A stretch of DNA of 64,000 nucleotides. It comes from Lentibacillus halodurans (GTDB lineage Bacteria; Bacillota; Bacilli; Bacillales; Amphibacillaceae). Positions within the stretch are counted from its first letter, which is position 1. Each line of letters begins with the position of its first letter. The stretch is from the NCBI RefSeq assembly GCF_900112045.1, contig NZ_FOJW01000002.1:131962-195961 (forward strand), written 5' to 3'. The notes beneath the pieces are model-generated. The model ran no database searches, was not told where the DNA came from, and saw nothing but the letters and a program-made list of their open reading frames with translations. A program made the position numbers and the translations under genes. Positions 1-64,000 of this stretch are shown in pieces.

Positions 1-175
1 TATTGCATTCACTGATCAACTTCATTGTACTATATTTTTAGCCATGATCATAACATATGCATGTGTCAGCTATTATCTTCCAAATACTGTTGTCGTATTT
101 TGAAATTTATTGTTCTATTAATGGTCGATTTCCTTTATAATAGATCTAAAAGGGAAAATGGGAGATTGATAGATA

Positions 176-1396
176 ATGAAGAGAAAACACTTCATGATTA
201 CTGTTGCAGCAATTATTCTCCTTCTTATCGCAACGGTTATACCGATTACGGCACAACAAACGAGTGGTGAGGGGACATTGAAGGCAAGTCCGCATACAGA
301 AAAACAAACGATGCTTTCCACGATTGATACCGAACAAAAACTACAGCGTTTTACATACGATTCCGGACTTGATTTTGAATACCCGGATGCCATCAGGGGA
401 ATTTATGTGACAGGCCCTTCAGCAGGTGGAGAGAAATTTAATAACCTCGTCAATCTAATCGATACATCCGACTTGAATGCCATGGTCATTGATATCAAAG
501 AAGACCACGGGAACCTGACGATTAATGTCCCGGAAGACTCCCCATATAGCGATGCTGCTGTAAATTATATCGATAACCCACGGAAAATGCTCGAGTATTT
601 AGAAGAAAAGGGGATTTATCCGATTGCCAGAATCGTCGTCTTCAAAGATTCTGTGTTGGCTGAACAACGCCCCGACCTGTCCTTTCAAAAAAATGGAAAG
701 GTCTGGTCGAATAACAAAGGGGAGGCATTTGTCAATCCATATCAAAAGGAAGTATGGGAATATAATCTGAAAATAGCTAAACAGGCTGCCGAGCTGGGTT
801 TTCAGGAGATCCAGTTTGATTATGTTCGTTTCCCGGAAGGATTCGAAAACAAGGACAGCGAATTAGACTATAGTCAGGGCGACTATAAAAATGAAGATAT
901 GAGTAATGTGAAGCGGCGTGTCAAAGCAGTTACTGAATTTGTCGAATATGCCAGGGAAGAACTGGATTATTATGATGTTGATGTTTCTGTCGATATTTTT
1001 GGTTATACAGCGACAATTGAAGAAGCGCCTGGAATCGGGCAAAATTTCCCTAAAATCGCAAGCAATGTGGATGTTATTTCGTCAATGATTTATCCGAGTC
1101 ACTGGACATCCTATTTTGACATTGAATTTCCGGATAAAAAGCCATATGAAACGATAACCGAATATGTAAAAGTTGAAAATGGCATTCTCGATCAATTGGA
1201 AAATAAACCTGTATCACGCCCATGGATTCAGGACTTTGAGGCACCATGGCTCTATAGTGGGGCTCCGACTGAGTATGGCAAAGGAGAAGTGGAAGCGCAG
1301 ATTAAAGCATTAAATGAAAACGGCATAAACGAATTCTTAATTTGGAATGCCGGTAACACTTATACGGAAAATGTAGATTATACACCGATGGATTAA
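176..1396 (+). CDS. Secreted putative glycoside hydrolase, DUF4015 family
   Basis: The 406-residue product starts with a short basic stretch and a hydrophobic segment of about 20 residues, a typical signal peptide, so it is probably exported or membrane-anchored. The rest matches the DUF4015 'putative glycoside hydrolase' family: the IRGIYVTGPSAGG start of the barrel near residue 75, a DIKEDHGNL strand, the QFDYVRFPEG strand near residue 220, and a C-terminal IWNAGNTYT strand. These suggest a TIM-barrel fold with acidic catalytic residues; the substrate is unknown. The ATG follows GGGAG by about 10 bases. It is monocistronic, with a strong terminator downstream. Confidence 0.8.
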   Translation: MKRKHFMITVAAIILLLIATVIPITAQQTSGEGTLKASPHTEKQTMLSTIDTEQKLQRFTYDSGLDFEYPDAIRGIYVTGPSAGGEKFNNLVNLIDTSDLNAMVIDIKEDHGNLTINVPEDSPYSDAAVNYIDNPRKMLEYLEEKGIYPIARIVVFKDSVLAEQRPDLSFQKNGKVWSNNKGEAFVNPYQKEVWEYNLKIAKQAAELGFQEIQFDYVRFPEGFENKDSELDYSQGDYKNEDMSNVKRRVKAVTEFVEYAREELDYYDVDVSVDIFGYTATIEEAPGIGQNFPKIASNVDVISSMIYPSHWTSYFDIEFPDKKPYETITEYVKVENGILDQLENKPVSRPWIQDFEAPWLYSGAPTEYGKGEVEAQIKALNENGINEFLIWNAGNTYTENVDYTPMD

Positions 1397-1470
1397 GTAC
1401 GATCACTGTGAATCTGGTGATAGTCGATATGTTTATTTTTGTCCATTGTAGTGATGGTTGTTTCTGTGCT

Positions 1471-1509
1471 AAAAAAACCGGGCTTTTTTGAATAAAACCC
1501 GGTTTTTTT
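1471..1509. terminator. Bidirectional Rho-independent terminator
   Basis: An A7-CCGGG arm pairs with a CCCGG-T7 arm around a 15-base loop, so a U-tract is made in either direction. It closes the DUF4015 gene. Confidence 0.85.
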
Positions 1510-1633
1510 AATTATAATAAGTTCATATAAAGCTAAACGGGGTAATAAAGGAGATGACAGCCTTTTAACCGGTTTAACATAAACGTCTGCTGTCGTTATA
1601 ATGGAAAAGACTACTAAACGAAGGAGTAGGTCT

Positions 1634-2221
1634 ATGAACTGGTATGAAAAATTGAACAAGTATTTCCCTGTTGAGGAGATGAAATCCAGAAAGCATATGG
1701 AAATGCTGCTGAAGGAAAAAGGGGATGTTTACCATAAAGATGAGGGACCTTACCACGTATTAATGTATGCGGAATTTGATACATTCCTTTTTATTGACTA
1801 TGTCTGGGTTTCCGCGCAATCAAGAGGACAAGGGATCGGACATAAACTGATGGAAAAGCTGAAAGAACGGAATAAACCGATTATTTTGGAAGTGGAGCCT
1901 GTTGATTATGATGATACAGATACCGGGAAACGCCTTCACTTTTATAAACGGGAAGGGTTTACTCACGCCCGTTACATTGATTATAACCGCCGATCACTGA
2001 CTACAAATGAAGAAACGCCAATGGAAGTATTGTACTGGTCCCCAAGTGATGAATCAGAAGAAATGATTTATGAAAAAATGAAAAAAATGTACGAGACGAT
2101 TCATACGTATAAAGACGAAGAAATTTATGGTGAAGCTTATCAGCCGGTAGACGAGGTGCTGAGTTATGATGAAGACCGTGATTCACATGACATATTCGAA
2201 AACCTGACAGAAAGAGCATAG
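1634..2221 (+). CDS. yjbC: GNAT-family acetyltransferase, YjbC type
   Basis: This 195-residue protein has a GNAT core: an FIDYVWVSAQSRGQGIG stretch (acetyl-CoA binding Q/RxxGxG) near residues 55-75 and a following LHFYKREGF helix. An acidic C-terminal extension follows. The start is the ATG preceded by GGAG at 1623; an earlier in-frame codon has no ribosome site. In Bacillus subtilis yjbC lies directly before spx, and the order is the same here, which supports the name. The acceptor substrate is not evident. A terminator separates it from spx, so spx probably also has its own promoter. Confidence 0.8.
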   Translation: MNWYEKLNKYFPVEEMKSRKHMEMLLKEKGDVYHKDEGPYHVLMYAEFDTFLFIDYVWVSAQSRGQGIGHKLMEKLKERNKPIILEVEPVDYDDTDTGKRLHFYKREGFTHARYIDYNRRSLTTNEETPMEVLYWSPSDESEEMIYEKMKKMYETIHTYKDEEIYGEAYQPVDEVLSYDEDRDSHDIFENLTERA

Positions 2222-2238
2222 ACATGATACTTATCATT

Positions 2239-2277
2239 TGGCCTCTTGGTTTTCCTGGGAACTAGAGGCCATTTTTT
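2239..2277 (+). terminator. Rho-independent terminator after yjbC
   Basis: TGGCCTCT pairs with AGAGGCCA over a 17-base loop and is followed by six T residues. Full read-through from yjbC into spx is therefore unlikely. Confidence 0.85.
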
Positions 2278-2500
2278 CAATCAAAAGGTTTAATGAAACA
2301 TGGATTGGGGTATAGTACAATTAAATAAGAACATTTTGTGAACACATATATTTTTTGCCATTTTTTTGCGAAAACCTCTACCTTTTGATTGACAACTGTA
2401 GTATAATTACACATGTAAGTTATTTAAACTTATTTTAATTTGATAATAAGTTATTGTTCATTAAATGTCTATATATTCTAAAATTGAGGAGTGATGTTAC

Positions 2501-2896
2501 GTGGTAACACTTTATACCTCACCAAGCTGTACATCATGCAGAAAAGCAAAAGCATGGCTGGAAGAACATGATATACCGTTTATAGAGCGTAACATATTTT
2601 CTGAGCCATTAACACTTGATGAGATCAAGGAAATATTGCGTATGACGGAAGATGGTACCGATGAGATTATATCAACCCGCTCAAAAGTATTTCAAAAACT
2701 GGATCTCAATATTGATCAATTGCCTATGAAAGACTTGTTCAATTTAATCCAGCAAAATCCGGGACTCTTGCGCAGACCGATTATTCTTGATGAGAAACGG
2801 CTGCAGGTCGGATATAACGAAGATGAAATTCGCAGGTTCCTGCCGAGAACAGTACGGACTTTCCAATTACGTGAAGCACAACGAATGGTTAACTGA
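2501..2896 (+). CDS. spx: Redox-sensing transcriptional regulator Spx
   Basis: Spx is an ArsC-like protein that binds the RNA polymerase alpha C-terminal domain and switches on thiol-stress genes. The 131-residue length and the start [13 protein letters not shown] are typical, with the redox CxxC at Cys10 and Cys13. The family's conserved RSKVF and [17 protein letters not shown] stretches are intact. It starts at GTG with GAGGAGTG about 9 bases upstream. Spx is degraded by ClpXP with the help of YjbH, which is encoded 6 kb downstream, so substrate and adaptor share this neighbourhood. The 220-base A/T-rich leader probably contains its own promoter; a TATAAT lies at 2402. Confidence 0.95.
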
Positions 2897-2920
2897 TTTT
2901 CCAGCATAGTATAAAATTAA

Positions 2921-2956
2921 AAACGCAGATCCTTCTAAACCAGGTCTGCGTTTTTT
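2921..2956 (+). terminator. Rho-independent terminator after spx
   Basis: CGCAGA pairs with TCTGCG, extended by A/T pairs, and six T residues follow. Confidence 0.85.
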
Positions 2957-3262
2957 CTGTAAACATGTATATATTATTGTCCTGTATCCGAAGCGTGCAG
3001 TGTCAAAAAATAATTGAATATTTTATAACAGCTAGTGACAATGGGTGAAAAATCGTTTAAAATATAAAATTAACCATCTTTATATAGGCATATAAATTTT
3101 CAAACAGGATGCTTATATCATACAATGATGGTAAAGGAATAATGAGTGGTTATAAGTGTTTATGAAAAGGGAAACGTATCATAAATAATACTATTTGACT
3201 CTTCCACCATTTGGATTTGACCCTGAAAGTCACAATTCTTTAAACGAAGGGAGAGAAGCAGA
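2957..3262. other. spx-mecA intergenic region
   Basis: A/T-rich spacer of about 300 bases. No RNA gene or convincing operator was recognised; it presumably carries the mecA promoter. Confidence 0.5.
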
Positions 3263-3958
3263 ATGGAAATAGAACGTATTAATGAGAATACGGTAAAGTT
3301 TTATATTACGTATGTGGATATGGAAGATCGCGGATTCCAGCGTGAAGAAATCTGGTATAACCGTGAACGGGGAGAGCAGTTATTCTGGCAAATGATGGAA
3401 GAACTTAATTATAAAGAAGATTTTAATGTTGATGGGCCGTTATGGATTCAAGTACAGGCAATGGATAAAGGTTTAGAAATTGTCGTAACGAAGGCACAAA
3501 TCTCTAAAGACGGTGAGAATATTGAGCTGCCGGATGAGGATGGCAAAACGGTCGATATATCAGTTGATGATAAAATAGAAGATGTACTGGATGATAAGTT
3601 CGGAAAAGAAAGAGTGGGCAATGCCACTGGCAATGATGCGGGAGATGGCAGTCTTGCACTGATCGTTCGCTTCAATGACTTTGAAGATCTTATCCAATTA
3701 AGCCATTATTTCCAGGGTAACGATGAGGAATTAGAAAATACGCTTTATCATTATAAAGATCACTATTACTTGTATATTGTATTTCCGCAAGAAGATGATG
3801 ACAGACAGGAAGATTTACTCAGTCAAATATTTGAATTCGCAAATGACACCGATGTAACCATTCACTTTCTGGAGGAATATGGTAACCAAATATTTGAAAC
3901 CAATACGTTTGGTCAAATTCGCTCCCATTTTCCTGCAATCATTCGACGCTCTGAATAA
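3263..3958 (+). CDS. mecA: Adaptor protein MecA
   Basis: MecA delivers substrates such as ComK to the ClpCP protease and activates ClpC. The 231-residue protein has the standard N-terminal substrate domain (MEIERINENTVKFYITYVDM), an acidic linker around residues 80-115, and the C-terminal ClpC-binding domain with the conserved ARFNDFEDLI-like strand and a closing FGQIRSHFP. GGGAGAGAAG precedes the ATG. Together with spx, yjbH and coiA it makes this a regulated-proteolysis and competence neighbourhood, as in Bacillus subtilis. Confidence 0.95.
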   Translation: MEIERINENTVKFYITYVDMEDRGFQREEIWYNRERGEQLFWQMMEELNYKEDFNVDGPLWIQVQAMDKGLEIVVTKAQISKDGENIELPDEDGKTVDISVDDKIEDVLDDKFGKERVGNATGNDAGDGSLALIVRFNDFEDLIQLSHYFQGNDEELENTLYHYKDHYYLYIVFPQEDDDRQEDLLSQIFEFANDTDVTIHFLEEYGNQIFETNTFGQIRSHFPAIIRRSE

Positions 3959-4107
3959 AAGAGTGTCTTTTTTTTGGCTTTTTAACAAGGATAAAACTGC
4001 CAGTGATTTGGTATGGACACGTCACATACGCGGCAAATAACGAATTTTTCCTTTTTGCAGGATTTTGTCCATCGCTGTCGAATCTTTAAGTTGATGGAGG
4101 TGTTATA

Positions 4108-5298
4108 ATGCTGCAAGCAAAAACTGAATATGGGAGAATCGTGATATTATCCTCCTTTACAAAGGAAGAGATCTTGGCCTGGAAGAAAAAAACGCAATTT
4201 TTTTGTCCGACCTGTCACGAACCGGTTATTGTAAAGGCAGGTTCCAAGACGGTTCCGCATTTTGCCCACAGTTCCAGGAGTAATTGTCCTTCACAGGAAG
4301 GTGGTGAAGGGGCTTATCATGAGAAAGGGAAATGGTTATTATTTCAATGGCTAAAGCACCAGCAGCTTGATGTACAGCTGGAAGCGAACTTGCCGGCCAT
4401 CAATCAGCGGCCTGACGTTTTGATTAAACTAAAGGATAAAACGGTTGCTATTGAATATCAATGTGCAAGAATCCCACCTGAACAAATCATCCAACGAAAT
4501 AAGGGTTACGACAGTCAAGGGATTGTTCCAATTTGGATTTTGGGTGCAAACCGACTGGACCGCTATAACCGGGATCAAATAAAAATCGATCAATTCCAGC
4601 TTTATTTCATTCATCAATTTTCTCCAGATTTTCCACTGACTTTATATTACTTTTGCCCGGATACACTCCGACTCATTTTATTTCAGGATTTGTATTTTCC
4701 AACAAAACAGAGAGCGGCAGGGAAGATGTTGATCAAACCATTAAATGACATGATCTTTACCGACTTGTTTCGGATTTCCTTTTTTACGAAAAAAAAGATA
4801 TATCAAATTTGGAAAGGGGAAAAATATATATTCCGCACGAAACCTTCCAGACGTGTATACGGACGCGACTTGGCATGGCATCAATGGGTATACGTCAATG
4901 GCACCCACAAAGAGTCTCTCCCTTCCTTCATTCACCTTCCTGTTTCGGCTCAATACAGAATGGTAACCCCGCCATGGGACTGGCAGAGCAGGCTATGTCT
5001 TGAAATGATTAATCCGTTGGCAATTGGTGAAACATTCAGTCTCGGGCGCTGTATTCATTTTTTACGTCATCATCTGCGCCATGCGAAATTTTTCCCGCTT
5101 ATTAGGTCAGCAGCCAACCCGATTTACCAATACCTTCAACTGCTGGAGTATCTTCAAATCGTCCGTGAGACCTCCCCTCATTGCTTTATCAAGCAAAATC
5201 CAATACCTTTTTATCAGCATATAGAAGCTGCATTAGGCAAGGATGACCAATTGATGGATCATTTCATGAAGCAAAATGAAGGCATGAATGTGAAATAA
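4108..5298 (+). CDS. coiA: Competence protein CoiA
   Basis: The 396-residue protein has a CoiA-family N-terminus: a treble-clef-like segment (FFCPTCHEPV followed by PHFAHSS, about residues 30-60) and then a restriction-endonuclease-like nuclease core with RPDVLI and VAIEYQCA (about residues 95-120), the D...ExQ signature. CoiA promotes recombination during transformation. GGAGGTG is ideally placed before the ATG. The C-terminal half is less conserved and aromatic-rich, as usual. It follows mecA and precedes pepF, the Bacillus order (yjbF). Confidence 0.9.
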   Translation: MLQAKTEYGRIVILSSFTKEEILAWKKKTQFFCPTCHEPVIVKAGSKTVPHFAHSSRSNCPSQEGGEGAYHEKGKWLLFQWLKHQQLDVQLEANLPAINQRPDVLIKLKDKTVAIEYQCARIPPEQIIQRNKGYDSQGIVPIWILGANRLDRYNRDQIKIDQFQLYFIHQFSPDFPLTLYYFCPDTLRLILFQDLYFPTKQRAAGKMLIKPLNDMIFTDLFRISFFTKKKIYQIWKGEKYIFRTKPSRRVYGRDLAWHQWVYVNGTHKESLPSFIHLPVSAQYRMVTPPWDWQSRLCLEMINPLAIGETFSLGRCIHFLRHHLRHAKFFPLIRSAANPIYQYLQLLEYLQIVRETSPHCFIKQNPIPFYQHIEAALGKDDQLMDHFMKQNEGMNVK

Positions 5299-5381
5299 TT
5301 CGTTATACTAAATAAAATAAAGGATTTTTTGGGTGAAGCTAGAATAAAATGTATAGAACGAACTATAAGGAGGATTTTAAT

Positions 5382-7193
5382 ATGGCAAAAGCAGCCAAGG
5401 AATTGCCGAAAAGAAATGATATTCCGGAAGAACGGAAATGGAAGCTGGAAGACATTTTTGCAACTGATGATGATTGGGAAAGAGAACTTGGAGCATTGCA
5501 GAATGATCTTCCATCAATTGAGAAATATCAGGGGAAAATCGCTGAATCAGCACAGAATCTGTACGAGGTTTTACAGCTTCAGGATGAGCTGTCAGAGCGA
5601 TTAGGCAAACTGTTTACATATGCGCACATGCGTTATGATCAGGATACGACAAATTCAACGTATCAGGCGATGAATGCCAAAGCAGAAAATGTGCTGACCG
5701 TGACATCGAGCAAAATGAGTTTTATTGTTCCGGAAATCCTGGCAATGGATGAATCAAAACTGCAAACTTTCCTGGAAGAAAAAGAGGAATTAAAGCTTTA
5801 TGAACATGTTTTGGATGAAATCAGCCGTCAGCGACCGCATGTACTGAGTGAAAAGGAGGAAGCACTGCTGGCAGAAGCATCAGAACCGATGTCAAGTGCA
5901 TCCAATACATTCAGTATGTTAAACAATGCTGATTTAACCTTTCCTTCGATAGAAAATGAGGATGGGGAAGAAATTGATTTGACACATGGACGTTATATCG
6001 GTTTCCTGGAGTCCAAGGATCGCAACGTCCGGAAGTCGGCATTTAAAGCTATGTATGACACCTATGATAAATTCATTAATACGTTTGCTTCGACATTAAC
6101 AGGTACGGTTAAAACAGATAATTTCAATGCTAAAATGCGAAATTATGATTCTGCACGTCAAGCAGCATTGGATAATAATAATATTCCGGAACAAGTTTAT
6201 GAAAACCTTGTGGCAGCCGTCAATGAAAAGTTACCACTGCTGCACCGCTATGTCCGCCTGCGGAAAAAAGTGCTTGGTGTTGATGAATTGCACATGTACG
6301 ACATGTACACACCACTGGTCAAAGACGCCGATATGAGCATTTCCTATGAAAAAGCACATGAATATGTGCTTGAAGCGCTGGCGCCACTTGGGGATGACTA
6401 TGTTAATGTCCTGAAAGAAGGTTTTTCAAGCCGATGGATCGATGTAGAAGAAAACAAAGGCAAACGAAGCGGTGCCTATTCTTCCGGCGCGTATGGCACT
6501 CATCCGTATATTTTGCTGAATTGGCAGGATAAACTGAATGATTTGTTCACGTTAGCTCACGAATTGGGCCATTCACTACACAGTTATTATACGAGAAAGC
6601 ACCAGCCGTTCCGGTATGGCAATTACTCCATTTTCGTCGCTGAGGTGGCCTCAACAACGAACGAAGCCTTGTTAAATGATTACCTGTTAAAACAGGTTGA
6701 CGATGACAAACAGAAGCTTTATTTGCTGAATCATTTTCTGGAAGGATTCCGGGGAACCGTTTTCAGGCAGACCATGTTTGCCGAGTTTGAACATGATATA
6801 CATGAGCGTGCACAAAATGGTGAAGCATTGACTGCAGAAAAAATAACGGCCATTTACCATGAACTGAACAAAAAGTATTTCGGTGATGATGTAGTATCAG
6901 ATGAGGAAATTGGGAAGGAATGGGCGCGAATCCCTCATTTTTATATGAATTATTACGTTTATCAGTATGCAACAGGTTATTCTGCTGCGACAACACTTGC
7001 TGACAAGATTCTTAACGGAGAAGAGGGATCAGTTGACCGCTACTTGAATTACCTGAAAGCGGGAAGCAGTGATTATCCAATTGAGATACTAAAAAAAGCT
7101 GGTGTTGATATGACATCGAAAGAACCGATACTTGCTGCTCTTGACGTGTTTGAGGAAAAATTGAATGAAATGGAAGAACTGCTTCTGGATTAA
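5382..7193 (+). CDS. pepF: Oligoendopeptidase F
   Basis: Zinc metallopeptidase of family M3B that cleaves short peptides in the cytosol. The product has 603 residues if it starts at the ATG that follows AAGGAGG by 8 bases; an in-frame ATG 33 bases earlier overlaps that ribosome site. The catalytic LAHELGHSLHS motif (HExxH) lies near residue 391 and the third ligand lies in FVAEVASTTNEALL about 28 residues later. Length and motif spacing are normal. In Bacillus subtilis the equivalent, yjbG, is next to coiA. Confidence 0.95.
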   Translation: MAKAAKELPKRNDIPEERKWKLEDIFATDDDWERELGALQNDLPSIEKYQGKIAESAQNLYEVLQLQDELSERLGKLFTYAHMRYDQDTTNSTYQAMNAKAENVLTVTSSKMSFIVPEILAMDESKLQTFLEEKEELKLYEHVLDEISRQRPHVLSEKEEALLAEASEPMSSASNTFSMLNNADLTFPSIENEDGEEIDLTHGRYIGFLESKDRNVRKSAFKAMYDTYDKFINTFASTLTGTVKTDNFNAKMRNYDSARQAALDNNNIPEQVYENLVAAVNEKLPLLHRYVRLRKKVLGVDELHMYDMYTPLVKDADMSISYEKAHEYVLEALAPLGDDYVNVLKEGFSSRWIDVEENKGKRSGAYSSGAYGTHPYILLNWQDKLNDLFTLAHELGHSLHSYYTRKHQPFRYGNYSIFVAEVASTTNEALLNDYLLKQVDDDKQKLYLLNHFLEGFRGTVFRQTMFAEFEHDIHERAQNGEALTAEKITAIYHELNKKYFGDDVVSDEEIGKEWARIPHFYMNYYVYQYATGYSAATTLADKILNGEEGSVDRYLNYLKAGSSDYPIEILKKAGVDMTSKEPILAALDVFEEKLNEMEELLLD

Positions 7194-7203
7194 ACAATAG
7201 AAT

Positions 7204-7240
7204 GGCTGCTACCGGTTTGTTTTGGCAGCAGCCTGCTTCA
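7204..7240 (+). terminator. Probable terminator after pepF
   Basis: GGCTGCT pairs with AGCAGCC, with an inner CC/GG extension. The following tract is only moderately T-rich, so the call is tentative. Confidence 0.5.
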
Positions 7241-7254
7241 TTTCAACATCGGAG

Positions 7255-7365
7255 TAAAGTGAAACTTCATTCAGTGGAGTGTATTTCTCCACTGAATGTT
7301 AGTTGAACAGAATCGGGTCAGTTGGCCGGCGTTTTTGGGCTGGTTACTGACCATTACATGCGGGG
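7255..7365 (+). repeat. Dispersed palindromic intergenic repeat, copy 1
   Basis: It begins TAAAGTGAAACTTCATT and contains a perfect hairpin: CATTCAGTGGAG (7268) pairs with CTCCACTGAATG (7287) around a 7-base loop. GTTGAACAGAATCGG and a CCGGCGTTTT block follow. A second copy lies in opposite orientation near 10.4 kb and a diverged one near 61.2 kb. A partial copy of its first bases recurs at about 7369. Confidence 0.75.
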
Positions 7366-7532
7366 AAAAGTGAAACTTATTCAATAAAGCGTTTCAACTC
7401 ATAGAACGTGCCCGGTACAAGGGGATACGATAAGGCTGAGCCTCTCGGTTTTCTAACGGGTAATCCTAATTGAATGGCAATAGGGCTGAAAACCCTCTTT
7501 ATGTTTGTCTGGCGCAGGGACATTCTCGCAGG
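7366..7532. other. Gap between pepF repeat and small membrane gene
   Basis: No gene is supported here. The sequence includes a partial echo of the repeat start (GTGAAACTTATTCA) and otherwise unassigned DNA. Confidence 0.4.
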
Positions 7533-7721
7533 TTATGAACGTCCCCGCATTCTGCCCCGGTATACATTCCGGTGTGTAAATGTAAATATGGTTAAGTAAA
7601 TCGAGATAAACAGCATCGGCAATGTAATGTATAATGGTATTAACTGCATGAGTCCAAGTAAATTTAATAATGCTGCAACCAACGTCATCATGAGAAAAAT
7701 TAACGGCAGGAGTTCTTTCAT
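7533..7721 (-). CDS. Small membrane protein, positional match to YizD
   Basis: This 62-residue product is almost entirely hydrophobic: two probable membrane segments (KELLPLIFLMMTLVAALLNL and a second from about residue 27), followed by an Arg-rich tail ending RGRMRGRS. The ATG is preceded by TTGGAG with an 8-base spacer; a GTG three codons upstream overlaps that site and is less likely. A small gene (yizD) occupies this interval in Bacillus subtilis, but I cannot show sequence homology. Function is unknown. Confidence 0.5.
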   Translation of the reverse strand: MKELLPLIFLMMTLVAALLNLLGLMQLIPLYITLPMLFISIYLTIFTFTHRNVYRGRMRGRS

Positions 7722-7831
7722 CTTATCCACTCCAATTCAATGTTCACATAGAATAGAGGACTTTATTTTGAAATCAGCCAACTCGCCGATTTCCTCCCTG
7801 ACCTCTGGTTTCTGACTTCTGTAAAATGATA

Positions 7832-7872
7832 TGTGACAAACTTGTGAAATAGAAGTGTGACATTTTTGTGAA
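7832..7872 (+). promoter_or_regulatory. Four phased TGTGA repeats, probable ResD-type sites
   Basis: TGTGA occurs at 7832, 7843, 7856 and 7867, spaced 11, 13 and 11 bases, all on one face of the helix. TTTTTGTGAAAA at 7863 is close to the ResD/SrrA consensus TTTGTGAAT as I recall it. They lie just upstream of the roxS -35, where an activator would sit. On the other strand they read as (T/G)TCACA-N5 repeats, so a PhoP-type box is the alternative reading. Confidence 0.5.
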
Positions 7873-7888
7873 AAAGTGAACATGCTAA

Positions 7889-7939
7889 TTGATAAAATAA
7901 CGCCTCACTGATAACATTAATAATGTGAGATAAGTCACA
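7889..7939 (+). promoter_or_regulatory. roxS promoter with overlapping Rex/FNR-like palindrome
   Basis: TTGATA at 7889, a 17-base spacer and TAACAT at 7912 form a sigma-A-type promoter. Immediately after it is TGTGAGATAAGTCACA (7924-7939), an exact TGTGA-N6-TCACA palindrome that fits both Rex and FNR/CRP boxes. A repressor bound there would block the start of roxS. In Bacillus subtilis roxS is known to be controlled by ResD and Rex. Confidence 0.6.
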
Positions 7940-8045
7940 AACAAAACCCCTTTGTTTTTGATCATGAAACTTTCTCCCATCCCCCTTTGTTTATACAGAG
8001 ACGGAGAACAACAGGATGTACGCTGCCCCGTACATCCTGTTTTTT
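7926..8045 (+). ncRNA. roxS: Small regulatory RNA RoxS (RsaE)
   Basis: The about 120-base segment contains the two hallmark C-rich motifs of RsaE/RoxS: ACCCCTTTGTTT near 7945 and TTTCTCCCATCCCCCTTTG near 7971. These are the single-stranded anti-Shine-Dalgarno seeds known from Staphylococcus RsaE and Bacillus RoxS. It ends in a perfect 11-bp hairpin (CAGGATGTACG at 8012 with CGTACATCCTG at 8029) and six T residues. RoxS adjusts central metabolism and redox balance under NO or NADH stress. Its place beside yjbH agrees with Bacillus subtilis as I recall it. The 5' end is estimated from the promoter. Confidence 0.85.
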
Positions 8046-8111
8046 CATGTCAGAAAATATTAAGTATAGAGCATCATGAAACTAGTTTCTGTGAGCGTTA
8101 GTTACCAACAT

Positions 8112-8146
8112 AAAAAACTCAAAGCAATTTACATAACTTTGAGTTT
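8112..8146 (-). terminator. Terminator of the yjbH transcript
   Basis: Read on the minus strand, AAACTCAAAG pairs with CTTTGAGTTT and a T-run follows. It directly abuts the yjbH stop codon. Confidence 0.75.
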
Positions 8147-9042
8147 CATTCATCAATATATTTCCAAAATGTGCCGTACTTTACCGGAATCTTTTTCACG
8201 TACTGGCGCAGTTGCATTTTTTTCATTTCTTTGTCTGTTTCTGTTTCAGACCAGTCATATACGACCGATACCTCTTTGCTTCCAACAACATGATAATATT
8301 GGACAAAGTTTTCGAGAGGCGGTTTACTTGATGGAACTGGATCCTTTTGCAAAATCTGTTTCAGTATCTGTACATAAATATCATACGGATAAAGTCCTGA
8401 CACTTTGATCCCTTGTTCATCTGTCCTTTGATTAAAAAAGACAATTGTTGGTATATAGTCAACTTCCATTTCCCTCGTCAGTTTCAAATCGGATTGGAAC
8501 GCCTTCTTAGCCGATTGTGAGTACAAATCATCTTCAAATTCCTGGATATCCAAATTTGCTTCTCTGGCACATTGCTTTAGCACAGACATATCGGATATGT
8601 TTTCTTTACCCAGAAATGCGCTTTCTTGTACTCTTCGTAAAAACGTTTTGCCAGCCTTTTTACCTTGCAGTTCAGCTGCTTTTACGGCCATAGAAGCAAC
8701 CCAAGGTGCCGAGATTTCATTCTCTGTCCATAAATCACCATCACAGGACATGCCTGTACGGGAGGCTATTTTTTCCCATATTTGCTTTAATTGTTTGGGT
8801 CTATCAAATAGATCTTTATTTAACGAATTCAGTTGCCCGCTAAGGATCGGTTGCAATGTGAAAAAACGTCCATATTCAATGGACAGCTTTTTCAAATAAG
8901 GTTCCAGTGACCAGCATTCCGGACATAGCGGATCGATAAAGACATATATTTCGACGGGTTTTTGAACAAAGTCGATATAGCTATATTGAGGCGATGTGCT
9001 TGTGTGATTTGAGCCTGACAGCTCTGGCTGGTTCCAACTCAC
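8146..9042 (-). CDS. yjbH: ClpXP adaptor protein YjbH/SpxH
   Basis: A DsbA/thioredoxin-like adaptor that presents Spx to ClpXP. The 298-residue product has the [18 protein letters not shown] active-site-like segment with CxxC near residue 40, and the [10 protein letters not shown] strand of the thioredoxin fold near residue 205. The GTG start is chosen because AAAGGAG lies 7 bases before it; the longer reading begins at a TTG within that ribosome site. The gene precedes yjbI on the same strand direction but is separated from it by an inserted-looking element, so the usual tight yjbH-yjbI coupling is loosened here. Confidence 0.9.
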
Positions 9043-9065
9043 ATCGATTCTCCTTTCCAATGGAT

Positions 9066-9282
9066 GTTCAAAAAGATATCAAATCATCAGCGGTGAATCT
9101 CTTGACTGCAGAGGATCTGTTGTTAAAATCACCAATGTCATCGAAAAAGTAAACACTTTTTCGTGCGATGTTTCGCTGCCGAATTTTTGTGCTGTGGGAA
9201 ACACAGAAGTCAATATCCCGTGTGTAAGTCCGTCGGCTGAAACTTCGCCACTTTGACTTTCCTATTGATTGACTTTTTGAAC
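9066..9282. repeat. Inverted-end element between yjbH and yjbI (MITE-like)
   Basis: GTTCAAAAAG at 9066 and its exact inverse CTTTTTGAAC at 9273 bound about 217 non-coding bases that separate two genes normally close together. A much shorter segment with the same kind of ends lies at about 14265. No transposase is present. This may be a non-autonomous insertion or a repeat family; no target duplication was established. Confidence 0.4.
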
Positions 9283-9299
9283 GCTTACTTCCAGTACAC

Positions 9300-9689
9300 T
9301 TACTTTTCGTTTACCGGTGTATTCATCATATGGTGAGCAGTCATGGTTAATTTTTCAAATATAGCTGTACGATGTGGTTCTTCGATTTTTGTTTCGTTGA
9401 GAGCTGCATCCATACATTCTAACCATGCATCCCGTCGCTCAGAGGTAATTTCAAACGATAAATGACGCCGTCGCAACATGGGATGACCGCGATCTTCGGT
9501 ATACCACTTAGGTCCTCCGAAAAATTGTGTCAAAAATAACCGCTGTTTTCTGGCTGTTTCGGTTAAATCATCCGGGAAAACAGGAATCAGCTTTGGATGA
9601 TTGCCAACCCGTTTATAAAATGCTGTGACTAATCTGTCAATCACTTCGAAACCGCCAATTGCTTCATATATCGTTTCAGGTTGTTTCAT
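9300..9689 (-). CDS. yjbI: Group II truncated haemoglobin YjbI
   Basis: The 129-residue protein begins MKQPETIYEAIGG and has the full truncated-globin pattern: FPDDLTETARKQRLFLTQFFGGP and the HPMLRRRHLSFEI stretch containing the proximal haem histidine, followed by a Trp (AWLECM). Such group II globins bind oxygen and protect against oxidative or nitrosative stress. YjbI is linked to yjbH in Bacillus. The inner ATG is preferred because known family members start there and the 20 extra residues of the longer reading are not conserved. Confidence 0.9.
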   Translation of the reverse strand: MKQPETIYEAIGGFEVIDRLVTAFYKRVGNHPKLIPVFPDDLTETARKQRLFLTQFFGGPKWYTEDRGHPMLRRRHLSFEITSERRDAWLECMDAALNETKIEEPHRTAIFEKLTMTAHHMMNTPVNEK

Positions 9690-9771
9690 TGTTCTCGTAC
9701 TCTCCAGTATATTTGTATATATTTTAGCAACGTCAAATTCCCATAGCAACTAATCTGATTAAGCTTTTGTG

Positions 9772-10347
9772 TCAATGACAGGTCATAGCGGAAAAAAAAC
9801 GCTGGATCTTATTAGGTGTATCCCGCTTTTTTATGTTAAAATCTGTCAAAATCTCATGCATTCTTTCGAGCCCAGCTGCTTCGGATGCAGCTTCTATTTC
9901 CAGTTCATAGTCATTCGAACCGTGATAAGTGCTGTAGTCCAGTACTAATAGCATATTCTTGTAATTCAGTTCACGACGTTTTGTTATAAGACTTCCATAA
10001 TAATTCAGTTTTTCTATGGTGATTCCTTTTTCAGCCATCCGCTTTGACACATTTTTCTCAAGCACTTTGTTCCCGTTCATCCAATTATCCGCTTCCTCTT
10101 GTGTCAATGAATCATGTGTTTCCAAAAGTCCGTTGGCATGTGGTTCCTTTAACGTTAATGTGAATGTTCCGTCCTTTTCTCTAATCCTGAGGGCACATCC
10201 CATTTTCTTCAGTGAGAAATCTGCTGTTTCAAAATAATGATTGGTTTGAAGTTGAGATTCTTCAGGGAATGGCAAGTTTTCAAAAAGACGGTTAAACTCC
10301 TCTTTTGTCAGCAAGTTTTTAAATTCAATTTCAATTTCCTGCCTCAA
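9772..10347 (-). CDS. yjbK: CYTH-domain protein YjbK
   Basis: CYTH (triphosphate tunnel metalloenzyme) family. Near the start is the diagnostic EIEIEFKNLLT (ExExK motif), then NHYFET, ALRIREKDG and TLTLKEP strands and a late YELEIEA strand, in the order expected for the tunnel. The TTG start is chosen because GGAG lies 8 bases before it and the product then starts MRQEIEIEFKN, as in Bacillus relatives; 191 residues. Substrate is not known, possibly a nucleotide or polyphosphate. The yjbJ gene that lies between yjbI and yjbK in Bacillus subtilis is absent. Confidence 0.85.
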   Translation of the reverse strand: MRQEIEIEFKNLLTKEEFNRLFENLPFPEESQLQTNHYFETADFSLKKMGCALRIREKDGTFTLTLKEPHANGLLETHDSLTQEEADNWMNGNKVLEKNVSKRMAEKGITIEKLNYYGSLITKRRELNYKNMLLVLDYSTYHGSNDYELEIEAASEAAGLERMHEILTDFNIKKRDTPNKIQRFFSAMTCH

Positions 10348-10377
10348 TGGTGTCACTCCATCTCAGTGTCTTTTTTG

Positions 10378-10490
10378 GTTACCCGGCAGTAATCCGTCAC
10401 AAAACGCCGGATAACTACCCATAAAGGTCCGATTCTGTTCAACTAACATTCAGCGGAGAAATACACTCCATTGAATGAAGTTTCACTTTA
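10378..10490 (-). repeat. Dispersed palindromic intergenic repeat, copy 2
   Basis: Inverted relative to copy 1. CATTCAGCGGAG (10447) pairs with CTCCATTGAATG (10466), flanked by the same GATTCTGTTCAACTAA and TTTCACTTTA blocks and the CCGG block further out. It lies between the divergent yjbK and relQ genes, close to their start regions. Confidence 0.75.
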
Positions 10491-10581
10491 TTATGGCGAA
10501 TGATATACAAATATGCAAAGAATAGCTGTTGAATATGTTATGATGTGAAGGGAAAGAGATGATGTACAGGTGGTGTAAACA

Positions 10582-11187
10582 ATGAATTGGGATGCTTTAC
10601 TGGCCCCATATGCACAGGCAGTAGAAGAGTTAAAAATAAAATTAAAAGGAATCCGCAAACAATTTGAATATGAATCCAAGCATTCGCCGATCGAATTTAT
10701 GACCGGACGTGTTAAACCAGTGCCAAGCATTTTGGAAAAAGCTGAGGCTAGACGAATACCGCTCGAACAGATCGAGGAATTGCAGGATATTGCTGGTGTT
10801 CGTGTAGTTTGCCCATTTGTTGATGACATATATGCTATTGTTAAAATGATCCGGTCACGGGAAGATTTGCACGTTATCGAAGAGAAGGATTATGTGTCGC
10901 ATAAAAAAGAAAGCGGTTATCGATCTTATCATATGATTATTGAGTACCCGGTTGAAACAATTCATGGTGTCAAAATGGTCATTGCCGAAATACAGGTTCG
11001 TACGCTGGCCATGAATTTTTGGGCAACAAATGAACACTCGCTAAATTATAAATATAAAGGGAATATTCCTGCTGATATTAAATCAAGACTGCAGCGAGCG
11101 GCAGAGGCAGCCTTTAAACTTGACGAAGAAATGTCCATCATTAAAAATGAAGTACAGGAAGCAAGACGGATATTCCATCGAAAATAA
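10582..11187 (+). CDS. relQ: Small alarmone synthetase RelQ (YjbM)
   Basis: Makes (p)ppGpp from ATP and GDP/GTP without a hydrolase domain. The 201-residue size is typical. Seen are [18 protein letters not shown], the [14 protein letters not shown] loop that binds the guanine nucleotide, and the [22 protein letters not shown] segment with the catalytic Glu. AGGTGG precedes the ATG. It starts an apparent operon relQ-nadK-yjbO with gaps of 14 and 31 bases. Confidence 0.93.
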
Positions 11188-11201
11188 GGAGGGTGCTGAC
11201 T

Positions 11202-12008
11202 GTGAAGTTTGGAATTGTGTCAAAAGGTGATGAACGGTCCAATAGAATACAGGCAACGATGAAGCAATATTTAACTGATTTTAACTTGGAATATGATGAA
11301 ACAAACCCCGATCTGGTTATATCAGTTGGTGGAGACGGGACTTTCCTGGAGGCATTTCATCAATACATCCATTGCCTCGGTTCAACATCATTTATTGGCG
11401 TGCATACAGGGCATTTGGGATTTTATGCCGACTGGACACCAGAAGAAGTGGAAAAGCTGATTATCGAAATTGCGAAAACCCCTTTTCAAATTGTCGAATA
11501 CCCGCTTCTTGAAGTAACGATCCGCGACCGGGATGGGGGAGAAGAAAACCGGTTCCTTGCTTTAAATGAGACGACCATTAAAACAGCAGAAGGATCAGTT
11601 GTGTTTGATGTGGAAATAAAAGGTTCCCATTTCGAAACGTTCCGGGGAGATGGGTTATGTATTTCAACTCCATCCGGCAGTACAGCTTATAACAAAGCAC
11701 TGGGCGGTGGGATTATCCACCCTTCTCTTGAGGCGATTCAATTAACTGAAATGGCTTCGATTAACAACCGGGTGTTCCGGACGATTGGTTCACCGCTTAT
11801 TCTGCCAAAACACCATACGTGTATGCTGAAACCACTCGGGAATAAACGAACATTTTTAATAGCGATTGATCATTTTACGAAAAATTATAACAATGTCAAA
11901 TCGATTCAATGCCGTGTTGCCAAGGAACTTGTGCGATTTGCCCGGTTCAGACCTTTTCCATTCTGGGATCGTGTTCGTGATTCTTTTGTTGCCGATGACG
12001 ATGTTTAA
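11202..12008 (+). CDS. nadK: NAD kinase
   Basis: ATP/polyphosphate-dependent NAD kinase (YjbN/PpnK/NadF), which supplies NADP. The 268-residue product has the [14 protein letters not shown] catalytic motif near residue 45, LNETTIK near residue 120 and [16 protein letters not shown] near residue 150. GTG at 11202 is the start because GGAGG lies 9 bases upstream; the first in-frame GTG overlaps that site. It is the middle gene of relQ-nadK-yjbO. Confidence 0.95.
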
Positions 12009-12039
12009 ACATTAAACAGCTTAAGGACGGTGCAGCAGC

Positions 12040-12912
12040 ATGAATTGGACGATAGCCAAACATCATGAAGGACTCATGATACGAACATATTTGCAACAGG
12101 AACATCAATTTTCCAAACGAATGATGAAACAAATCATCCATAATGGCGGTGAAATCCGAGTAAACGAAGTAAAGCAGACTGTAAGATATGTGCTTAAAGC
12201 CGGAGATGTGCTGACCGTCACATTGCCTGAAGAGAAAAAGGGCAGCATGATGATCCCCGAAAAAATGCCGTTAGACATTGTATATGAGGATGATACTGTC
12301 CTCGTTATCAAGAAACCAGCAGGACGGGCAACCATTCCGTCATATCTCCATTCATCAGGAACAATTGCCAACGGCGTTTTGGCACATTACGAGCAGCAGA
12401 ATCTCCCTTATACCTTCCATGTTGTTACCCGGCTTGACCGGAACACATCCGGGATCATGCTGATTGCAAAACATCGCTGGGGTCATTCTCTATTATCGGA
12501 AGCGCAAAAGAAAGGTAAGATCAAACGTGCGTATTATGCGATTATCGAAGGACATCTGCAACAAAAGAAAGGAACTATCAATGCACCAATCGACCGAAAA
12601 GAAGGTTCGATTATTGAACGGAAGGTAAGCCATGAAGGTAAACATGCAACCACCCATTATACCGCTCTAAAAGAATCCAATGACCATACACTCGTTCATG
12701 TCCAGCTGGAAACTGGCCGGACACATCAAATCAGGGTTCATTTCTCTTATATAGGCCACCCATTGGCCGGTGATGACTTGTACGGCGGTGTGACTTCTTT
12801 TATCAGCCGGCAAGCTTTACATTGTCATCATTTGTCGTTTGAGCATCCAATCACAAATGAGCAAGTGGACTTTTCTGCTGAAATGGCTGATGACATGAAG
12901 CAAATGGTATAG
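12040..12912 (+). CDS. yjbO: RluA-family 23S rRNA pseudouridine synthase YjbO
   Basis: 290 residues. An N-terminal S4-like RNA-binding segment (MKQIIHNGGEIRVNEVKQTVRYVLKAGD) precedes the catalytic domain with VTRLDRNTSGIMLIAK, whose Asp (in RLDR) is the nucleophile. LETGRTHQIRVHFSYIGHPLAGDDLYGG follows near residue 225. The family is clear (RluA/RluD); the exact uridine modified is not. It is last in the relQ operon and converges on the rodA-type gene. Confidence 0.92.
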   Translation: MNWTIAKHHEGLMIRTYLQQEHQFSKRMMKQIIHNGGEIRVNEVKQTVRYVLKAGDVLTVTLPEEKKGSMMIPEKMPLDIVYEDDTVLVIKKPAGRATIPSYLHSSGTIANGVLAHYEQQNLPYTFHVVTRLDRNTSGIMLIAKHRWGHSLLSEAQKKGKIKRAYYAIIEGHLQQKKGTINAPIDRKEGSIIERKVSHEGKHATTHYTALKESNDHTLVHVQLETGRTHQIRVHFSYIGHPLAGDDLYGGVTSFISRQALHCHHLSFEHPITNEQVDFSAEMADDMKQMV

Positions 12913-12933
12913 TGTTTACAAAAGACAGTTAAA

Positions 12934-12975
12934 AGGCTCCCTATTGCCAGTATCATAAAGGCATAAAGAGAGCCT
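12934..12975 (-). terminator. Terminator of the rodA-type gene
   Basis: On the minus strand AGGCTC pairs with GAGCCT, with an inner TGCC/GGCA pairing, and TTTT follows. It lies between the convergent yjbO and rodA-type genes. Confidence 0.5.
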
Positions 12976-13013
12976 GCGATATCCATTCGCATAACAGGTC
13001 ACGGTATATCCCG

Positions 13014-14201
13014 TTAATTTTTCCACCTTGTTTCAAACATATATTCTTTCGTTCTAGAATGAACATTAAGCACAATACCAATTGCTAGCATATACGTAAG
13101 TGTTGAGCTTCCTCCATAGCTTAAGAACGGAAGCGGAAGTCCTGTGATTGGCAGCAGCTGAATGGACATACCGATGTTTTGGAAAATCTGATAAGCAAAC
13201 ATGCCAATCATTCCGGTAACGAGATAGCTTCCATAATCATCATTACTCTGGATGGCGATGTGAATCAGCCTGTAAATTAAAAGGAAAAACAACGTCACAA
13301 CAATACTGGATCCGATAAAGCCGAACTGTTCAGCGATAGCAGTGAAAATCATATCTGTGTGCCGTTCCGGAATATATACTTCCATGTCACTAACGCCCTT
13401 TCCAAATAACTGACCTGATCCAACCGCAAGCATGGCTGTGATCAGCTGATAACCGGCATCAGGGTTTTCATCAGGGTTCAGCCATCCGGTAAATCTGCCT
13501 GCAACATGATCAAGTCCGGAATTATCAAGAAATGCTGTAAGATGATCCGGAAAGAAGTACCATACAGCAACGACGATGAGAGCAATATCCACGACGATGA
13601 AAAAAATTGAAAAGAGAATCCGCCATCTAATCCCTGATACGAGAATCATGCTCCCTGTAATCGCGGCAAGGACCAGAAATCCGCCCAAGTCTGGCTGTGT
13701 GATCAAGAAAAACATGGGTGGAAGAGACAGGAAAACGATTTTGACAAGCAGTCCGAGATCGCTTTTAATCGTTTTGTTCATATATTTGGCATTGTGACGG
13801 ACAATCACATGTGCAAGCGTCAGAACAAGGATGACTTTGATAAATTCGCCTGGCTGAATCGTCCCTATGACCGGAAATTGAAACCAGCTCACGGCACCAT
13901 TTGCTTCAGTAACAATACCGGGCGGGAATCCGACAAAAAGCATAAACAGTGACAATACACCAATTCCATATAAGAACCAGGTAATCTGGTGGAATCGGTC
14001 ATAATCAATCAACATCACTGCAGCAACCACCATACCTCCAGCAATATACCACATCCCCTGCCGCAGCCAAAAATTGGACTCTTCATATTTTGCAGGCAAT
14101 GAAGGCTCGATAATATTAAGTGTAAAAATACTTACTAGACCCAACAGTATGAGAATTGATAATAATGTATAATCTAAATTAAATGCTGATCGGTTTTGCA
14201 T
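13014..14201 (-). CDS. RodA/FtsW/SpoVE-family peptidoglycan glycosyltransferase
   Basis: A 395-residue SEDS membrane protein with about ten membrane segments. Family motifs are present: QFPVIGTIQPGEFIKVILVL, TQPDLGGFLVL, HTDMIFTAIAEQFGFIG and the C-terminal LPLPFLSYGGSSTLTYMLAIGI. SEDS proteins polymerise peptidoglycan glycan strands. The Asp of the PDLGG loop matches the family's catalytic-loop region. It looks RodA-like rather than FtsW-like, but Bacillaceae often have several paralogues, so I give no symbol. The ATG follows AAGG by 7 bases. Confidence 0.88.
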   Translation of the reverse strand: MQNRSAFNLDYTLLSILILLGLVSIFTLNIIEPSLPAKYEESNFWLRQGMWYIAGGMVVAAVMLIDYDRFHQITWFLYGIGVLSLFMLFVGFPPGIVTEANGAVSWFQFPVIGTIQPGEFIKVILVLTLAHVIVRHNAKYMNKTIKSDLGLLVKIVFLSLPPMFFLITQPDLGGFLVLAAITGSMILVSGIRWRILFSIFFIVVDIALIVVAVWYFFPDHLTAFLDNSGLDHVAGRFTGWLNPDENPDAGYQLITAMLAVGSGQLFGKGVSDMEVYIPERHTDMIFTAIAEQFGFIGSSIVVTLFFLLIYRLIHIAIQSNDDYGSYLVTGMIGMFAYQIFQNIGMSIQLLPITGLPLPFLSYGGSSTLTYMLAIGIVLNVHSRTKEYMFETRWKN

Positions 14202-14499
14202 GATTCAACCTTACTTTCCATAAAATTCTTGTTGTTTTCCATTTGTTTTGCCAAAATGCGTGTTCAAAAAGGGGGTCGCATCATTTTTTGCAGAGCCTTT
14301 TGAACATGCTTTTTTAGGGAATAGTATATTTAGTGTTTATCTCTTTTTTATCCAAGTGTAACCGTTACAGACCACCACTTTACTTGCATATGAATCCATT
14401 ATATCTTAAGTTTACACGAAAACAATCGATAATTTAAGTATTATGGTGAAAAAAAAGACAACATGCTAAAATGATACCATTGTGAAAGGACGTGTTCAT
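14202..14499. other. Divergent intergenic region with small inverted-end segment
   Basis: Spacer between the rodA-type gene and mgtE. At 14265-14308 GTTCAAAAAGG and CCTTTTGAAC face each other across about 22 bases, like a collapsed copy of the 9.07-kb element. I looked for an M-box magnesium riboswitch before mgtE and saw none. Confidence 0.4.
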
Positions 14500-15858
14500 A
14501 TGGAGAATAACGGCATAGAGCAAATTTTGTGGGATGAACTGCAGACGCTTGTAACGAACGAACGAATGGAATCGTTTCGTATAAAATTCTTGGATATGCA
14601 CCCATATGACCAGGCATTGTTTTTCATTGAGCAGCCGGAAGAAATACGATTGCGTATTTATACATACTTATCTCCGGAAGAAACGGCAGATATCATGGAG
14701 CATATTGATCTGGATGATATCAAACCGTTGTTTACTGAAATGGATCCTCGCTTTGCAGCAATGGTTATTGCGGAAATGGCAACAGATGATGCAGTGGACA
14801 TTTTGAATGAGCTGGAGAAGGATGTTGTCGTCAGTCTACTGACAATTATGAACGATAAAAATGCTGATGAAATTAGGGAATTGCTTCATTACGAGGAAAA
14901 AACAGCTGGCAGTATCATGACAACTGAATTTGTGGCGATCTATCAGTCGAAACCGGTAAAAGATACCATGAAGTATCTGAAAGCGGAGGCTCCAGAGGCA
15001 GAAACGATTTACTATTTATATGTAATTGATGAGGATAAACATCTTGTTGGGGTTGTGTCGTTACGAGATTTAATTGTAGCAGAAGGAGATATACAGATTG
15101 CCGATTTGATGAGTGAAAACGTATTGTCTGTATCAGTGGCGAAGAATCAGGAAGAAGTGGCCCAGATGATCCAGGATTATGACTTCATGGCACTTCCTGT
15201 TGTCGATTTTCAAAATCATTTGCTCGGTATTATAACCGTCGATGATATATTGGATGTCATGGAAGAGGAAGCGAGTAAGGATTACTCCAAGCTTGCAGGT
15301 GTATCCGATATGGACCGGCCAAAAGACAGTGCACTGATCTCCGCAAAGAAACGTTTGCCATGGCTTGTTATCTTGTTGTTTTTAGGTATATTGACCGCAA
15401 GTTTGATCGGACAATTTGAGCGTGCTCTAGAACAAGTAGCTGTGCTCGCTATCTTTATTCCGTTGATTGCCGGCATGGCTGGTAACACTGGAACACAAGC
15501 ATTGGCGGTTGCTGTACGTGGTCTAACAACAGGTGACTATGGTAAACAAGGGAAAATGAAGCTTATGGCCCGTGAAGCGATTACCGGATTGATTAATGGT
15601 ATTGTCTGTGGTGCTCTGATTACAGCCATTGTTTATTTCTGGCAGGATGACTTTTTTCTTGGGCTACTGGTTGGTTTATCCATCATGTCAACATTGATTA
15701 TTGCTACGTTGGCAGGAGCACTCGTTCCCATCATCATGGACCGATTGAATATTGACCCTGCAGTCGCTTCAGGACCATTTATCACGACAATCAATGATAT
15801 TATTTCGATTTTGATTTATTTCGGGCTGGCAACAGGTTTTATGCAATATTTGATCTAG
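14500..15858 (+). CDS. mgtE: Magnesium transporter MgtE
   Basis: 452 residues, the usual MgtE length. The cytosolic N domain (helical, with LSPEETADIMEHIDLDDI and ELEKDVVVSLL repeats) is followed by two CBS domains (about residues 135-255, ending GIITVDDILDVMEEEA). The C-terminal pore domain has five membrane segments, with GNTGTQALAVAVRGL in the pore region and PAVASGPFITTINDI at the end. MgtE is a Mg2+-gated Mg2+ channel. AAAGGA precedes the chosen ATG; an in-frame GTG 18 bases earlier overlaps that site. Confidence 0.95.
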   Translation: MENNGIEQILWDELQTLVTNERMESFRIKFLDMHPYDQALFFIEQPEEIRLRIYTYLSPEETADIMEHIDLDDIKPLFTEMDPRFAAMVIAEMATDDAVDILNELEKDVVVSLLTIMNDKNADEIRELLHYEEKTAGSIMTTEFVAIYQSKPVKDTMKYLKAEAPEAETIYYLYVIDEDKHLVGVVSLRDLIVAEGDIQIADLMSENVLSVSVAKNQEEVAQMIQDYDFMALPVVDFQNHLLGIITVDDILDVMEEEASKDYSKLAGVSDMDRPKDSALISAKKRLPWLVILLFLGILTASLIGQFERALEQVAVLAIFIPLIAGMAGNTGTQALAVAVRGLTTGDYGKQGKMKLMAREAITGLINGIVCGALITAIVYFWQDDFFLGLLVGLSIMSTLIIATLAGALVPIIMDRLNIDPAVASGPFITTINDIISILIYFGLATGFMQYLI

Positions 15859-15985
15859 AGCAAGTTCTGTTTCAATATAGAGGTTGGGTGACGTGCGAGA
15901 TTTCTCAGCGAATACTGACTGCACTTTTGGTATCTGACCTCGCGGGAAAACGAAGCGGCAGTCCTAGTTATTCATATAGGCAGAC

Positions 15986-16014
15986 ACACATTTAAAACAG
16001 GGGTCATATAATAG
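15986..16014 (+). promoter_or_regulatory. Sigma-K-type promoter of cotO
   Basis: CACA at 15986, a 16-base spacer and CATATAATA at 16006 match the mother-cell sigma-K pattern (mACm / CATAnnnTA) exactly, 34 bases before the cotO start codon. Confidence 0.6.
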
Positions 16015-16047
16015 GTTGACGAATGGCTTAAAAAGGAGCGTATGTAT

Positions 16048-16551
16048 ATGGGGGATAAAAAAGTAGCCAAAAGTCCATTACTTTACATTCATCAGCCTGG
16101 TATCCAGACACCCGAGGCACCAATGCAGAGCCAATATATGACACCGAAAAACAAACGTCATGACAAAAAAGGCGGATCCAGTAAAATCAAAAAACAGCCC
16201 GTGAATCGGAACTTGTTCAATAATCAAAACGTATATGAACAAGCGGAAGAGGAGATTGAATCATCAGAAGAGAGTCCTGAACTAGATCAGCAGGATTATG
16301 CAGTTGAGGATCGTCATCAGGAACGGAAAAAATTTAAAGATTTGACACTTAAAGAACGTGTCGATTACTTTTTGAATTCACCTAAACATGCACCAGTCAT
16401 GCGGGCTGAAATAAAAACGGCGGGACGAAGCTACAGGGGGAACATTGTCGATTACCAGGACGACAACGTCTATATACGTGTTGGCAAACGAACAACACCT
16501 GCGAAGGTACCGTTTGATACAATTAAGGAAATACGCCTTATTGGGTTTTAA
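16048..16551 (+). CDS. cotO: Spore coat protein CotO
   Basis: 167 residues. The N-terminal half is hydrophilic and low in complexity (PLLYIHQPGIQTPEAPMQSQ, then Lys- and Glu-rich), and the C-terminal half has the conserved LKERVDYFLNSPKHAPVMRA and YRGNIVDYQDDNVYIRV segments typical of CotO. CotO is a morphogenetic coat protein needed for outer coat assembly. ATG at 16048 has AAGGAG at 9 bases; a second ATG two codons earlier is too close. It sits beside a CotY/CotZ gene, as in Bacillus subtilis. Confidence 0.85.
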   Translation: MGDKKVAKSPLLYIHQPGIQTPEAPMQSQYMTPKNKRHDKKGGSSKIKKQPVNRNLFNNQNVYEQAEEEIESSEESPELDQQDYAVEDRHQERKKFKDLTLKERVDYFLNSPKHAPVMRAEIKTAGRSYRGNIVDYQDDNVYIRVGKRTTPAKVPFDTIKEIRLIGF

Positions 16552-16579
16552 AAGCAGATGAAGTTCTTACGTTCAAAAA

Positions 16580-16618
16580 CAAGGTGCTCCGTTGTATAAC
16601 GAAGCACCTTGTTTTTTT
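16580..16618. terminator. Terminator between convergent cotO and cotZ-type genes
   Basis: CAAGGTGCT pairs with AGCACCTTG, flanked by A5 on one side and T7 on the other, so it can serve both directions. Confidence 0.9.
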
Positions 16619-16688
16619 AGGGGGCATAATAGAACTTCGGCATCCGTTACAAAGTGCAGCGGATGCCGATTTCTAATTACGGTTTTAA

Positions 16689-17147
16689 TTAGTTGAACGC
16701 GTTTACTGCCGGCAGACATGTTACATGGCAGAAGCAGTTCAAGTCTACTGTTATGCAAATACCAGTAGCACACAGATGCTTCGTATACTGGTCTACAGGG
16801 TCTTTTGGATTGTCATCGTCATCATGAGGATCTCTCAGCAGCTCAACAACTGCACAGCAATCATCATCTACCCGCTTAACACGGAAGTAGAAGCTGGATG
16901 TTACATCACCAATATCGTCTGGGTTTGCACCAAAACCTTTGAATGGTTTACAGCCATCCTTGCAATAAAGGATTACTGGTACTGTGTCAAGGCCATTGCC
17001 TGCATCTGTGTCACCCAGCAAATCGCTGATTGATTGTTCACAGCTGGTGGAGCAGCAATTTTCGACTACATCATTCTGGGCTTCAACAATCTCGCGCAAA
17101 ATATCACAGACACAGTTGCCTGTTTTAAAATCTTTTCCACAACCCAT
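16689..17147 (-). CDS. cotZ: Spore coat protein of the CotY/CotZ family
   Basis: The 152-residue protein is Cys-rich (about 17 Cys) and matches the CotY/CotZ family: MGCGKDFKTGNCVCDILREI at the start, ENCCSTSCEQSI, VILYCKDGCKPFKGFG, and a closing TGICITVDLNCFCHVTCLPA. These proteins cross-link into the spore crust or outer coat through disulphides. GGAAGGGG precedes the ATG and a sigma-K-like promoter lies about 45 bases upstream. Whether it is the CotY or CotZ orthologue cannot be decided with one copy in view. Confidence 0.85.
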   Translation of the reverse strand: MGCGKDFKTGNCVCDILREIVEAQNDVVENCCSTSCEQSISDLLGDTDAGNGLDTVPVILYCKDGCKPFKGFGANPDDIGDVTSSFYFRVKRVDDDCCAVVELLRDPHDDDDNPKDPVDQYTKHLCATGICITVDLNCFCHVTCLPAVNAFN

Positions 17148-17192
17148 GAATTAATTACCCCTTCCTTTGTGTTATTGACCTGATGTCTCTAA

Positions 17193-17223
17193 TAGAGTAT
17201 GTGGAGATAGGTATATGGTGTGG
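17193..17223 (-). promoter_or_regulatory. Sigma-K-type promoter of the CotY/CotZ gene
   Basis: On the minus strand an ACAC element is followed after 16 bases by CATACTCTA, a match to CATAnnnTA. Confidence 0.5.
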
Positions 17224-17374
17224 GCACACGTCAGCATTACATGAATATTTCTAAGGCAGTCGTTTAACAAACCGCCCGATTAAAACCAAAAAGGCTTAAT
17301 ACTACATTTGAACATTTTTTGGAAGAAACTTTAATCGTTTTAGGACATTTGTCTATACTCCATAAAAGAAAGAA

Positions 17375-17383
17375 CATAGACTA
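17375..17383 (+). promoter_or_regulatory. Sigma-K-type -10 upstream of the repeat-tailed coat-like gene
   Basis: CATAGACTA matches CATAnnnTA, with an AC-containing -35 candidate about 15 bases upstream. It faces away from the CotY/CotZ promoter in the same intergenic region. Confidence 0.4.
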
Positions 17384-17422
17384 ATAACGACTATGATTCC
17401 AATGATGAGGAGTGTTGATGTC

Positions 17423-17674
17423 ATGTCCGATCATAAAAAAGTGATCCATGTAAAGGACTTGGTGATAAAAGCGGATAATGTCCATATAGAGCCAAGACGT
17501 TCCCGCAGAGATCCATTTTTTGGTCCGCGTCCGAGATGGGAAATGGAAAAGCATGAAGAGTCGGCCGATAAAGAAGATGTTCATGATAAAGAAGATGTTC
17601 ATGATAAAGAAGATGTTCATGATAAAGAAAGTTCAGAGGACAAAACGGAGAGGAAACCATTCTCTTGGTTTTAA
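17423..17674 (+). CDS. Probable spore-coat-associated protein with tandem repeat
   Basis: I do not recognise the family. The 83-residue protein has a basic N-terminal half (HVKDLVIKADNVHIEP, then RRSRRDPFFGPRPRW) and an acidic tail built from DKEDVHDKEDVHDKEDVHDKE, that is 3.5 copies of an 18-base repeat from 17567 to 17629. It ends KPFSWF. GAGGAG lies 10 bases before the ATG. Its position between coat genes and a sigma-K-like -10 suggest a mother-cell coat protein. The repeat number could vary between strains by slippage. Confidence 0.6.
   Translation: MSDHKKVIHVKDLVIKADNVHIEPRRSRRDPFFGPRPRWEMEKHEESADKEDVHDKEDVHDKEDVHDKESSEDKTERKPFSWF
17567..17629 (+). repeat. 18-bp tandem repeat, 3.5 copies, in frame
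   Basis: The unit GATAAAGAAGATGTTCAT occurs three times without change, then half a copy. It encodes DKEDVH and keeps the reading frame. Confidence 0.95.
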
Positions 17675-17788
17675 GTAAATTTTATCAAGATTAGGGACAG
17701 CTGCTTATGGCTGTCTTTTCTTCATACCGGAAATGTCTAGGTTCGCTTTATTTTCAATGCTTGATATATAGATAGGAGAGGACTGCAG

Positions 17789-17980
17789 ATGCACGAGCGA
17801 TTGATCCGAACACTGCAAATCATAGATAAACATTTAGGAAAGAATGAAAAGTGGTTTCAATACCCTGAGCAAAAAGCGGAGTCATTTAATGCCGAAATAG
17901 AGTCCTGGGACAAGGAATTTTCACTGAGGGCAGCGAAATTTGAAGCAGTAATGGATGAGTTAGAAAAAATTATGGAATAA
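17789..17980 (+). CDS. Small helical hypothetical protein
   Basis: A 63-residue charged protein, probably two or three helices (LIRTLQIIDKHLG and ELEKIME), with no recognised family. GGAGAGG is well placed before the ATG. It sits in the coat-gene cluster and may be sporulation-related by position only. Confidence 0.55.
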   Translation: MHERLIRTLQIIDKHLGKNEKWFQYPEQKAESFNAEIESWDKEFSLRAAKFEAVMDELEKIME

Positions 17981-18049
17981 TTTTTATTTGTAACGGGTAA
18001 AGATTAGTAAGAGCACATGAAAGTGGTGTGTAAAGGAGGAGGAGCGGGG

Positions 18050-18313
18050 ATGGGATATTTATTACCGATCAATCATTATCAGTACTATGATTATCAAAGA
18101 CGGATAATCAAGGAAAGGCCGGATCCTTTTCACATCGAGAGACCCTACAAAACGATATTGAGAGCAGCATACCATGATCATCACAGAAGTCAAGTGTCGA
18201 TAAACTCGAAAGAACGTCCAGATTTAAAATTGCGTGGACCAAAGCTGCCCGAAGCAGAAAAAATATATGCAGAAATGACAGGAAAAGGGCGATATTTCAG
18301 CAACAGTGTATAG
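18050..18313 (+). CDS. Tyr/His-rich small protein of the coat cluster
   Basis: 87 residues, starting MGYLLPINHYQYYDYQRRI, with many Tyr, His, Arg and Pro residues. Family not recognised, but the composition resembles small Bacillaceae coat proteins. The ATG follows AAAGGAGGAG with a good spacer; an ATG 33 bases earlier has no site. A terminator follows. Confidence 0.6.
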   Translation: MGYLLPINHYQYYDYQRRIIKERPDPFHIERPYKTILRAAYHDHHRSQVSINSKERPDLKLRGPKLPEAEKIYAEMTGKGRYFSNSV

Positions 18314-18346
18314 AAAGGAGAGGTAGCGTGGGAAAGTCCTCATATG

Positions 18347-18378
18347 ACACGTGAAAGCGTCAAATTTCACGTGTTTTT
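18347..18378 (+). terminator. Rho-independent terminator
   Basis: ACACGTGAAA pairs with TTTCACGTGT over an 8-base loop and is followed by T5. It closes the coat-like genes. Confidence 0.85.
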
Positions 18379-19195
18379 AAATTATCAGAAGTGCCTTATT
18401 GATAAAAGCAACTTCCCTTTTTCTTGAGGCTGAGACAAAAGTATATTAGCCAAAGGTAAATCCGAACGATGATTCCACTATGATTGGAACCATCAACTGA
18501 GAAGTAACTTGGTCTTAGAATTGCTTGCTTCCATGCTTTTGTTGGTAAGTGCATGATGGTTGCTGCGGAAAAATACGCCCTTTCCGGGGCACGGCCTCAG
18601 CTAACTTTGCCAAGAAAACCACTTGACAAAGTGGATCTTCTGCTCGCGCTGTTCTGCCAGGCGTGTCGCACAGCTTAGAAGCGTGTTCTCATAAGGTGAC
18701 AGCAAGTTCAATGAATATCGTTCCATAAGTTCTTTTCTTCCAACCATCAGCACCCCAACATGAGCGGGGGCAGCATACGGAGACTCCAATGGGAACAGCG
18801 CGAGCCGAAAACCCGCAGGAAATAGGTCTTTGCTTTCCGAGGAGGCTGAGTCCGTGCCCATGGAAAGCGCAGTATGCTGCCGGAGCGAATGATCGCACGC
18901 AACTAACATCAGAATGAAAGGAAGGGTGCACCAAGACAAACTGTCACGCGTTCGCAGTCGGTATCAACGATGAATAAGGATGTGACTGTTGAAAAAGTAA
19001 AATGCCGCAATTCCTGCCCTGTAATCGTTTATCTTTATAGTGAAACGTTTTAATGGTGTCCCGCCTCAAACATGTGTCGATAAGGTTTTCATAACAGATA
19101 TTAAAAAATATTCAATTGACATACGTTAATGGCCTTTCCTGTTAAAATATCATCGGCATACATTGTAATGAAAGCAGAAAAAGGGGGGAAGTAAT
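18379..19195. other. Long non-coding stretch with intergenic-repeat character
   Basis: About 800 bases without a supportable gene; open frames on the minus strand lack ribosome sites and protein-like composition. It includes GAGGCTGAGACAAAAG near 18426, GCCCATGGAAAGCGCAG near 18857 and CACTTGACAAAGTGG near 18621, phrases I associate with dispersed Bacillaceae intergenic repeats or decayed insertion DNA. No transposase remnant was found. Confidence 0.4.
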
Positions 19196-19555
19196 ATGCG
19201 GAAAAAATTTGATAAAGACGGTAACCAAGAGGTTAGTTTTTCAAAATCCAGAGCAAAGGCAGATGCAGATTCAGAGTCAAAAGTTGATTTCGACAGTGAT
19301 CTAAAGTTTGAAAACGAAAATGAAAACGAAAATGAAAACGACTTGAAAAACAGAAACCGTAATATCAATATCGCAAGAGTCATAAACAGCGGGAATTCCT
19401 TTGTAGATATTGAAGTTGATGTTGAAGCTGAATCTGAGGCTGACTTCGGTGAAGAATCTGAAGATGGTGACGATGTTGCTGGCGCACAGGATGACAGAGA
19501 CGACCGTAACAGGCGGGAAAGGCGCAGAAGACGCAGAAGAGTAAGGAGAAAATAA
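19196..19555 (+). CDS. Low-complexity acidic/basic protein, coat-like
   Basis: 119 residues of strongly biased composition: an N-terminal part with alternating Asp/Ser/Lys, a run of five Glu-Asn dipeptides (ENENENENEN) near residue 45, a short hydrophobic island (INIARVINSGNSFVDIEV), an acidic block and an Arg-rich tail (RRERRRRRRRVRRK). I do not recognise a family; charge-segregated proteins of this kind occur in spore coats. GGGGGGAAG precedes the ATG. No sigma-K promoter was convincing upstream. Confidence 0.55.
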   Translation: MRKKFDKDGNQEVSFSKSRAKADADSESKVDFDSDLKFENENENENENDLKNRNRNINIARVINSGNSFVDIEVDVEAESEADFGEESEDGDDVAGAQDDRDDRNRRERRRRRRRVRRK

Positions 19556-19572
19556 ATATTAATGGATAACTG

Positions 19573-19618
19573 TCAAAGTGGGATGAATATTCCACTTTGT
19601 CAGTATGTTTTTTAAGTG
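19573..19618 (+). terminator. Probable terminator
   Basis: CAAAGTGG pairs with CCACTTTG around a 10-base loop; a T6 run follows 11 bases later, so termination efficiency is uncertain. Confidence 0.5.
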
Positions 19619-19629
19619 GAGGTGTATTC

Positions 19630-19932
19630 ATGGAAAGCCTAAATGAGCTGTATTCATTTGATGGTAATAAAGAAGGCATGGTTAAGAAATCGGTTGAATC
19701 AATCATTAAGGACAGTGGCAATTCTGATGTTGACATCAGTATACTCATTGATACTACGCCCATGGCATACGCAATGTTGTGTTCACTATTGTCGACCAAT
19801 CAATTGACAAGACACGAATTTGAAAAAGCTGTCCGGAAATTAGAGGATTTAACGAGAAATAATGATCATTATTTTACAGGAAAAAACGATGTTTCTACCG
19901 TAAGACTAAAAGAGAGAGGAATAAGAAGGTAA
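19630..19932 (+). CDS. Hypothetical 100-residue protein
   Basis: Soluble, mostly helical protein (MESLNELYSFDGNKEGMVKK; DVDISILIDTTPMAYAMLCSLLS; LTRHEFEKAVRKLEDLTRN). No family recognised. GGAGGTG precedes the ATG by 7 bases; earlier in-frame starts have no site. It follows the low-complexity gene and may belong to the same sporulation cluster, by position only. Its stop codon lies inside a terminator stem. Confidence 0.6.
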   Translation: MESLNELYSFDGNKEGMVKKSVESIIKDSGNSDVDISILIDTTPMAYAMLCSLLSTNQLTRHEFEKAVRKLEDLTRNNDHYFTGKNDVSTVRLKERGIRR

Positions 19933-19951
19933 AAATTTGCCTTCTTATTCC
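19918..19951. terminator. Hairpin overlapping the stop codon
   Basis: GGAATAAGAAGG pairs perfectly with CCTTCTTATTCC around a 10-base loop. There is no long T-tract, so it may stabilise the mRNA rather than terminate. Confidence 0.5.
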
Positions 19952-20073
19952 ACATGAAAGTTGATGAAAGTTGCACATGGGGATAACGCGTTGATTCTCG
20001 TATTGCTTTGATACCGAAACACACTTTGCAGCTCATATGATAAATAATTTGACCTCATGAATCCACACACGAG

Positions 20074-20766
20074 CTATTCTTTATTATGGTAAAGCATCAC
20101 AAATAGCTTTTGCCGGTTTTCCTGCCATTCTGCATAGAAGACTTCGTCAACAGACGTAATATTTTGTCTGCGAAGTTCCTCTTCCAGCCATTTTTTGGTT
20201 AATTTCGCTTCTTTCAGATTGTCCCATACAATTTCACCGTCATTAATGATGGTTCTGGCCATCTTAACAGGTTCTGTTGTGACGTTAAGGTCTGAATTGG
20301 TTGGTATTTGATATTCCGACTTTTTTAAGATTGAGACAGTTCCATCGGTTTCAAGAATGGCATATTCCACTTCTTCCATGGAAAATACATCCTTGGAACG
20401 TAGTAAGTGCTGCAGCTGATCGATATCCAGCCGGTTTTTTTTCACAACATCATATATGAGATGTCCTTTATGAATGATAACAGCAGGCTGACCTTCCAAT
20501 ATAGCTCGCGTTCCTTTGAATTTTTGAGTGATCACTTCTGTAATGTATAATAATGCCCCCCATAAAATAACTAAAAATGCAATTTCCGGTATTCCTGATT
20601 CTTTATCAAACAGGGCATTGCCGACCAGTTCCCCTAATATGATGGCGGAGATAAAGTCAAATGGGGTCAGTGCTGATATCTGTGTTTTTCCAAGTACCTT
20701 TACCATCACGAATAAGGCCAAAAATCCAAAAATCGTATCGGCAAACATTAGAAGATATTCTTTCAA
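20074..20766 (-). CDS. DUF421 membrane protein, YetF family (paralogue 1)
   Basis: 230 residues. Three N-terminal membrane segments include the family motif LGKTQISALTPFDFISAIILGELVGN. A soluble YetF-type domain follows (about residues 90-215) with AILEGQPAVIIHKGHLIYDVVKKNRLD and LKEAKLTKKWLEEELR. The function of the family is unsettled. It starts at TTG with AAAGGGGGA 8 bases upstream. A second, diverged family member lies at 26.6 kb. Confidence 0.85.
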   Translation of the reverse strand: MKEYLLMFADTIFGFLALFVMVKVLGKTQISALTPFDFISAIILGELVGNALFDKESGIPEIAFLVILWGALLYITEVITQKFKGTRAILEGQPAVIIHKGHLIYDVVKKNRLDIDQLQHLLRSKDVFSMEEVEYAILETDGTVSILKKSEYQIPTNSDLNVTTEPVKMARTIINDGEIVWDNLKEAKLTKKWLEEELRRQNITSVDEVFYAEWQENRQKLFVMLYHNKE

Positions 20767-20901
20767 TGGATATTCCCCCTTTTAATTCTTTTCATAGCAT
20801 TGCCTTTAAAAAGGAATGTCATGCAAAACGGGTAAAGGGGGAAATCCGATCTGAAAAATGACATGAAAAAAGAGTATCGCTGATAAAATACAGGATACCC
20901 T

Positions 20902-21327
20902 TCATTCCAACTTTTTGGTCATGGTCACATGCGGGATTCCCGCATCCATAAATTCCTCTGATACAACATCATAGCCCAATCTTTGATAAAAATCGATGGC
21001 ATGTGTCTGTGCATTTAATTTAGCTTTCACATAACCTTTTTTGCTTATAATGTCTTCCATTGCCTGAATCATTCTTGAGCCGTGGGATTTTCCACGTTGA
21101 TCTTTGAGAACACAAATCCGTTCCAGTTTGCCGTAGCTGTCAACAAAACGTACGCGGGATGCAGCAATAGGTACACCCGCTTCATATCCAATTAAATGGA
21201 TTGCCTGCTTGTCAAACTCGTCTATTTCAACGTCAGGTGGTACATGTTGCTCGTCGACAAATACAGTTGTGCGTACGCTGTAAGCTTGCTCTTTTTCCTG
21301 TGGTGTTTCGACAGCTTTGATAATCAT
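20902..21327 (-). CDS. yjcF: GNAT acetyltransferase YjcF
   Basis: 141 residues, a compact GNAT domain: AYSVRTTVFVDEQHVPPDVEID at the start, then RICVLKDQRGKSHGSRMIQAM (CoA-binding RGxGxG-type loop) and INAQ-like KAKLNAQTHAIDFYQRLGY. Orthologues sit next to yjcG and yjcH in Bacillus subtilis, as here. Its ATG overlaps the yjcG stop (ATGA), so the two are translationally coupled. Acceptor substrate unknown. Confidence 0.88.
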   Translation of the reverse strand: MIIKAVETPQEKEQAYSVRTTVFVDEQHVPPDVEIDEFDKQAIHLIGYEAGVPIAASRVRFVDSYGKLERICVLKDQRGKSHGSRMIQAMEDIISKKGYVKAKLNAQTHAIDFYQRLGYDVVSEEFMDAGIPHVTMTKKLE

Positions 21328-21842
21328 ACGAATTCCTTGCCAAATACAAAAGATTCATAAACTGTCCATACATCATTATCCAGCTGGTAAACCAGGTGGA
21401 AACGGTCAATTTTGTCCTCAAGTTGAATATCTTTCATACGAAGACTGCCGTAGACATCCGAATATTCGTCGTGCGAAAGCTTCTGGGCAATGGTTATATG
21501 CGGTACAAACGAATATCTCTGGTTTTCCGGGAATTTTCCTTGTTGCATTTTTTCAGCCAGGTCATTCAATTGTTGAAGCGGTTCGATTTTTAAATAAATG
21601 GTATTGGTTACCGGTGCAAATGTACTAACCTTGTTTATGGTCAGGTCAAATGGTTCGGTTTCATTTGCAATATGTTTCAATTCGGTTATCAGTTCTGTAA
21701 TTTTTGCATCGTCCACTTCAAAGGCTTCTTTTAATGTAAGATGTGGTGGAATCAGTGCATAATGCGGATCATAGCGTTTCCTGTATGAATTAATCTCATC
21801 CTGAACCGGCTTTGATGGAAAAATAACAATCCCGTATTTCAT
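21324..21842 (-). CDS. yjcG: 2H phosphoesterase-like protein YjcG
   Basis: 172 residues of the 2'-5' RNA ligase-like (2H phosphoesterase) superfamily. Both HxT/Sx-type motifs are visible: HLTL near residue 44 and HITI near residue 127. The YRKRYDPHYALIPPHLTL and FHLVYQLDNDVWTVYESF stretches match Bacillus YjcG. GGAGG lies 7 bases before the second of two adjacent ATG codons. The natural RNA or nucleotide substrate is unknown. Confidence 0.92.
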   Translation of the reverse strand: MKYGIVIFPSKPVQDEINSYRKRYDPHYALIPPHLTLKEAFEVDDAKITELITELKHIANETEPFDLTINKVSTFAPVTNTIYLKIEPLQQLNDLAEKMQQGKFPENQRYSFVPHITIAQKLSHDEYSDVYGSLRMKDIQLEDKIDRFHLVYQLDNDVWTVYESFVFGKEFV

Positions 21843-21934
21843 CATATAACCTCCTTCAATTTGCTGTTGTTTTTAAGTATACCCTCAATTATAACAAAAA
21901 GTGGATTGAATAAAAAATAAAATGTGAAAAAATT

Positions 21935-22648
21935 TTAAATTGGATCAAACATACTGGTGAGTGCCCGGCCTAAATCTGATTGCCAATATTTCCAGGTATG
22001 TTTGCCATCTGCCAGCTCATGATAGATGTAATTCATGTCTTTTTCCTGCAAAAGTTTACGCAACGCCCGGTTGGGTGTAAGGAAATCTGCTTTGTTTCCA
22101 TCTGTCGTATCCACGTCAGTTTCATCAGTGCCAATCGTATGATAAATGGCAATCGAATAGATGTCTTTTGCTTTCCGTACAGCCAGTTTCACCGTTTGGT
22201 CCACATACGGCGACTGCATGATAACTTTTCCGAACGTATGCGGATATTTTAAAGCAGTCATCAGGGCCAGTGTTCCAGCCAGTGAATCACCAACCAGTGC
22301 ACGTGATTGTCCCATATGATAGGTAGGGAACATATTATCCAGAAATGGCACAACTTCATGCACGAGAAATTTGCTATATGCCAGCTGCTGGTTACCAATT
22401 GGATGATATTTATCTTTCCGGTCGAATTTGTCCCGGTAATGAATCCCGGCTAAAATTGTATTGGATATATCCCCGTTATCATGCAGCCGGTCACTCCATG
22501 TTGCAGCCCGCCCCATCTGATAATAATCGTCTCCATCCTGCATAATACAAATTTGGTATTTATAAAGAGGGGAAAAAGATTCAGGCTGATAAATTTTCAG
22601 TGTCATCGTTTCATTTAAAAACTTGCTGTCAATCTGTTTTTCGATCAT
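21935..22648 (-). CDS. yjcH: Esterase-like alpha/beta hydrolase YjcH
   Basis: 237 residues of the Esterase_D/enterochelin-esterase-like fold: QICIMQDGDDYYQMGRA, the nucleophile elbow VGDSLAGTLALM (GxSxxG) near residue 115, and a late DGKHTWKYW containing the catalytic His. It follows the Bacillus order yjcF-yjcG-yjcH. The ATG preceded by AAAGGA is chosen; the spacer is short, so a start slightly upstream remains possible. Substrate unknown. Confidence 0.85.
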   Translation of the reverse strand: MIEKQIDSKFLNETMTLKIYQPESFSPLYKYQICIMQDGDDYYQMGRAATWSDRLHDNGDISNTILAGIHYRDKFDRKDKYHPIGNQQLAYSKFLVHEVVPFLDNMFPTYHMGQSRALVGDSLAGTLALMTALKYPHTFGKVIMQSPYVDQTVKLAVRKAKDIYSIAIYHTIGTDETDVDTTDGNKADFLTPNRALRKLLQEKDMNYIYHELADGKHTWKYWQSDLGRALTSMFDPI

Positions 22649-22756
22649 GGTTCCTTTACGTCCGATGTTGAACACCTCGTTTACATATCTTAGTATGCTC
22701 CAGCATGCTTTCATAAAACAAATCATTGCCAGTTTATCATGTTTTGGCAGCATATT

Positions 22757-24589
22757 CTAAGCGTGCGCTGTTTTCAGCTGTTCCTTGTATAAGTGGTAAT
22801 AATGGCCATACTGTCTGATCAGCGTTTCATGAGAACCTTGTTCGATTATTTCCCCATTTTCAAGCATGACGATTTTATCCGCTTCTTGAATCGTATTCAA
22901 TCGATGGGCGATGACAAAGCTGGTTCGGTCCTGCATCAGCCGCTTAAGCGCGTCCTGGATTTTTAACTCTGTAACAGTATCAATATTACTCGTCGCCTCA
23001 TCCAAAATAAGGATGGAAGGGTTGGTTATTATTGCCCGGGCAATGGTGATCAGTTGTTTTTGTCCCTGGCTGACCCCGCTGCCTGTCTGATCAAGCACGG
23101 TATTATAGCCGTTTGGAAGCCGCTCGATAAAGTCGTGCGCATTTGCATTTTTGGCAGCCATTATAATTTCGGCATCTGTTGCATCCAGCCTGCCGTAGCG
23201 AATATTTTCCTTTATAGTACCGTGGAACAGAAATGCATCCTGCAAAACAAACGCCATTTGCTTGCGGAGACTGCTTCGTTTAATGTTTTTTAAATCGATT
23301 CCGTCCAGTTTAATCGAACCGCTGTCATAATTATAAAATCGTGAAATGAGGTTGATGATCGTTGTTTTACCGGCACCGGTATGCCCGACAAAGGCCACTG
23401 TCTCGCCAGGATAAGCTGTAAAACTGATCTGTTTCAAGATGGGTGTTGCTTCATAGGCAAAAGATACATGGTCGAATTCCAGATGACCATCTGTACTGCT
23501 GAGATTTTCTGCGTCGTGTTCATCGATTTCTTCCTGTTGTTCGTCTACAATATTAAAAACACGTTCGGCACCGGCGACCGCTGATAGCAAAATATTAAAC
23601 TGGTTGGATAATTCGTTGAGCGGACGGGTGAATTGCCGGGCGTATTCGGTGAAAATAACGATAACACCCACCGTAATGATGCCTTCAATGGCAAGGATAC
23701 CACCCGCAAGCCCGATCAGACCAAAACTTAAGAAGTTCAGCATGTTCATGACTTTTGGAATAAAGCCTGCAAATGTCTGTGCCCAGAATCCGGAATGCTG
23801 CAGGTTTTCGTTGCGTTCGTTAAATTCACGGATCACTCGCTCTTCCTGAGAAAAGGTTTTGATGACATGCTGACCTGACACTGTTTCCTCCACATATCCG
23901 TTTAGCTCCCCCAAATGGTGCTGCTGTAATTTATATAGTGGACCGGTCCTTCTTGTAATCCAGCGAAGCGCCATAAACATCACCGGAATGATTGTCATCG
24001 TAATCAGCGTTAACAGCGGGCTCAGCATCAGCATAACCACGACTGTTCCGACAAGCGTCAAAATGCTGGTGAATATTTGGATAACGGATTGATTCAATGT
24101 ATTGTTGATATTATCAATATCGTTGGTGATCCGGCTCATTAGTTCTCCGTGTTGCCGTTTATCAAAAAATGATATCGGAAGCCGGTGGAATTGATGAAAC
24201 AGTTCTTTCCGCAGTGAATAAACAGTATTTTGTGCAATACCGACCATCCAATAGTTCTGCAGGAAAACCGATACTGAATGTAATATATAAATGGTAAGCA
24301 GCCAGATGAGCAGCATGCCAAGTCCGGATGGTTCCTGGGTTACAATAAAGTCATCAATAGCCATCCCGACCATAAATGGCCCCGCAAGACTCATCGCAGA
24401 ACTGATGAGCACCATCAAGATAACCAGCAAGAGCATCATTTTTTCACGTGCTAAATACGACCATATCCGCTTAATCGTCCCGGCGGTATTTTGTGCGCGA
24501 TTCGTTTGCTCCTCCTCCTGTTGAATACGGAGCTTATCAATCGGTATATTTTTGTATTGAAAAGGGCGTTTAAACTGTCCTATTCGCAT
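22757..24589 (-). CDS. ABC exporter half-transporter, second subunit
   Basis: 610 residues: an N-terminal extension, six membrane segments (about 60-350) and an ATPase domain with VGHTGAGKTTIINL (Walker A), GSGVSQGQKQLITIARAI (signature, with VSQGQ instead of LSGGQ), SILILDEATSNID (Walker B with catalytic Glu) and a switch His (AHRL). GGAGG lies 9 bases before the ATG. Its start overlaps the end of the first subunit by 20 bases. Such pairs form heterodimeric multidrug-type exporters with one normal and one degenerate ATP site. Substrate unknown. Confidence 0.9.
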   Translation of the reverse strand: MRIGQFKRPFQYKNIPIDKLRIQQEEEQTNRAQNTAGTIKRIWSYLAREKMMLLLVILMVLISSAMSLAGPFMVGMAIDDFIVTQEPSGLGMLLIWLLTIYILHSVSVFLQNYWMVGIAQNTVYSLRKELFHQFHRLPISFFDKRQHGELMSRITNDIDNINNTLNQSVIQIFTSILTLVGTVVVMLMLSPLLTLITMTIIPVMFMALRWITRRTGPLYKLQQHHLGELNGYVEETVSGQHVIKTFSQEERVIREFNERNENLQHSGFWAQTFAGFIPKVMNMLNFLSFGLIGLAGGILAIEGIITVGVIVIFTEYARQFTRPLNELSNQFNILLSAVAGAERVFNIVDEQQEEIDEHDAENLSSTDGHLEFDHVSFAYEATPILKQISFTAYPGETVAFVGHTGAGKTTIINLISRFYNYDSGSIKLDGIDLKNIKRSSLRKQMAFVLQDAFLFHGTIKENIRYGRLDATDAEIIMAAKNANAHDFIERLPNGYNTVLDQTGSGVSQGQKQLITIARAIITNPSILILDEATSNIDTVTELKIQDALKRLMQDRTSFVIAHRLNTIQEADKIVMLENGEIIEQGSHETLIRQYGHYYHLYKEQLKTAHA

Positions 24590-26309
24590 AGGTATATTCC
24601 TCCCCAAATTGTGAGGCAGCAATCTGCCGGTAAAGCGCAGAATCCTCAAGCAGCTTATCGTGTGTACCGATTGCCAGTGTTTCACCATAGTCCAGCAGCA
24701 AAATCCGGTCAGCGGTCATAGCTGTTGAGATTTTTTGGGTAATGATCAGTGTTGTGCAGTTATATTTTCGGATAGCTTCGAGCAGTTTTGACTCAGTGGC
24801 AAGGTCAAGCGCACTTGTACTGTCATCGAGCATAAGGATTTTCGGTTGCCGGATCAATGCCCTCGCAATTGATATACGCTGCTTTTGCCCTCCCGATAAA
24901 TTAACACCTTTCTGCCCGATTTTTGTCTCGTATCCATTCGGCAGTTCCATAATCGTATCATGAATTTGGGCATCTTTGGCAGCCTGGATGGTATCATCTT
25001 TGGTTGCTTGTTCTTTTCCCCAAGCTATATTGTCGGTGACGGTACCGGTGAATAGGAGCGGATTTTGCGGAACATAACCAATGCTCCGTCGCAAATTTTC
25101 CAGTCTGTATGCATGAATTGGCTGGTCATCGATATAAATCATGCCTCTATTTGTATCATACAAATGCGGGATGAGCTGGAACAGAGATGTTTTGCCTGAA
25201 CCTGTCGCACCCATTACTACCATGTTTTCATTTGGATAAACAGTGAAGGAGACAGATTTTAATGCATTGTCCGGCATGTTTGGATAAGCAAAAAATACAT
25301 GGTCAAACGTAATTTTTCCGCTTTGTACCGCTGCTTCCTCATTTGCAAAAGTGCTGTCAGCAGGATTTGTCTTGACTCGGAGTACCTGATTCAGCCGTTC
25401 AGCTGATGCTTTGGCGCGGGAAAAGCCCATAATCATGAATGTGAACATAGAGATGGCCATTGCCACCCGCATGGCATAATTGACAATTGCCACGACATCA
25501 CCGGTGTTGGTTTCGTCGGAAATGGCCAGCGCATTGCCGTGCCAGAGGATAAAAATCAGACTCATGTTCATGACGAAAAGCAAAATCGGCATGGATGTCT
25601 CAATGAAGCGGAATGTTTTCCGCATGATATTGGCCAGGCTTTCATTCGCATTTATAAATCGGCTTTCTTCATGGTTACGACGCAAAAATGCTTTAATTAG
25701 CCGCATTCCGGCAAGATTCTCCTGCATTACCTGATTAACGTGATCCACATTGCGCTGTACACGATCAAACAACCGAGTCGCAACTTTCAGCACCCATAGA
25801 ATAAATCCGACTAAAAGCGGCACTGTTACAAGAAAAATCAGGGCAAGCCGTGGACTGACTATAAAAGACATGATCACCCCGCCAATTGCAATCAGCGGTG
25901 CTTTAGCCATAATCCTGAGTGCCATAAATATGGTATTCTGCAGCTGGCGGACATCATTGGAAAACCGTGTTACAAGCCCTGATGTCGGATATTGGTTCAG
26001 ATTTGCAAACGAAAAATCCTGTATCTTTTGGAAAAGCTGTCTGCGAATATCATAAGCAAATCCGAGTCCCGTGTGTGCAGCATAGAAGGAGTTGAATATT
26101 CCCGCAATAAACGCCGTGAACGCCATTGCGATCATGATACCGCCCCACATGATAATCGTGTCGAAATCCTGATTTACAACCCCATCATTAATCATCTTTC
26201 CAAGGAAAAATGGCAGCAATAGTTCTACCATCAGTTCAATGAAGGTCAATGCGTAAGCGACAGTAATAGGAATTTTATATGGTTTCAGAAAGGAAAGAAC
26301 ATGCTTCAA
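24570..26309 (-). CDS. ABC exporter half-transporter, first subunit
   Basis: 579 residues with six membrane segments and an ATPase domain: GATGSGKTSLFQLI (Walker A), GVNLSGGQKQRISIARAL (signature), KILMLDDSTSALD and ITQKI. The catalytic Glu of Walker B is Asp (DDS) and the switch His is Gln (TQK), so the ATP site formed with this Walker A is the degenerate one, the partner having the intact residues. This asymmetry is typical of YheI/YfiB-type heterodimers. I chose a TTG start because GGAGG lies 8 bases upstream; longer readings lack a ribosome site. Confidence 0.88.
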   Translation of the reverse strand: MKHVLSFLKPYKIPITVAYALTFIELMVELLLPFFLGKMINDGVVNQDFDTIIMWGGIMIAMAFTAFIAGIFNSFYAAHTGLGFAYDIRRQLFQKIQDFSFANLNQYPTSGLVTRFSNDVRQLQNTIFMALRIMAKAPLIAIGGVIMSFIVSPRLALIFLVTVPLLVGFILWVLKVATRLFDRVQRNVDHVNQVMQENLAGMRLIKAFLRRNHEESRFINANESLANIMRKTFRFIETSMPILLFVMNMSLIFILWHGNALAISDETNTGDVVAIVNYAMRVAMAISMFTFMIMGFSRAKASAERLNQVLRVKTNPADSTFANEEAAVQSGKITFDHVFFAYPNMPDNALKSVSFTVYPNENMVVMGATGSGKTSLFQLIPHLYDTNRGMIYIDDQPIHAYRLENLRRSIGYVPQNPLLFTGTVTDNIAWGKEQATKDDTIQAAKDAQIHDTIMELPNGYETKIGQKGVNLSGGQKQRISIARALIRQPKILMLDDSTSALDLATESKLLEAIRKYNCTTLIITQKISTAMTADRILLLDYGETLAIGTHDKLLEDSALYRQIAASQFGEEYTYANRTV

Positions 26310-26617
26310 GCCGGTGACCTCCGATGTCATTTTTGCAAATTGTTCCATTATTATTATAAAGGTAAACGGTTTGTTAGCCAAGAATGTGTTTCGGTAATAG
26401 AAAAACATTCATATATGCCGCGCTTTCATGATAGGAAACTTTGCTCTTTTATTTTGCCTTCCATTCACAAATCGTGAATATTTCGCCCGGAATTTATGAA
26501 CTTTCATTTGATTTTGTGACAACTTTAGCCAATAAACCCGGATAGCTGAACAGAGAATTATAATTCCATGGAACCGGCAGATAATATGGCTAAAGTATGT
26601 CAAAAGTGAGGTACAAG
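26310..26617. other. Divergent intergenic region
   Basis: About 300 bases between the ABC exporter and a DUF421 gene. It presumably holds divergent promoters; no operator or RNA gene was recognised. Confidence 0.4.
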
Positions 26618-27310
26618 ATGTTCTGGTTTATCGGAAAGACGATTTTGTTATATTTCATAACGATTATGATCATTCGGACGATGGGAAAATCTGCTTTTGC
26701 CCAATTGACAGCGCATGACCTTGCTGCGATCTTTTTCGTGATTTCACTTGCCACAGGACCGGTCGTCACGGAAAATCTTGTGCAAACCATTACTGGGCTG
26801 GTTGTTATTGGGCTTGTACATATTGGGTTTTCCCGGCTTATGCTGTTTAACAGGTTAAATAAAATTTTTGTCGGCAAACCCACGGTTGTCATAAAACATG
26901 GAAGTCTTATCCAGGAAAATTTAAAAGGATCACATTTTACGTTATCTGAACTATTATCCGAAGTACGGGAAAAAGGGTATCCGGATATCTCAATTATAGA
27001 TTATGGAATTATCGAACCAAATGGCGGGATCAGCATTGTTCCGAAACAAGAAATTGCTCCTGTAACACCTGAACAATTAGATGTTGAAACTTCATATCAA
27101 GGGCTTCCGATAGCGGTCATTATCGAAGGAAGAACCCAGCATCAAAATTTAGAGCTTATTAACAAGGACGAACAATGGTTAGATAAAAAGCTTGCAGCCG
27201 CCGGTTATCCTGATCGAAACCAGATTTTCTATGCGGCAGTCCGTGATGGTGACGATTCGTTGCTGATCGATACAGGAGCTGGAAGTAACAGAAATGGACA
27301 AAACAAGTAA
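26618..27310 (+). CDS. DUF421 membrane protein, YetF family (paralogue 2)
   Basis: 230 residues with three membrane segments, the family motif MGKSAFAQLTAHDLAAIFFVISLATGP, then the soluble YetF-type domain with VGKPTVVIKHGSLIQENLKG and NLELINKDEQWLDKKLAAAG. GAGGT lies 6 bases before the ATG; the earlier ATG lacks a site. It is the last chromosomal gene before the tRNA-Val integration site. Confidence 0.85.
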   Translation: MFWFIGKTILLYFITIMIIRTMGKSAFAQLTAHDLAAIFFVISLATGPVVTENLVQTITGLVVIGLVHIGFSRLMLFNRLNKIFVGKPTVVIKHGSLIQENLKGSHFTLSELLSEVREKGYPDISIIDYGIIEPNGGISIVPKQEIAPVTPEQLDVETSYQGLPIAVIIEGRTQHQNLELINKDEQWLDKKLAAAGYPDRNQIFYAAVRDGDDSLLIDTGAGSNRNGQNK

Positions 27311-27348
27311 TTATATACGGAGCTGTATAAAATTCAATTGAAAAACGA

Positions 27349-27377
27349 TTGACAGAACGAGATAGTTTTAATATAGT
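27349..27377 (+). promoter_or_regulatory. tRNA-Val promoter
   Basis: A perfect TTGACA, a 17-base spacer and TATAGT, 30 bases before the tRNA. Confidence 0.85.
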
Positions 27378-27407
27378 TATATTTGTCGATAAAAAACATA
27401 AAGTTGC

Positions 27408-27480
27408 GATTCCGTAGCTCAGCTGGGAGAGCGCATGCTTGACAGGCATGAGGTCGTTGGTTCGAGCCCAATCGGAATCA
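27408..27480 (+). tRNA. tRNA-Val(GAC)
   Basis: Full cloverleaf: acceptor stem GATTCCG/CGGAATC, D-arm GCTC/GAGC, anticodon stem CATGC/GCATG around loop TTGACAG with anticodon GAC, and T-arm GTTGG-TTCGAGC-CCAAT. The discriminator base is A and CCA is not encoded. Its 3' half was supplied by the integrated island; the displaced original 3' end lies 23.8 kb downstream. Confidence 0.97.
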
Positions 27481-27481
27481 T
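27439..27481 (+). repeat. attL: 3' half of tRNA-Val
   Basis: This 43-base segment, from the anticodon loop to the base after the discriminator, is repeated at the other end of the island with two differences. Confidence 0.85.
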
Positions 27482-27486
27482 ACCGC

Positions 27487-27519
27487 AGAACCCTTGATAG
27501 ACAAGGGTTCTTTTATTTT
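27487..27519 (+). terminator. Terminator after tRNA-Val
   Basis: AGAACCCTTG pairs with CAAGGGTTCT, then TTTATTTT. It lies just inside the island, so the element carries the terminator for the host tRNA. Confidence 0.85.
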
Positions 27520-27553
27520 GTCTTCTCACATCTGGGATTGTAATTGCTCCTTT

Positions 27554-27571
27554 TGGTCACATATTGGTCAC
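27554..27571 (+). repeat. Paired TGGTCAC repeats inside attL
   Basis: TGGTCAC occurs at 27554 and 27565, about 75 bases inside the junction. A similar pair lies about 120 bases inside attR. They are candidates for integrase arm-binding sites. Confidence 0.5.
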
Positions 27572-27671
27572 GTACTTACATAGAACATAATATTTTTTGC
27601 TGAATTTGAAGGAATTCACAAAAATTTGTAGAATTAATACATTATTAACACTAAAAAGGTGTGTGTTTGTA

Positions 27672-28754
27672 TTGAACTCAATAGCAGATATAGCTTTAAT
27701 AAACGATGTAATAAATCTTCCCAAAACCACATTACAAGAATTATGTACAGATTTAAATTTGGATAACAAGGGTTATAAAGCTGACCTAGTTACACGTATA
27801 TATGACTATATACAACAACACCGAGGTTCGCAAAGTGAAATTTTTGAGTCATCTAAGCAAAAGTTACTTGCCGGAAAGACTGCTTTGACTTGGTATAAGT
27901 TGGATAACAGTATAACAAGTGATGAATTTAGAGAATTAGTTACTGAGAAAAGTGATGCTAACCCTTTTGAAACTGTCGATATTCCAATTCTAACTGAATT
28001 GACTACTTCACCATCTTTGTTAAGTGGTGCTGTTGGTTTAAATGAAAATGAAGTTTATCTTAGATTTGCCTATAAAAGTGGTGTCCGTCAAGATCCCTAT
28101 GGTACTGATATAACAACTACTCCTAAAAGTGGCTTTTCAACCGTTTACTTTGATTCAAATTCGAGCATTTTAGAAATAAGAGGGGACACCCGAAAAGCTG
28201 ATGAAATTGCTAGTATAGTTGCAGGTCTTCTTGACCAAAGAGTTAACTTAGAACCGGTTGAAATTCCTTTTAATCAAACAATTGGTCAAATTGCAGATAA
28301 TTTAGAGGGTGAACTAATAGATGCTACTTCTAAACCTGAATTTATTCTTGAAGACTTTGACGAAGAACAGACCAATGCTGTTGGGAATGTTTTATTGGCT
28401 TTAGACGAATTTTTTAGTACTAATGATACTGAATTATTGGAGGAGCAACTAAATTACGCCAATCAAGCATTCGATAATCAAATCACGGTTCCTTTCTCTG
28501 CTCTAATCCTTTCCGGAATGGGAAAAGTTGGATTGGGAGGTCAAAGAGAAATACGAGGATTACCACTTTATGATTATTTAAACCCAAATTTACAACATCA
28601 AGGTGGATACATTCGATTTAACTTTCATGAGGCTGGTTTGGAAAAATCTTATACCATAAGGGTGGGAATGACAACAAAAAGTATTTATTTCTCTACTCCA
28701 TCAACAGAAGATGTAATTAGTCATGTAAGAAGTAACGTTATCTTAAATATTTAA
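27672..28754 (+). CDS. SAP-domain protein of unknown function, island cargo
   Basis: 360 residues from a TTG start that follows AAAAAGGTG by about 10 bases; a longer reading from 27597 lacks a ribosome site. The N-terminus (about residues 16-48: LPKTTLQELCTDLNLDNKGY followed by KADLVTRIYDYI) is a SAP-type helix-extension-helix, a DNA-binding motif. The remainder is mixed alpha/beta and I do not recognise it; a KSYTIRVGMTTKSIYF strand pair lies near the C-terminus. It is 27 bases before the winged-helix/zinc-ribbon gene, so they probably form an operon. The location next to attL and integrase is a usual spot for defence cargo, which is inference only. Confidence 0.75.
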   Translation: MNSIADIALINDVINLPKTTLQELCTDLNLDNKGYKADLVTRIYDYIQQHRGSQSEIFESSKQKLLAGKTALTWYKLDNSITSDEFRELVTEKSDANPFETVDIPILTELTTSPSLLSGAVGLNENEVYLRFAYKSGVRQDPYGTDITTTPKSGFSTVYFDSNSSILEIRGDTRKADEIASIVAGLLDQRVNLEPVEIPFNQTIGQIADNLEGELIDATSKPEFILEDFDEEQTNAVGNVLLALDEFFSTNDTELLEEQLNYANQAFDNQITVPFSALILSGMGKVGLGGQREIRGLPLYDYLNPNLQHQGGYIRFNFHEAGLEKSYTIRVGMTTKSIYFSTPSTEDVISHVRSNVILNI

Positions 28755-28781
28755 CTATGCTTTAGTAAAGGGGGATTCCTT

Positions 28782-29177
28782 ATGGCGCCGAAATTTGCAA
28801 AAAGAAAGAAGATAATAGAATTTGTGGAAATGGCTGCCACTGGCCCAGTAGGAGGATTTTATCCTACTGCTGTTTCAAAATATATTGATTCCTCACTTGA
28901 AGAAGTATTAGAATTCTTATTGGGTCTAACCGAAACTGAAGAACTTACTCTTGTTTGGGAATTAAGGTGTCCTGATTTTTCTTGTGGAAATATAATTGAG
29001 TTAAGCCAAGAGGAAAGAAGTAATAAAGAAATCGAATGTAATAAATGTGGAACTGAATTTGAATTACAAGACAGCGACTTTTATCCACGATTTGATATTA
29101 ACCCAGAATATAAAGAATATATTAAAGAAGAAAATAAGAATAAAAAAAAACAAATATTATCCCTGCAACCTCATTAG
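28782..29177 (+). CDS. Winged-helix / zinc-ribbon protein, 0-frame part
   Basis: 131 residues as read. The first part looks like a winged helix (RKKIIEFVEMAATGPVGGFY then AVSKYIDSSLEEVLEFLLGL). A zinc ribbon follows, with one pair in CPDFSCGN and the second in CNKCGTEF (about residues 66-90). GGGGGATTCCTT precedes the ATG. At 29142-29150 there is an A9 run, after which this frame stops within nine codons, while the -1 frame stays open for 161 more codons. The intended product is therefore probably a fused protein of about 284 residues. Function unknown. Confidence 0.7.
   Translation: MAPKFAKRKKIIEFVEMAATGPVGGFYPTAVSKYIDSSLEEVLEFLLGLTETEELTLVWELRCPDFSCGNIIELSQEERSNKEIECNKCGTEFELQDSDFYPRFDINPEYKEYIKEENKNKKKQILSLQPH
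29142..29150 (+). other. A9 run: probable -1 frameshift site or frameshift mutation
   Basis: Nine A residues read AAA-AAA-AAA in the zero frame. A -1 slip continues directly into the open frame that ends at 29635. This can be transcriptional slippage, ribosomal frameshifting, a real inactivating indel, or a homopolymer sequencing error. Confidence 0.6.
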
Positions 29178-29635
29178 TTGGGAATCCAACTTCTTTATAT
29201 GACAAAGTGGTAAAGAATCTTAGTGATGACTCAAAGCGTACTCTCATGAAAAATTCACCTGATATTGTTATCGATAAATTGCAAATTGTAATGGAGGGCG
29301 ATGGTTTTTTGGAAGATAAAAGTAGAAATATATCTGACTTAAGAGATGTAACCATGGGAGACAACTTTAACCAAGGGGATAATGTTTCTCAAACAAGTAT
29401 TAAGCAGACCCCAGAGTTGCGAGAGGTTTTAGAACAATTAAAAGAAGAAATCAAAAATATTCCCTCTGCCGATAAACAAGAGGTAGCAGAAATGCATTAT
29501 GATTTGTTAGAGGAATATATTGAACAAAATGAGCCATCTAAAATTAAAAAGTCTTTGATTGCTCTAAATGAAATACTCTCCACTTCCGGATCGATATTTA
29601 CAATTGCTGATCAGTTCGGAATTTCTATATCATAA
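29150..29635 (+). CDS. C-terminal part of the frameshifted module protein
   Basis: The first in-frame GTG (29207) has no ribosome site, so this is best read as a continuation of the previous gene after a -1 slip. It encodes about 161 residues: a linker, a stretch KLQIVMEGDGFLEDKSRN, then a strand repeat with MGDNFNQGDNVSQTSI that resembles the Gly-Asp-Asn stretches seen in signalling or effector-adaptor proteins. A helical segment (ELREVLEQLKEEIKNIPSAD) and a hydrophobic end close the protein. No family recognised. A terminator follows directly. Confidence 0.55.
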   Translation, partial: TNIIPATSLVGNPTSLYDKVVKNLSDDSKRTLMKNSPDIVIDKLQIVMEGDGFLEDKSRNISDLRDVTMGDNFNQGDNVSQTSIKQTPELREVLEQLKEEIKNIPSADKQEVAEMHYDLLEEYIEQNEPSKIKKSLIALNEILSTSGSIFTIADQFGISIS

Positions 29636-29638
29636 ATA

Positions 29639-29675
29639 GAAGCAAAAAAACCCTTTAGAAGGGTTCTTTTGCTTC
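29639..29675. terminator. Bidirectional terminator between cargo module and integrase
   Basis: GAAGCAAAA and an inner AACCC pair with GGGTT and TTTTGCTTC. It separates convergent transcripts and overlaps the integrase stop region. Confidence 0.8.
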
Positions 29676-30852
29676 ACAAATTAATCACGTAGGGTAAATT
29701 GGTCTCTTTGATGGTGTTTTCATCATTGTTACTTGGTTTATTCCCGAAAAGCATGTTTCCAAATTGTTCGGCTGTTTCTTCTTGCATATTAGGCAGCAGA
29801 TGACTATAAGTATCCAATGTCATTCGGGTATCAGCATGTCCAAGTCTCTCTGAAACGACTTTTGGATGTGCGCCTTGTTTTAATAATAATGAGGCATGTG
29901 TATGCCGCAAATCGTGGAAGCTTATTTTTTTGAGATTGGCCTTTTTAATCTGAGCGTAGAAGTTGCGTAATAAGTTTCTAGGGTGTAGGGGCGTGCCTTC
30001 CTGTGTGGCAATTACTAATCCATGATCTGAATAAAAGGTACCGGATTTTAATTTTTCCTTGGCTTGATTAACTTTATGTTTATTCAGCTCATGCATCAAT
30101 TGATCTGGTAAGGCAATTGTCCTGGCTCCGGCAGCTGTCTTAGTTGAATTCTTCAATTCTCCAAAGTGACTCAGTGTTTGACGTACATTTAAAACGCCTC
30201 GGTCAAAATCAATATCTTTCCATCGGAGACCTAAAATTTCGCTTTGTCTCATGCCTGTGTTTATAGCAATTTGATAAACAATATAATATCTGTTGGTTTT
30301 AGTTACTTCTAAAAAATGTTGGACTTCATCGAGATCCCAAACTTCCACTTCTTTCTTCTGTACTTTTGGAAGTTCAATGAACTCAGTGACATTCTTAGGA
30401 ATATACTCGAATTTCACACCTTGCTTAAGCGCCTGACTAAGAAACTTATGAACATTTCTGATATTATCGTTAGACAATCCTTTTTCCTGACTGAGAGTAT
30501 GATATAACTGTTGTACATGCATTGCTGATAAATCAGGTAACATAATCTCTCCGATATAAGGAATCACATGACTGTTTACGGTTCTGCTATATTTCAAGTA
30601 GGTGTTTTCACCAACGGTCAATTGTTTATTCTTTAACCATTCACTTAAAAATTCATTCATTGTAATTTTCTTTGGTTCAACGTATGTACCGCTGTTTAAT
30701 TCATGGAGCATTTCTGTCATTGCTTTATGTGCTTCTTTCTTAGTTTTGAACCCTCGTTTCTTCTTTTGCTTACGCTTTCCGTTAATTCCCTTACCCATTT
30801 CAATGACATAATACCAACTTGTTTTATCCTTTCTAACAGATCCTGAATACAT
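29674..30852 (-). CDS. int: Tyrosine-recombinase integrase of the island
   Basis: 392 residues with the architecture of Gram-positive element integrases: an N-terminal arm-binding domain (SVRKDKTSWYYVIEMGKG; GFKTKKEAHKAM), a core-binding SAM-like domain (about 65-150) and the catalytic domain. The active-site residues are seen as GMRQSEILGLRW (Arg), HDLRHTHASLLLKQG (His-x-x-Arg), RLGHADTRMT (His) and DTYSHLL (Tyr nucleophile). It should catalyse integration into tRNA-Val. Downstream in its own direction lies the cargo module, convergent. Confidence 0.95.
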   Translation of the reverse strand: MYSGSVRKDKTSWYYVIEMGKGINGKRKQKKKRGFKTKKEAHKAMTEMLHELNSGTYVEPKKITMNEFLSEWLKNKQLTVGENTYLKYSRTVNSHVIPYIGEIMLPDLSAMHVQQLYHTLSQEKGLSNDNIRNVHKFLSQALKQGVKFEYIPKNVTEFIELPKVQKKEVEVWDLDEVQHFLEVTKTNRYYIVYQIAINTGMRQSEILGLRWKDIDFDRGVLNVRQTLSHFGELKNSTKTAAGARTIALPDQLMHELNKHKVNQAKEKLKSGTFYSDHGLVIATQEGTPLHPRNLLRNFYAQIKKANLKKISFHDLRHTHASLLLKQGAHPKVVSERLGHADTRMTLDTYSHLLPNMQEETAEQFGNMLFGNKPSNNDENTIKETNLPYVINL

Positions 30853-30890
30853 AAAAATTCCTCCTTTTTATAAATAGATGGCAGAGAAGT

Positions 30891-31067
30891 TTAAGCTTCT
30901 CCACCATTTAGCCACTGAAAGAATACATCTTTTGAGACTTTAATTCTTCTCCCTATACGCACTACATGAAATTGACCTGAATTCACGAGCTCATATGCCT
31001 GGCGTCTCCCAATACCTAAAATTTCTTGAATGTCAGTAACATCTAATGCTTCTGGATATTGATACAT
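30891..31067 (-). CDS. xis: Excisionase-like MerR/HTH_17 small protein
   Basis: 58 residues, starting MYQYPEALDVTDIQEILGIG and continuing RRQAYELVNSGQF, then VVRIGRRIKVSKDVFFQWL. This is the classical excisionase-family helix-turn-helix with its wing. It lies between integrase and repressor on the same strand. It should bend DNA for excision and direct the integrase toward attL x attR recombination. A GGAGT lies before the ATG. Confidence 0.85.
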   Translation of the reverse strand: MYQYPEALDVTDIQEILGIGRRQAYELVNSGQFHVVRIGRRIKVSKDVFFQWLNGGEA

Positions 31068-31073
31068 GAAATA

Positions 31074-31754
31074 TCACTCCTTATGTTCAGTTATTTGGAT
31101 ATCGGTCAATTCATTATAAGGTGTTGAAACAGTATCGTGCGCTTCTGATAAAGGTGAACGTTTTAATGCTTTATTCCATTCGTTAGAAGATAGGTTTTCA
31201 GGATTCAGTTCCACTGATTGAATAATCTGGCTTAAAGCGGTAGTAAGTTCCATTTCTGTCATTGGTTTATTGTATCGATATAGTAATTTCCCTTTCTCTT
31301 GGGGGGTTTTTTCATGAACAATAACTGAAATTCTGCGTCTATTCTGCCAACCTTGTCCATTATTGTTTAAATCGCTAGTATAGTATTCTTTTTCACCAAT
31401 TACGATGCTGTCAAAATCATCAAAGTTCATATCAACATCAACAACATCATCGGTTGGGCCGATAGAAAATAAATTATTGTTTGTATTGTAATATTCATCA
31501 GTGAATACCTGTATCGATACATTAAACTCTTTGGCCAAAGTATGTATCACATTAAAAGAGGGCTTTTTTGATTCACCTCTTTCAATAGATGTTATTGTCT
31601 GGGATGCTATTCCGGTTCTTTTTGAGATAGAATTTGTTGTGTAAATTTCAGGGTCTATCTCATCCATAAGTTTTCTTCTGATTAAGCGTAATCGTTCACC
31701 AAGACTACTGTTCTTGAGAATATTTAACTCAATGGAAGTAATGCTTGTTGCCAT
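31074..31754 (-). CDS. XRE-family transcriptional repressor
   Basis: 226 residues with an N-terminal Cro/C1-type helix-turn-helix (LGERLRLIRRKL; TGIASQTITSIERGESKKPS) over about residues 18-75. The C-terminal domain is unrecognised, acidic in the middle, and without a clear peptidase motif. AGGAGG lies 7 bases before the ATG. It diverges from the replication-type gene across only 93 bases, so it is the likely master switch between integrated and mobile states. Confidence 0.85.
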   Translation of the reverse strand: MATSITSIELNILKNSSLGERLRLIRRKLMDEIDPEIYTTNSISKRTGIASQTITSIERGESKKPSFNVIHTLAKEFNVSIQVFTDEYYNTNNNLFSIGPTDDVVDVDMNFDDFDSIVIGEKEYYTSDLNNNGQGWQNRRRISVIVHEKTPQEKGKLLYRYNKPMTEMELTTALSQIIQSVELNPENLSSNEWNKALKRSPLSEAHDTVSTPYNELTDIQITEHKE

Positions 31755-31847
31755 AAAATAACCTCCTATAAATTTCCTTTACACTATTATAACAGTTTGG
31801 TAGTATTTAAACAAGAAAAATTAATGGAAGGAAGTGGAGATGAGAAA

Positions 31848-32660
31848 ATGCCAATAAATACATCAAACCATACATTTATTGTTGAAAGATCTATATTTAG
31901 CAACACCTTTCCAGAGCTTAAAGAAGACCGTCTAAGAGTTTATTTACTTATGTGCAGGGTAGTGGGTGCTAAAAAAGATGGTATCTGTTTTATGAGTATT
32001 AAAACGATATCAAATGAAGTGAACTTAACCGAGCATCGTACAAGGAAAGCAATTGAATGGCTTTGTGAGAAACACTTTATAAAAAAAGTAAGAAGATGGA
32101 AACAGAGTAATGTATATGTTGTGTTGGTTACTCCGGACTATGATCCAGTGAAGAAACAATATTACTCAAATGAAGATATAGATAGAGGTCGTCTTAGCAT
32201 GAAAGATACACTTAATGGATATGTTGAGTTACCAGTTGAAGTAATGGCGGGTTCCATATTACGAGATAAAACATTATGGACTGATCGAAAAATAAGGATA
32301 TTTGGCCAGTTATATCTTTATCATTGGATTGATGAATTTGGTGGAGTAGATCCTAAGGTCGTTCAAGTGAAAAAGAATACAATGTATATAAGCGAGTTAT
32401 TTAGCTATACAATTGGTTGTTCATCACAGGATATAATAAGTGTAATTCGATGGTTAATCAGGGAAGGTTTTGCATCAAAAGCCAAAACTGTGTACCGTCA
32501 AAATCCCAACTCAATCTTTAAAGAAATACAATATATTGGTGATGCGGTAAAAACTAATAAACTACCTAGCGATACACTAATTGACGTTATTAGAATGAAC
32601 TGTATACCAAGTTTGAAACTGAAAAATGCAATTGATAGAACAGGGGGAAGAATTGCATGA
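31848..32660 (+). CDS. Replication-initiator-like winged-helix protein
   Basis: 270 residues from the ATG preceded by GGAGATGA. Residues about 20-80 form a helix-turn-helix (GICFMSIKTISNEVNLTEHR, then KAIEWLCEKHFIKKV) like the N-terminal domain of small plasmid or phage initiators. The C-terminal half has a second such unit (ISELFSYTIGCSSQDIISVI, then IREGFASKA). No nuclease or ATPase motif was seen. Position opposite the repressor suggests the first gene of the replication/excision transcript. Role inferred, not shown. Confidence 0.6.
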   Translation: MPINTSNHTFIVERSIFSNTFPELKEDRLRVYLLMCRVVGAKKDGICFMSIKTISNEVNLTEHRTRKAIEWLCEKHFIKKVRRWKQSNVYVVLVTPDYDPVKKQYYSNEDIDRGRLSMKDTLNGYVELPVEVMAGSILRDKTLWTDRKIRIFGQLYLYHWIDEFGGVDPKVVQVKKNTMYISELFSYTIGCSSQDIISVIRWLIREGFASKAKTVYRQNPNSIFKEIQYIGDAVKTNKLPSDTLIDVIRMNCIPSLKLKNAIDRTGGRIA

Positions 32661-33445
32661 TGACACAAACATCACAACAAAAACAATTACCTAATGTAAT
32701 AATGTCACAAAGAAAGGGAAATGCAATTATCCAAATTAAAGATGAGCCATTAGTAAAAACGAGGCCTCAATATCCACACGAAATCATCCAAGATCATTCT
32801 ATGATGATGTTTCAGCAACTGATTATGAAGAGGGGCAGAGCAGCATTAAGAAGTAAATCATTGAATGTATTTCGTAATGCATTGAATGTTGAAATTGAAA
32901 TAATAACTTTACAACCATCGGATCAATTCTACTTAGAAAAGGTATTAAAGGCAATTTTTGATGGATTAAATAAGCATGTGATTTATGATGATCGGATTAT
33001 AAATAACGCACAAGTATGGTTGAAACAAGCAAATAAGAAGTATCCCAATACTATTATTAAAGTAGCTCTTGAGGATTGTATAAATGGGAATAGTATAAGT
33101 TTTAATTGTAAGCTTCCTTGTATTGAGAAGAAAGAAGCGGTTGTGTACGATATCGGAGGAGTTTTGACGCCATCTTCTCAATCAATTGTAGAACAGAAGA
33201 CCATTGAGCAGGCCTTGAAAAAACATGCAAGTAATGTGTCTGGAAACACCCAGTATGATATATGCCATATGCTGTTTTGCACGCACAATGATACAAAAGA
33301 TGTCGACAACATGTTTATGATCTACATAAATGCAATACGTAGGTTAGGTTTGTTTAATCATTCAAGTAACATAGGTATCGGTATGTATAAACGACATGCG
33401 AAACCAGGGGAAGAGCAGACAATAATAAATCTACTATCCAAGTGA
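32657..33445 (+). CDS. Possible RusA-like resolvase-fold protein
   Basis: 262 residues, overlapping the previous gene by 4 bases (ATGA), so translationally coupled. Two segments are reminiscent of RusA Holliday-junction resolvases: FYLEKVLKAIFDGLNKHVIY then DDRIINNAQVWLK (about residues 95-130), and DVDNMFMIYINAIRRLGLF (about 220-238). In the first, the usual early catalytic Asp is not visible. The assignment is weak; it may instead be an uncharacterised element protein. Confidence 0.4.
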   Translation: MMTQTSQQKQLPNVIMSQRKGNAIIQIKDEPLVKTRPQYPHEIIQDHSMMMFQQLIMKRGRAALRSKSLNVFRNALNVEIEIITLQPSDQFYLEKVLKAIFDGLNKHVIYDDRIINNAQVWLKQANKKYPNTIIKVALEDCINGNSISFNCKLPCIEKKEAVVYDIGGVLTPSSQSIVEQKTIEQALKKHASNVSGNTQYDICHMLFCTHNDTKDVDNMFMIYINAIRRLGLFNHSSNIGIGMYKRHAKPGEEQTIINLLSK

Positions 33446-33798
33446 ACTGCACACCTCCTTAAGCTACGTATGGCAAGGTACATACAGTCATTATGCATAT
33501 ACATATTCTCAAGGAATGATAGATCGTAAGTGTCTCACTATAATTAATCCTTTATCATGTTGTGTATGTCGACGAGATGATATCAGGTTTTTTATAAAAA
33601 TTTCATTCCCAATGTTACAATTTTGGCTTGTAGCTGATTACTACAAAGTGAACGGCATTTATAACCAATTCCTGACAACACGTAAAATGAATCTGCACCT
33701 TAAAATGCTGACATAGCAGCATTGTTGTCTATCATGATTCAGGTGCCGAGCATAATTATCATTAAACATGTAAATGTTAGCCCATTACGTTATTTTTT

Positions 33799-33828
33799 AG
33801 GGAGAGTCAATGTCCACTGACTCTCCCT
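33799..33828 (+). promoter_or_regulatory. Perfect hairpin enclosing a ribosome site and start codon
   Basis: AGGGAGAGTCA pairs with TGACTCTCCCT, 11 bp without mismatch, around the 8-base loop ATGTCCAC. The 5' arm contains the Shine-Dalgarno AGGGAG and the loop begins with the ATG of a 38-codon frame. No U-tract follows, so it is not an obvious terminator. It could mask translation. Confidence 0.65.
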
Positions 33829-33926
33829 ATATTTTGCTTCCATTTGAAATTAGAAATCAATTAGATGAATGGTTAAATGATGGCAATGTTGCTGAAGCTT
33901 ATATTACAGAATTAACATTACACTAA
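33810..33926 (+). CDS. Possible 38-residue protein with sequestered start
   Basis: The frame reads MSTDSPYILLPFEIRNQLDE then WLNDGNVAEAYITELTLH. The second half is protein-like (amphipathic helix) and AGGGAG is ideally spaced before the ATG. Family not recognised. It could be a real small regulator of the element or the remnant of a longer gene. Confidence 0.4.
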   Translation: MSTDSPYILLPFEIRNQLDEWLNDGNVAEAYITELTLH

Positions 33927-34190
33927 AAATCTTATACAATCCATTGTTACAATTTCCATTTTTTTAGATATATATAAAGTAAAATTTTTTTGCGAATAAT
34001 TATGTATTGACTCAATCAGTTTTCATTTTAAAAAATGCTGTTATGACAGGAGTTTTGTGTTTGTTGATACCTGGTTTTGAGAAAATGTTTAATGAAATTA
34101 GTCATCTTTAGCCCAACTTATGATGAAATAGATGGGAAGCCAGTGATGGCACTGGCTTCCAGTTGTCACACTGTCTTCCCAATAAGATTT

Positions 34191-34799
34191 TTATAGATAT
34201 CCTTTTTCTTTTAAGCTAGTATATTTTTCATGGCCGATAATAAGTGAATCGAGCAATTCAATACCTACCATTTTCCCCACATCTGCTAGTCGTCTTGTTA
34301 CGTGGATATCCTCCTGACTGGGCTGCGGTGAACCCGAAGGATGGTTGTGTGCACATACAGCACTTGCGCAACTTCTGCGTATCAAATGTTTGAACACTTC
34401 CCTTGGATGGGCTATTGATGCATTCAATGAGCCGATAAATACTGTTTCACGAAATAACACTTCATTTTTCGTGTTTAGTCCAAGAACTACAAAATGTTCT
34501 CTGTCTGCGTATTGAAGATCCTTCAAATACTCAAATCCATCTTCAGGTGAACGAATCGTAAATCGTTGTTCAACCGGGCATGGATTCATACGAGCAAGTT
34601 GTAGTGCGGCGATAATTTGTTTCGCTTTCACTTGCCCAATACCTTTGATTTGCAAAAGTTCTTCTTCCGTTACATCCAACAACTCTTGGATAGATGGGTA
34701 GCGGCTGAATAGTTCATTCACTACATAACTGTCTTCCTTTTCGCGAGTTGTTGTTGCCAATAGGTTTTTAAAAGTGATTTTATCAATTGAATTGTTCAT
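34191..34799 (-). CDS. radC: RadC-family JAB-domain protein
   Basis: 202 residues. An N-terminal helix-hairpin-helix region (ELLQIKGIGQVKAKQIIAAL) precedes the JAB/MPN+ metalloprotein domain with HLIRRSCASAVCAHNHPSGS and PSQEDIHVTRRLADVGK (HxH...D zinc motif), ending LLDSLIIGHEKYTSLKEKGY. RadC-like proteins are frequent on mobile elements and their exact role is unsettled. GGAGG lies 8 bases before the chosen ATG. Confidence 0.92.
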   Translation of the reverse strand: MNNSIDKITFKNLLATTTREKEDSYVVNELFSRYPSIQELLDVTEEELLQIKGIGQVKAKQIIAALQLARMNPCPVEQRFTIRSPEDGFEYLKDLQYADREHFVVLGLNTKNEVLFRETVFIGSLNASIAHPREVFKHLIRRSCASAVCAHNHPSGSPQPSQEDIHVTRRLADVGKMVGIELLDSLIIGHEKYTSLKEKGYL

Positions 34800-34964
34800 T
34801 ATAAATTCCTCCATTATTGTTTGATTGAATTAAAAAAGGAGAGACGATATACGCCCCTCCTAATTGAGTGAATAACTGTTATGAGATACAATGTAACTAA
34901 GCGATAATGCTAGTGTCCTTAAGCTGAGTTCATGCGCTGATGAGCTCATCTTTTTTGTGCATTA

Positions 34965-35003
34965 AAAAGCCCATTGACTGCATTTGCAATCTCATGGGCT
35001 TTT
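34965..35003 (-). terminator. Terminator of the leftward 35-kb transcript
   Basis: On the minus strand AAAAGCCCAT pairs with ATGGGCTTTT, followed by more T residues. It abuts the stop codon of the next leftward gene. Confidence 0.8.
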
Positions 35004-35763
35004 AATGATCATCTTGTGTATTTGGTTTTCTCACCTCCTGATATGCCTCCTTTAGATGGAGTAGATCCCTTATAAAATCAGATGCCTGTTTCTTTGTCAG
35101 CTGTGTGCTACGTTCAACACCATATGTCATCTTCATGATCTCTTTTGCAACTTCTGTTGACATATCGATGTCATTGACGATGCGAAATATCGTATACAGC
35201 TGAGGCTTCACAACGAATTCATCACCCCTTTTAGTGTTGGATTGTCGCGGAAAACTCTCGATATCTTGTGTGAACAATCCACTTGAACGTGTTGCTGAAA
35301 GAACAGCATCAATCAAAGCACGTTTCTTCGCCATCTTCAGCACTGTGTTTACGATTGTATAAGGATCTTGATGTTGAAATGATGATTCCTTGCTATTGCA
35401 TGAACCCAGACCCTCAGACTCGACGATTCCATTATCTTTACGTGTGAGTGTCGTCTTTACTTCATAGGCAAATATGCCGGATTCCCACTGTTCAATGCGG
35501 TTGACGACTTCAGCTGTTTTCGTGAAACCGAATGCATCACATAGCTTTTCTGCACCAGGCTTTAGTAACGTTGGTTTTGAAAAGCCTTGTACTAAACCGT
35601 AATCAACTCCTTTCACCATGGCGTCTTGAACGAATTGTTGTAGCTCATTAATTCGTTGTTGTGATTCAGTCGATGATACAACGACGTTAGGTAAGAACAG
35701 AGAATTTGCTTCGCTGTTACTTGAAAATGGCACAATATTATTCGTTTGTTTATCTGTCGTCAT
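35002..35763 (-). CDS. Mobile-element protein of unknown function
   Basis: 253 residues. A conserved-looking core reads KGVDYGLVQGFSKPTLLKPG followed by AEKLCDAFGF (about residues 55-83), then a strand-rich region (FAYEVKTTLTRKDNGIVESE) and QDPYTIVNTVLKMAKKRALI. The arrangement recalls phage-type single-strand-annealing or Erf/Rad52-like proteins, but I see no decisive motif. GGGGGTGA precedes the ATG. Likely co-transcribed with the next upstream genes and radC. Confidence 0.55.
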   Translation of the reverse strand: MTTDKQTNNIVPFSSNSEANSLFLPNVVVSSTESQQRINELQQFVQDAMVKGVDYGLVQGFSKPTLLKPGAEKLCDAFGFTKTAEVVNRIEQWESGIFAYEVKTTLTRKDNGIVESEGLGSCNSKESSFQHQDPYTIVNTVLKMAKKRALIDAVLSATRSSGLFTQDIESFPRQSNTKRGDEFVVKPQLYTIFRIVNDIDMSTEVAKEIMKMTYGVERSTQLTKKQASDFIRDLLHLKEAYQEVRKPNTQDDH

Positions 35764-35787
35764 TTTATATCACCCCCTTTCAATGGA

Positions 35788-36309
35788 TTAACGTCTATCC
35801 TTAATGACATCTGCTAGTTTAGATATACCATTGGATGTTTTTTGAACAAGGTATTTCCCAGCCTTATGATTTAGCTGGTTACCTTTTTTAATGGTTTTGT
35901 CAGAAACGTCTAATGTTTTCGATGCAATGTTATGTGCAGATTGATTTACTTTTTCGATGCTGTTGGTAACTTTAATCACTGCATCTTCTCCTTTAGTTCC
36001 GGTAAATTCTGCACTCCTGCTTAATCCATCAGCAATACGTTGTTTAAATGACTGTTGCTTGGATAGGTCATTCTCATGTAAAGCCTCGATTTCTTCTATT
36101 GCCGTTTGGATTTTGTTTCTCTTCGTTATTAAATTAGACAGTCTTACGTAGTCATTACGTTCAACTGAATCTACTATTTCATGTGCAATATCTTCATTCT
36201 GACTAAGCAAAGCTTTGTAGATTGTTTTAACCTCTGGAATCGAAATGCTTTTCCCATTTAACAATTCGGATTGACTGTCGTAACCTTTCCGAACATTCTT
36301 CTTCATCAT
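35788..36309 (-). CDS. Helical hypothetical protein
   Basis: 173 residues, almost wholly helical and charged, with coiled-coil character in the middle (RNKIQTAIEEIEALHENDLS) and a Lys-rich C-terminal half (KTLDVSDKTIKKGNQLNHKA). No family recognised. AGGAGG lies 7 bases before the ATG. It starts the leftward gene set or follows the 67-residue gene. Confidence 0.55.
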   Translation of the reverse strand: MMKKNVRKGYDSQSELLNGKSISIPEVKTIYKALLSQNEDIAHEIVDSVERNDYVRLSNLITKRNKIQTAIEEIEALHENDLSKQQSFKQRIADGLSRSAEFTGTKGEDAVIKVTNSIEKVNQSAHNIASKTLDVSDKTIKKGNQLNHKAGKYLVQKTSNGISKLADVIKDRR

Positions 36310-36368
36310 TGATTTCCTCCTAGTGATTGTTGTTAATTGACTGCCACTTGATAATAGAGGGCTTACAA

Positions 36369-36572
36369 TTAATGGTTGAAATAGTGGTAACCTCTTAAGG
36401 TTAGCTTCAACATCAAGCCGTCAGATTTGCTTCTTTTGATAAGAATCAAACCTTCATCTTCAAGGGCTAAAAGATCTACTTTTTTGATGTCATACTTAAC
36501 CAAAAACTTAACTGGAACCCACTTGTTCATTTCCTTGGCTCGAATGAGAATCTGTTCCAATGATCTATTCAT
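36369..36572 (-). CDS. Small winged-helix-like protein
   Basis: 67 residues from an ATG preceded by AAAGGAAG (the longer reading lacks a site). The pattern FLVKYDIKKVDLLALEDEGL followed by LKLTLRGYHYF suggests a small winged-helix or HTH fold. No family recognised. Confidence 0.5.
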   Translation of the reverse strand: MNRSLEQILIRAKEMNKWVPVKFLVKYDIKKVDLLALEDEGLILIKRSKSDGLMLKLTLRGYHYFNH

Positions 36573-36636
36573 CTTTGTTCTTCCTTTTATGAGTGCGCTC
36601 CTCTCACCGCGCTTGTCGTCTCTGTAAAGCACAAAA

Positions 36637-36718
36637 AAACCGTTATCTATCCAAATCGATGGATAAATAACGGTTTATATAAAAGGGGTGGGGCATGAAA
36701 CGGATGGGTACCCCTTTT
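36637..36718. terminator. Two adjacent hairpins before the BREX-like operon
   Basis: AAACCGTTAT with an inner ATCCA pairs with TGGAT and ATAACGGTTT (36637-36676). AAAAGGGGT at 36681 pairs with ACCCCTTTT at 36710. They insulate the BREX-like operon from the leftward genes. Confidence 0.6.
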
Positions 36719-36841
36719 CCTTATAATGAATGGTGGAGGGGAGAAAAAATGTTGCTATTTTTTATAATCTATTGTGTTACCAAAGAACTAGATATAAAAT
36801 AAAGATAAAGTATAAAAAATGTAAGAGTAGGTGACTTCAAC

Positions 36842-37108
36842 GTGGAAGTTAAACTTTTTCAAAAAACGCAAAGAGATTTAGCTGTATCGGTTAACTTAGT
36901 TATTGATACATATTGGGAAGATGGTATAAGTGAGAGTAAAATGGTGGAAATGATACAGAAGCTATATATTAATAATGAAAGCAAGTTTTTGAAGAATGGA
37001 AAATATACAACCGTGCTTCGTCAGCAGTGTGGTAAGAGAAGGTTGGAAGTCGTAAGTAGGGTGTTGAATATGGATCAAATGACGGCAAGTCAATCTATGT
37101 ATTTATAA
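36842..37108 (+). CDS. Small BREX-associated protein, TIGR04540-like
   Basis: 88 residues starting at GTG, with AGGTGA about 8 bases before. Sequence features are KTQRDLAVSVNLVIDTYWED and a basic LRQQCGKRRLEVVSRVLN. It resembles, from memory, the small uncharacterised family TIGR04540 found in Firmicutes; I am not certain. It is the first gene of the BREX-like operon and only 25 bases separate it from the BrxF-like gene. Regulator or accessory role is inference. Confidence 0.6.
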   Translation: MEVKLFQKTQRDLAVSVNLVIDTYWEDGISESKMVEMIQKLYINNESKFLKNGKYTTVLRQQCGKRRLEVVSRVLNMDQMTASQSMYL

Positions 37109-37133
37109 AATAATTAGCCAGGGTGTTGTTTTG

Positions 37134-37592
37134 ATGAGTTCAGATATAATGCAAGCTATAAATCGGGAACTAACTAATATTCAACTTAAAAGACATCAGT
37201 TAATTTTTCTAGTGACAGAACAATTTAAGAAAGATATCAAATGTGTTTCGGAGTCGCTAGAAGTTCCGTATGTTAATGTTAATTACGAACTAAGTGAAGT
37301 GTTGAAAGACTTGCCGTTGAAAAAAAGACCTAGACAAGTGAGTGAGTTTCTAACGAAAATAGTACGAAATAAAAATGCTGACACGCTAGTTATTGACAAT
37401 ATTGAGATCTTGTTTGACCCACAATTGCAACAAAATCCTGTTTTACTACTAGAGAATATTAGTCGAAATGTCACATTGATAGTTGGATGGAAAGGCCACT
37501 ATTCTGGCCGAAAATTAGTTTATAGCGAGCCGGAATATTATGATTATTTTACACATGAAAATACAGAAGGAATAATTATTAATTATACGTAG
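37134..37592 (+). CDS. brxF: BrxF-like protein of a BREX type-3-like system
   Basis: 152 residues. The NVNYELSEVLKDLPLKKRPRQ stretch, DTLVIDNIEILFDPQLQQNP (Walker-B-like Asp) and the closing NVTLIVGWKGHYSGRKLVY plus YSEPEYYDY match my recollection of BrxF, named as a P-loop protein. The Walker A expected after LIFLV is missing: here it reads TEQFKKDIKCV, without GxxGxGK[ST]. ATP binding is therefore doubtful. It lies directly before the large BrxC-like ATPase, the order of type-3 BREX. Confidence 0.75.
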   Translation: MSSDIMQAINRELTNIQLKRHQLIFLVTEQFKKDIKCVSESLEVPYVNVNYELSEVLKDLPLKKRPRQVSEFLTKIVRNKNADTLVIDNIEILFDPQLQQNPVLLLENISRNVTLIVGWKGHYSGRKLVYSEPEYYDYFTHENTEGIIINYT

Positions 37593-37605
37593 AGGGGGAA
37601 AAGCC

Positions 37606-40600
37606 ATGAAATATAGTGATTTAATTCATTTTGAACCGATTGAATCCGTTGTACAGTTAAAAGATGCAGATGAAAAGCAAAGTGCTTTTAATTTATTAGA
37701 CACATATGTTATTTCAGAACGAATGGCTGAAATCTTAGATGAATTGGTAATGGAACAGTTACAGTTTAACCGCCCGGCCGATAATAAAAGTATGTTAATT
37801 GTCGGTAATTATGGAACAGGTAAATCTCATTTAATGAGTGTTATATCAACAATTGCTGAGCTGGATGGTTCTAGTGAAAGAGTTCAAAATGAAAAAGTAG
37901 CAAATAAAGCAAAAGAAGTTGAAGGAAAGTTTAAGGTTATCCGAACAGAAATTGGAAGCGTCCAAACATCTTTTAGAGATATTATTTGCGGTGCCATTGA
38001 AGATGGCCTGGAAGATTTAGGTGTAGATTATACGTTTCCAGCCGTAGATGAAATTCGAAATAATAAAGATTCCTTAATGGAAATGATGGCTGCTTTCCAT
38101 GAAGTCTACCCAGATCAAGGGTTACTTTTAGTTGTTGATGAATTACTTGACTACTTGAAAGGCAGGAAAGAACAAGAACTGTTTTTAGATCTCGGTTTCT
38201 TAAGAGAACTTGGAGAAATCTGCAGTAAAACGAAATTCAGATTTATTGCTGGCGTGCAAGAGATGTTGTTCGATAATCCGAAATTTCAATTTGTTGCCGA
38301 ACAATTACGCCGTGTAAGGGAAAGGTTCGAACAGGTGAGTATTGTTAGAGAAGATATTGCTTATGTTGTCTCTCAAAGACTTCTTAAGAAGGACGATAAA
38401 CAAAAAGCATTAATCCGTGAGCATTTACAAAAATTCACGAACTTATATGATCGCTTGGGTGAAGAATTAGAGCAGTATGTTAATTTATTCCCGATTCATC
38501 CGTCTTACTTATCAACGTTTGAAAAGGTTACAGTGGCTGAGAAGCGAGTCATACTCAAAACATTGAGTAATGAAATGAGAAAGGTTATGGAAAATGAGGT
38601 GCCGGATGGTAAGCCTGGATTAATTTCGTTTGATAGTTATTGGCCATATATTGAAAATGATCCTTCGTTAAAAAGTAATCCGGACATAAAAGAAGTCATG
38701 ACCAAAACAAAAATATTACAGGATAAAGTAGAAAATGCATTTACTAAGCCATTATATAAGCCTATGGCTAGACGAATCGTCCAAGCTCTTGCTGTGTTTA
38801 GACTTACAACAGATGATATCTATGCACAATTAGGACTAACTCCTGAAGAATTAAAGGATAATTTATTATTACACATCGATTTGCTGGATGAGGATGACGC
38901 TGCATATTTCTTAAAAACGACCGTAGAGTCTGTATTAAAAGAAATCCAAAAGACGGTCAGTTACCAATATATTTCGGCAAATGAAACGAACGGTCAATAC
39001 TTCTTAGACATAAAAAAAGATGTGGCAGTGGATGATTTAATCGAGCAAAAAGCTGAGGGACTTGTCGATGATCAGTTAGACAGATATTATTTCGAAGCAT
39101 TAAAGCGAGCCACTGAAGTGTCAGATTCGACTTATAAAACAAACTATCGGATATGGATGCATGAGTTACCTTGGCCAAACCAAAAAGTGACAAGACAAGG
39201 GTACATCTTCTTTGGGGCACCGAATGAACGATCAACTGGACAGCCTCCAAGAGACTTTTATATTTATTTACTTCAGCCTTTTGCACCACCAAAGTTTAAA
39301 GATGAACACAAGTCAGATGAAGTGTTCTTTAAGCTTGTAGATAAAGATGAAGCATTCATGCGTTCATTAAAACTTTATGCCGGTGCACAAGAGATGGCTG
39401 TAACAGCAGCAAGCAGTACAAGAAAACTTTATGAATCGAAAGCAGACACTTACCTGAAAGAGCTAGTTAAATGGTTAAGAGAAAATTTAACAACAGCTTT
39501 TGAATTAACGTATAAGGGTAAAACAGATCGGGTAGCAGAATACGATATATTTATTACACCAGGAGCTACGGTTAAAGAAGTGATAAATGATGTTTCTTCG
39601 GAATGCTTAAGTCAACATTTTGATGAAAAATATCCAGATTATCCTGCCTTTGGTAAATTACAAACACCAATGACTAATGAAAGTTTATCAATATATGTCC
39701 AAGATGCTTTGAAAAATTTGAATGGAGCTAATAATAGACAGGGTTATGCTATACTCAATGGATTAGTGCTATTGGATGAAAAAGGAAAATTGAACCCTCG
39801 TCAATCCGGATATGCAAAATGGGTGATTGAGAAATTAGAAGGAAAAGCACAAGGACAGGTCGTAAATCATTCTGAGTTTATTGAGGATGTCTATACAAGT
39901 CAAGGAATAGAAGATATTAAGCAAACTAAAGAATTTAAGATGGAACCTGAGCTATTTACAGTTGTATTAGCAGCCTTAGTCAATAATGGAGATATTGTCA
40001 TCACAATAGATGGCAAAACTTATGATGCCATGAATTTTGAAGAACTTGTTAAGGTATCGTTAAATGACTTCACTAGTTTCAGTCATATTAAGAAGCCAAG
40101 CGGTCTACCAATGCCATCGATTCGGGCGATCTTTAATCTGTTTGATATTGATGAAGCATTAACAAGGGAACATGCTCTACAGACGGGTATCGCACAGATG
40201 CTTAGTGAGTCACGTAAGGTTCTTGAAGAAATTGTCAAAATGTCTAATGACGTGAAAGATGGATTCCCGATTTGGGAAGGAAAAATACTATCTGAATCTG
40301 AAATTAATGATTATAGGGAACAGTTAAGTACATTTAAAGAGTTTTTGGAAGGGTTACAAGTTTACAATTCTAAAGCCAAACTCCAAAACTTAAAATACAC
40401 AGTTGAGGAAATTAAGGAACAAGCTAATGCACTAAAACTGTTAGACGACCTCAAAAACTTAAGGGATAAATCCTTCGAGTATGGAAAGGAGATTTCTTAT
40501 CTTCAAACGGCACAACATCAATTACCTCAAGAGTATAAGTGGCATGATGATGTTGAAAATGCCATAACGGATTTAGTACATGCTCTTAAAGAAGGTGAAA

Positions 40601-41289
40601 ATGCACAAAAAGAGTTTCAAGCTTTAGAAGAAATAAAAAATAAATACATTGATATATATATGCAGTTGCACAATCAGCATCGAATAAATGCAACTGAAGA
40701 TAACGAAAAAAGTAAATTATTGAATGATCAAAGACACCAGGCATTAAAAGAGTTATCAGATATTAATATATTGCCTTCTCAAATCTTACAAGATTGGCAG
40801 CAAAAGATAAATTCGTTGAAATCATGTTGGAACCTTACTAAGGAAGACTTGCACCAGAAGCCAATTTGTCCACATTGCCGTTTCAGGCCTAAAGATGAAA
40901 ATCTTAACAATAAAGCAAGCCTGGAAATTCTTAGTGAGAATTTAGATGAGTTATTAAATAATTGGACAGAATCACTTATAGCTAACTTAAATGATGATGA
41001 AGTGAGGAAAAGCATCTCCCTTTTGAATGAGGATGAAAAACAAATTATTAACGAACTACTAGATAAAGGCGAGTTAAGGTTACCTATTGATGTTAAGTTC
41101 ATCCAAGTTATAAAGGAATTATTTCAAGGTATTGAGAAAGTCGAAGTTTCAATTTCAGATCTAAAAGAAACGTTTGCTAATGGATCACCACTTACCATAA
41201 ATGAAGTAAGAAATCGTTTTGAACAAATGCTAAGAGAACAAGTTGGAAATTTCTCATCTGATCGTGTGAGAATTATGTTAAAACAATAA
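37606..41289 (+). CDS. brxC: BrxC/PglY-type ATPase, DUF6079-like
   Basis: 1227 residues. Near the N-terminus are Walker A (LIVGNYGTGKSHLMSVIST, about residue 67) and Walker B (LLLVVDELLDYL, about residue 180), then an AAA-like region with RFIAGVQEMLFDNPKF. A long, largely helical body follows, with coiled coil around 920-1080 and a single CPHC near residue 1092. The arrangement fits the large P-loop protein of BREX loci (BrxC/PglY; DUF6079-type as far as I can judge). It should be the core ATPase of phage exclusion. It is 13 bases after brxF. Confidence 0.8.
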   Translation: MKYSDLIHFEPIESVVQLKDADEKQSAFNLLDTYVISERMAEILDELVMEQLQFNRPADNKSMLIVGNYGTGKSHLMSVISTIAELDGSSERVQNEKVANKAKEVEGKFKVIRTEIGSVQTSFRDIICGAIEDGLEDLGVDYTFPAVDEIRNNKDSLMEMMAAFHEVYPDQGLLLVVDELLDYLKGRKEQELFLDLGFLRELGEICSKTKFRFIAGVQEMLFDNPKFQFVAEQLRRVRERFEQVSIVREDIAYVVSQRLLKKDDKQKALIREHLQKFTNLYDRLGEELEQYVNLFPIHPSYLSTFEKVTVAEKRVILKTLSNEMRKVMENEVPDGKPGLISFDSYWPYIENDPSLKSNPDIKEVMTKTKILQDKVENAFTKPLYKPMARRIVQALAVFRLTTDDIYAQLGLTPEELKDNLLLHIDLLDEDDAAYFLKTTVESVLKEIQKTVSYQYISANETNGQYFLDIKKDVAVDDLIEQKAEGLVDDQLDRYYFEALKRATEVSDSTYKTNYRIWMHELPWPNQKVTRQGYIFFGAPNERSTGQPPRDFYIYLLQPFAPPKFKDEHKSDEVFFKLVDKDEAFMRSLKLYAGAQEMAVTAASSTRKLYESKADTYLKELVKWLRENLTTAFELTYKGKTDRVAEYDIFITPGATVKEVINDVSSECLSQHFDEKYPDYPAFGKLQTPMTNESLSIYVQDALKNLNGANNRQGYAILNGLVLLDEKGKLNPRQSGYAKWVIEKLEGKAQGQVVNHSEFIEDVYTSQGIEDIKQTKEFKMEPELFTVVLAALVNNGDIVITIDGKTYDAMNFEELVKVSLNDFTSFSHIKKPSGLPMPSIRAIFNLFDIDEALTREHALQTGIAQMLSESRKVLEEIVKMSNDVKDGFPIWEGKILSESEINDYREQLSTFKEFLEGLQVYNSKAKLQNLKYTVEEIKEQANALKLLDDLKNLRDKSFEYGKEISYLQTAQHQLPQEYKWHDDVENAITDLVHALKEGENAQKEFQALEEIKNKYIDIYMQLHNQHRINATEDNEKSKLLNDQRHQALKELSDINILPSQILQDWQQKINSLKSCWNLTKEDLHQKPICPHCRFRPKDENLNNKASLEILSENLDELLNNWTESLIANLNDDEVRKSISLLNEDEKQIINELLDKGELRLPIDVKFIQVIKELFQGIEKVEVSISDLKETFANGSPLTINEVRNRFEQMLREQVGNFSSDRVRIMLKQ

Positions 41290-41306
41290 TTGCGGAGGCC
41301 GTTTAT

Positions 41307-44042
41307 ATGACTGATAAGAATAAGCAGCTAACAATGATTAACGAAAACAAAGATGAAGACGAGCAACCAGTGACAGTACTTGGTATGACATTTAAAAATG
41401 ATCAAGAAAGAAGAGAGTATTTTACAGAAGAATTAAGAAAAAAGCTTCCCGAACTAAAGGAAATAGAAGGATTTCCGATGGGTGAGGATGAAGATATCCT
41501 TGCCTTATCGGATCCTCCTTATTATACAGCATGCCCTAACCCTTGGATCAGCGATTTCATTGAACAGTGGGAAGACGAAAAATCAAATACTGTTAGGGAA
41601 GAAAGTTACCATAGAGAAACATTCGTGGCGGATGTTAGTGAGGGAAAAAGTGATTCAGTATATAAAGCACATAGTTACCACACTAAAGTACCACACAAGG
41701 CAATTATGAGATATTTATTTCATTATACTAGACCTGGTGAAATTGTTTACGATGGTTTTGCTGGCACTGGTATGACAGGAGTGGCAGGGGCGATGTGTGG
41801 AGATCGAAACTCAAGTGAAGATCTAGGGTATATTGATAATAATGAAATCGGTGGAAGAAAAGTTGTTTTAGGGGATTTATCTCCAATTGCTTCATATATT
41901 GCGTATAACTATAATACTCCCATAGAAACAGCTTCTTTTGAAGAAGAGGCTTATAATATAATTAGTGAAGTTGAAAATGAGTTTACATGGATGTATGAGA
42001 CTTATCATAACAATAACGAGAAGGCAAAGATAAATTATACAGTGTGGAGTGATGTATTTATTTGTCCAAACTGTACAAGTGAAATTGTTTTTTTTGAGGC
42101 TGCAGTAGACTATAAAAATGGTAAAGTTTATAAAGAGTTTTGCTGCCATTCATGCCAAGCAAAACTAAAGAAGAAAGGTCTTGAAAGGTCTTGGGAAACA
42201 AAAGTCGACATAAACACCAATAAAACTATTGAACAAATAAAGCAAGTACCTGTATTGATAAATTATACTTATAATAAGAAGAAACATAATAAAAAACCTG
42301 ATAAATTCGATCTGAATAATTTAATGAAAATAGATAAAATGAATATATATTACTGGTATCCAAATGATAGAATGCCCCTAGGAGATGAATCAAGGAGAAA
42401 TGATAGAACGGGGCACACTCATGTTCATCATTTATATACAAAAAGAAACTTGATGATATTATCCATGTTAAGAGAGAAATTTCTTAACAGCAAACACAGG
42501 AATGCGTTGATGCTTTTATTTACAAGTCATCTTATTAATTTATCAAAGTTAAACCGGTATAGACCTAGTGTATCTTTTCCTTACAACCCTTTAAGTGGGA
42601 CGTTATATATGGGATCGCAAATTTCTGAAGCGAACCCCTTTATTGCATACAAAAATAAGGTGAAAAGGTTCGTTTCTGCCTTTTACATGAACGAAGTAAA
42701 TGCCGTTATTGAGACATCGTCACTTACGGACACAAATATTAAAGATAATTCAATTGATTATATATTTACAGACCCGCCATTTGGTGCAAATATTATGTAC
42801 TCAGAATTAAGCTTTATGTGGGAATCTTGGATAAAAGTTATTACTAATAACCAGAATGAAGCGGTAATAAATAAAACTCACAATAGATTACTACCTGATT
42901 ATCAAGAATTAATGCAAGACTGTTTTGAACAATATTATAGGGTTTTAAAACCAGGGAGATGGATCACAGTTGAATTTAGTAACTCTAAAGCTAGTGTATG
43001 GAATGCAATTCAAGAATCATTACAAAGAGCTGGTTTTGTCATAGCGAATGTATCAGCTTTAGATAAAAAAATGGGTAGTTTTAAGGCTGTTACTACAACT
43101 ATAGCAGTTAAACAAGATCTCGTAATTTCAGCATATAAGCCATCCAAAAAAATGATACAGGAAATTGAAAGTAATGATAGAAGTTCCGAAACTGCTTGGG
43201 CTTTTATTAAACAGCACCTTGAAAATCTTCCCGTGTTTATGGGTGACAAAGGAGAAGCACATCAAATAGTTGAAAGAACCCCAAGGGTTTTATTTGATAG
43301 AATGGTTGCTTATCATGTTCAAAACGGTTTAGTAGTACCGATATCGTCTGGTGATTTTCAGGCAGAGGTGACTCAAAGGTTTCCGATTAGAGATGGAATG
43401 GTTTTCCTAGAAAATCAAGTCGCAGAGTACGACAAGAAGAGAATATTAGTTAAGGATTTTACACAAACAACCCTCTTTGTTTCGGATGAAAACAGTGCCA
43501 TTGAATGGATTCGTCAGCAATTAATGAAAAAGCCACAAACGAGACAAGATTTACATCCTAATTTTATGAAAGAAATTCAGCATATCCATAAACATGAACT
43601 GCTACCTGAATTAGATCAACTGTTAGAACAAAACTTTTTGGAATATGTAGGGGACGGCCCTGTTCCAGATCAAATTGCGAGCTATCTTAAAAAAAATTAC
43701 AAGAGTGTAAGAGGTCTTGAAAATGATCATTCTGATATGAAAAATCTAGGCATGAACCGTTGGTATGTTCCTAATCCAAACAAACAAGCAGATCTTGAAA
43801 AATTACGTGAGAGATCACTATTACGTGAATTTGAGTCTTATGTTGAAGAGGTAAGTAAAAGTCGGAAGAAACTAAAACAGTTCCGCACAGAAGCTATTCG
43901 AGCAGGTTTCAAGAAGGCTTGGAGCGACAAAGAATACCAAAAAATCGTGGATGTGGGTGAACGGCTGCCTGAAAAGGTTATTCAGGAAGATGATAAGTTA
44001 TTAATGTATTTTGATAATGCACAAATACGATTAGGAATGTAA
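41307..44042 (+). CDS. pglX: PglX-like DNA methyltransferase of the BREX-like operon
   Basis: 911 residues. The N-terminal half contains the SAM-binding motif I YDGFAGTGMTGVAGAM (about residue 150). A zinc-ribbon insertion follows (FICPNCTSE and CCHSCQAK, about 250-290). The catalytic motif is DPPFGANIMYSELSFMWESW (about residue 490), with GRWITVEFSN after it. DPPF indicates an amino-methyltransferase, adenine N6 being usual for PglX. The C-terminal third is unrecognised and may bind DNA. In BREX it marks host DNA. The ATG follows GCGGAGGCC. Confidence 0.82.
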   Translation: MTDKNKQLTMINENKDEDEQPVTVLGMTFKNDQERREYFTEELRKKLPELKEIEGFPMGEDEDILALSDPPYYTACPNPWISDFIEQWEDEKSNTVREESYHRETFVADVSEGKSDSVYKAHSYHTKVPHKAIMRYLFHYTRPGEIVYDGFAGTGMTGVAGAMCGDRNSSEDLGYIDNNEIGGRKVVLGDLSPIASYIAYNYNTPIETASFEEEAYNIISEVENEFTWMYETYHNNNEKAKINYTVWSDVFICPNCTSEIVFFEAAVDYKNGKVYKEFCCHSCQAKLKKKGLERSWETKVDINTNKTIEQIKQVPVLINYTYNKKKHNKKPDKFDLNNLMKIDKMNIYYWYPNDRMPLGDESRRNDRTGHTHVHHLYTKRNLMILSMLREKFLNSKHRNALMLLFTSHLINLSKLNRYRPSVSFPYNPLSGTLYMGSQISEANPFIAYKNKVKRFVSAFYMNEVNAVIETSSLTDTNIKDNSIDYIFTDPPFGANIMYSELSFMWESWIKVITNNQNEAVINKTHNRLLPDYQELMQDCFEQYYRVLKPGRWITVEFSNSKASVWNAIQESLQRAGFVIANVSALDKKMGSFKAVTTTIAVKQDLVISAYKPSKKMIQEIESNDRSSETAWAFIKQHLENLPVFMGDKGEAHQIVERTPRVLFDRMVAYHVQNGLVVPISSGDFQAEVTQRFPIRDGMVFLENQVAEYDKKRILVKDFTQTTLFVSDENSAIEWIRQQLMKKPQTRQDLHPNFMKEIQHIHKHELLPELDQLLEQNFLEYVGDGPVPDQIASYLKKNYKSVRGLENDHSDMKNLGMNRWYVPNPNKQADLEKLRERSLLREFESYVEEVSKSRKKLKQFRTEAIRAGFKKAWSDKEYQKIVDVGERLPEKVIQEDDKLLMYFDNAQIRLGM

Positions 44043-44063
44043 TGTGGAGAGTAGGATGTTTAT

Positions 44064-46016
44064 ATGGCAAGCTGGAGAGATGAAATTCTGAAAGTAACAG
44101 CAGAACCGGTATCGTTTCTATACGTTATATCCGATCCAGATGGTTTATTAAATGATGAAACCATCCTGACAAAGCTTCAAAGTAAAAATATAGAAATGAT
44201 TGAAATTGAAGATGTTATTAGTTTCCGGTATGTATTCGAGTCTAAATACCGAAAAGCCATTTACAATCGTGAAAAAGCCTTAGTTGTACGAACAGAACTG
44301 GAAGATTTTCATAAGTTACCATATGATTTATTAAAGCTTGGAAGCAAACACAAAATCAGTTTATCCAACATATTTCCAAAACTCTCCTATCCAATCATTA
44401 AACAATTAAGTACAACAGACTTAGATGCCTTGTATACTGTTTATCAGCAGTATCAAGGTTCTTCGTCTGATACTGACACCATTAAATTTTTACTTAATAG
44501 GGTTTATAAAATTTACCCAGAGATTATTGAATCCACCTCTGATTTCATTAAATTCTTGCTTTCATATCATTATCAAGAGATTCAATTACCCGAGGAATTA
44601 GAAAAATATATTATAGATAGTCTAAATCAGGTTGACATGCTGAATGCACTGCCAGTAAAAAGATTGATACAATCAAGAAGTTATTTTTACTCATACCTTC
44701 AAGATGAATGGGATGAGTATATTTCTCAATTACATAATGAAAGTGAACAAATCAAAGATCCATTTGATGCCCAATCACACTATCATACAAAGCATTCATT
44801 TTCTCATCCGGATGTAAGAAGACTGCTAAATGATTTATTTTATGAAAACAAATTGCACCCGATTAAAGGTTATGAGAAGGAAACATTACCAAATTGGACG
44901 CATCCAGGTATTATTGTAGATGAAGCGGGTGACAAGAAAGATAGGATTTATAAATTACTTAATACAGTTAGAGAAAAATTAAATGGTCATACATCATATA
45001 AAATTTGGATAGAGATTGCCAAGTTATATGGAGAGCTGGGTAATTTATTTTTTTCCTTTAAGAATGAGTTAGATAAAGAAACAACCACAACTTTTGGTGA
45101 GCTAACAAACCAAATAAATCGAGAATTTGAGTATTGGATGTTTGAAAGTTATAGTACGCTTTATAACATACCATACTATCCAAGTCCGGTCATGGTTGAT
45201 AGAATTCCGCATTATTTAGAAAGTCTAAAACGTGACAAAATAGCATTAATCGTACTTGATGGAATGAACTTTATTCAATGGAGTCAGGTGAAACAGTCAC
45301 TGTTAAATAATAATATTCAAGTTAATGAGAATGGCATCTTTGCTTGGGTTCCAACATTAACATCCATCTCAAGACAGGCTATATTCTCCGGTGAAATTCC
45401 GATGATGTTTTCTGATAGTATTCATACAACAAATAAAGAGGAAAAACTCTGGAAAACGTTTTGGGAAAATCATAGTATATCAAAACAAAAGGTTTCCTAT
45501 CAAAGATCGCTAGGACAAGGTGATTTTAATAAGGAACAAATTGAGGCACTCAAAAGAAACGATATAAGAGTGGCAGGTTTAGTCGTTGATACAATTGATG
45601 AATTAACTCATGGGGCAATTCAAGGTCACAAGGGAATGCACGCTGAAATAGATATTTGGCTTAAAAATAACTACCTATTGAATTTGATTCGAGACCTAGG
45701 TGAATCTGGGTACTCCATTTTTATAACTTCAGATCACGGAAATACTGAAAGTTATGGGAATGGAAGGTTATCTGACGGTGTATTAGTTCAATCTAAGGGA
45801 GAAAGAGTCAGGATTTATAAGGATAAGCTAACCCGGGATGAAAGAGCAGATGAGTTTTCACTTTTAAGATGGCCTAACATTGGTATTCCAGAAGATATGC
45901 ATGTATTGTTAGCTAATGAGAACAAAGCTTTTATCCCTAAACAGGAACAAGCAGTAAGTCACGGATCTATCAATATCAATGAAGTGATTGTTCCATTTGT
46001 AGAAGTTAATCCATAA
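44064..46016 (+). CDS. pglZ: PglZ-domain alkaline-phosphatase-superfamily protein
   Basis: 650 residues. The C-terminal half is a PglZ domain: ALIVLDGMNFIQWSQVK (first metal-binding Asp, about residue 397), VPTLTSISRQAIFSGEIP (Thr/Ser nucleophile region), VDTIDELTHG and IFITSDHGNTESYGNGR (Asp-His metal ligands). The N-terminal half is helical. PglZ is the defining component of every BREX type and is also found in other defence loci. It follows pglX by 21 bases in the same operon. Confidence 0.88.
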   Translation: MASWRDEILKVTAEPVSFLYVISDPDGLLNDETILTKLQSKNIEMIEIEDVISFRYVFESKYRKAIYNREKALVVRTELEDFHKLPYDLLKLGSKHKISLSNIFPKLSYPIIKQLSTTDLDALYTVYQQYQGSSSDTDTIKFLLNRVYKIYPEIIESTSDFIKFLLSYHYQEIQLPEELEKYIIDSLNQVDMLNALPVKRLIQSRSYFYSYLQDEWDEYISQLHNESEQIKDPFDAQSHYHTKHSFSHPDVRRLLNDLFYENKLHPIKGYEKETLPNWTHPGIIVDEAGDKKDRIYKLLNTVREKLNGHTSYKIWIEIAKLYGELGNLFFSFKNELDKETTTTFGELTNQINREFEYWMFESYSTLYNIPYYPSPVMVDRIPHYLESLKRDKIALIVLDGMNFIQWSQVKQSLLNNNIQVNENGIFAWVPTLTSISRQAIFSGEIPMMFSDSIHTTNKEEKLWKTFWENHSISKQKVSYQRSLGQGDFNKEQIEALKRNDIRVAGLVVDTIDELTHGAIQGHKGMHAEIDIWLKNNYLLNLIRDLGESGYSIFITSDHGNTESYGNGRLSDGVLVQSKGERVRIYKDKLTRDERADEFSLLRWPNIGIPEDMHVLLANENKAFIPKQEQAVSHGSININEVIVPFVEVNP

Positions 46017-46032
46017 ACAGTGAGGGATGCTC

Positions 46033-46743
46033 ATGGCAAAACCAGTAGGATTTGATCAAAAAATATTACTACATCAATTGGATTTTACATTGAATGAAGC
46101 TAGAAGGACAAAACGTAAAGAGATGTATGAAAAATTAGACGAGTTCCTAATCGATGATATTAGAGGTGTTAAATCAAGAAAGAATGCAGCTACTATGCTG
46201 ATGAAAATTTGGTACTTGGTAAACGATGATAATAAACATCTTCAAGAAAATGCATTTCACTTATACCCAGATTTACGTAATGATGAACGTTTGGTTCTCC
46301 ATTATGGCATGACGGTTTTGGCTTACCCCTTTGTAAAAGACTTGGTTCGGGAGATGGGAAAATTATTTAAATTGCAGGATGAAGTCACTGCTCAACAAAT
46401 TAGCCGCATTATGAAAAATTTATATGGTGATAGAAGAAGAGTAGAGGTTGCAACAAGTGCTGTACTCATGAGCCTGAAATCGTGGGGGGTCATTTCATCC
46501 GGGGACAAAAGACATATTTATATAACTGGTGAAAATTTGTCTATCCAAGCTACCGAAGTTAAAAAGTGGTTAGCAGAAGCTATTATTCGTTCTTCGGAGG
46601 GGTCATCGATAACATTAGAAGAATTAAATTCAAATTCAGTTTTCTTTCCGTTTGATTACACTATATCTTCATCAAATTTAGACGACGAATACTTTCGAAT
46701 TAACAGGCAAGGATTGGATATGATTATGGTTGGAGTTGTATAG
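46033..46743 (+). CDS. Unrecognised last gene of the BREX-like operon
   Basis: 236 residues from the second of two near ATG codons, GAGGG being 6 bases upstream. Largely helical (RRTKRKEMYEKLDEFLIDDI; HYGMTVLAYPFVKDLVREMG), then a winged-helix-like segment (DEVTAQQISRIMKNLYGDRR and EVATSAVLMSLKSWGVIS). The middle loosely recalls the helical layout of BrxA (DUF1819) but no diagnostic motif is seen, so I do not name it. It takes the place where a helicase or BrxA would be expected. Confidence 0.7.
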   Translation: MAKPVGFDQKILLHQLDFTLNEARRTKRKEMYEKLDEFLIDDIRGVKSRKNAATMLMKIWYLVNDDNKHLQENAFHLYPDLRNDERLVLHYGMTVLAYPFVKDLVREMGKLFKLQDEVTAQQISRIMKNLYGDRRRVEVATSAVLMSLKSWGVISSGDKRHIYITGENLSIQATEVKKWLAEAIIRSSEGSSITLEELNSNSVFFPFDYTISSSNLDDEYFRINRQGLDMIMVGVV

Positions 46744-47205
46744 CCCTTATTCCTTTGAATGAGGGTAAATTATCATTTATTAAAAGGATTAAAAACCACT
46801 ATAGACTTCAATCAATCAAAAGAAATTTGGAGTAAAACGAAGCAATTATAAGGTAGTTCCTAATGGGAGAGTAGAGAAGACTAACCTTATGATTTAATGT
46901 AATCCAGGGGATTGATCTTTTGCATTACCTTCTCTTTTCGAAGCAGACGAACCGTCCCCATGCTTACAAAAGTGGCATTTTATAGTAGTTATTATGTAGA
47001 TATACCCTTATTTAAAAAGGTGAAATGAAAAGAAATACCTCTCAATTACTACATAATGGTAGTTGTCGGGTGACTAAACAGCAAAAGGCTAGGAGTACTC
47101 TTTATAACCAATCACCATTCCTTGCCTTTTACCATAGTATGAAAATACAATATGTATTATAATATACAGTTTACAAAACTATATAAGAAAGGAGGAGTAA
47201 AGAAA
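46744..47205. other. Spacer between BREX-like operon and protease pair
   Basis: About 460 bases without a supportable gene. A weak hairpin (CCCTTATTC with GAATGAGGG) follows the last BREX gene, and an interrupted inverted repeat (TTATTATGTAG near 46990, CTACATAATGG near 47048) lies in the middle. The promoter of the next pair is presumably here. Confidence 0.4.
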
Positions 47206-48207
47206 ATGGCTCGTGCAGACCTTTTATTAAAACTTGTAAAATCAGGTTCTAAAGGAGATTTAAATCTTTTTAATAAAACTGTAGAAGCGATTATTGCAGA
47301 GGAAAGAAGTAAGAACCATGGTATACTTGCGGATAATCTATTGGAAGCATTAAGACAAAATAAAAAAAACAGTTACACTAATGGATCAAATAATATCAAT
47401 TCATTATCATTAAATAAAAGTAGTTTATATTTTGAATCGGTTCCTGAAATTAACTTACATGACCTTATATTAGAACCAAAATTATTGGAATCATTCAATG
47501 GTTTAATTGAGGAACATTTTCGAAGTGATATGTTAAGATCGTACAATTTAGAGCCTAGGAATAGAGTCTTACTAGCTGGCCCTCCGGGTAACGGGAAAAC
47601 ATCAATCGCAGAGGCATTAGCAAAAGAGTTAATGCTACCTTTTATTTCAGTACGTTACGAAGGTGTTATTGATAGTTATCTTGGGGAGACATCAAACAAA
47701 TTAAATGATTTATTTGAGTATGTAAGATCCAGAAGGTGTATACTGTTCTTTGATGAGTTCGATACCATAGGGAAAGAAAGAGGAGATTCCCAAGAAACCG
47801 GTGAGATAAAAAGGGTTGTCAGTTCACTGTTACTTCAAATTGATCGATTACCGAGTCATGTTATTGTTGTAACTGCAACGAATCATCCTGAACTATTGGA
47901 CAGAGCAGTATGGAGAAGATTCCAAATTAAGTTAGAACTTGACCAACCAACAAAAAAACAAATTAGTGAATGGTTGGATAAATTTGAATTCGATAATAAT
48001 ATTTCACTGGAGTACTCTAAAAGAACACTGGTAGATAATCTTTCGGGATTAAGTTTTTCGAACCTCAATGACTTTGGATTAGACATTAGAAGAAAATATG
48101 TTTTATCTTTACCAGACGCTGATATGCGTAAAATTGTTAAGGAAACATTAAGGGATTTAAGAAGTCAGTATTTATACTCAGATTTAAGGAGTGATAACAG
48201 TGAATGA
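47206..48207 (+). CDS. ietA: IetA-like AAA ATPase
   Basis: 333 residues from the ATG preceded by AAAGGAGG. One AAA domain in the C-terminal two thirds: LLAGPPGNGKTSIAEALAKE (Walker A, about residue 125), SRRCILFFDEFDTIGKERGD (Walker B), VIVVTATNHPELLDRAVWRR (sensor 1 and arginine finger), and a Leu-rich lid. The N-terminal 90 residues are helical. Paired with a subtilisin-like protease, it matches the IetAS plasmid-stabilisation / anti-phage pair. Its stop overlaps the protease start by 8 bases, so the two are coupled. Confidence 0.8.
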   Translation: MARADLLLKLVKSGSKGDLNLFNKTVEAIIAEERSKNHGILADNLLEALRQNKKNSYTNGSNNINSLSLNKSSLYFESVPEINLHDLILEPKLLESFNGLIEEHFRSDMLRSYNLEPRNRVLLAGPPGNGKTSIAEALAKELMLPFISVRYEGVIDSYLGETSNKLNDLFEYVRSRRCILFFDEFDTIGKERGDSQETGEIKRVVSSLLLQIDRLPSHVIVVTATNHPELLDRAVWRRFQIKLELDQPTKKQISEWLDKFEFDNNISLEYSKRTLVDNLSGLSFSNLNDFGLDIRRKYVLSLPDADMRKIVKETLRDLRSQYLYSDLRSDNSE

Positions 48208-50776
48208 TCGACCTATACTGATTCTTCCAAAACCGACTTCAGTTGACAGATCAACTAGAAAATCTATGATAGGAAAGATTAATTATCCTAAACATGATGA
48301 ACAAGTAAAAAGAATTTTACCGAAGTTTAAACGTCTTGAAAATGCAATAGACAACAGGAAAGGCACAATTAGTGAAAGCGTTGTAGGGATAGATCCTGAA
48401 TATGCTTTAGTTTTTGAAACAGTTGGTACTATTGAAAACTTTGTAAATGCTGTTAAAAAAGTTGAAGGTTTAGAGTGGCTAACTGAAATTGAAGAATACA
48501 TAGATTCTGATGATAACTTTTATGCTGTTAAAGATGGTGAGAAAGTTGATGATAAAAAACTTAATGGTCGTTTATTTTTAATGATGTCAGATCAACAAGC
48601 AATGAGAGAACTACAATCTTTATGGAATAAGTATCAGAATAATGAAAACTTTGAACACGGGTACGGTAGATGGAAATTGTTATTCTCCCAATTAAAGGAT
48701 TTAAGGTTATGGGATGTACAGGATCGCTTTTATAATACAGGATTGTTAGAAGTTCTGGAGGAGAAAATTAGTATTGGACAAGAAATTATTAAATTTGAGA
48801 TTGAATTGTGGTTCAGGAATGAAAAAGGTAAAAGATATGAAGCATCTAATTCGGTAAAGAAGCTGGTAACTGCTGCACAAGGTAAAGTAATTAATGAAAG
48901 TATAATAGAAGATATATCATACCATGCTTTATTAGTAGAAACACCAATCACTTTGTTTGATGATTTAAAAGATGAATCTAGCATTATGTTAATTAAATCT
49001 GAGTCAATAATGTATTTTCGTCCTGTTGGACAATCAATGGTCGATTTTCCTGAAGATGACAATGAAGTTGAGGAATCTCTAATAGAATATCAAAATAGTG
49101 CAGAAAAAGTTTCCTCAGAGCCTGTTATTGCATTACTTGATGGCTTTCCCTTACAAAATCATGAATTATTAAAAGACAGGTTAATTATTGACGACCCAGA
49201 TAATTATGAAACAGCATATCAGGCAAAAGAAAGAATACATGGAACAACTATGGCCTCACTTATAATACACGGGGAATTAGATAGGAATGATGATACGCTA
49301 TTACGTCCAATATATGTAAGACCTATTATGAAGCCTAATCCCATGGATTTTAACGGGAATTCTGAACATATACCCGAAGATATCTTACCTGTCGACTTAA
49401 TACATAGAGCAGTAAAAAGAATATTTGAAGGAGAAGGTGAAGAAAGTGCTGTTGCACCTAATATAAAAATAATAAACTTATCAATAGGTGATCAATCAAG
49501 ACCTTTTGATCTTCAAATGAGCCCAATGGCAAAATTATTAGACTTTCTGTCAATAAAATATAATGTGTTATTCATTGTTAGTGCTGGAAATTATCCAGGG
49601 TCAATAAAATTAGATGTAGAAAGAGATCATTTTCAAAATGTAAAAGATGAACCTTTTATAGAACACCAAGTAATTAAGTACATTGCTAATAACATAATGG
49701 ATCGGAGAATTTTATCTCCTTCAGAATCCATTAACTCTCTTTGTATTGGAGGGAGTCATACTGATGCTTCGACTGTTGCGGTAATGGGTAGAAGAGTAGA
49801 TTTAATTAAGCAACCTCAGTTAATGAGCCCTTTCAGTAGGGTTGGACTAGGATACCGAAATTCAATTAAACCAGATTTATTATTTTCTGGAGGAAGACAA
49901 TTATACTTAGAAAATATAATGGGTGATAATGGACAGGCTTTGTTAGATGTTGCAAAAGCAACTGTTTCACCGGGACATAGAGTTGCAATTCCAGGTTCTC
50001 AAGGAAAGTTAACAGAGGTAGCTTATACTAGGGGAACAAGTAATGCCGCTGCCCTTGCAACAAGAATGTCAGCAAAAATTTTTGAAATGTTAGTAGATTT
50101 ATTAAATGGGTTTGAAAGTGGAGAAGAAATTATTAAGGACTATGGAGTTCTAATGATTAAAGCCCTTCTGGTTCATGGTGCTAGTTGGAATCAGGCGTTT
50201 TCTTTTTATAAAGAAGTTCTTGGCAGACCGGGAGACAGTACATTTAAAGACAAGCAAGTACCTAGGTTTTTAGGATATGGGTTCGTAGATGAAAATAAAA
50301 TTTTTAATGGTTCAGATCAAAAAGTAACTCTGATAGGTTATAGTAAAATCAGAAAGGAAGAAGGTCAAGTATTCGAGGTACCTTTGCCACCTTCCTTAAG
50401 TAGTAAAAAGATAAAAAGAAGGTTAACAGTCACGTTAACATGGTTTACACCACAAAATTTTAACAATCAAAAATACAGAAAGGCTCAACTTTGGTTTGCT
50501 ACCAATGGTGTATTAGAAGTAAACAGGAAGGAGGTACATGGTAGAGCTGTTCAAAGGGGTACCGTTCAACATGAGATATTCGAAGGTGATTCAGCAGCAG
50601 CGTTTATAGATGATGATACTCTAAATATTAAGGTTAATTGCCGTGAAGATGCAGGTGGATTAAAGAAACAAGAAATTCCATATACTATTGCAATTACCCT
50701 AGAAGTCGCCGATGGACTAGGTATTCCAATATATAATGAAGTAAGGGATCGCTTGAGGACTCGTGTTAAGGCTTAA
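48200..50776 (+). CDS. ietS: IetS-like subtilisin-family (S8) serine protease
   Basis: 858 residues, no signal peptide, so intracellular. After an N-terminal region of about 300 residues the S8 triad can be read: VIALLDGFPLQNHELL (Asp, about residue 314), RIHGTTMASLIIHG (His, about 353) and YTRGTSNAAALATRMSAK (Ser, about 616), with an oxyanion-side IVSAGNYPG between. The C-terminal 200 residues are strand-rich. It starts at GTG with AAGGAG inside the upstream gene. The pair is known from a Ti-plasmid stability locus and has been reported as an anti-phage system. Confidence 0.85.
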   Translation: MNDRPILILPKPTSVDRSTRKSMIGKINYPKHDEQVKRILPKFKRLENAIDNRKGTISESVVGIDPEYALVFETVGTIENFVNAVKKVEGLEWLTEIEEYIDSDDNFYAVKDGEKVDDKKLNGRLFLMMSDQQAMRELQSLWNKYQNNENFEHGYGRWKLLFSQLKDLRLWDVQDRFYNTGLLEVLEEKISIGQEIIKFEIELWFRNEKGKRYEASNSVKKLVTAAQGKVINESIIEDISYHALLVETPITLFDDLKDESSIMLIKSESIMYFRPVGQSMVDFPEDDNEVEESLIEYQNSAEKVSSEPVIALLDGFPLQNHELLKDRLIIDDPDNYETAYQAKERIHGTTMASLIIHGELDRNDDTLLRPIYVRPIMKPNPMDFNGNSEHIPEDILPVDLIHRAVKRIFEGEGEESAVAPNIKIINLSIGDQSRPFDLQMSPMAKLLDFLSIKYNVLFIVSAGNYPGSIKLDVERDHFQNVKDEPFIEHQVIKYIANNIMDRRILSPSESINSLCIGGSHTDASTVAVMGRRVDLIKQPQLMSPFSRVGLGYRNSIKPDLLFSGGRQLYLENIMGDNGQALLDVAKATVSPGHRVAIPGSQGKLTEVAYTRGTSNAAALATRMSAKIFEMLVDLLNGFESGEEIIKDYGVLMIKALLVHGASWNQAFSFYKEVLGRPGDSTFKDKQVPRFLGYGFVDENKIFNGSDQKVTLIGYSKIRKEEGQVFEVPLPPSLSSKKIKRRLTVTLTWFTPQNFNNQKYRKAQLWFATNGVLEVNRKEVHGRAVQRGTVQHEIFEGDSAAAFIDDDTLNIKVNCREDAGGLKKQEIPYTIAITLEVADGLGIPIYNEVRDRLRTRVKA

Positions 50777-51267
50777 GGCGGGGGAAATGTACTGTTTGCT
50801 ATTAGGTGTAAGTCCTTTAATGCCTAACCAGTAAGATTTCAGGATTTTTGCTTACTTACTAAATCAAATGTGGTAGTCTAACAAAGAAAATGATTGTATT
50901 AGGCATCAGCAGAGCGTTGTATATGTATTACGGGAATAAGGTCTGATGAACTTTAATGATTTAGACTAAGACTACTGGTCAATGTAAACTTCTGTTAGAA
51001 GGCGAAAAAATGTCATTTTATACCTTTGTTTATTAATTTGTTAAGGAGAAATTACTGAATTCCTCACCATTTCTTTTTATTTTATCCTACAAATCGGTAC
51101 GGTGAAGAAGACTTAAGTAGGATAAAAATGGTCACATAATTGGTCACACATTCCAAATAATCACTAATAATTCCGGGAAACTAACGAAGCAATAAAATGT
51201 CCATACCCCTTGATATGAGTAGGGTTACGGACATATAAGCATATACAAGGAAATTTGCCAAAGAGAA
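50777..51267. other. Right end of the island
   Basis: Non-coding, about 490 bases. It contains a TGGTCAC pair at 51129 and 51141 that mirrors the one inside attL, and inverted phrases around TAATGCCTAA (50818) and ATTAGGCATC (50898). Confidence 0.5.
51129..51147 (+). repeat. Paired TGGTCAC repeats inside attR
   Basis: Two copies 12 bases apart, against 11 at the attL side. Candidate integrase arm sites. Confidence 0.5.
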
Positions 51268-51310
51268 TTGACAGGCATGAGGTCGGTGGTTCGAGCCCAC
51301 TCGGAATCAT
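51268..51310 (+). repeat. attR: displaced 3' end of tRNA-Val
   Basis: A 43-base near-copy of attL with two substitutions, one in each side of the T-stem. The altered pair changes T-A to G-C, so both versions fold. Without the 5' half it cannot make a tRNA. It is the scar of the original host tRNA 3' end. Confidence 0.88.
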
Positions 51311-51675
51311 CCTATCAGGTATTGATATGACATCATTTCAACAGAAGTGGTGTTATATTTTTTTGTTATGAACGGAATTCAGAAAAAGTTGATGTCAAAA
51401 AATTCTCTCACCAACATAAACGGATTGAACTGTATATACGAATAACAAAAAAGGTGTTAAAATTTCTTTTGATATCAACCAGATTAATAAAAATATTAAT
51501 CAGAATGAAAAAAATATTAACTGAACCGAGCCAAGGGTTGCAGCAAAAGATAAAGTGTTTCGCTTGTGTTAAATTGTGTTATAATAGAATATCCGAGCTG
51601 AAAAAAGTTAGGATATAAGCTGTTAGCGAATGAGTATAATGGATAGCAGTAGCAATTTGAACGAAAAGGTGAAAT
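51311..51675. promoter_or_regulatory. mvaS upstream region with extended -10 promoter
   Basis: About 365 bases of chromosome between the attR scar and mvaS. TGTTATAAT at 51577 is an extended -10 (TGnTATAAT); a -35 is not clear. No riboswitch was recognised. Confidence 0.5.
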
Positions 51676-52851
51676 ATGTTGAAAATCGGAATTGATAAAC
51701 TAGGTTTTTACGCACCACATTTGTATTTAGATATGACTAAGCTTGCCGCCAGCAGGAATGTTGACCCTGATAAATATACAATCGGCATCGGGCAGGATAA
51801 GATGGCGGTTGCCCCAATCACACAGGATGCAGTAACGTTAGCGGCAAATGCGGCATTGGAAATTCTCGATGACCGTGATAAGGAAGCGATCGATTTTGTT
51901 ATTTTCGGGACGGAAACCGGTGTTGACAGTTCCAAGTCAGCAGGTGTTTATGTTCATGAGCTGTTGGGACTGAATCCGTATGCCCGGGCGATTGAAGTGA
52001 AACAAGCCTGCTATGGGGCGACTGCCGGCATTCAAATGGCGAAAGGTCACATTGCCATGAATCCGGACAGCAAGGTACTGGTATTAGGATCCGATATTGC
52101 ACGGTATGGACTGAACACATCAGGTGAAGCAACACAGGGAGCGGGAGCAGTTGCATTGCTGATTAGTGCAGATCCCAGTATTATGACGCTGGAAGATCAG
52201 AGTGTTTATTTCACGTCTGATATTATGGATTTCTGGCGACCTGTCTACTCAGATAAAGCTTTTGCGGACGGCAAATTATCCAATGAACAATATATGGCCT
52301 TCTTTTCCAAAGTATGGGAACAGTACAAAGCCAAAACAGGTATGGAACTGAGCGATTTTGCGGCGATATGCTACCATCTGCCTTACACGAAGATGGGCTA
52401 CAAAGCACTGAAAACTATTTTGGGTGAAGGATCAGAGGATGTCCAGGAACGGCTGTCAGCCAACTATAAAATGAGTACAACCTATAACCGGAATGTCGGT
52501 AATATTTACACCGGATCATTGTACTTGAGTCTGCTTTCACTAATGGAACAAGCAGAAGATTTGGCAGCCGGTTCAAGAATCGGCATGTTCAGTTACGGTT
52601 CAGGGGCAGTAGGGGAGTTTTTCACCGGTATTTTGCAGCCGAATTATCAGCAGCATTTACATGTTGATCAGCATGCTCGGCTGTTTGCATCCAGAATAGA
52701 GGTAACGGTTCCGGAGTATGAAGCGATTTTTGAGGAAACATTGCCAACGGACGGAACGACAATCGAGCTGGATATTGATCATGATCCTGCCAACATTTGT
52801 TTGGCTGGCGTAACAGATGATAAGCGTCAATATGTGAATAAACTAAATTGA
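51676..52851 (+). CDS. mvaS: Hydroxymethylglutaryl-CoA synthase
   Basis: 391 residues, close to Staphylococcus MvaS in length and motifs: IDKLGFYAPHLYLD at the start, GTETGVDSSKSAG with the catalytic Glu (about 79), IEVKQACYGATAGIQ with the nucleophilic Cys (about 112), GEATQGAGAVALLI, and CYHLPYTKMG with the catalytic His (about 235). The enzyme condenses acetyl-CoA with acetoacetyl-CoA, the first committed step of the mevalonate route. AAAGGTGA precedes the ATG. It is monocistronic here; no other mevalonate gene lies in the window. Confidence 0.93.
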   Translation: MLKIGIDKLGFYAPHLYLDMTKLAASRNVDPDKYTIGIGQDKMAVAPITQDAVTLAANAALEILDDRDKEAIDFVIFGTETGVDSSKSAGVYVHELLGLNPYARAIEVKQACYGATAGIQMAKGHIAMNPDSKVLVLGSDIARYGLNTSGEATQGAGAVALLISADPSIMTLEDQSVYFTSDIMDFWRPVYSDKAFADGKLSNEQYMAFFSKVWEQYKAKTGMELSDFAAICYHLPYTKMGYKALKTILGEGSEDVQERLSANYKMSTTYNRNVGNIYTGSLYLSLLSLMEQAEDLAAGSRIGMFSYGSGAVGEFFTGILQPNYQQHLHVDQHARLFASRIEVTVPEYEAIFEETLPTDGTTIELDIDHDPANICLAGVTDDKRQYVNKLN

Positions 52852-53011
52852 ATATATCTATTAGAAATGTTCAAGCCGTCAGCATGCATGATGAAAAGGT
52901 GACGGCTTTAGTAACTGATTGTGTAATGACTTCTGGGAAAAATTACAATTGAAAAAGAGGCTTAAAATGTGATAATATAAGAAACTTATCTTAAAATAAG
53001 GAGGTTTGAAA

Positions 53012-53194
53012 ATGGCTACAAAAGCAAAGACGACCACGTATAAAAATCAGAAATTTGCAGTGCGCGAATATACACGCTGTGAGCATTGTGGCAGACCACA
53101 TTCAGTATATCGAAAATTTAAGCTTTGCCGGATTTGTTTAAGAGAGTTTGCTTACAAAGGTCAAATTCCCGGCCTGAAAAAAGCAAGCTGGTAA
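53012..53194 (+). CDS. rpsN: Ribosomal protein S14, zinc-binding type, stand-alone
   Basis: 60 residues. The C-terminal two thirds are unmistakable: [20 protein letters not shown], then [17 protein letters not shown] ending KKASW, with two CxxC pairs for zinc. The N-terminus ([14 protein letters not shown]) differs from the usual type. AAGGAGG lies 7 bases before the ATG. It stands alone outside a ribosomal operon, with its own terminator, so it may be a second S14 copy. Confidence 0.93.
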
Positions 53195-53254
53195 CATTAA
53201 ATATTGACAAGGAAGTTGCTGCATGAAGTACAAAAGAAGTATTTTTGAATAAGA

Positions 53255-53290
53255 AGTCGTAAATCTGAGATAAAGGTTTACGGCTTTTTT
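53255..53290 (+). terminator. Terminator after rpsN
   Basis: AGTCGTAAA pairs with TTTACGGCT (one G-T pair) and a T6 run follows. Confidence 0.8.
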
Positions 53291-53363
53291 GATCGGGTAT
53301 TATAAGAATAAATTGCTCCTTTATTTTATCCGCTTTTGGACACGCTATGAATGGGTGATAACG

Positions 53364-53639
53364 ATGAAGGCAACTGAATTGGAAACGAAGCGCTTTGATA
53401 AGGCGTTGGACGAAATACTTGATTTGTTTAACAATCTTGAGGAAGATAAACCTGTAATTCAATTTGATGCCGACGTCCTCGAGAATATTGAGCGTGCTAA
53501 AATCAAATACGGCAGTGACATGGTCGATGAAAAAATCAATACAGTTGTACACGAAATGCTTTCCTGGCTCGACCTGGAGGATGTTAAAATAGATGAAGAA
53601 GAAGACGGAAAAGTAGAGGAAGATGATGGTGAAGAATGA
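53364..53639 (+). CDS. Small acidic hypothetical protein
   Basis: 91 residues: MKATELETKRFDKALDEILD, a helical centre, and a very acidic tail (DLEDVKIDEEEDGKVEEDDG). A weak GGGTGAT lies before the ATG; a longer in-frame reading has no site. No family recognised. Acidic composition fits a salt-adapted cytosol but shows nothing about function. Confidence 0.55.
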   Translation: MKATELETKRFDKALDEILDLFNNLEEDKPVIQFDADVLENIERAKIKYGSDMVDEKINTVVHEMLSWLDLEDVKIDEEEDGKVEEDDGEE

Positions 53640-53722
53640 TGTTGGAAATGGTTGATTGGCAGATGATGATATGTCAATATATACCAAGTTCAATCAAAAC
53701 GATGTAATTAGGGGGAATTTTA

Positions 53723-54712
53723 ATGAAAGGTGTAACTGTATTACAGTCAGGCGGTTCAAACCAGATGGAACTGGCTGATTTGTCAGTGCCGGAATCTGGC
53801 CAGGATGATTTGCTTATCAAGGTTCATTCTGCAGCTGTGAACAGGACAGATATCATGACGCGGGAAGGTAAAGCAGGATATGCCGTTAACCCGATCCTGG
53901 GTGTTGAAGTGGCTGGAACGGTCGTTGAAGCAGCCGGCAGTGGGTCTTTCTCTGCTGGTGATAGGGTTATGGGGCTTGTGAACGGTGGTGGATATGCCGA
54001 ATATGCAGTTATGCCGGCTAATCGCGCCATGAAAATTCCGGATTCTATATCATCTGCGGAAGCGGCTGCTATACCGGAAGTATTTCTGACAGCCTATCAA
54101 ACATTATTTTGGATCGGTAAATTGCAGAAACAGGAAGCGGTCCTGATCCATGCAGGTGCAAGCGGCGTAGGGACAGCCGCCATTCAGCTCGCCAAACAGC
54201 TGTCTGATGCCAAGGTGATTGTCACTGCCGGCTCCAGAAGGAAACTAGATTTTTGTCGTGAACTCGGTGCCGATATCCTGATCAATTACAAAGAGCAATC
54301 ATTTGATGAAGAAGTTTTAAAGGCAACTGATGGCAGAGGCACCGATCTGATCCTTGACTTTATTGGAGCCGATTACTGGGATAAAAATCTTGCCAGTATT
54401 AAACATGAAGGGCGCTGGGTTCTGATTGGTGTTCTCGGCGGAAGTGAACTGTCGAAGGTAAACTTAATGCCGATTATGTCCAAGTACATTCAGCTGACAG
54501 GAACATTACTGACCCCAAGAAGTGATTCATACAAAGCTGAACTGAGCAAAGATTTTGCAGAGGTCGTGACACCTTATCTGGAACAGGGAAAAATCCGGCC
54601 GGTGGTTGACAGTACCTTTCCGGTTGAAAAGGTGCACGAAGCCCATCAGCATATGGAAGACAATCAAAATATCGGGAAAATTATTCTAAATATCGCATCC
54701 GCTGAAGCATAA
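53723..54712 (+). CDS. NADPH:quinone oxidoreductase-like MDR enzyme
   Basis: 329 residues of the zinc-free medium-chain dehydrogenase family. GroES-like N-terminal domain with NRTDIMTREGKAGY and GVEVAGTVVEAAGS; Rossmann domain with LIHAGASGVGTAAIQLAKQL (AxxGVG NADPH motif, about residue 145). The C-terminal stretch FPVEKVHEAHQHMEDNQNIG and GKIILNI closes the family pattern. Probably reduces quinones or enones; close to the PIG3-like branch. GGGGG precedes the ATG. Confidence 0.88.
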   Translation: MKGVTVLQSGGSNQMELADLSVPESGQDDLLIKVHSAAVNRTDIMTREGKAGYAVNPILGVEVAGTVVEAAGSGSFSAGDRVMGLVNGGGYAEYAVMPANRAMKIPDSISSAEAAAIPEVFLTAYQTLFWIGKLQKQEAVLIHAGASGVGTAAIQLAKQLSDAKVIVTAGSRRKLDFCRELGADILINYKEQSFDEEVLKATDGRGTDLILDFIGADYWDKNLASIKHEGRWVLIGVLGGSELSKVNLMPIMSKYIQLTGTLLTPRSDSYKAELSKDFAEVVTPYLEQGKIRPVVDSTFPVEKVHEAHQHMEDNQNIGKIILNIASAEA

Positions 54713-54734
54713 AAAAGAGGAATTTCCCTTTAGG

Positions 54735-54770
54735 ACCGTAAGCCTTATATGTCAGGTTTACGGTTTTTTA
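54735..54770 (+). terminator. Rho-independent terminator
   Basis: ACCGTAA (with inner CC) pairs with TTACGGT and a T6 run follows. Confidence 0.85.
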
Positions 54771-54811
54771 GGAAGTGATACGAATAATAGTTCTCGTCGG
54801 AGGATGGCGTC

Positions 54812-55030
54812 ATGAACCATTTGCTTGCAAGAGCGGCGCAAACTGGTCAAAAACTTGAAATGATCTATCTGGATGCTGATCATCATACGAGTTACAGAAT
54901 AATTCGCATTCTCGGCTTCAATGCGGACAAAATCACGGCATATTGTTTCACTCGGGAGCAAATACGAACGTTCAAAAAAGACAGCATATTGTCAATCGGA
55001 CCGATCTGGAAAAGAAGATTAGGGGCATAG
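54812..55030 (+). CDS. Small WYL-like domain protein
   Basis: 72 residues: LEMIYLDADHHTSYRIIRIL followed by DKITAYCFTREQIRTFKKDS and ILSIGPIWKRR. The strand order and the I-x-Y / R-x-F pattern look like a stand-alone WYL/Sm-like beta barrel, as found in several short Bacillaceae proteins. GGAGGATGG precedes the ATG. Ligand unknown. Confidence 0.6.
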   Translation: MNHLLARAAQTGQKLEMIYLDADHHTSYRIIRILGFNADKITAYCFTREQIRTFKKDSILSIGPIWKRRLGA

Positions 55031-55311
55031 TGAAGCAGGCAAAACATTAATATTAAAGGCAGAGGAAAGATAGAGAGAGATGACAATATTTTTTGATGAA
55101 GGCTGCCGCTTTAATTTCTGGTTATTGCAACCGGTCAAATCGACAGCATTTTGCAGTAATTCTTATCATACGCTTGTGTGAATACCTCTAACCGATTTAA
55201 TTTCAGACTAAACCTGCAAAATCAGCAAATAACAAATTTTCGAAAGAGTACATTTACTGGTAACATTAATTTGTGATAGAATAATAGAAATATTTAGGGA
55301 GGGGAATACGA

Positions 55312-56106
55312 GTGATTCGAAAAAAGTGGAAATTCATTAGCGTCTTTTTGATTCTATTCGGACTCATCAGCCTGTTGGCAGCTTGTGGATCGGGCGGGGA
55401 TGGAGAAGGATCCGATGACGGTAATGAATTGAATGATACTTACACTGTTGCAACCGACTCATCATTTGTTCCATTTGAATTTGAAGAAGATGGTGAATAT
55501 GTCGGCTTTGATATTGACTTGATCAATGCCATTGCTGATGAAGCAGGATTTGATATTGAACTTGAAGTAACCAATTTCGATGGTATCATTCCAGGTCTGC
55601 AGACAGGATCGTTTGATATTGCAATTGCCGGGATCAGCATTACTGAGGAACGGGCAGAGAAGATTGATTATAGTGACCCGTATTATGAGTCGGGTCTGGC
55701 AATTGGGGTTCCCAGTGATAATAACGACATTCAGGATTTGGAGGATCTCGAGGGGAAAACAATTGCCACAAGACTTGGATCCACGAGTGCAGCATTTATC
55801 GATGAAAATATTGAAAACGCTGATCCAAGTCAGTTTGAGCAGCTTGATCAGGCATATTTAGCTGTTGAGAATGGCAGCGCGGATGCTATTCTGTATGATG
55901 CCCCCAACGTCAATTACTATATTCAGACAACTGGTGACGAATTAAAAGTCGTCGGGGATTTATATCAGGCTGAAGATTACGGTATTGCTATTTCCAAAGG
56001 ACAGGAAGAATTGGTGTCAGCCATCAATGATGCTCTGGCAGAATTAAAGGAGAATGGCACATACGATGAAATCTATGAAGAATGGTTCGGTGAAAAGCCC
56101 GAATAG
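55312..56106 (+). CDS. Polar amino acid ABC transporter, substrate-binding lipoprotein
   Basis: 264 residues starting at GTG. A signal peptide ends in the lipobox LLAACGSGG, so the mature protein is lipid-anchored outside the membrane. The family 3 solute-binding fold is clear: YTVATDSSFVPFEFEEDGEY, VGFDIDLINAIADEAG, FDIAIAGISITEERAEKIDY and SDPYYESG. An acidic start of the mature region is consistent with a halotolerant host. The first of three genes for an importer; ligand not determinable (Gln, Cys and Arg are typical). Confidence 0.92.
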   Translation: MIRKKWKFISVFLILFGLISLLAACGSGGDGEGSDDGNELNDTYTVATDSSFVPFEFEEDGEYVGFDIDLINAIADEAGFDIELEVTNFDGIIPGLQTGSFDIAIAGISITEERAEKIDYSDPYYESGLAIGVPSDNNDIQDLEDLEGKTIATRLGSTSAAFIDENIENADPSQFEQLDQAYLAVENGSADAILYDAPNVNYYIQTTGDELKVVGDLYQAEDYGIAISKGQEELVSAINDALAELKENGTYDEIYEEWFGEKPE

Positions 56107-56145
56107 CCATAAGGAAAATGTATGATAATCAAAAACCCGGAAGAA

Positions 56146-56186
56146 CTAAGGCTTATCGCCATTAGTATTGATAGGCCTTAGTTTTT
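56146..56186 (+). terminator. Intra-operon hairpin/attenuator
   Basis: CTAAGGCTTATC pairs with GATAGGCCTTAG and T5 follows. It should reduce transcription into the permease gene, giving excess binding protein. Confidence 0.75.
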
Positions 56187-56280
56187 CTATTTGGCGGATA
56201 GGATGTACTAAAACTTTCCTATGCACAAGTGCAAGGAAGGCTTTCGCCACAAAAGCTTTGCGATATAAAGAGGTGATCGA

Positions 56281-56943
56281 ATGATAGGGAGATTTAATTG
56301 GGCAGGCATTGTTGATTTTCTGCCCCAGTTATTGACCGGGCTGTATTATACATTATTAATATCGGTTGTCGGGCTTGTGATCGGATTTATTTTAGGTGGG
56401 GTATTTGGACTTGGACGTATTTCGAAAAGGAAAACCATTCAAGGTATATCCACGGTATATATCGAAATCATACGCGGAACCCCGGTACTGGTGCAGGCTA
56501 TTTGGATTTATTATGCTCTTCCGCTTATCATCGGGTTTGAGTTGGAATCGATAACAGCGGGTATTATCGTGATTGCATTGAACTCAGGAGCCTATATTGC
56601 GGAAATTGTACGTGGTGCAGTCCAATCGATTGACAAGGGGCAAATGGAAGCAGGTAGATCGCTTGGGCTTAATCATGGACAAGCTATGCGGTATATCATT
56701 TGGCCTCAGGCATTTAAACGGATGATCCCGCCGCTTGGTAACCAGTTTATCATCAGTATTAAAGATACCTCGCTTTTATCTGTCATCCTTGTTCCGGAAC
56801 TGATATTCCAGGGACGTTTGATTGCAGCAAATCATTTTAATGCCGTTGAGATCTACACAACGGTTGCTGCCTTCTACCTTGTTATTACATTGACATTATC
56901 CTTTGTCCTGCAGCGAATGGAAAGGAGGCTGGATATTCAATGA
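56281..56943 (+). CDS. Polar amino acid ABC transporter, permease
   Basis: 220 residues with about five membrane segments. The cytoplasmic EAA loop ([20 protein letters not shown]) and the HisM/GlnP family stretch [20 protein letters not shown] are present. It overlaps the next gene by 4 bases (ATGA). Confidence 0.93.
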
Positions 56944-57662
56944 TTGAAGTGAAAGATTTGCATAAGAAATTCGGTGATACAGAAGTTTTAAAAGGAATCG
57001 ATTGTGTAATCGAGCCATCAGAAGTTGTTTGTGTCATTGGCCCGAGCGGATCCGGGAAAAGCACATTCCTTCGCTGTTTAAACATGCTGGAGCCAATCAC
57101 AAGCGGTGAGGTCATCGTAGACGGATACAATTTGAACAATCCTAAGACTGATATCAATATGGTGCGCACAGAAGTGGGGATGGTATTTCAGCAATTCAAC
57201 CTTTTCCCGCACAAAAAAGTGATTGAAAATCTTATGCTTGCACCGCAAAAAGTACGTAAAATAACGGATGAGGAAGCACGCAAACGCTGTATGGATTTGC
57301 TGGAAAAAGTCGGTTTGGCGGATAAAGCCGAGCAGTATCCGCAGCAGTTGTCGGGCGGGCAGCAGCAGCGTGTGGCCATTGCCCGTGCGTTGGCGATGGA
57401 ACCGAAAATGATGCTATTTGACGAACCAACTTCCGCACTGGACCCTGAATTGGTCGGAGAGGTGCTGGAAGTCATGAAACAGCTGGCCAATGAAGGGATG
57501 ACGATGTTCGTCGTCACACATGAGATGGGGTTTGCCCGTGAAGTGGGCGACCGGGTTCTGTTCATGGATGAAGGGGTTATTGTTGAAGAAGGTACGCCTG
57601 ACCAATTGTTTTCCAACCCCCAATCAGAGCGGACACAGGAGTTTCTAAATAAAATTTTATAG
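56940..57662 (+). CDS. Polar amino acid ABC transporter, ATP-binding protein
   Basis: 240 residues, GlnQ/TcyC type. Walker [16 protein letters not shown] (about residue 32), Q-loop [14 protein letters not shown], signature [17 protein letters not shown], Walker [16 protein letters not shown] and switch [10 protein letters not shown] are all intact. It completes the importer and lies just upstream of ectABC, but a 280-base gap with a separate promoter indicates independent regulation. Confidence 0.95.
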
Positions 57663-57853
57663 CACCCATTAAGGCAGGCGAAACCCGCTTGCCTTTTATT
57701 CGTTAAAATAATAATATCATCTAATTCTGTCCCGACGATTTAAACGTCCACTTATTTCCACTTATTTGGGAGCTTTTTTTAATTTGTGCCCGATTATTTT
57801 AATCAGACAGGACTTAAACAAGTTTAAACATTATAAATGGTATTTAATCCGTT

Positions 57854-57946
57854 TTGACGAAAGCGACTATTCTATTTATTCTTAAAAAGAATGTTTTTTT
57901 AACAATCCTAGGAGGTGGAATCATCTTAAACAGCGGTAATGGTGTC
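57854..57946 (+). promoter_or_regulatory. ect promoter and leader with displaced Shine-Dalgarno
   Basis: TTGACG at 57854, 17 bases, then TATTCT at 57877 form a sigma-A-like promoter. The leader has a perfect GGAGGTGG at 57911, but no ATG, GTG or TTG at normal distance in the ectA frame; the first is about 29 bases downstream. A minimal frame ATG-GTG-TCA-TGA at 57939 overlaps the ectA ATG. Confidence 0.5.
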
Positions 57947-58477
57947 ATGACCAAAACAAAGGAACAGGAAGAAGGACTAGGTTTTCGCAAGCCAACAAAA
58001 GATGATGGAGCAGAAGTGTGGGAGCTGATTAAGCATACAGGCGTTCTGGATCTTAATTCATCCTACAGCTATCTCATGTGGTGTGAAATATTTTCTGAAA
58101 CCTCGATCGTGGTTGAACGAGAAGGGACCATTGTAGGGTTTATCTCAGGATTTATTCATCCCGATCAGCTGGATACGCTGTTTATCTGGCAAGTAGCTGT
58201 CGATGAATCGGAGCGAGGCAACGGGCTGGCAACCAGAATGTTATACGAGCTGCTTAAACGGGAGGGCTGTGAAGAAGTCAATTACGTGGAGGCAACTGTT
58301 TCCCCGTCAAATACAGCTTCACAGCAATTGTTCAAAGGACTTGCGAAAAAACTTCGTACCAAATGTGTGATTCATGACTATTTTACATCCAATGATTTTC
58401 CGAGTGAAGGTCATGAAGATGAACGATTGTTTAAGATTGGGCCTATTCAAAAAGAAAAAATTTTAGTGGAAGGGTGA
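57947..58477 (+). CDS. ectA: L-2,4-diaminobutyrate N-gamma-acetyltransferase
   Basis: 176 residues from the ATG at 57947. GNAT fold with the EctA pattern: [36 protein letters not shown], and the CoA-binding [19 protein letters not shown] near residue 90, then [20 protein letters not shown]. It catalyses the second step of ectoine synthesis. The ribosome site is unusual (see the leader entry), so a non-standard upstream start cannot be excluded. It is one base away from ectB. Confidence 0.92.
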
Positions 58478-58478
58478 A

Positions 58479-59759
58479 ATGGTGACAACAACAGTAATTG
58501 AAGATGACAAAATGAAAACGTTTGAGGAACTGGAATCAACAGTAAGAAGTTACAGCCGTGGTTGGCCGACCGTTTTTGAAAAAGCTAAAGGTTATAAAAT
58601 CTGGGATACGGATGGAAAAGAGTATATTGATTTCTTTGCAGGTGCGGGAGCGTTAAATTACGGACATAATGATGAAACCATGCAGGAGAAAATGATTGCA
58701 TACATCCGTGATAACGGTATTATTCATAGCCTTGATATGGGAACAACGCCGAGAAAAGAGTTTCTTGAACGTTTTAAGGATATTATTCTTACGCCCCGTA
58801 ACCTTGATTATAAGGTTATGTTTCCAGGACCTACAGGAACGAATTCGGTGGAAAGTGCATTAAAAATTGCCCGGAAAGTGACCGGACGCGACACAGTCAT
58901 CAGCTTTACGAATGCATTCCATGGCATGACAATCGGCTCACTCTCTGTGACGGCTAATTCCTTTAAACGGCATGGCGCGGGTGTTCCGCTTCATCATTCG
59001 GTCTCGATGCCATTTGATGATTATGTGGAAGATCAGGATACCATTGCTTATCTGGAAAGATTTTTGGAAGACAGAGGAAGTGGTGTTGCCCTGCCGGCAG
59101 CAATTATTCTGGAAACCGTTCAGGGTGAAGGCGGTATTAACGCAGCCAGCATGGAATGGCTGAAAAAAGTGGATGATCTTTGCAAACGCTGGGATATTTT
59201 GCTGATTGTCGATGATGTCCAGGCGGGCTGCGGCAGAACCGGTACATTTTTCAGTTTTGAACCGGCCGGAATTGATCCGGATATCGTCTGCCTGTCCAAA
59301 TCGATCGGCGGTGTTGGTTTGCCAATGGCGCTTACATTAATCAAATCGGAATATGATCAATGGGGTCCGGGTGAACATAATGGTACATTCCGCGGCAATA
59401 ATCTGGCGTTTATTGCTGCAACAGAAGCGTTGACCAACTGGGAAACAGATCACTTCAGCAAATCCATTCAGGAAAAGGCAGATGTATTGCGTAAAGGCGT
59501 ACAGGCGATCATCAGCAAATATCCTGAACTTGATGCTCATCAGCGTGGCAGAGGTCTGATGCAGGGAATCGCCATCGGAAAAGACGATCTCACTGATGAT
59601 ATTTGTGCAGAAGCTTTCCAGCGCGGGCTGATTGTTGAGACATCAGGTCCGAATGATGAAGTTATCAAATTTCTTCCTCCACTTATTATAGATAAGGAAG
59701 GTATCGAAAAAGGGCTTGGTATTTTGGATGATAGTATCGGAGCAACTCTTAGTAAATAA
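58479..59759 (+). CDS. ectB: L-2,4-diaminobutyrate transaminase
   Basis: 426 residues, class III PLP aminotransferase. Start [34 protein letters not shown], the PLP phosphate loop [41 protein letters not shown] and the Lys of [15 protein letters not shown] (Schiff base) are visible. It converts aspartate-beta-semialdehyde to diaminobutyrate, the first ectoine step. GGAAGGGTGA precedes the ATG. Confidence 0.96.
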
Positions 59760-59790
59760 CTACTTCAGGAAATGAAAGAGGGGACAGCAA

Positions 59791-60177
59791 ATGATAGTCA
59801 AATCACTTGAAGATTTAGTTGGAACAGAAGATGAAACATCCGGTGAAAACTGGTCAAGCCGCCGATTTATCCTTAAAAAGGATGGTGTCGGTTTCAGCAT
59901 GAATGATACAATCATTAAGGCAGGTACTGAAAATTATTTTTGGTATAAAAACCACATCGAAGCGGTTTATTGCATCGAAGGGGAAGGAACCATTGAAAAG
60001 ATGGAAACCGGCGATGTCTATGATATTAAACCAGGCACGATGTATCTGTTAAATGAACATGATAAGCATATCCTTCGCGCAACAACACAAATGCGCATGG
60101 TATGTGTCTTCAATCCGCCGCTTGTCGGAACAGAGACACATAATGAAGAAGGATATTATCCACTGTTGACTGAGTAA
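59791..60177 (+). CDS. ectC: L-ectoine synthase
   Basis: 128 residues, a cupin that cyclises gamma-N-acetyl-diaminobutyrate to ectoine. The family pattern MIVKSLEDLVGTEDETSGEN then WSSRRFILKKDGVGFSMNDT, HIEAVYCIEGEGTIEKMETG and YLLNEHDKHILRA is intact, including the iron-binding Glu/Tyr/His positions (EAVYC; DKH). The operon ends here; no ectD hydroxylase follows, so 5-hydroxyectoine is not predicted from this locus. Confidence 0.96.
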   Translation: MIVKSLEDLVGTEDETSGENWSSRRFILKKDGVGFSMNDTIIKAGTENYFWYKNHIEAVYCIEGEGTIEKMETGDVYDIKPGTMYLLNEHDKHILRATTQMRMVCVFNPPLVGTETHNEEGYYPLLTE

Positions 60178-60195
60178 GCGAGTCAATTAGCATTT

Positions 60196-60233
60196 ACCCG
60201 AGTTATGGTGATTACCCATAATTCGGGTTTTTT
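60196..60233 (+). terminator. Terminator of the ectABC operon
   Basis: ACCCGAGTTATGG pairs with CCATAATTCGGGT (one G-T pair), then T6. Confidence 0.9.
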
Positions 60234-60331
60234 ACTGGTCCGGAAATTTTCATGTATCCTAAAAATTATATTGACTTTTTCCATGGATATATAGAAACTG
60301 AATATAGATTAAATATGGGGATGATGAATTG

Positions 60332-60976
60332 ATGGGGCTGTTGATTGATTACCAGTGGGAAATTTTTATTGTAGCAGAAGTACTGTCAATGGTGGCACTT
60401 TTGCTCTTTGGTGTTGTCCGTTACCTGTTGAGCAAGCGGCAGTTGAGCCTGATGTTTTTACTTGTGTTCCTTATCCTGCTCGGAATTGAGGCTTTGCTGG
60501 GTATTCTTATTTATCGGGAAACGGGAGAGATTTCCAACTTCCAGATGATCATTACCATTTTTGTTATTTATGCCTGCACATTTGGTATTTATGATTTTAA
60601 GAAACTGGATCGGTGGATGCGGAAGACAATTAGCAGATGGCGCGGCGTGGAACTGTTAACTGAAAAAGATTATCGCATCATGGAAAGGAATAAAGATCCC
60701 AAGTTTATAGCGCGAAAGTACCGTTGGAGTTCCACAGCGCATTTAGTCGTATTTGTCGTAGTACAGAGTATTTTTTGGGCTTACGGAACGGATAGTTTTG
60801 GTGAAATGCTGGGGTATTTAACTGATTTTTCATGGATTGAATCGGGCACTGCAGCAGATTCACCGTATGCGAATGAAACGGTTTATGGCATTGGCATGCT
60901 CTGGGGAATCATTTTTGCTGTCGATTTTCTATATTCATGGTCGTATACGTTATTTCCATACAGTCCGAAGAAATGA
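60332..60976 (+). CDS. Integral membrane protein of unknown function
   Basis: 214 residues with about five hydrophobic segments: two near the N-terminus (IVAEVLSMVALLLFGVVRYL and a following one), one at residues 65-85, then a basic cytosolic loop (KKLDRWMRKTISRWRGVELL), and two near the C-terminus. No family recognised. A GGGGATGA site precedes the ATG; a TTG one codon earlier is also possible. Confidence 0.7.
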   Translation: MGLLIDYQWEIFIVAEVLSMVALLLFGVVRYLLSKRQLSLMFLLVFLILLGIEALLGILIYRETGEISNFQMIITIFVIYACTFGIYDFKKLDRWMRKTISRWRGVELLTEKDYRIMERNKDPKFIARKYRWSSTAHLVVFVVVQSIFWAYGTDSFGEMLGYLTDFSWIESGTAADSPYANETVYGIGMLWGIIFAVDFLYSWSYTLFPYSPKK

Positions 60977-61199
60977 AACCCTGGTTGCTTAATAGAACAT
61001 AGCCATTGGATCGATCAATATTGATACTCAAAACAAGGGAAAATGCGCGTGCTTTGAAATCATGCTAGAGCGCTCGTCTAGTCCCATGTCAAAGACGGGC
61101 AGCAAGATTCCAGCCTGAAGACCTGAGATGATACCAGGAAGATAAGTGGTGATCGACTGCCCGACAGCCAAGTTAGTCATTTCCTATGCGTCGTAATTT

Positions 61200-61258
61200 C
61201 GATTCAATTAACATTCAGCGGGGCTAGAACGCCTCGTTGAATGAAATGTTACTTTATC
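61200..61258 (-). repeat. Dispersed palindromic repeat, copy 3 (diverged)
   Basis: CATTCAGCGGGG (61212) can pair with CCTCGTTGAATG (61241) with G-T pairs; the flanks CGATTCAATTAA and ATGTTACTTTA match the other copies. It overlaps the 3' end of the GNAT gene. Confidence 0.65.
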
Positions 61259-62104
61259 TATCCCGTACAGTATCCATGGGGAAGGCAGCTCAAACTGATG
61301 ACTCAAAGGAAGTGACTGTGCTTCCTCTTTAGTTAAATCCATCCATATGTAAGTTTCATCATCTGTTTGTTGTGCCAGCCTCCGGTAATCATTGGCAATC
61401 GTCTCCCATAACCCCTGCTGTGATACAATGTCGTTCCATGGATAAACAGCATGCAAGTAATGATGTTTCTTCTGATCATATTTTGTAATCAGGAAACGTG
61501 TTCCAGATTCGTTCTCATAAAAGGACCACTGCATCAAGTCATGATCCTGAAATAAATCCGGTGAGCCGGGGAAGGGATAATAGCATTCATACGGAAAAAT
61601 GGATGCTGATTTAATGTACAGCCTGTTTATCCATTCCTGTTTGCGCTGCAGATCTGTAACAGGCCACCATGGTTCAGAGCCCGATTCAAGTAATGAAATA
61701 TCCTTTGTAATCGCACCGTGCAAGGTCGTATAAGCAGACAGGCCTATTTTCTCCAAAACACGCCGGGCTGAACCATTATCCTCCTGAGTGTTGGCCCCCG
61801 CCCAATGAATATTGTTCAGCTGAAACACCTGGTTCAAAACATAGCTCACAAGTTCGGTTGAATACCCGTTTCCCGTAAAACGACGATCACTTCTTAAACG
61901 TCCGAGCATGGCATAACTGCCCGCATAAATTGAATATCCGCTCAGACTGACCAACTGACCATCAAGGAATAATCCATATAACCGGTTATTTCCAGTTACA
62001 AGCCTGTCAAATATATGTTTTATATAGTCAAATTCAATCCCTGTATCCATTACTTCCAGATGAGGATAATCATTACTGTGCAGAACCCGGATTGTTTTCT
62101 TCAT
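61208..62104 (-). CDS. GNAT-family N-acetyltransferase with C-terminal extension
   Basis: 298 residues. The N-terminal half is a GNAT domain (LVSLSGYSIYAGSYAMLGRL; RSDRRFTGNGYSTELVSYVL with the CoA loop; RRVLEKIGLSAYTTLHGAIT). The rest resembles the acyl-acceptor part of FR47-type proteins but is not recognised. The last codons (STRRSSPAEC) are read from a diverged copy of the palindromic intergenic repeat, so the repeat has probably supplied a new C-terminus. Confidence 0.75.
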   Translation of the reverse strand: MKKTIRVLHSNDYPHLEVMDTGIEFDYIKHIFDRLVTGNNRLYGLFLDGQLVSLSGYSIYAGSYAMLGRLRSDRRFTGNGYSTELVSYVLNQVFQLNNIHWAGANTQEDNGSARRVLEKIGLSAYTTLHGAITKDISLLESGSEPWWPVTDLQRKQEWINRLYIKSASIFPYECYYPFPGSPDLFQDHDLMQWSFYENESGTRFLITKYDQKKHHYLHAVYPWNDIVSQQGLWETIANDYRRLAQQTDDETYIWMDLTKEEAQSLPLSHQFELPSPWILYGIDKVTFHSTRRSSPAEC

Positions 62105-62384
62105 ATCTCGAACACTCCCAGATCATTTTTTCGGTACAACCATCCGAGAAAACTCCCCCCGACTTAGAAACATGAAGTGAAGGGGGCAGATAACGGAAAG
62201 TGGAAACACCGCCACTGAAGGAAGATTATCTTATCTGATTACAGGGTACCATGTCACCGTGTTATCGGGAAATGGTTTAGTTCATGTGGTGAAACATCTA
62301 AAAATTCTGCAAGATGATTGCTACGAATGAGATTGCGTTCTATAATGGAAGAAATATCTGAAGCGAAAAAGGAAGTGGTGTCCG

Positions 62385-63293
62385 TTGCCAATAAATATAC
62401 CAAAACAATTGCCTGCCAGTGGTGTACTGAAGCAGGAGAAAATTTTTGTCATGGATGAGGATAAAGCCCGAACGCAGGATATTCGTCCGCTAAATATATT
62501 AATCTTGAATTTGATGCCTGAAAAAGAACGAACGGAATTGCAGCTATTGCGGTTATTGGGAAACACGCCGCTACAGGTCAATATCACCTTTCTCAGGACT
62601 GCAACACACCTGCCGACACACGTAAGCCGGCATCATCTGGAAAATTTTTATAAAACATTTTCAGAGATTCAGAGTCGCCGGTTTGACGGGCTGATCATCA
62701 CGGGTGCGCCAGTTGAACAGATGGCATTCCAGGACGTGACCTATTGGGATGAACTGACGGACATTATGGATTGGTCTGAAACGAATGTAACCTCGACTTT
62801 ACATATATGCTGGGGTGCCCAGGCACGTTTATATCACCATTACGGTATTGAAAAATTTGAAATGCATAGGAAGTGCTTTGGCATTTATGAACATCAAATT
62901 TCCGATCATACCATCAAACTCGTGCGCGGTTTTGACGACATTTTCCATGCCCCGCATTCCAGGTATACAAATGTATCCAGGGAAGCGATTGAAGAAAATC
63001 CGAATCTGACTCTGCTGTCTGTTTCTGAACAAGGTGCACCGTTTATTATCATGTCCAACGATGCTAAAAATATTATGATTACCGGACATCTGGAGTATGA
63101 TGCAACAACGCTTGCCGAGGAATATGAACGGGATCACAGCAAGGGATTGGATACGGATATACCGGAGAACTATTTTCCGGGTGATGATGTCCATGCACAG
63201 CCGCCGCACAAATGGCGTTCACACAGTCACTTGCTGTTCTCGAACTGGCTCAACTATTACGTTTATCAGGAAACGCCGTTTGAGTGGGAATAG
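62385..63293 (+). CDS. metA: Homoserine O-acyltransferase MetA
   Basis: 302 residues, the size of MetA/MetAS. Start TTG ([20 protein letters not shown]), with AGGAAGTGG upstream. Visible are [40 protein letters not shown] (Glu/Lys region), [18 protein letters not shown] with the catalytic Cys (about 142), and a late [19 protein letters not shown] with the catalytic His and Glu. It activates homoserine for methionine synthesis; acetyl or succinyl use cannot be fixed here. No SAM riboswitch or T-box was seen upstream. Confidence 0.93.
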
Positions 63294-63370
63294 ACACAAG
63301 TATGTGCTGTATGCCTTAGATCATAAGGGCTGCAGCTTTTTTAATCCAGTGGTGATGCGGATATGAATCT

Positions 63371-63540
63371 GCTGGCATAAGGAAGAATAGCAGCGGCATA
63401 GGAAATATCAGCAGGAAGAATGAGAGGAATCAACAGAAGAGGGGAAATATCGACAGAAAAACGAAAGGAATCAACGGAGGAGGGGGGGATCGACAGAATA
63501 ATAGAGGATATCTGCAGAACGGAGGAAATATCAGGAAACA
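63371..63540 (+). repeat. Degenerate purine-rich repeats before sbcD
   Basis: About seven imperfect units of roughly 18-25 bases, built on GGAAATATC or GGAATCAAC followed by CAGAAG-type A/G stretches. The plus strand is strongly purine-rich. The 60-codon frame that crosses it looks like a repeat translation, not a gene. Confidence 0.6.
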
Positions 63541-63628
63541 AATTAATCCAAACCAGTCATCCTTACATGAAAATATCATGTTATATTATAATAGACAGAT
63601 AGAATCGGTCGTGAAAGGGGAGAGGATC

Positions 63629-64000
63629 ATGAAGTTTTTTCATACCGCAGACTGGCATTTGGGCAAACTCGTTCAGGGCGTGTACATGACAGAGGATCAG
63701 CGTTATGTACTGGAACAATTCATAAAGGCGATAGAGGAAGAAAAGCCTGATGCAGTCATTATTGCAGGAGATTTGTACGATCGGGCTGTGCCGCCGACAG
63801 AAGCTGTGCACCTGCTGGATGAAGTGCTGGAGACGATTGTTTTGAAGCTGAATACGCCTGTGCTGGCAGTTGCGGGGAATCATGACAGTCCGAGCCGCCT
63901 GAACTTTGGCAGCAGGATCATGAAGCAGAACGGTTTTCATATCACCGGGAATTTCACCGGCAATCGGGAGCCTGTAATCCTTCATGATACGCATGGCGAA
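63629..64000 (+). CDS. sbcD: SbcD nuclease subunit, 5' part only
   Basis: The first 124 codons of SbcD (Mre11-like), running off the window end. Start MKFFHTADWHLGKLVQGVYM has the first metal motif DxH; AGDLYDRAVPPTEA the second (GD); AVAGNHDSPSRLNFG the third (GNHD). SbcCD cleaves hairpins and DNA ends. GGGGAGAGG lies before the ATG. sbcC is expected just downstream. Confidence 0.95.
   Translation, partial: MKFFHTADWHLGKLVQGVYMTEDQRYVLEQFIKAIEEEKPDAVIIAGDLYDRAVPPTEAVHLLDEVLETIVLKLNTPVLAVAGNHDSPSRLNFGSRIMKQNGFHITGNFTGNREPVILHDTHGE

What the first reader, a model, noticed from the sequence alone, without database searches (positions are those of the whole stretch)
36842..46743. BREX type-3-like operon without a visible helicase
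The gene order small protein, BrxF-like, BrxC/DUF6079-like ATPase, PglX-like methyltransferase, PglZ resembles type-3 BREX, which as I know it also has the helicase BrxHII and BrxA. Here no DEAD/SNF2-type motif is seen in any product, and the operon ends with an unrecognised 236-residue protein in the helicase/BrxA position. All frames are intact, so this may be a compact variant rather than a decayed locus.
Basis: partly seen in the sequence, partly recalled or inferred. Interest (0 to 1): 0.75.

Follow-up and report, generated by a model that had tools for sequence, protein, structure and literature searches.

The report
Phage-defence operon missing its helicase
This is a type-3 BREX phage-defence operon on a mobile island that has lost the helicase gene its closest relatives carry at the end of the operon, with another defence gene pair now in that place.

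Summary
The six reading frames exist. No BREX helicase was found in the window or genome. The absence is a loss: the nearest relatives found (BrxC 82, 76, 74% identical) have a SNF2 helicase after brxA, broken in one; helicase and BrxC trees agree; DNA homology stops 33 bp after brxA. The window keeps a hairpin that precedes the helicase in relatives, then carries IetAS-like genes. Both lie in a 23.8-kb tRNA-Val island. In my sample 14 of 48 scored type-3 loci lack a helicase, with at least 10 changes on the tree; a 2026 survey gives BrxHII in 77% of type-3 taxa (PMC12839542). So this is a helicase-less derivative of a known system. Less expected: this clade's helicase is of a kind also found in type-1-like BREX, and sits elsewhere than canonical BrxHII. 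Activity without it is untested.

The parts
36842..37108 (+). small ORF, TIGR04540 family, function unknown; possible accessory, homologue before brxF in L112 and L113 only
37131..37592 (+). brxF
   Evidence: NF033453 122.7 bits (cut-off 50), PDLC02497 121 bits
37606..41289 (+). brxC / DUF6079 ATPase, 1227 aa; Walker A GNYGTGKS and acidic D178-E179 kept
   Evidence: PF19557 1393 bits, PDLC02482 1545 bits; 0 of 73 conserved columns changed
41307..44042 (+). pglXI (BrxXI) DNA methyltransferase, 911 aa; DPPF and FAGTG motifs and four cysteines (253, 256, 280, 283) kept
   Evidence: PDLC02541 1290 bits, PF01555 50.5 bits
41788..42741 (+). middle of pglXI, largely without DNA similarity to relatives; probably the exchangeable target-recognition region (inference)
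   Evidence: gap between blastn segments to L112-L117 (short matches inside it for L112 and L114)
44064..46016 (+). pglZ type 3 (similar to PorX, phosphatase-like fold); D399, T431, D557, H558, H633 kept
   Evidence: NF033449 671 bits (cut-off 250); phmmer to 8ted E 1.2e-9
46027..46743 (+). brxA (type-3 BrxA), 238 aa
   Evidence: PDLC02437 172 bits E 2.9e-51
46743..46766 (+). hairpin after brxA (10-bp stem), also present at the brxA-helicase junction of near relatives
   Evidence: z -2.80, 1 of 200 shuffles as stable
46776..47151 (+). after the end of homology to relatives, where their helicase begins; no significant helicase remnant
47152..48207 (+). ietA-like AAA ATPase of a neighbouring IetAS-like defence pair
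   Evidence: PDLC04232 484 bits
48191..50776 (+). ietS-like subtilase (S8) of the IetAS-like pair
   Evidence: PDLC04233 1083 bits, PF00082 70 bits
27439..27481 (+). left att copy, inside and at the end of tRNA-Val(GAC) 27408-27480
   Evidence: 18-bp exact repeat; 41 bp at 95% to the right copy; tRNA
29674..30852 (-). tyrosine integrase of the island
   Evidence: PF00589 103 bits
51268..51310 (+). right att copy (tRNA-Val 3' half), end of the island

Best explanation
This is a five-gene type-3 BREX operon (brxF-brxC-pglXI-pglZ-brxA, preceded by a small TIGR04540 gene) that lost its last gene, a SNF2-family BREX helicase. In its clade that helicase sits after brxA, mostly behind a hairpin, as a separable 3' module, and it is lost repeatedly. 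Shown: gene identities by profile, no BREX helicase found in the assembly, the break in homology, relatives with the helicase in that place, agreement of helicase and BrxC trees, little sign of decay in the remaining genes. Inferred: PglXI still methylates host DNA at a site set by its variable middle region; BrxC, BrxF and BrxA assemble on unmodified incoming DNA; PglZ (its type-1 relative is reported as a nicking nuclease, PMC12839542) is the effector. Without the helicase the system probably still modifies, and either restricts more weakly, uses a host SNF2 helicase, or leans on the adjacent IetAS-like pair as an independent second layer.
For: Gene identities. In the 3.67-Mb assembly the helicase search hits only a 557-aa and a 1055-aa SNF2 protein; weak SNF2 hits of about 107-120 bits occur in 11 of 17 genomes tested, the helicase-bearing control G844 included, whose own BREX helicase is found at 1399 bits. 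Relatives L112, L113, L114 (BrxC 82/76/74%) carry the helicase after brxA. Homology L112-window ends at 46776, L113-window at 46767, L114-window at 46755 (brxA stop 46743). Window nested inside helicase-bearing rows: supports 99*, 99*, 100*. Helicase tree: L112+L113+L114 100*, L115+L116 97*. Loss in progress elsewhere: a 145-aa remnant in L049, frame breaks in L113 and L116. Hairpin stems of 8 bp or more in 9 of 13 brxA-helicase junctions. No faster evolution in the window: 231 unique amino-acid changes against 250 in L112, none of five genes significant; conserved-site deviations 0 of 73 (BrxC), 4 of 145 (PglXI, rank 18 of 52), 0 of 37 (PglZ).
Against: The loss may be very recent; then normal rates in the window branch say nothing about function afterwards. 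Other helicase-less loci are damaged or odd: L058 has an interrupted brxC, L085 a split pglXI, and L118 has a BrxC branch about four times that of its sister L116 with 4 of 74 conserved sites changed. PglXI of the window changes a proline conserved in 51 of 51 others (P to T at 105). The BrxA name rests on PADLOC: Pfam BrxA does not match and a profile comparison with type-1 BrxA was not significant. The junction hairpin is absent in 3 of 13 relatives and weak in one, and not better than shuffles in L052 and L055. No expression, methylation or phage data.
Confidence: 0.78

Rival explanations
1. Decaying locus: loss of the helicase abolished restriction and the other five genes are on their way out, kept for now by recency or by self-methylation alone.
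For: Helicase remnant in L049 and frame breaks in L113 and L116; helicase-less L058 has an interrupted brxC and L085 a split pglXI; one invariant PglXI proline changed in the window.
Against: All five window genes intact, dN/dS 0.05-0.21 where dS could be estimated (near saturation), no acceleration, no excess of conserved-site changes. A helicase-less clade of four loci from three genera of one family (L082, L083, L085, L087; support 100*) has persisted, three of the four with unbroken genes.
Confidence: 0.25
2. The IetAS-like genes replaced the helicase as functional partner: one recombination swapped helicase for IetAS and the two act together.
For: The IetAS-like pair begins 409 bp after the brxA stop, same strand, same island; another helicase-less type-3 locus, L096, has ietAS directly upstream.
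Against: ietAS in 2 of 14 helicase-less against 0 of 34 helicase-bearing loci, Fisher p 0.08 with the window itself counted; IetAS is known as a stand-alone system (recalled); the hairpin and 385 bp separate the units.
Confidence: 0.1
3. Ancestral compact type-3 BREX that never had a helicase; relatives gained it.
For: Counts of changes on the tree do not by themselves separate gain from loss.
Against: Window nested three forks deep in helicase-bearing rows, helicases inherited with BrxC, and the window keeps the junction hairpin.
Confidence: 0.04

Closest known systems
Type-3 BREX (BrxF, BrxC, PglXI, BrxHII, PglZ, BrxA)
   Same: Five of the six core proteins; NCBIfam BREX-3 models for BrxF and PglZ passed over their cut-offs
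   Different: No BrxHII; in this clade the helicase, where present, lies after brxA and not between pglXI and pglZ
Type-1-like BREX with a terminal helicase (resembles type 5, recalled)
   Same: The helicase family of the window's clade (PDLC02620) also occurs next to type-1-like pglX/pglZ: of 10 class genomes with it, 5 are type-3 loci, 4 type-1-like by profile and 1 judged type-1-like from gene sizes only
   Different: BrxC, PglX and PglZ there match type-1-like models; the window's are type 3
DISARM (DrmD helicase)
   Same: PADLOC labels the relatives' helicase DrmD (PDLC02620, 1305 and 1245 bits in L002 and L086)
   Different: Typed neighbours are BREX proteins; their PglX also match the DISARM methylase model DrmMI, but with lower scores
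IetAS
   Same: AAA ATPase and S8 protease pair adjacent to the operon
   Different: Separate unit; below the NCBIfam cut-offs of IteA (212 of 510 bits) and IteS (82 of 900), so a divergent form

Membership tests
Type-3 BREX | BrxF | tested here: met
   NF033453 122.7 bits, cut-off 50
Type-3 BREX | BrxC of the DUF6079 kind | tested here: met
   PF19557 1393 bits; PDLC02482 1545 bits
Type-3 BREX | PglXI-type methyltransferase | tested here: met
   PDLC02541 1290 bits
Type-3 BREX | PglZ of type 3 | tested here: met
   NF033449 671 bits, cut-off 250
Type-3 BREX | BrxA | tested here: met
   PADLOC PDLC02437 172 bits; Pfam BrxA not matched; structure model too poor (pLDDT 39); profile link to type-1 BrxA not significant
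Type-3 BREX | BrxHII helicase (reported in 77% of type-3 taxa, PMC12839542, so common but not universal) | tested here: not met
   none found in window or assembly; hence filed as a helicase-lacking derivative, not as a complete type-3 system
Type-3 BREX | phage resistance and host methylation | not testable with these tools
   needs experiment
DISARM | DrmA/DrmB/DrmC with a DISARM methylase | tested here: not met
   no DISARM model among the PADLOC hits listed for the eight proteins scanned; other window genes were not scanned with PADLOC
IetAS (neighbour) | AAA ATPase plus S8 protease pair | tested here: met
   PADLOC IetA/IetS 484 and 1083 bits, below NCBIfam cut-offs

The most novel reading that the evidence does not exclude
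In one clade of type-3 BREX, mostly from relatives of this host's class, the canonical middle helicase was exchanged for one of the type-1-like BREX kind, set behind a hairpin as a plug-in 3' module. The five-gene core works without any helicase, so the helicase is an optional, swappable upgrade, and in this strain the IetAS-like pair has taken the slot as a functional substitute.
Probability: 0.12. Interest if true: 0.6.

Novelty: new variant of a known kind. Interest (0 to 1): 0.37.

Why it matters
What the helicase does in type-3 BREX is not established in the passages I read. A natural series of close relatives with intact, broken and absent helicase beside otherwise similar operons makes its role directly testable. 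The clade also suggests that a BREX helicase can be exchanged between BREX types and change its place in the operon.

Tried and rejected
Helicase hidden in one of the six proteins: no support. Helicase remnant in the gap after brxA or after ietS: nothing significant. Helicase elsewhere in the genome: only two SNF2 proteins, which I take for housekeeping genes (YqhH- and YwqA-like are recalled names, not tested). DISARM: disfavoured by neighbours. BrxA by fold: an AlphaFold model from three rows had pLDDT 39.4 and was not used. hhalign of 38 type-3 against 5 type-1 BrxA gave probability 2.1% over 142 columns; a control against BrxF gave 5.1%, against PglZ 0.2%. IetAS as partner: p 0.08 only. 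Relatives of BrxC in phage records and viral contigs: none found. Plasmids: 7 records; 3 of 7 looked at: Enterococcus faecium with no annotated helicase, Leisingera with the canonical order and a helicase between methylase and pglZ, Klebsiella with arsenic genes soon after brxC and no further BREX gene annotated. Promoter and terminator scans of three loci found no more sites than shuffles would (within about 1.3 sd).

Literature: PMC12839542 (outline and abstract, passages, sections 14, 20 and 40, part 1 of 2 of section 35), PMC12458937 and PMC10799925 (passages only). Searches for helicase-less type-3 BREX or its neighbours; no paper seen that describes it, but only open-access papers are held, other hits were seen as listings only, and the founding BREX paper is not held. 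I do not claim that it is undescribed.
Full report
WHAT IS THERE. The six ORFs at 36842-46743 are intact and on one strand. PADLOC, NCBIfam and Pfam identify BrxF (37131-37592), BrxC/DUF6079 (37606-41289), PglXI (41307-44042), type-3 PglZ (44064-46016) and BrxA (46027-46743; PADLOC only). The first small ORF is TIGR04540, of unknown function. Directly downstream lie an IetA-like ATPase and an IetS-like subtilase.

NO HELICASE. None of the six proteins is named a helicase by the three libraries. 40 BREX helicase sequences or fragments gave no convincing match in the 64-kb window (best E 0.001). In the assembly (3.67 Mb, 31 contigs) the search hits only two SNF2 proteins of 557 and 1055 aa. I then searched 17 genomes with both helicase kinds at E 1e-30 or better: all 15 scored here as helicase-less (L058's included), one unscored (G556) and one helicase-bearing control (G844, found at 1399 bits). 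Of the 15 only G111 and G201 hold a BREX helicase, each in a second type-3 operon (L059, L075). Weak SNF2 hits of about 107-120 bits, in open frames of 500-1059 aa, occur in 11 of the 17, G844 included.

HOW COMMON IS THIS. Loci came from a phylum sample of 398 genomes (40 places chosen by hand among near-full-length DUF6079 matches; partial and contig-cut rows left out), a class sample of 398 (12 places) and two named contigs, which I take to be two of the class places because contig lengths and scores agree: 52 distinct loci. An order sample of 397 gave 7 more. With the window this makes 60. L061 and L073 had broken BrxC and were not in the tree; L058 was dropped for the final count. Of 57 rows, 9 could not be scored (contig end or disturbed locus). 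I scored the rest by hand: 21 with the helicase between pglXI and pglZ, 13 with it after brxA, 14 with none, 48 in all. Presence/absence needs at least 10 changes on the tree; the quick tree has long-branch warnings for L091, L094 and L098. Downstream of brxA often only 0.1-4 kb were at hand, so "none" rests also on the genome searches above. A 2026 survey gives 702 taxa, 77% of type-3, with BrxHII (PMC12839542, passages), which fits.

IT IS A LOSS. The window's BrxC is sister to L112 (82% identity), then L113 and L114 (supports 99*, 99*, 100*). All three have a SNF2 helicase gene after brxA, broken by a frame change in L113. DNA homology to L112 covers 36755-46776 with gaps, at about 75%, and ends 33 bp after the brxA stop. 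The helicase tree has L112, L113 and L114 together at 100* and L115 with L116 at 97*, as in the BrxC tree apart from helicase-less L118, so the gene was inherited with the operon. L049 keeps short helicase remnants after brxA and L116 has a frame break; assembly errors cannot be excluded for the frame breaks. L118 has a protein with a restriction-enzyme-like domain there instead.

THE JUNCTION. Between brxA and helicase, 9 of 13 loci have a stem of 8 bp or more whose letters differ between lineages; L080 has a weak one; L002, L054 and L116 have none. Shuffle z-scores (13 of 14 stretches tested): window -2.80, L112 -2.86, L113 -4.26, L114 -2.38, L115 -1.93, L117 -4.44, L086 -3.24; but L052 -0.49, L055 -0.95, L080 -0.24, L002 -0.55, L054 +0.72, L116 +1.82. 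Of three loci given to the pattern scan (window, L117, L114) only the L114 copy counted as terminator-like. I read the hairpin as an end or attenuator of the brxF-brxA transcript that makes the helicase a separable unit; this is inference.

A DIFFERENT HELICASE. The helicase after brxA is not the canonical one. In L002 and L086 it matches PADLOC PDLC02620, labelled DrmD, at 1305 and 1245 bits, and the BrxHI/BrxHII model PDLC02500 at only 370 and 343, a model that the middle-position helicase of L067 matches at 1531. In the class sample 10 of 398 genomes have this family at E 1e-150 or better: five are type-3 loci already mapped; in four others the neighbours typed are type-1-like PglZ, PglX or BrxC; in the fifth (L163) I judged the neighbours from gene sizes only. 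On the helicase tree the 13 type-3 copies form one group (support 81) next to four type-1-like copies and far from six middle-position BrxHII. So the clade probably exchanged its helicase for a type-1-like BREX one before some members lost it.

IS IT ALIVE. Five genes against L112 with L113 as outgroup: 231 changes unique to the window, 250 to L112, no gene significant; dN/dS 0.05 for brxC, 0.09 brxA, 0.15 pglZ, 0.21 pglXI, with dS 1.4-2.0 and so near saturation; not computable for brxF. The window changes 0 of 73 conserved BrxC columns, 4 of 145 PglXI columns (rank 18 of 52) and 0 of 37 PglZ columns. The middle of pglXI has little DNA similarity to relatives while its flanks have much, as expected if a target-recognition region is exchanged. 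Against: the loss could be too recent to show, and one PglXI proline invariant in 51 others is changed.

SETTING. tRNA-Val(GAC) at 27408-27480 and a repeat at 51268-51310 (18 bp exact, 41 bp at 95%) bracket 23.8 kb of mostly lower G+C with a tyrosine integrase at 29674-30852. BREX and the IetAS-like pair are thus probably cargo of one integrative island, IetAS at its right end. I did not show an empty site. L117 and L113 share the RadC-side genes (34106-36772 and 34190-35694) at about 72%, so part of the island backbone travels with such operons.

MECHANISM. Most likely modification by PglXI and PglZ-centred restriction by the BrxF-BrxC-BrxA-PglZ assembly, with the helicase an enhancer for processing DNA that this strain lacks. 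PglZ as a nicking nuclease is reported for type 1 (PMC12839542, section 40) and carried over here by inference. Whether the five genes restrict phage alone is the open question.

Noticed in passing
27408-51310: Integrative island at tRNA-Val; the two att copies differ by two bases that look by eye like a paired change in the T-stem, and a same-genus genome has a 41-bp match 98% identical to the right att.
   Followed up: partly
47152-50776: Divergent IetAS-like pair, far below the NCBIfam cut-offs for IteA and IteS; another such pair lies next to a helicase-less type-3 BREX in L096.
   Followed up: partly
36842-37108: TIGR04540 small protein 22 bp before brxF, shared with L112 and L113 only; a candidate operon accessory of unknown function.
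   Followed up: partly
L056:2973-5094: Two ORFs matching prokaryotic Argonaute models lie between pglXI and pglZ of a helicase-less type-3 BREX, in the place of BrxHII.
   Followed up: no
L118:9891-12443: 851-aa protein with a type II restriction-enzyme-like domain in the helicase position after brxA; its BrxC branch is unusually long.
   Followed up: no
L068:709-7043: Several ORFs, one matching a Cas10 (type III-C) model, lie between brxC and pglXI of a type-3 BREX operon.
   Followed up: no
L082, L083, L085, L087: A supported clade of helicase-less type-3 BREX from three genera of one family, evidence that the state can persist.
   Followed up: partly
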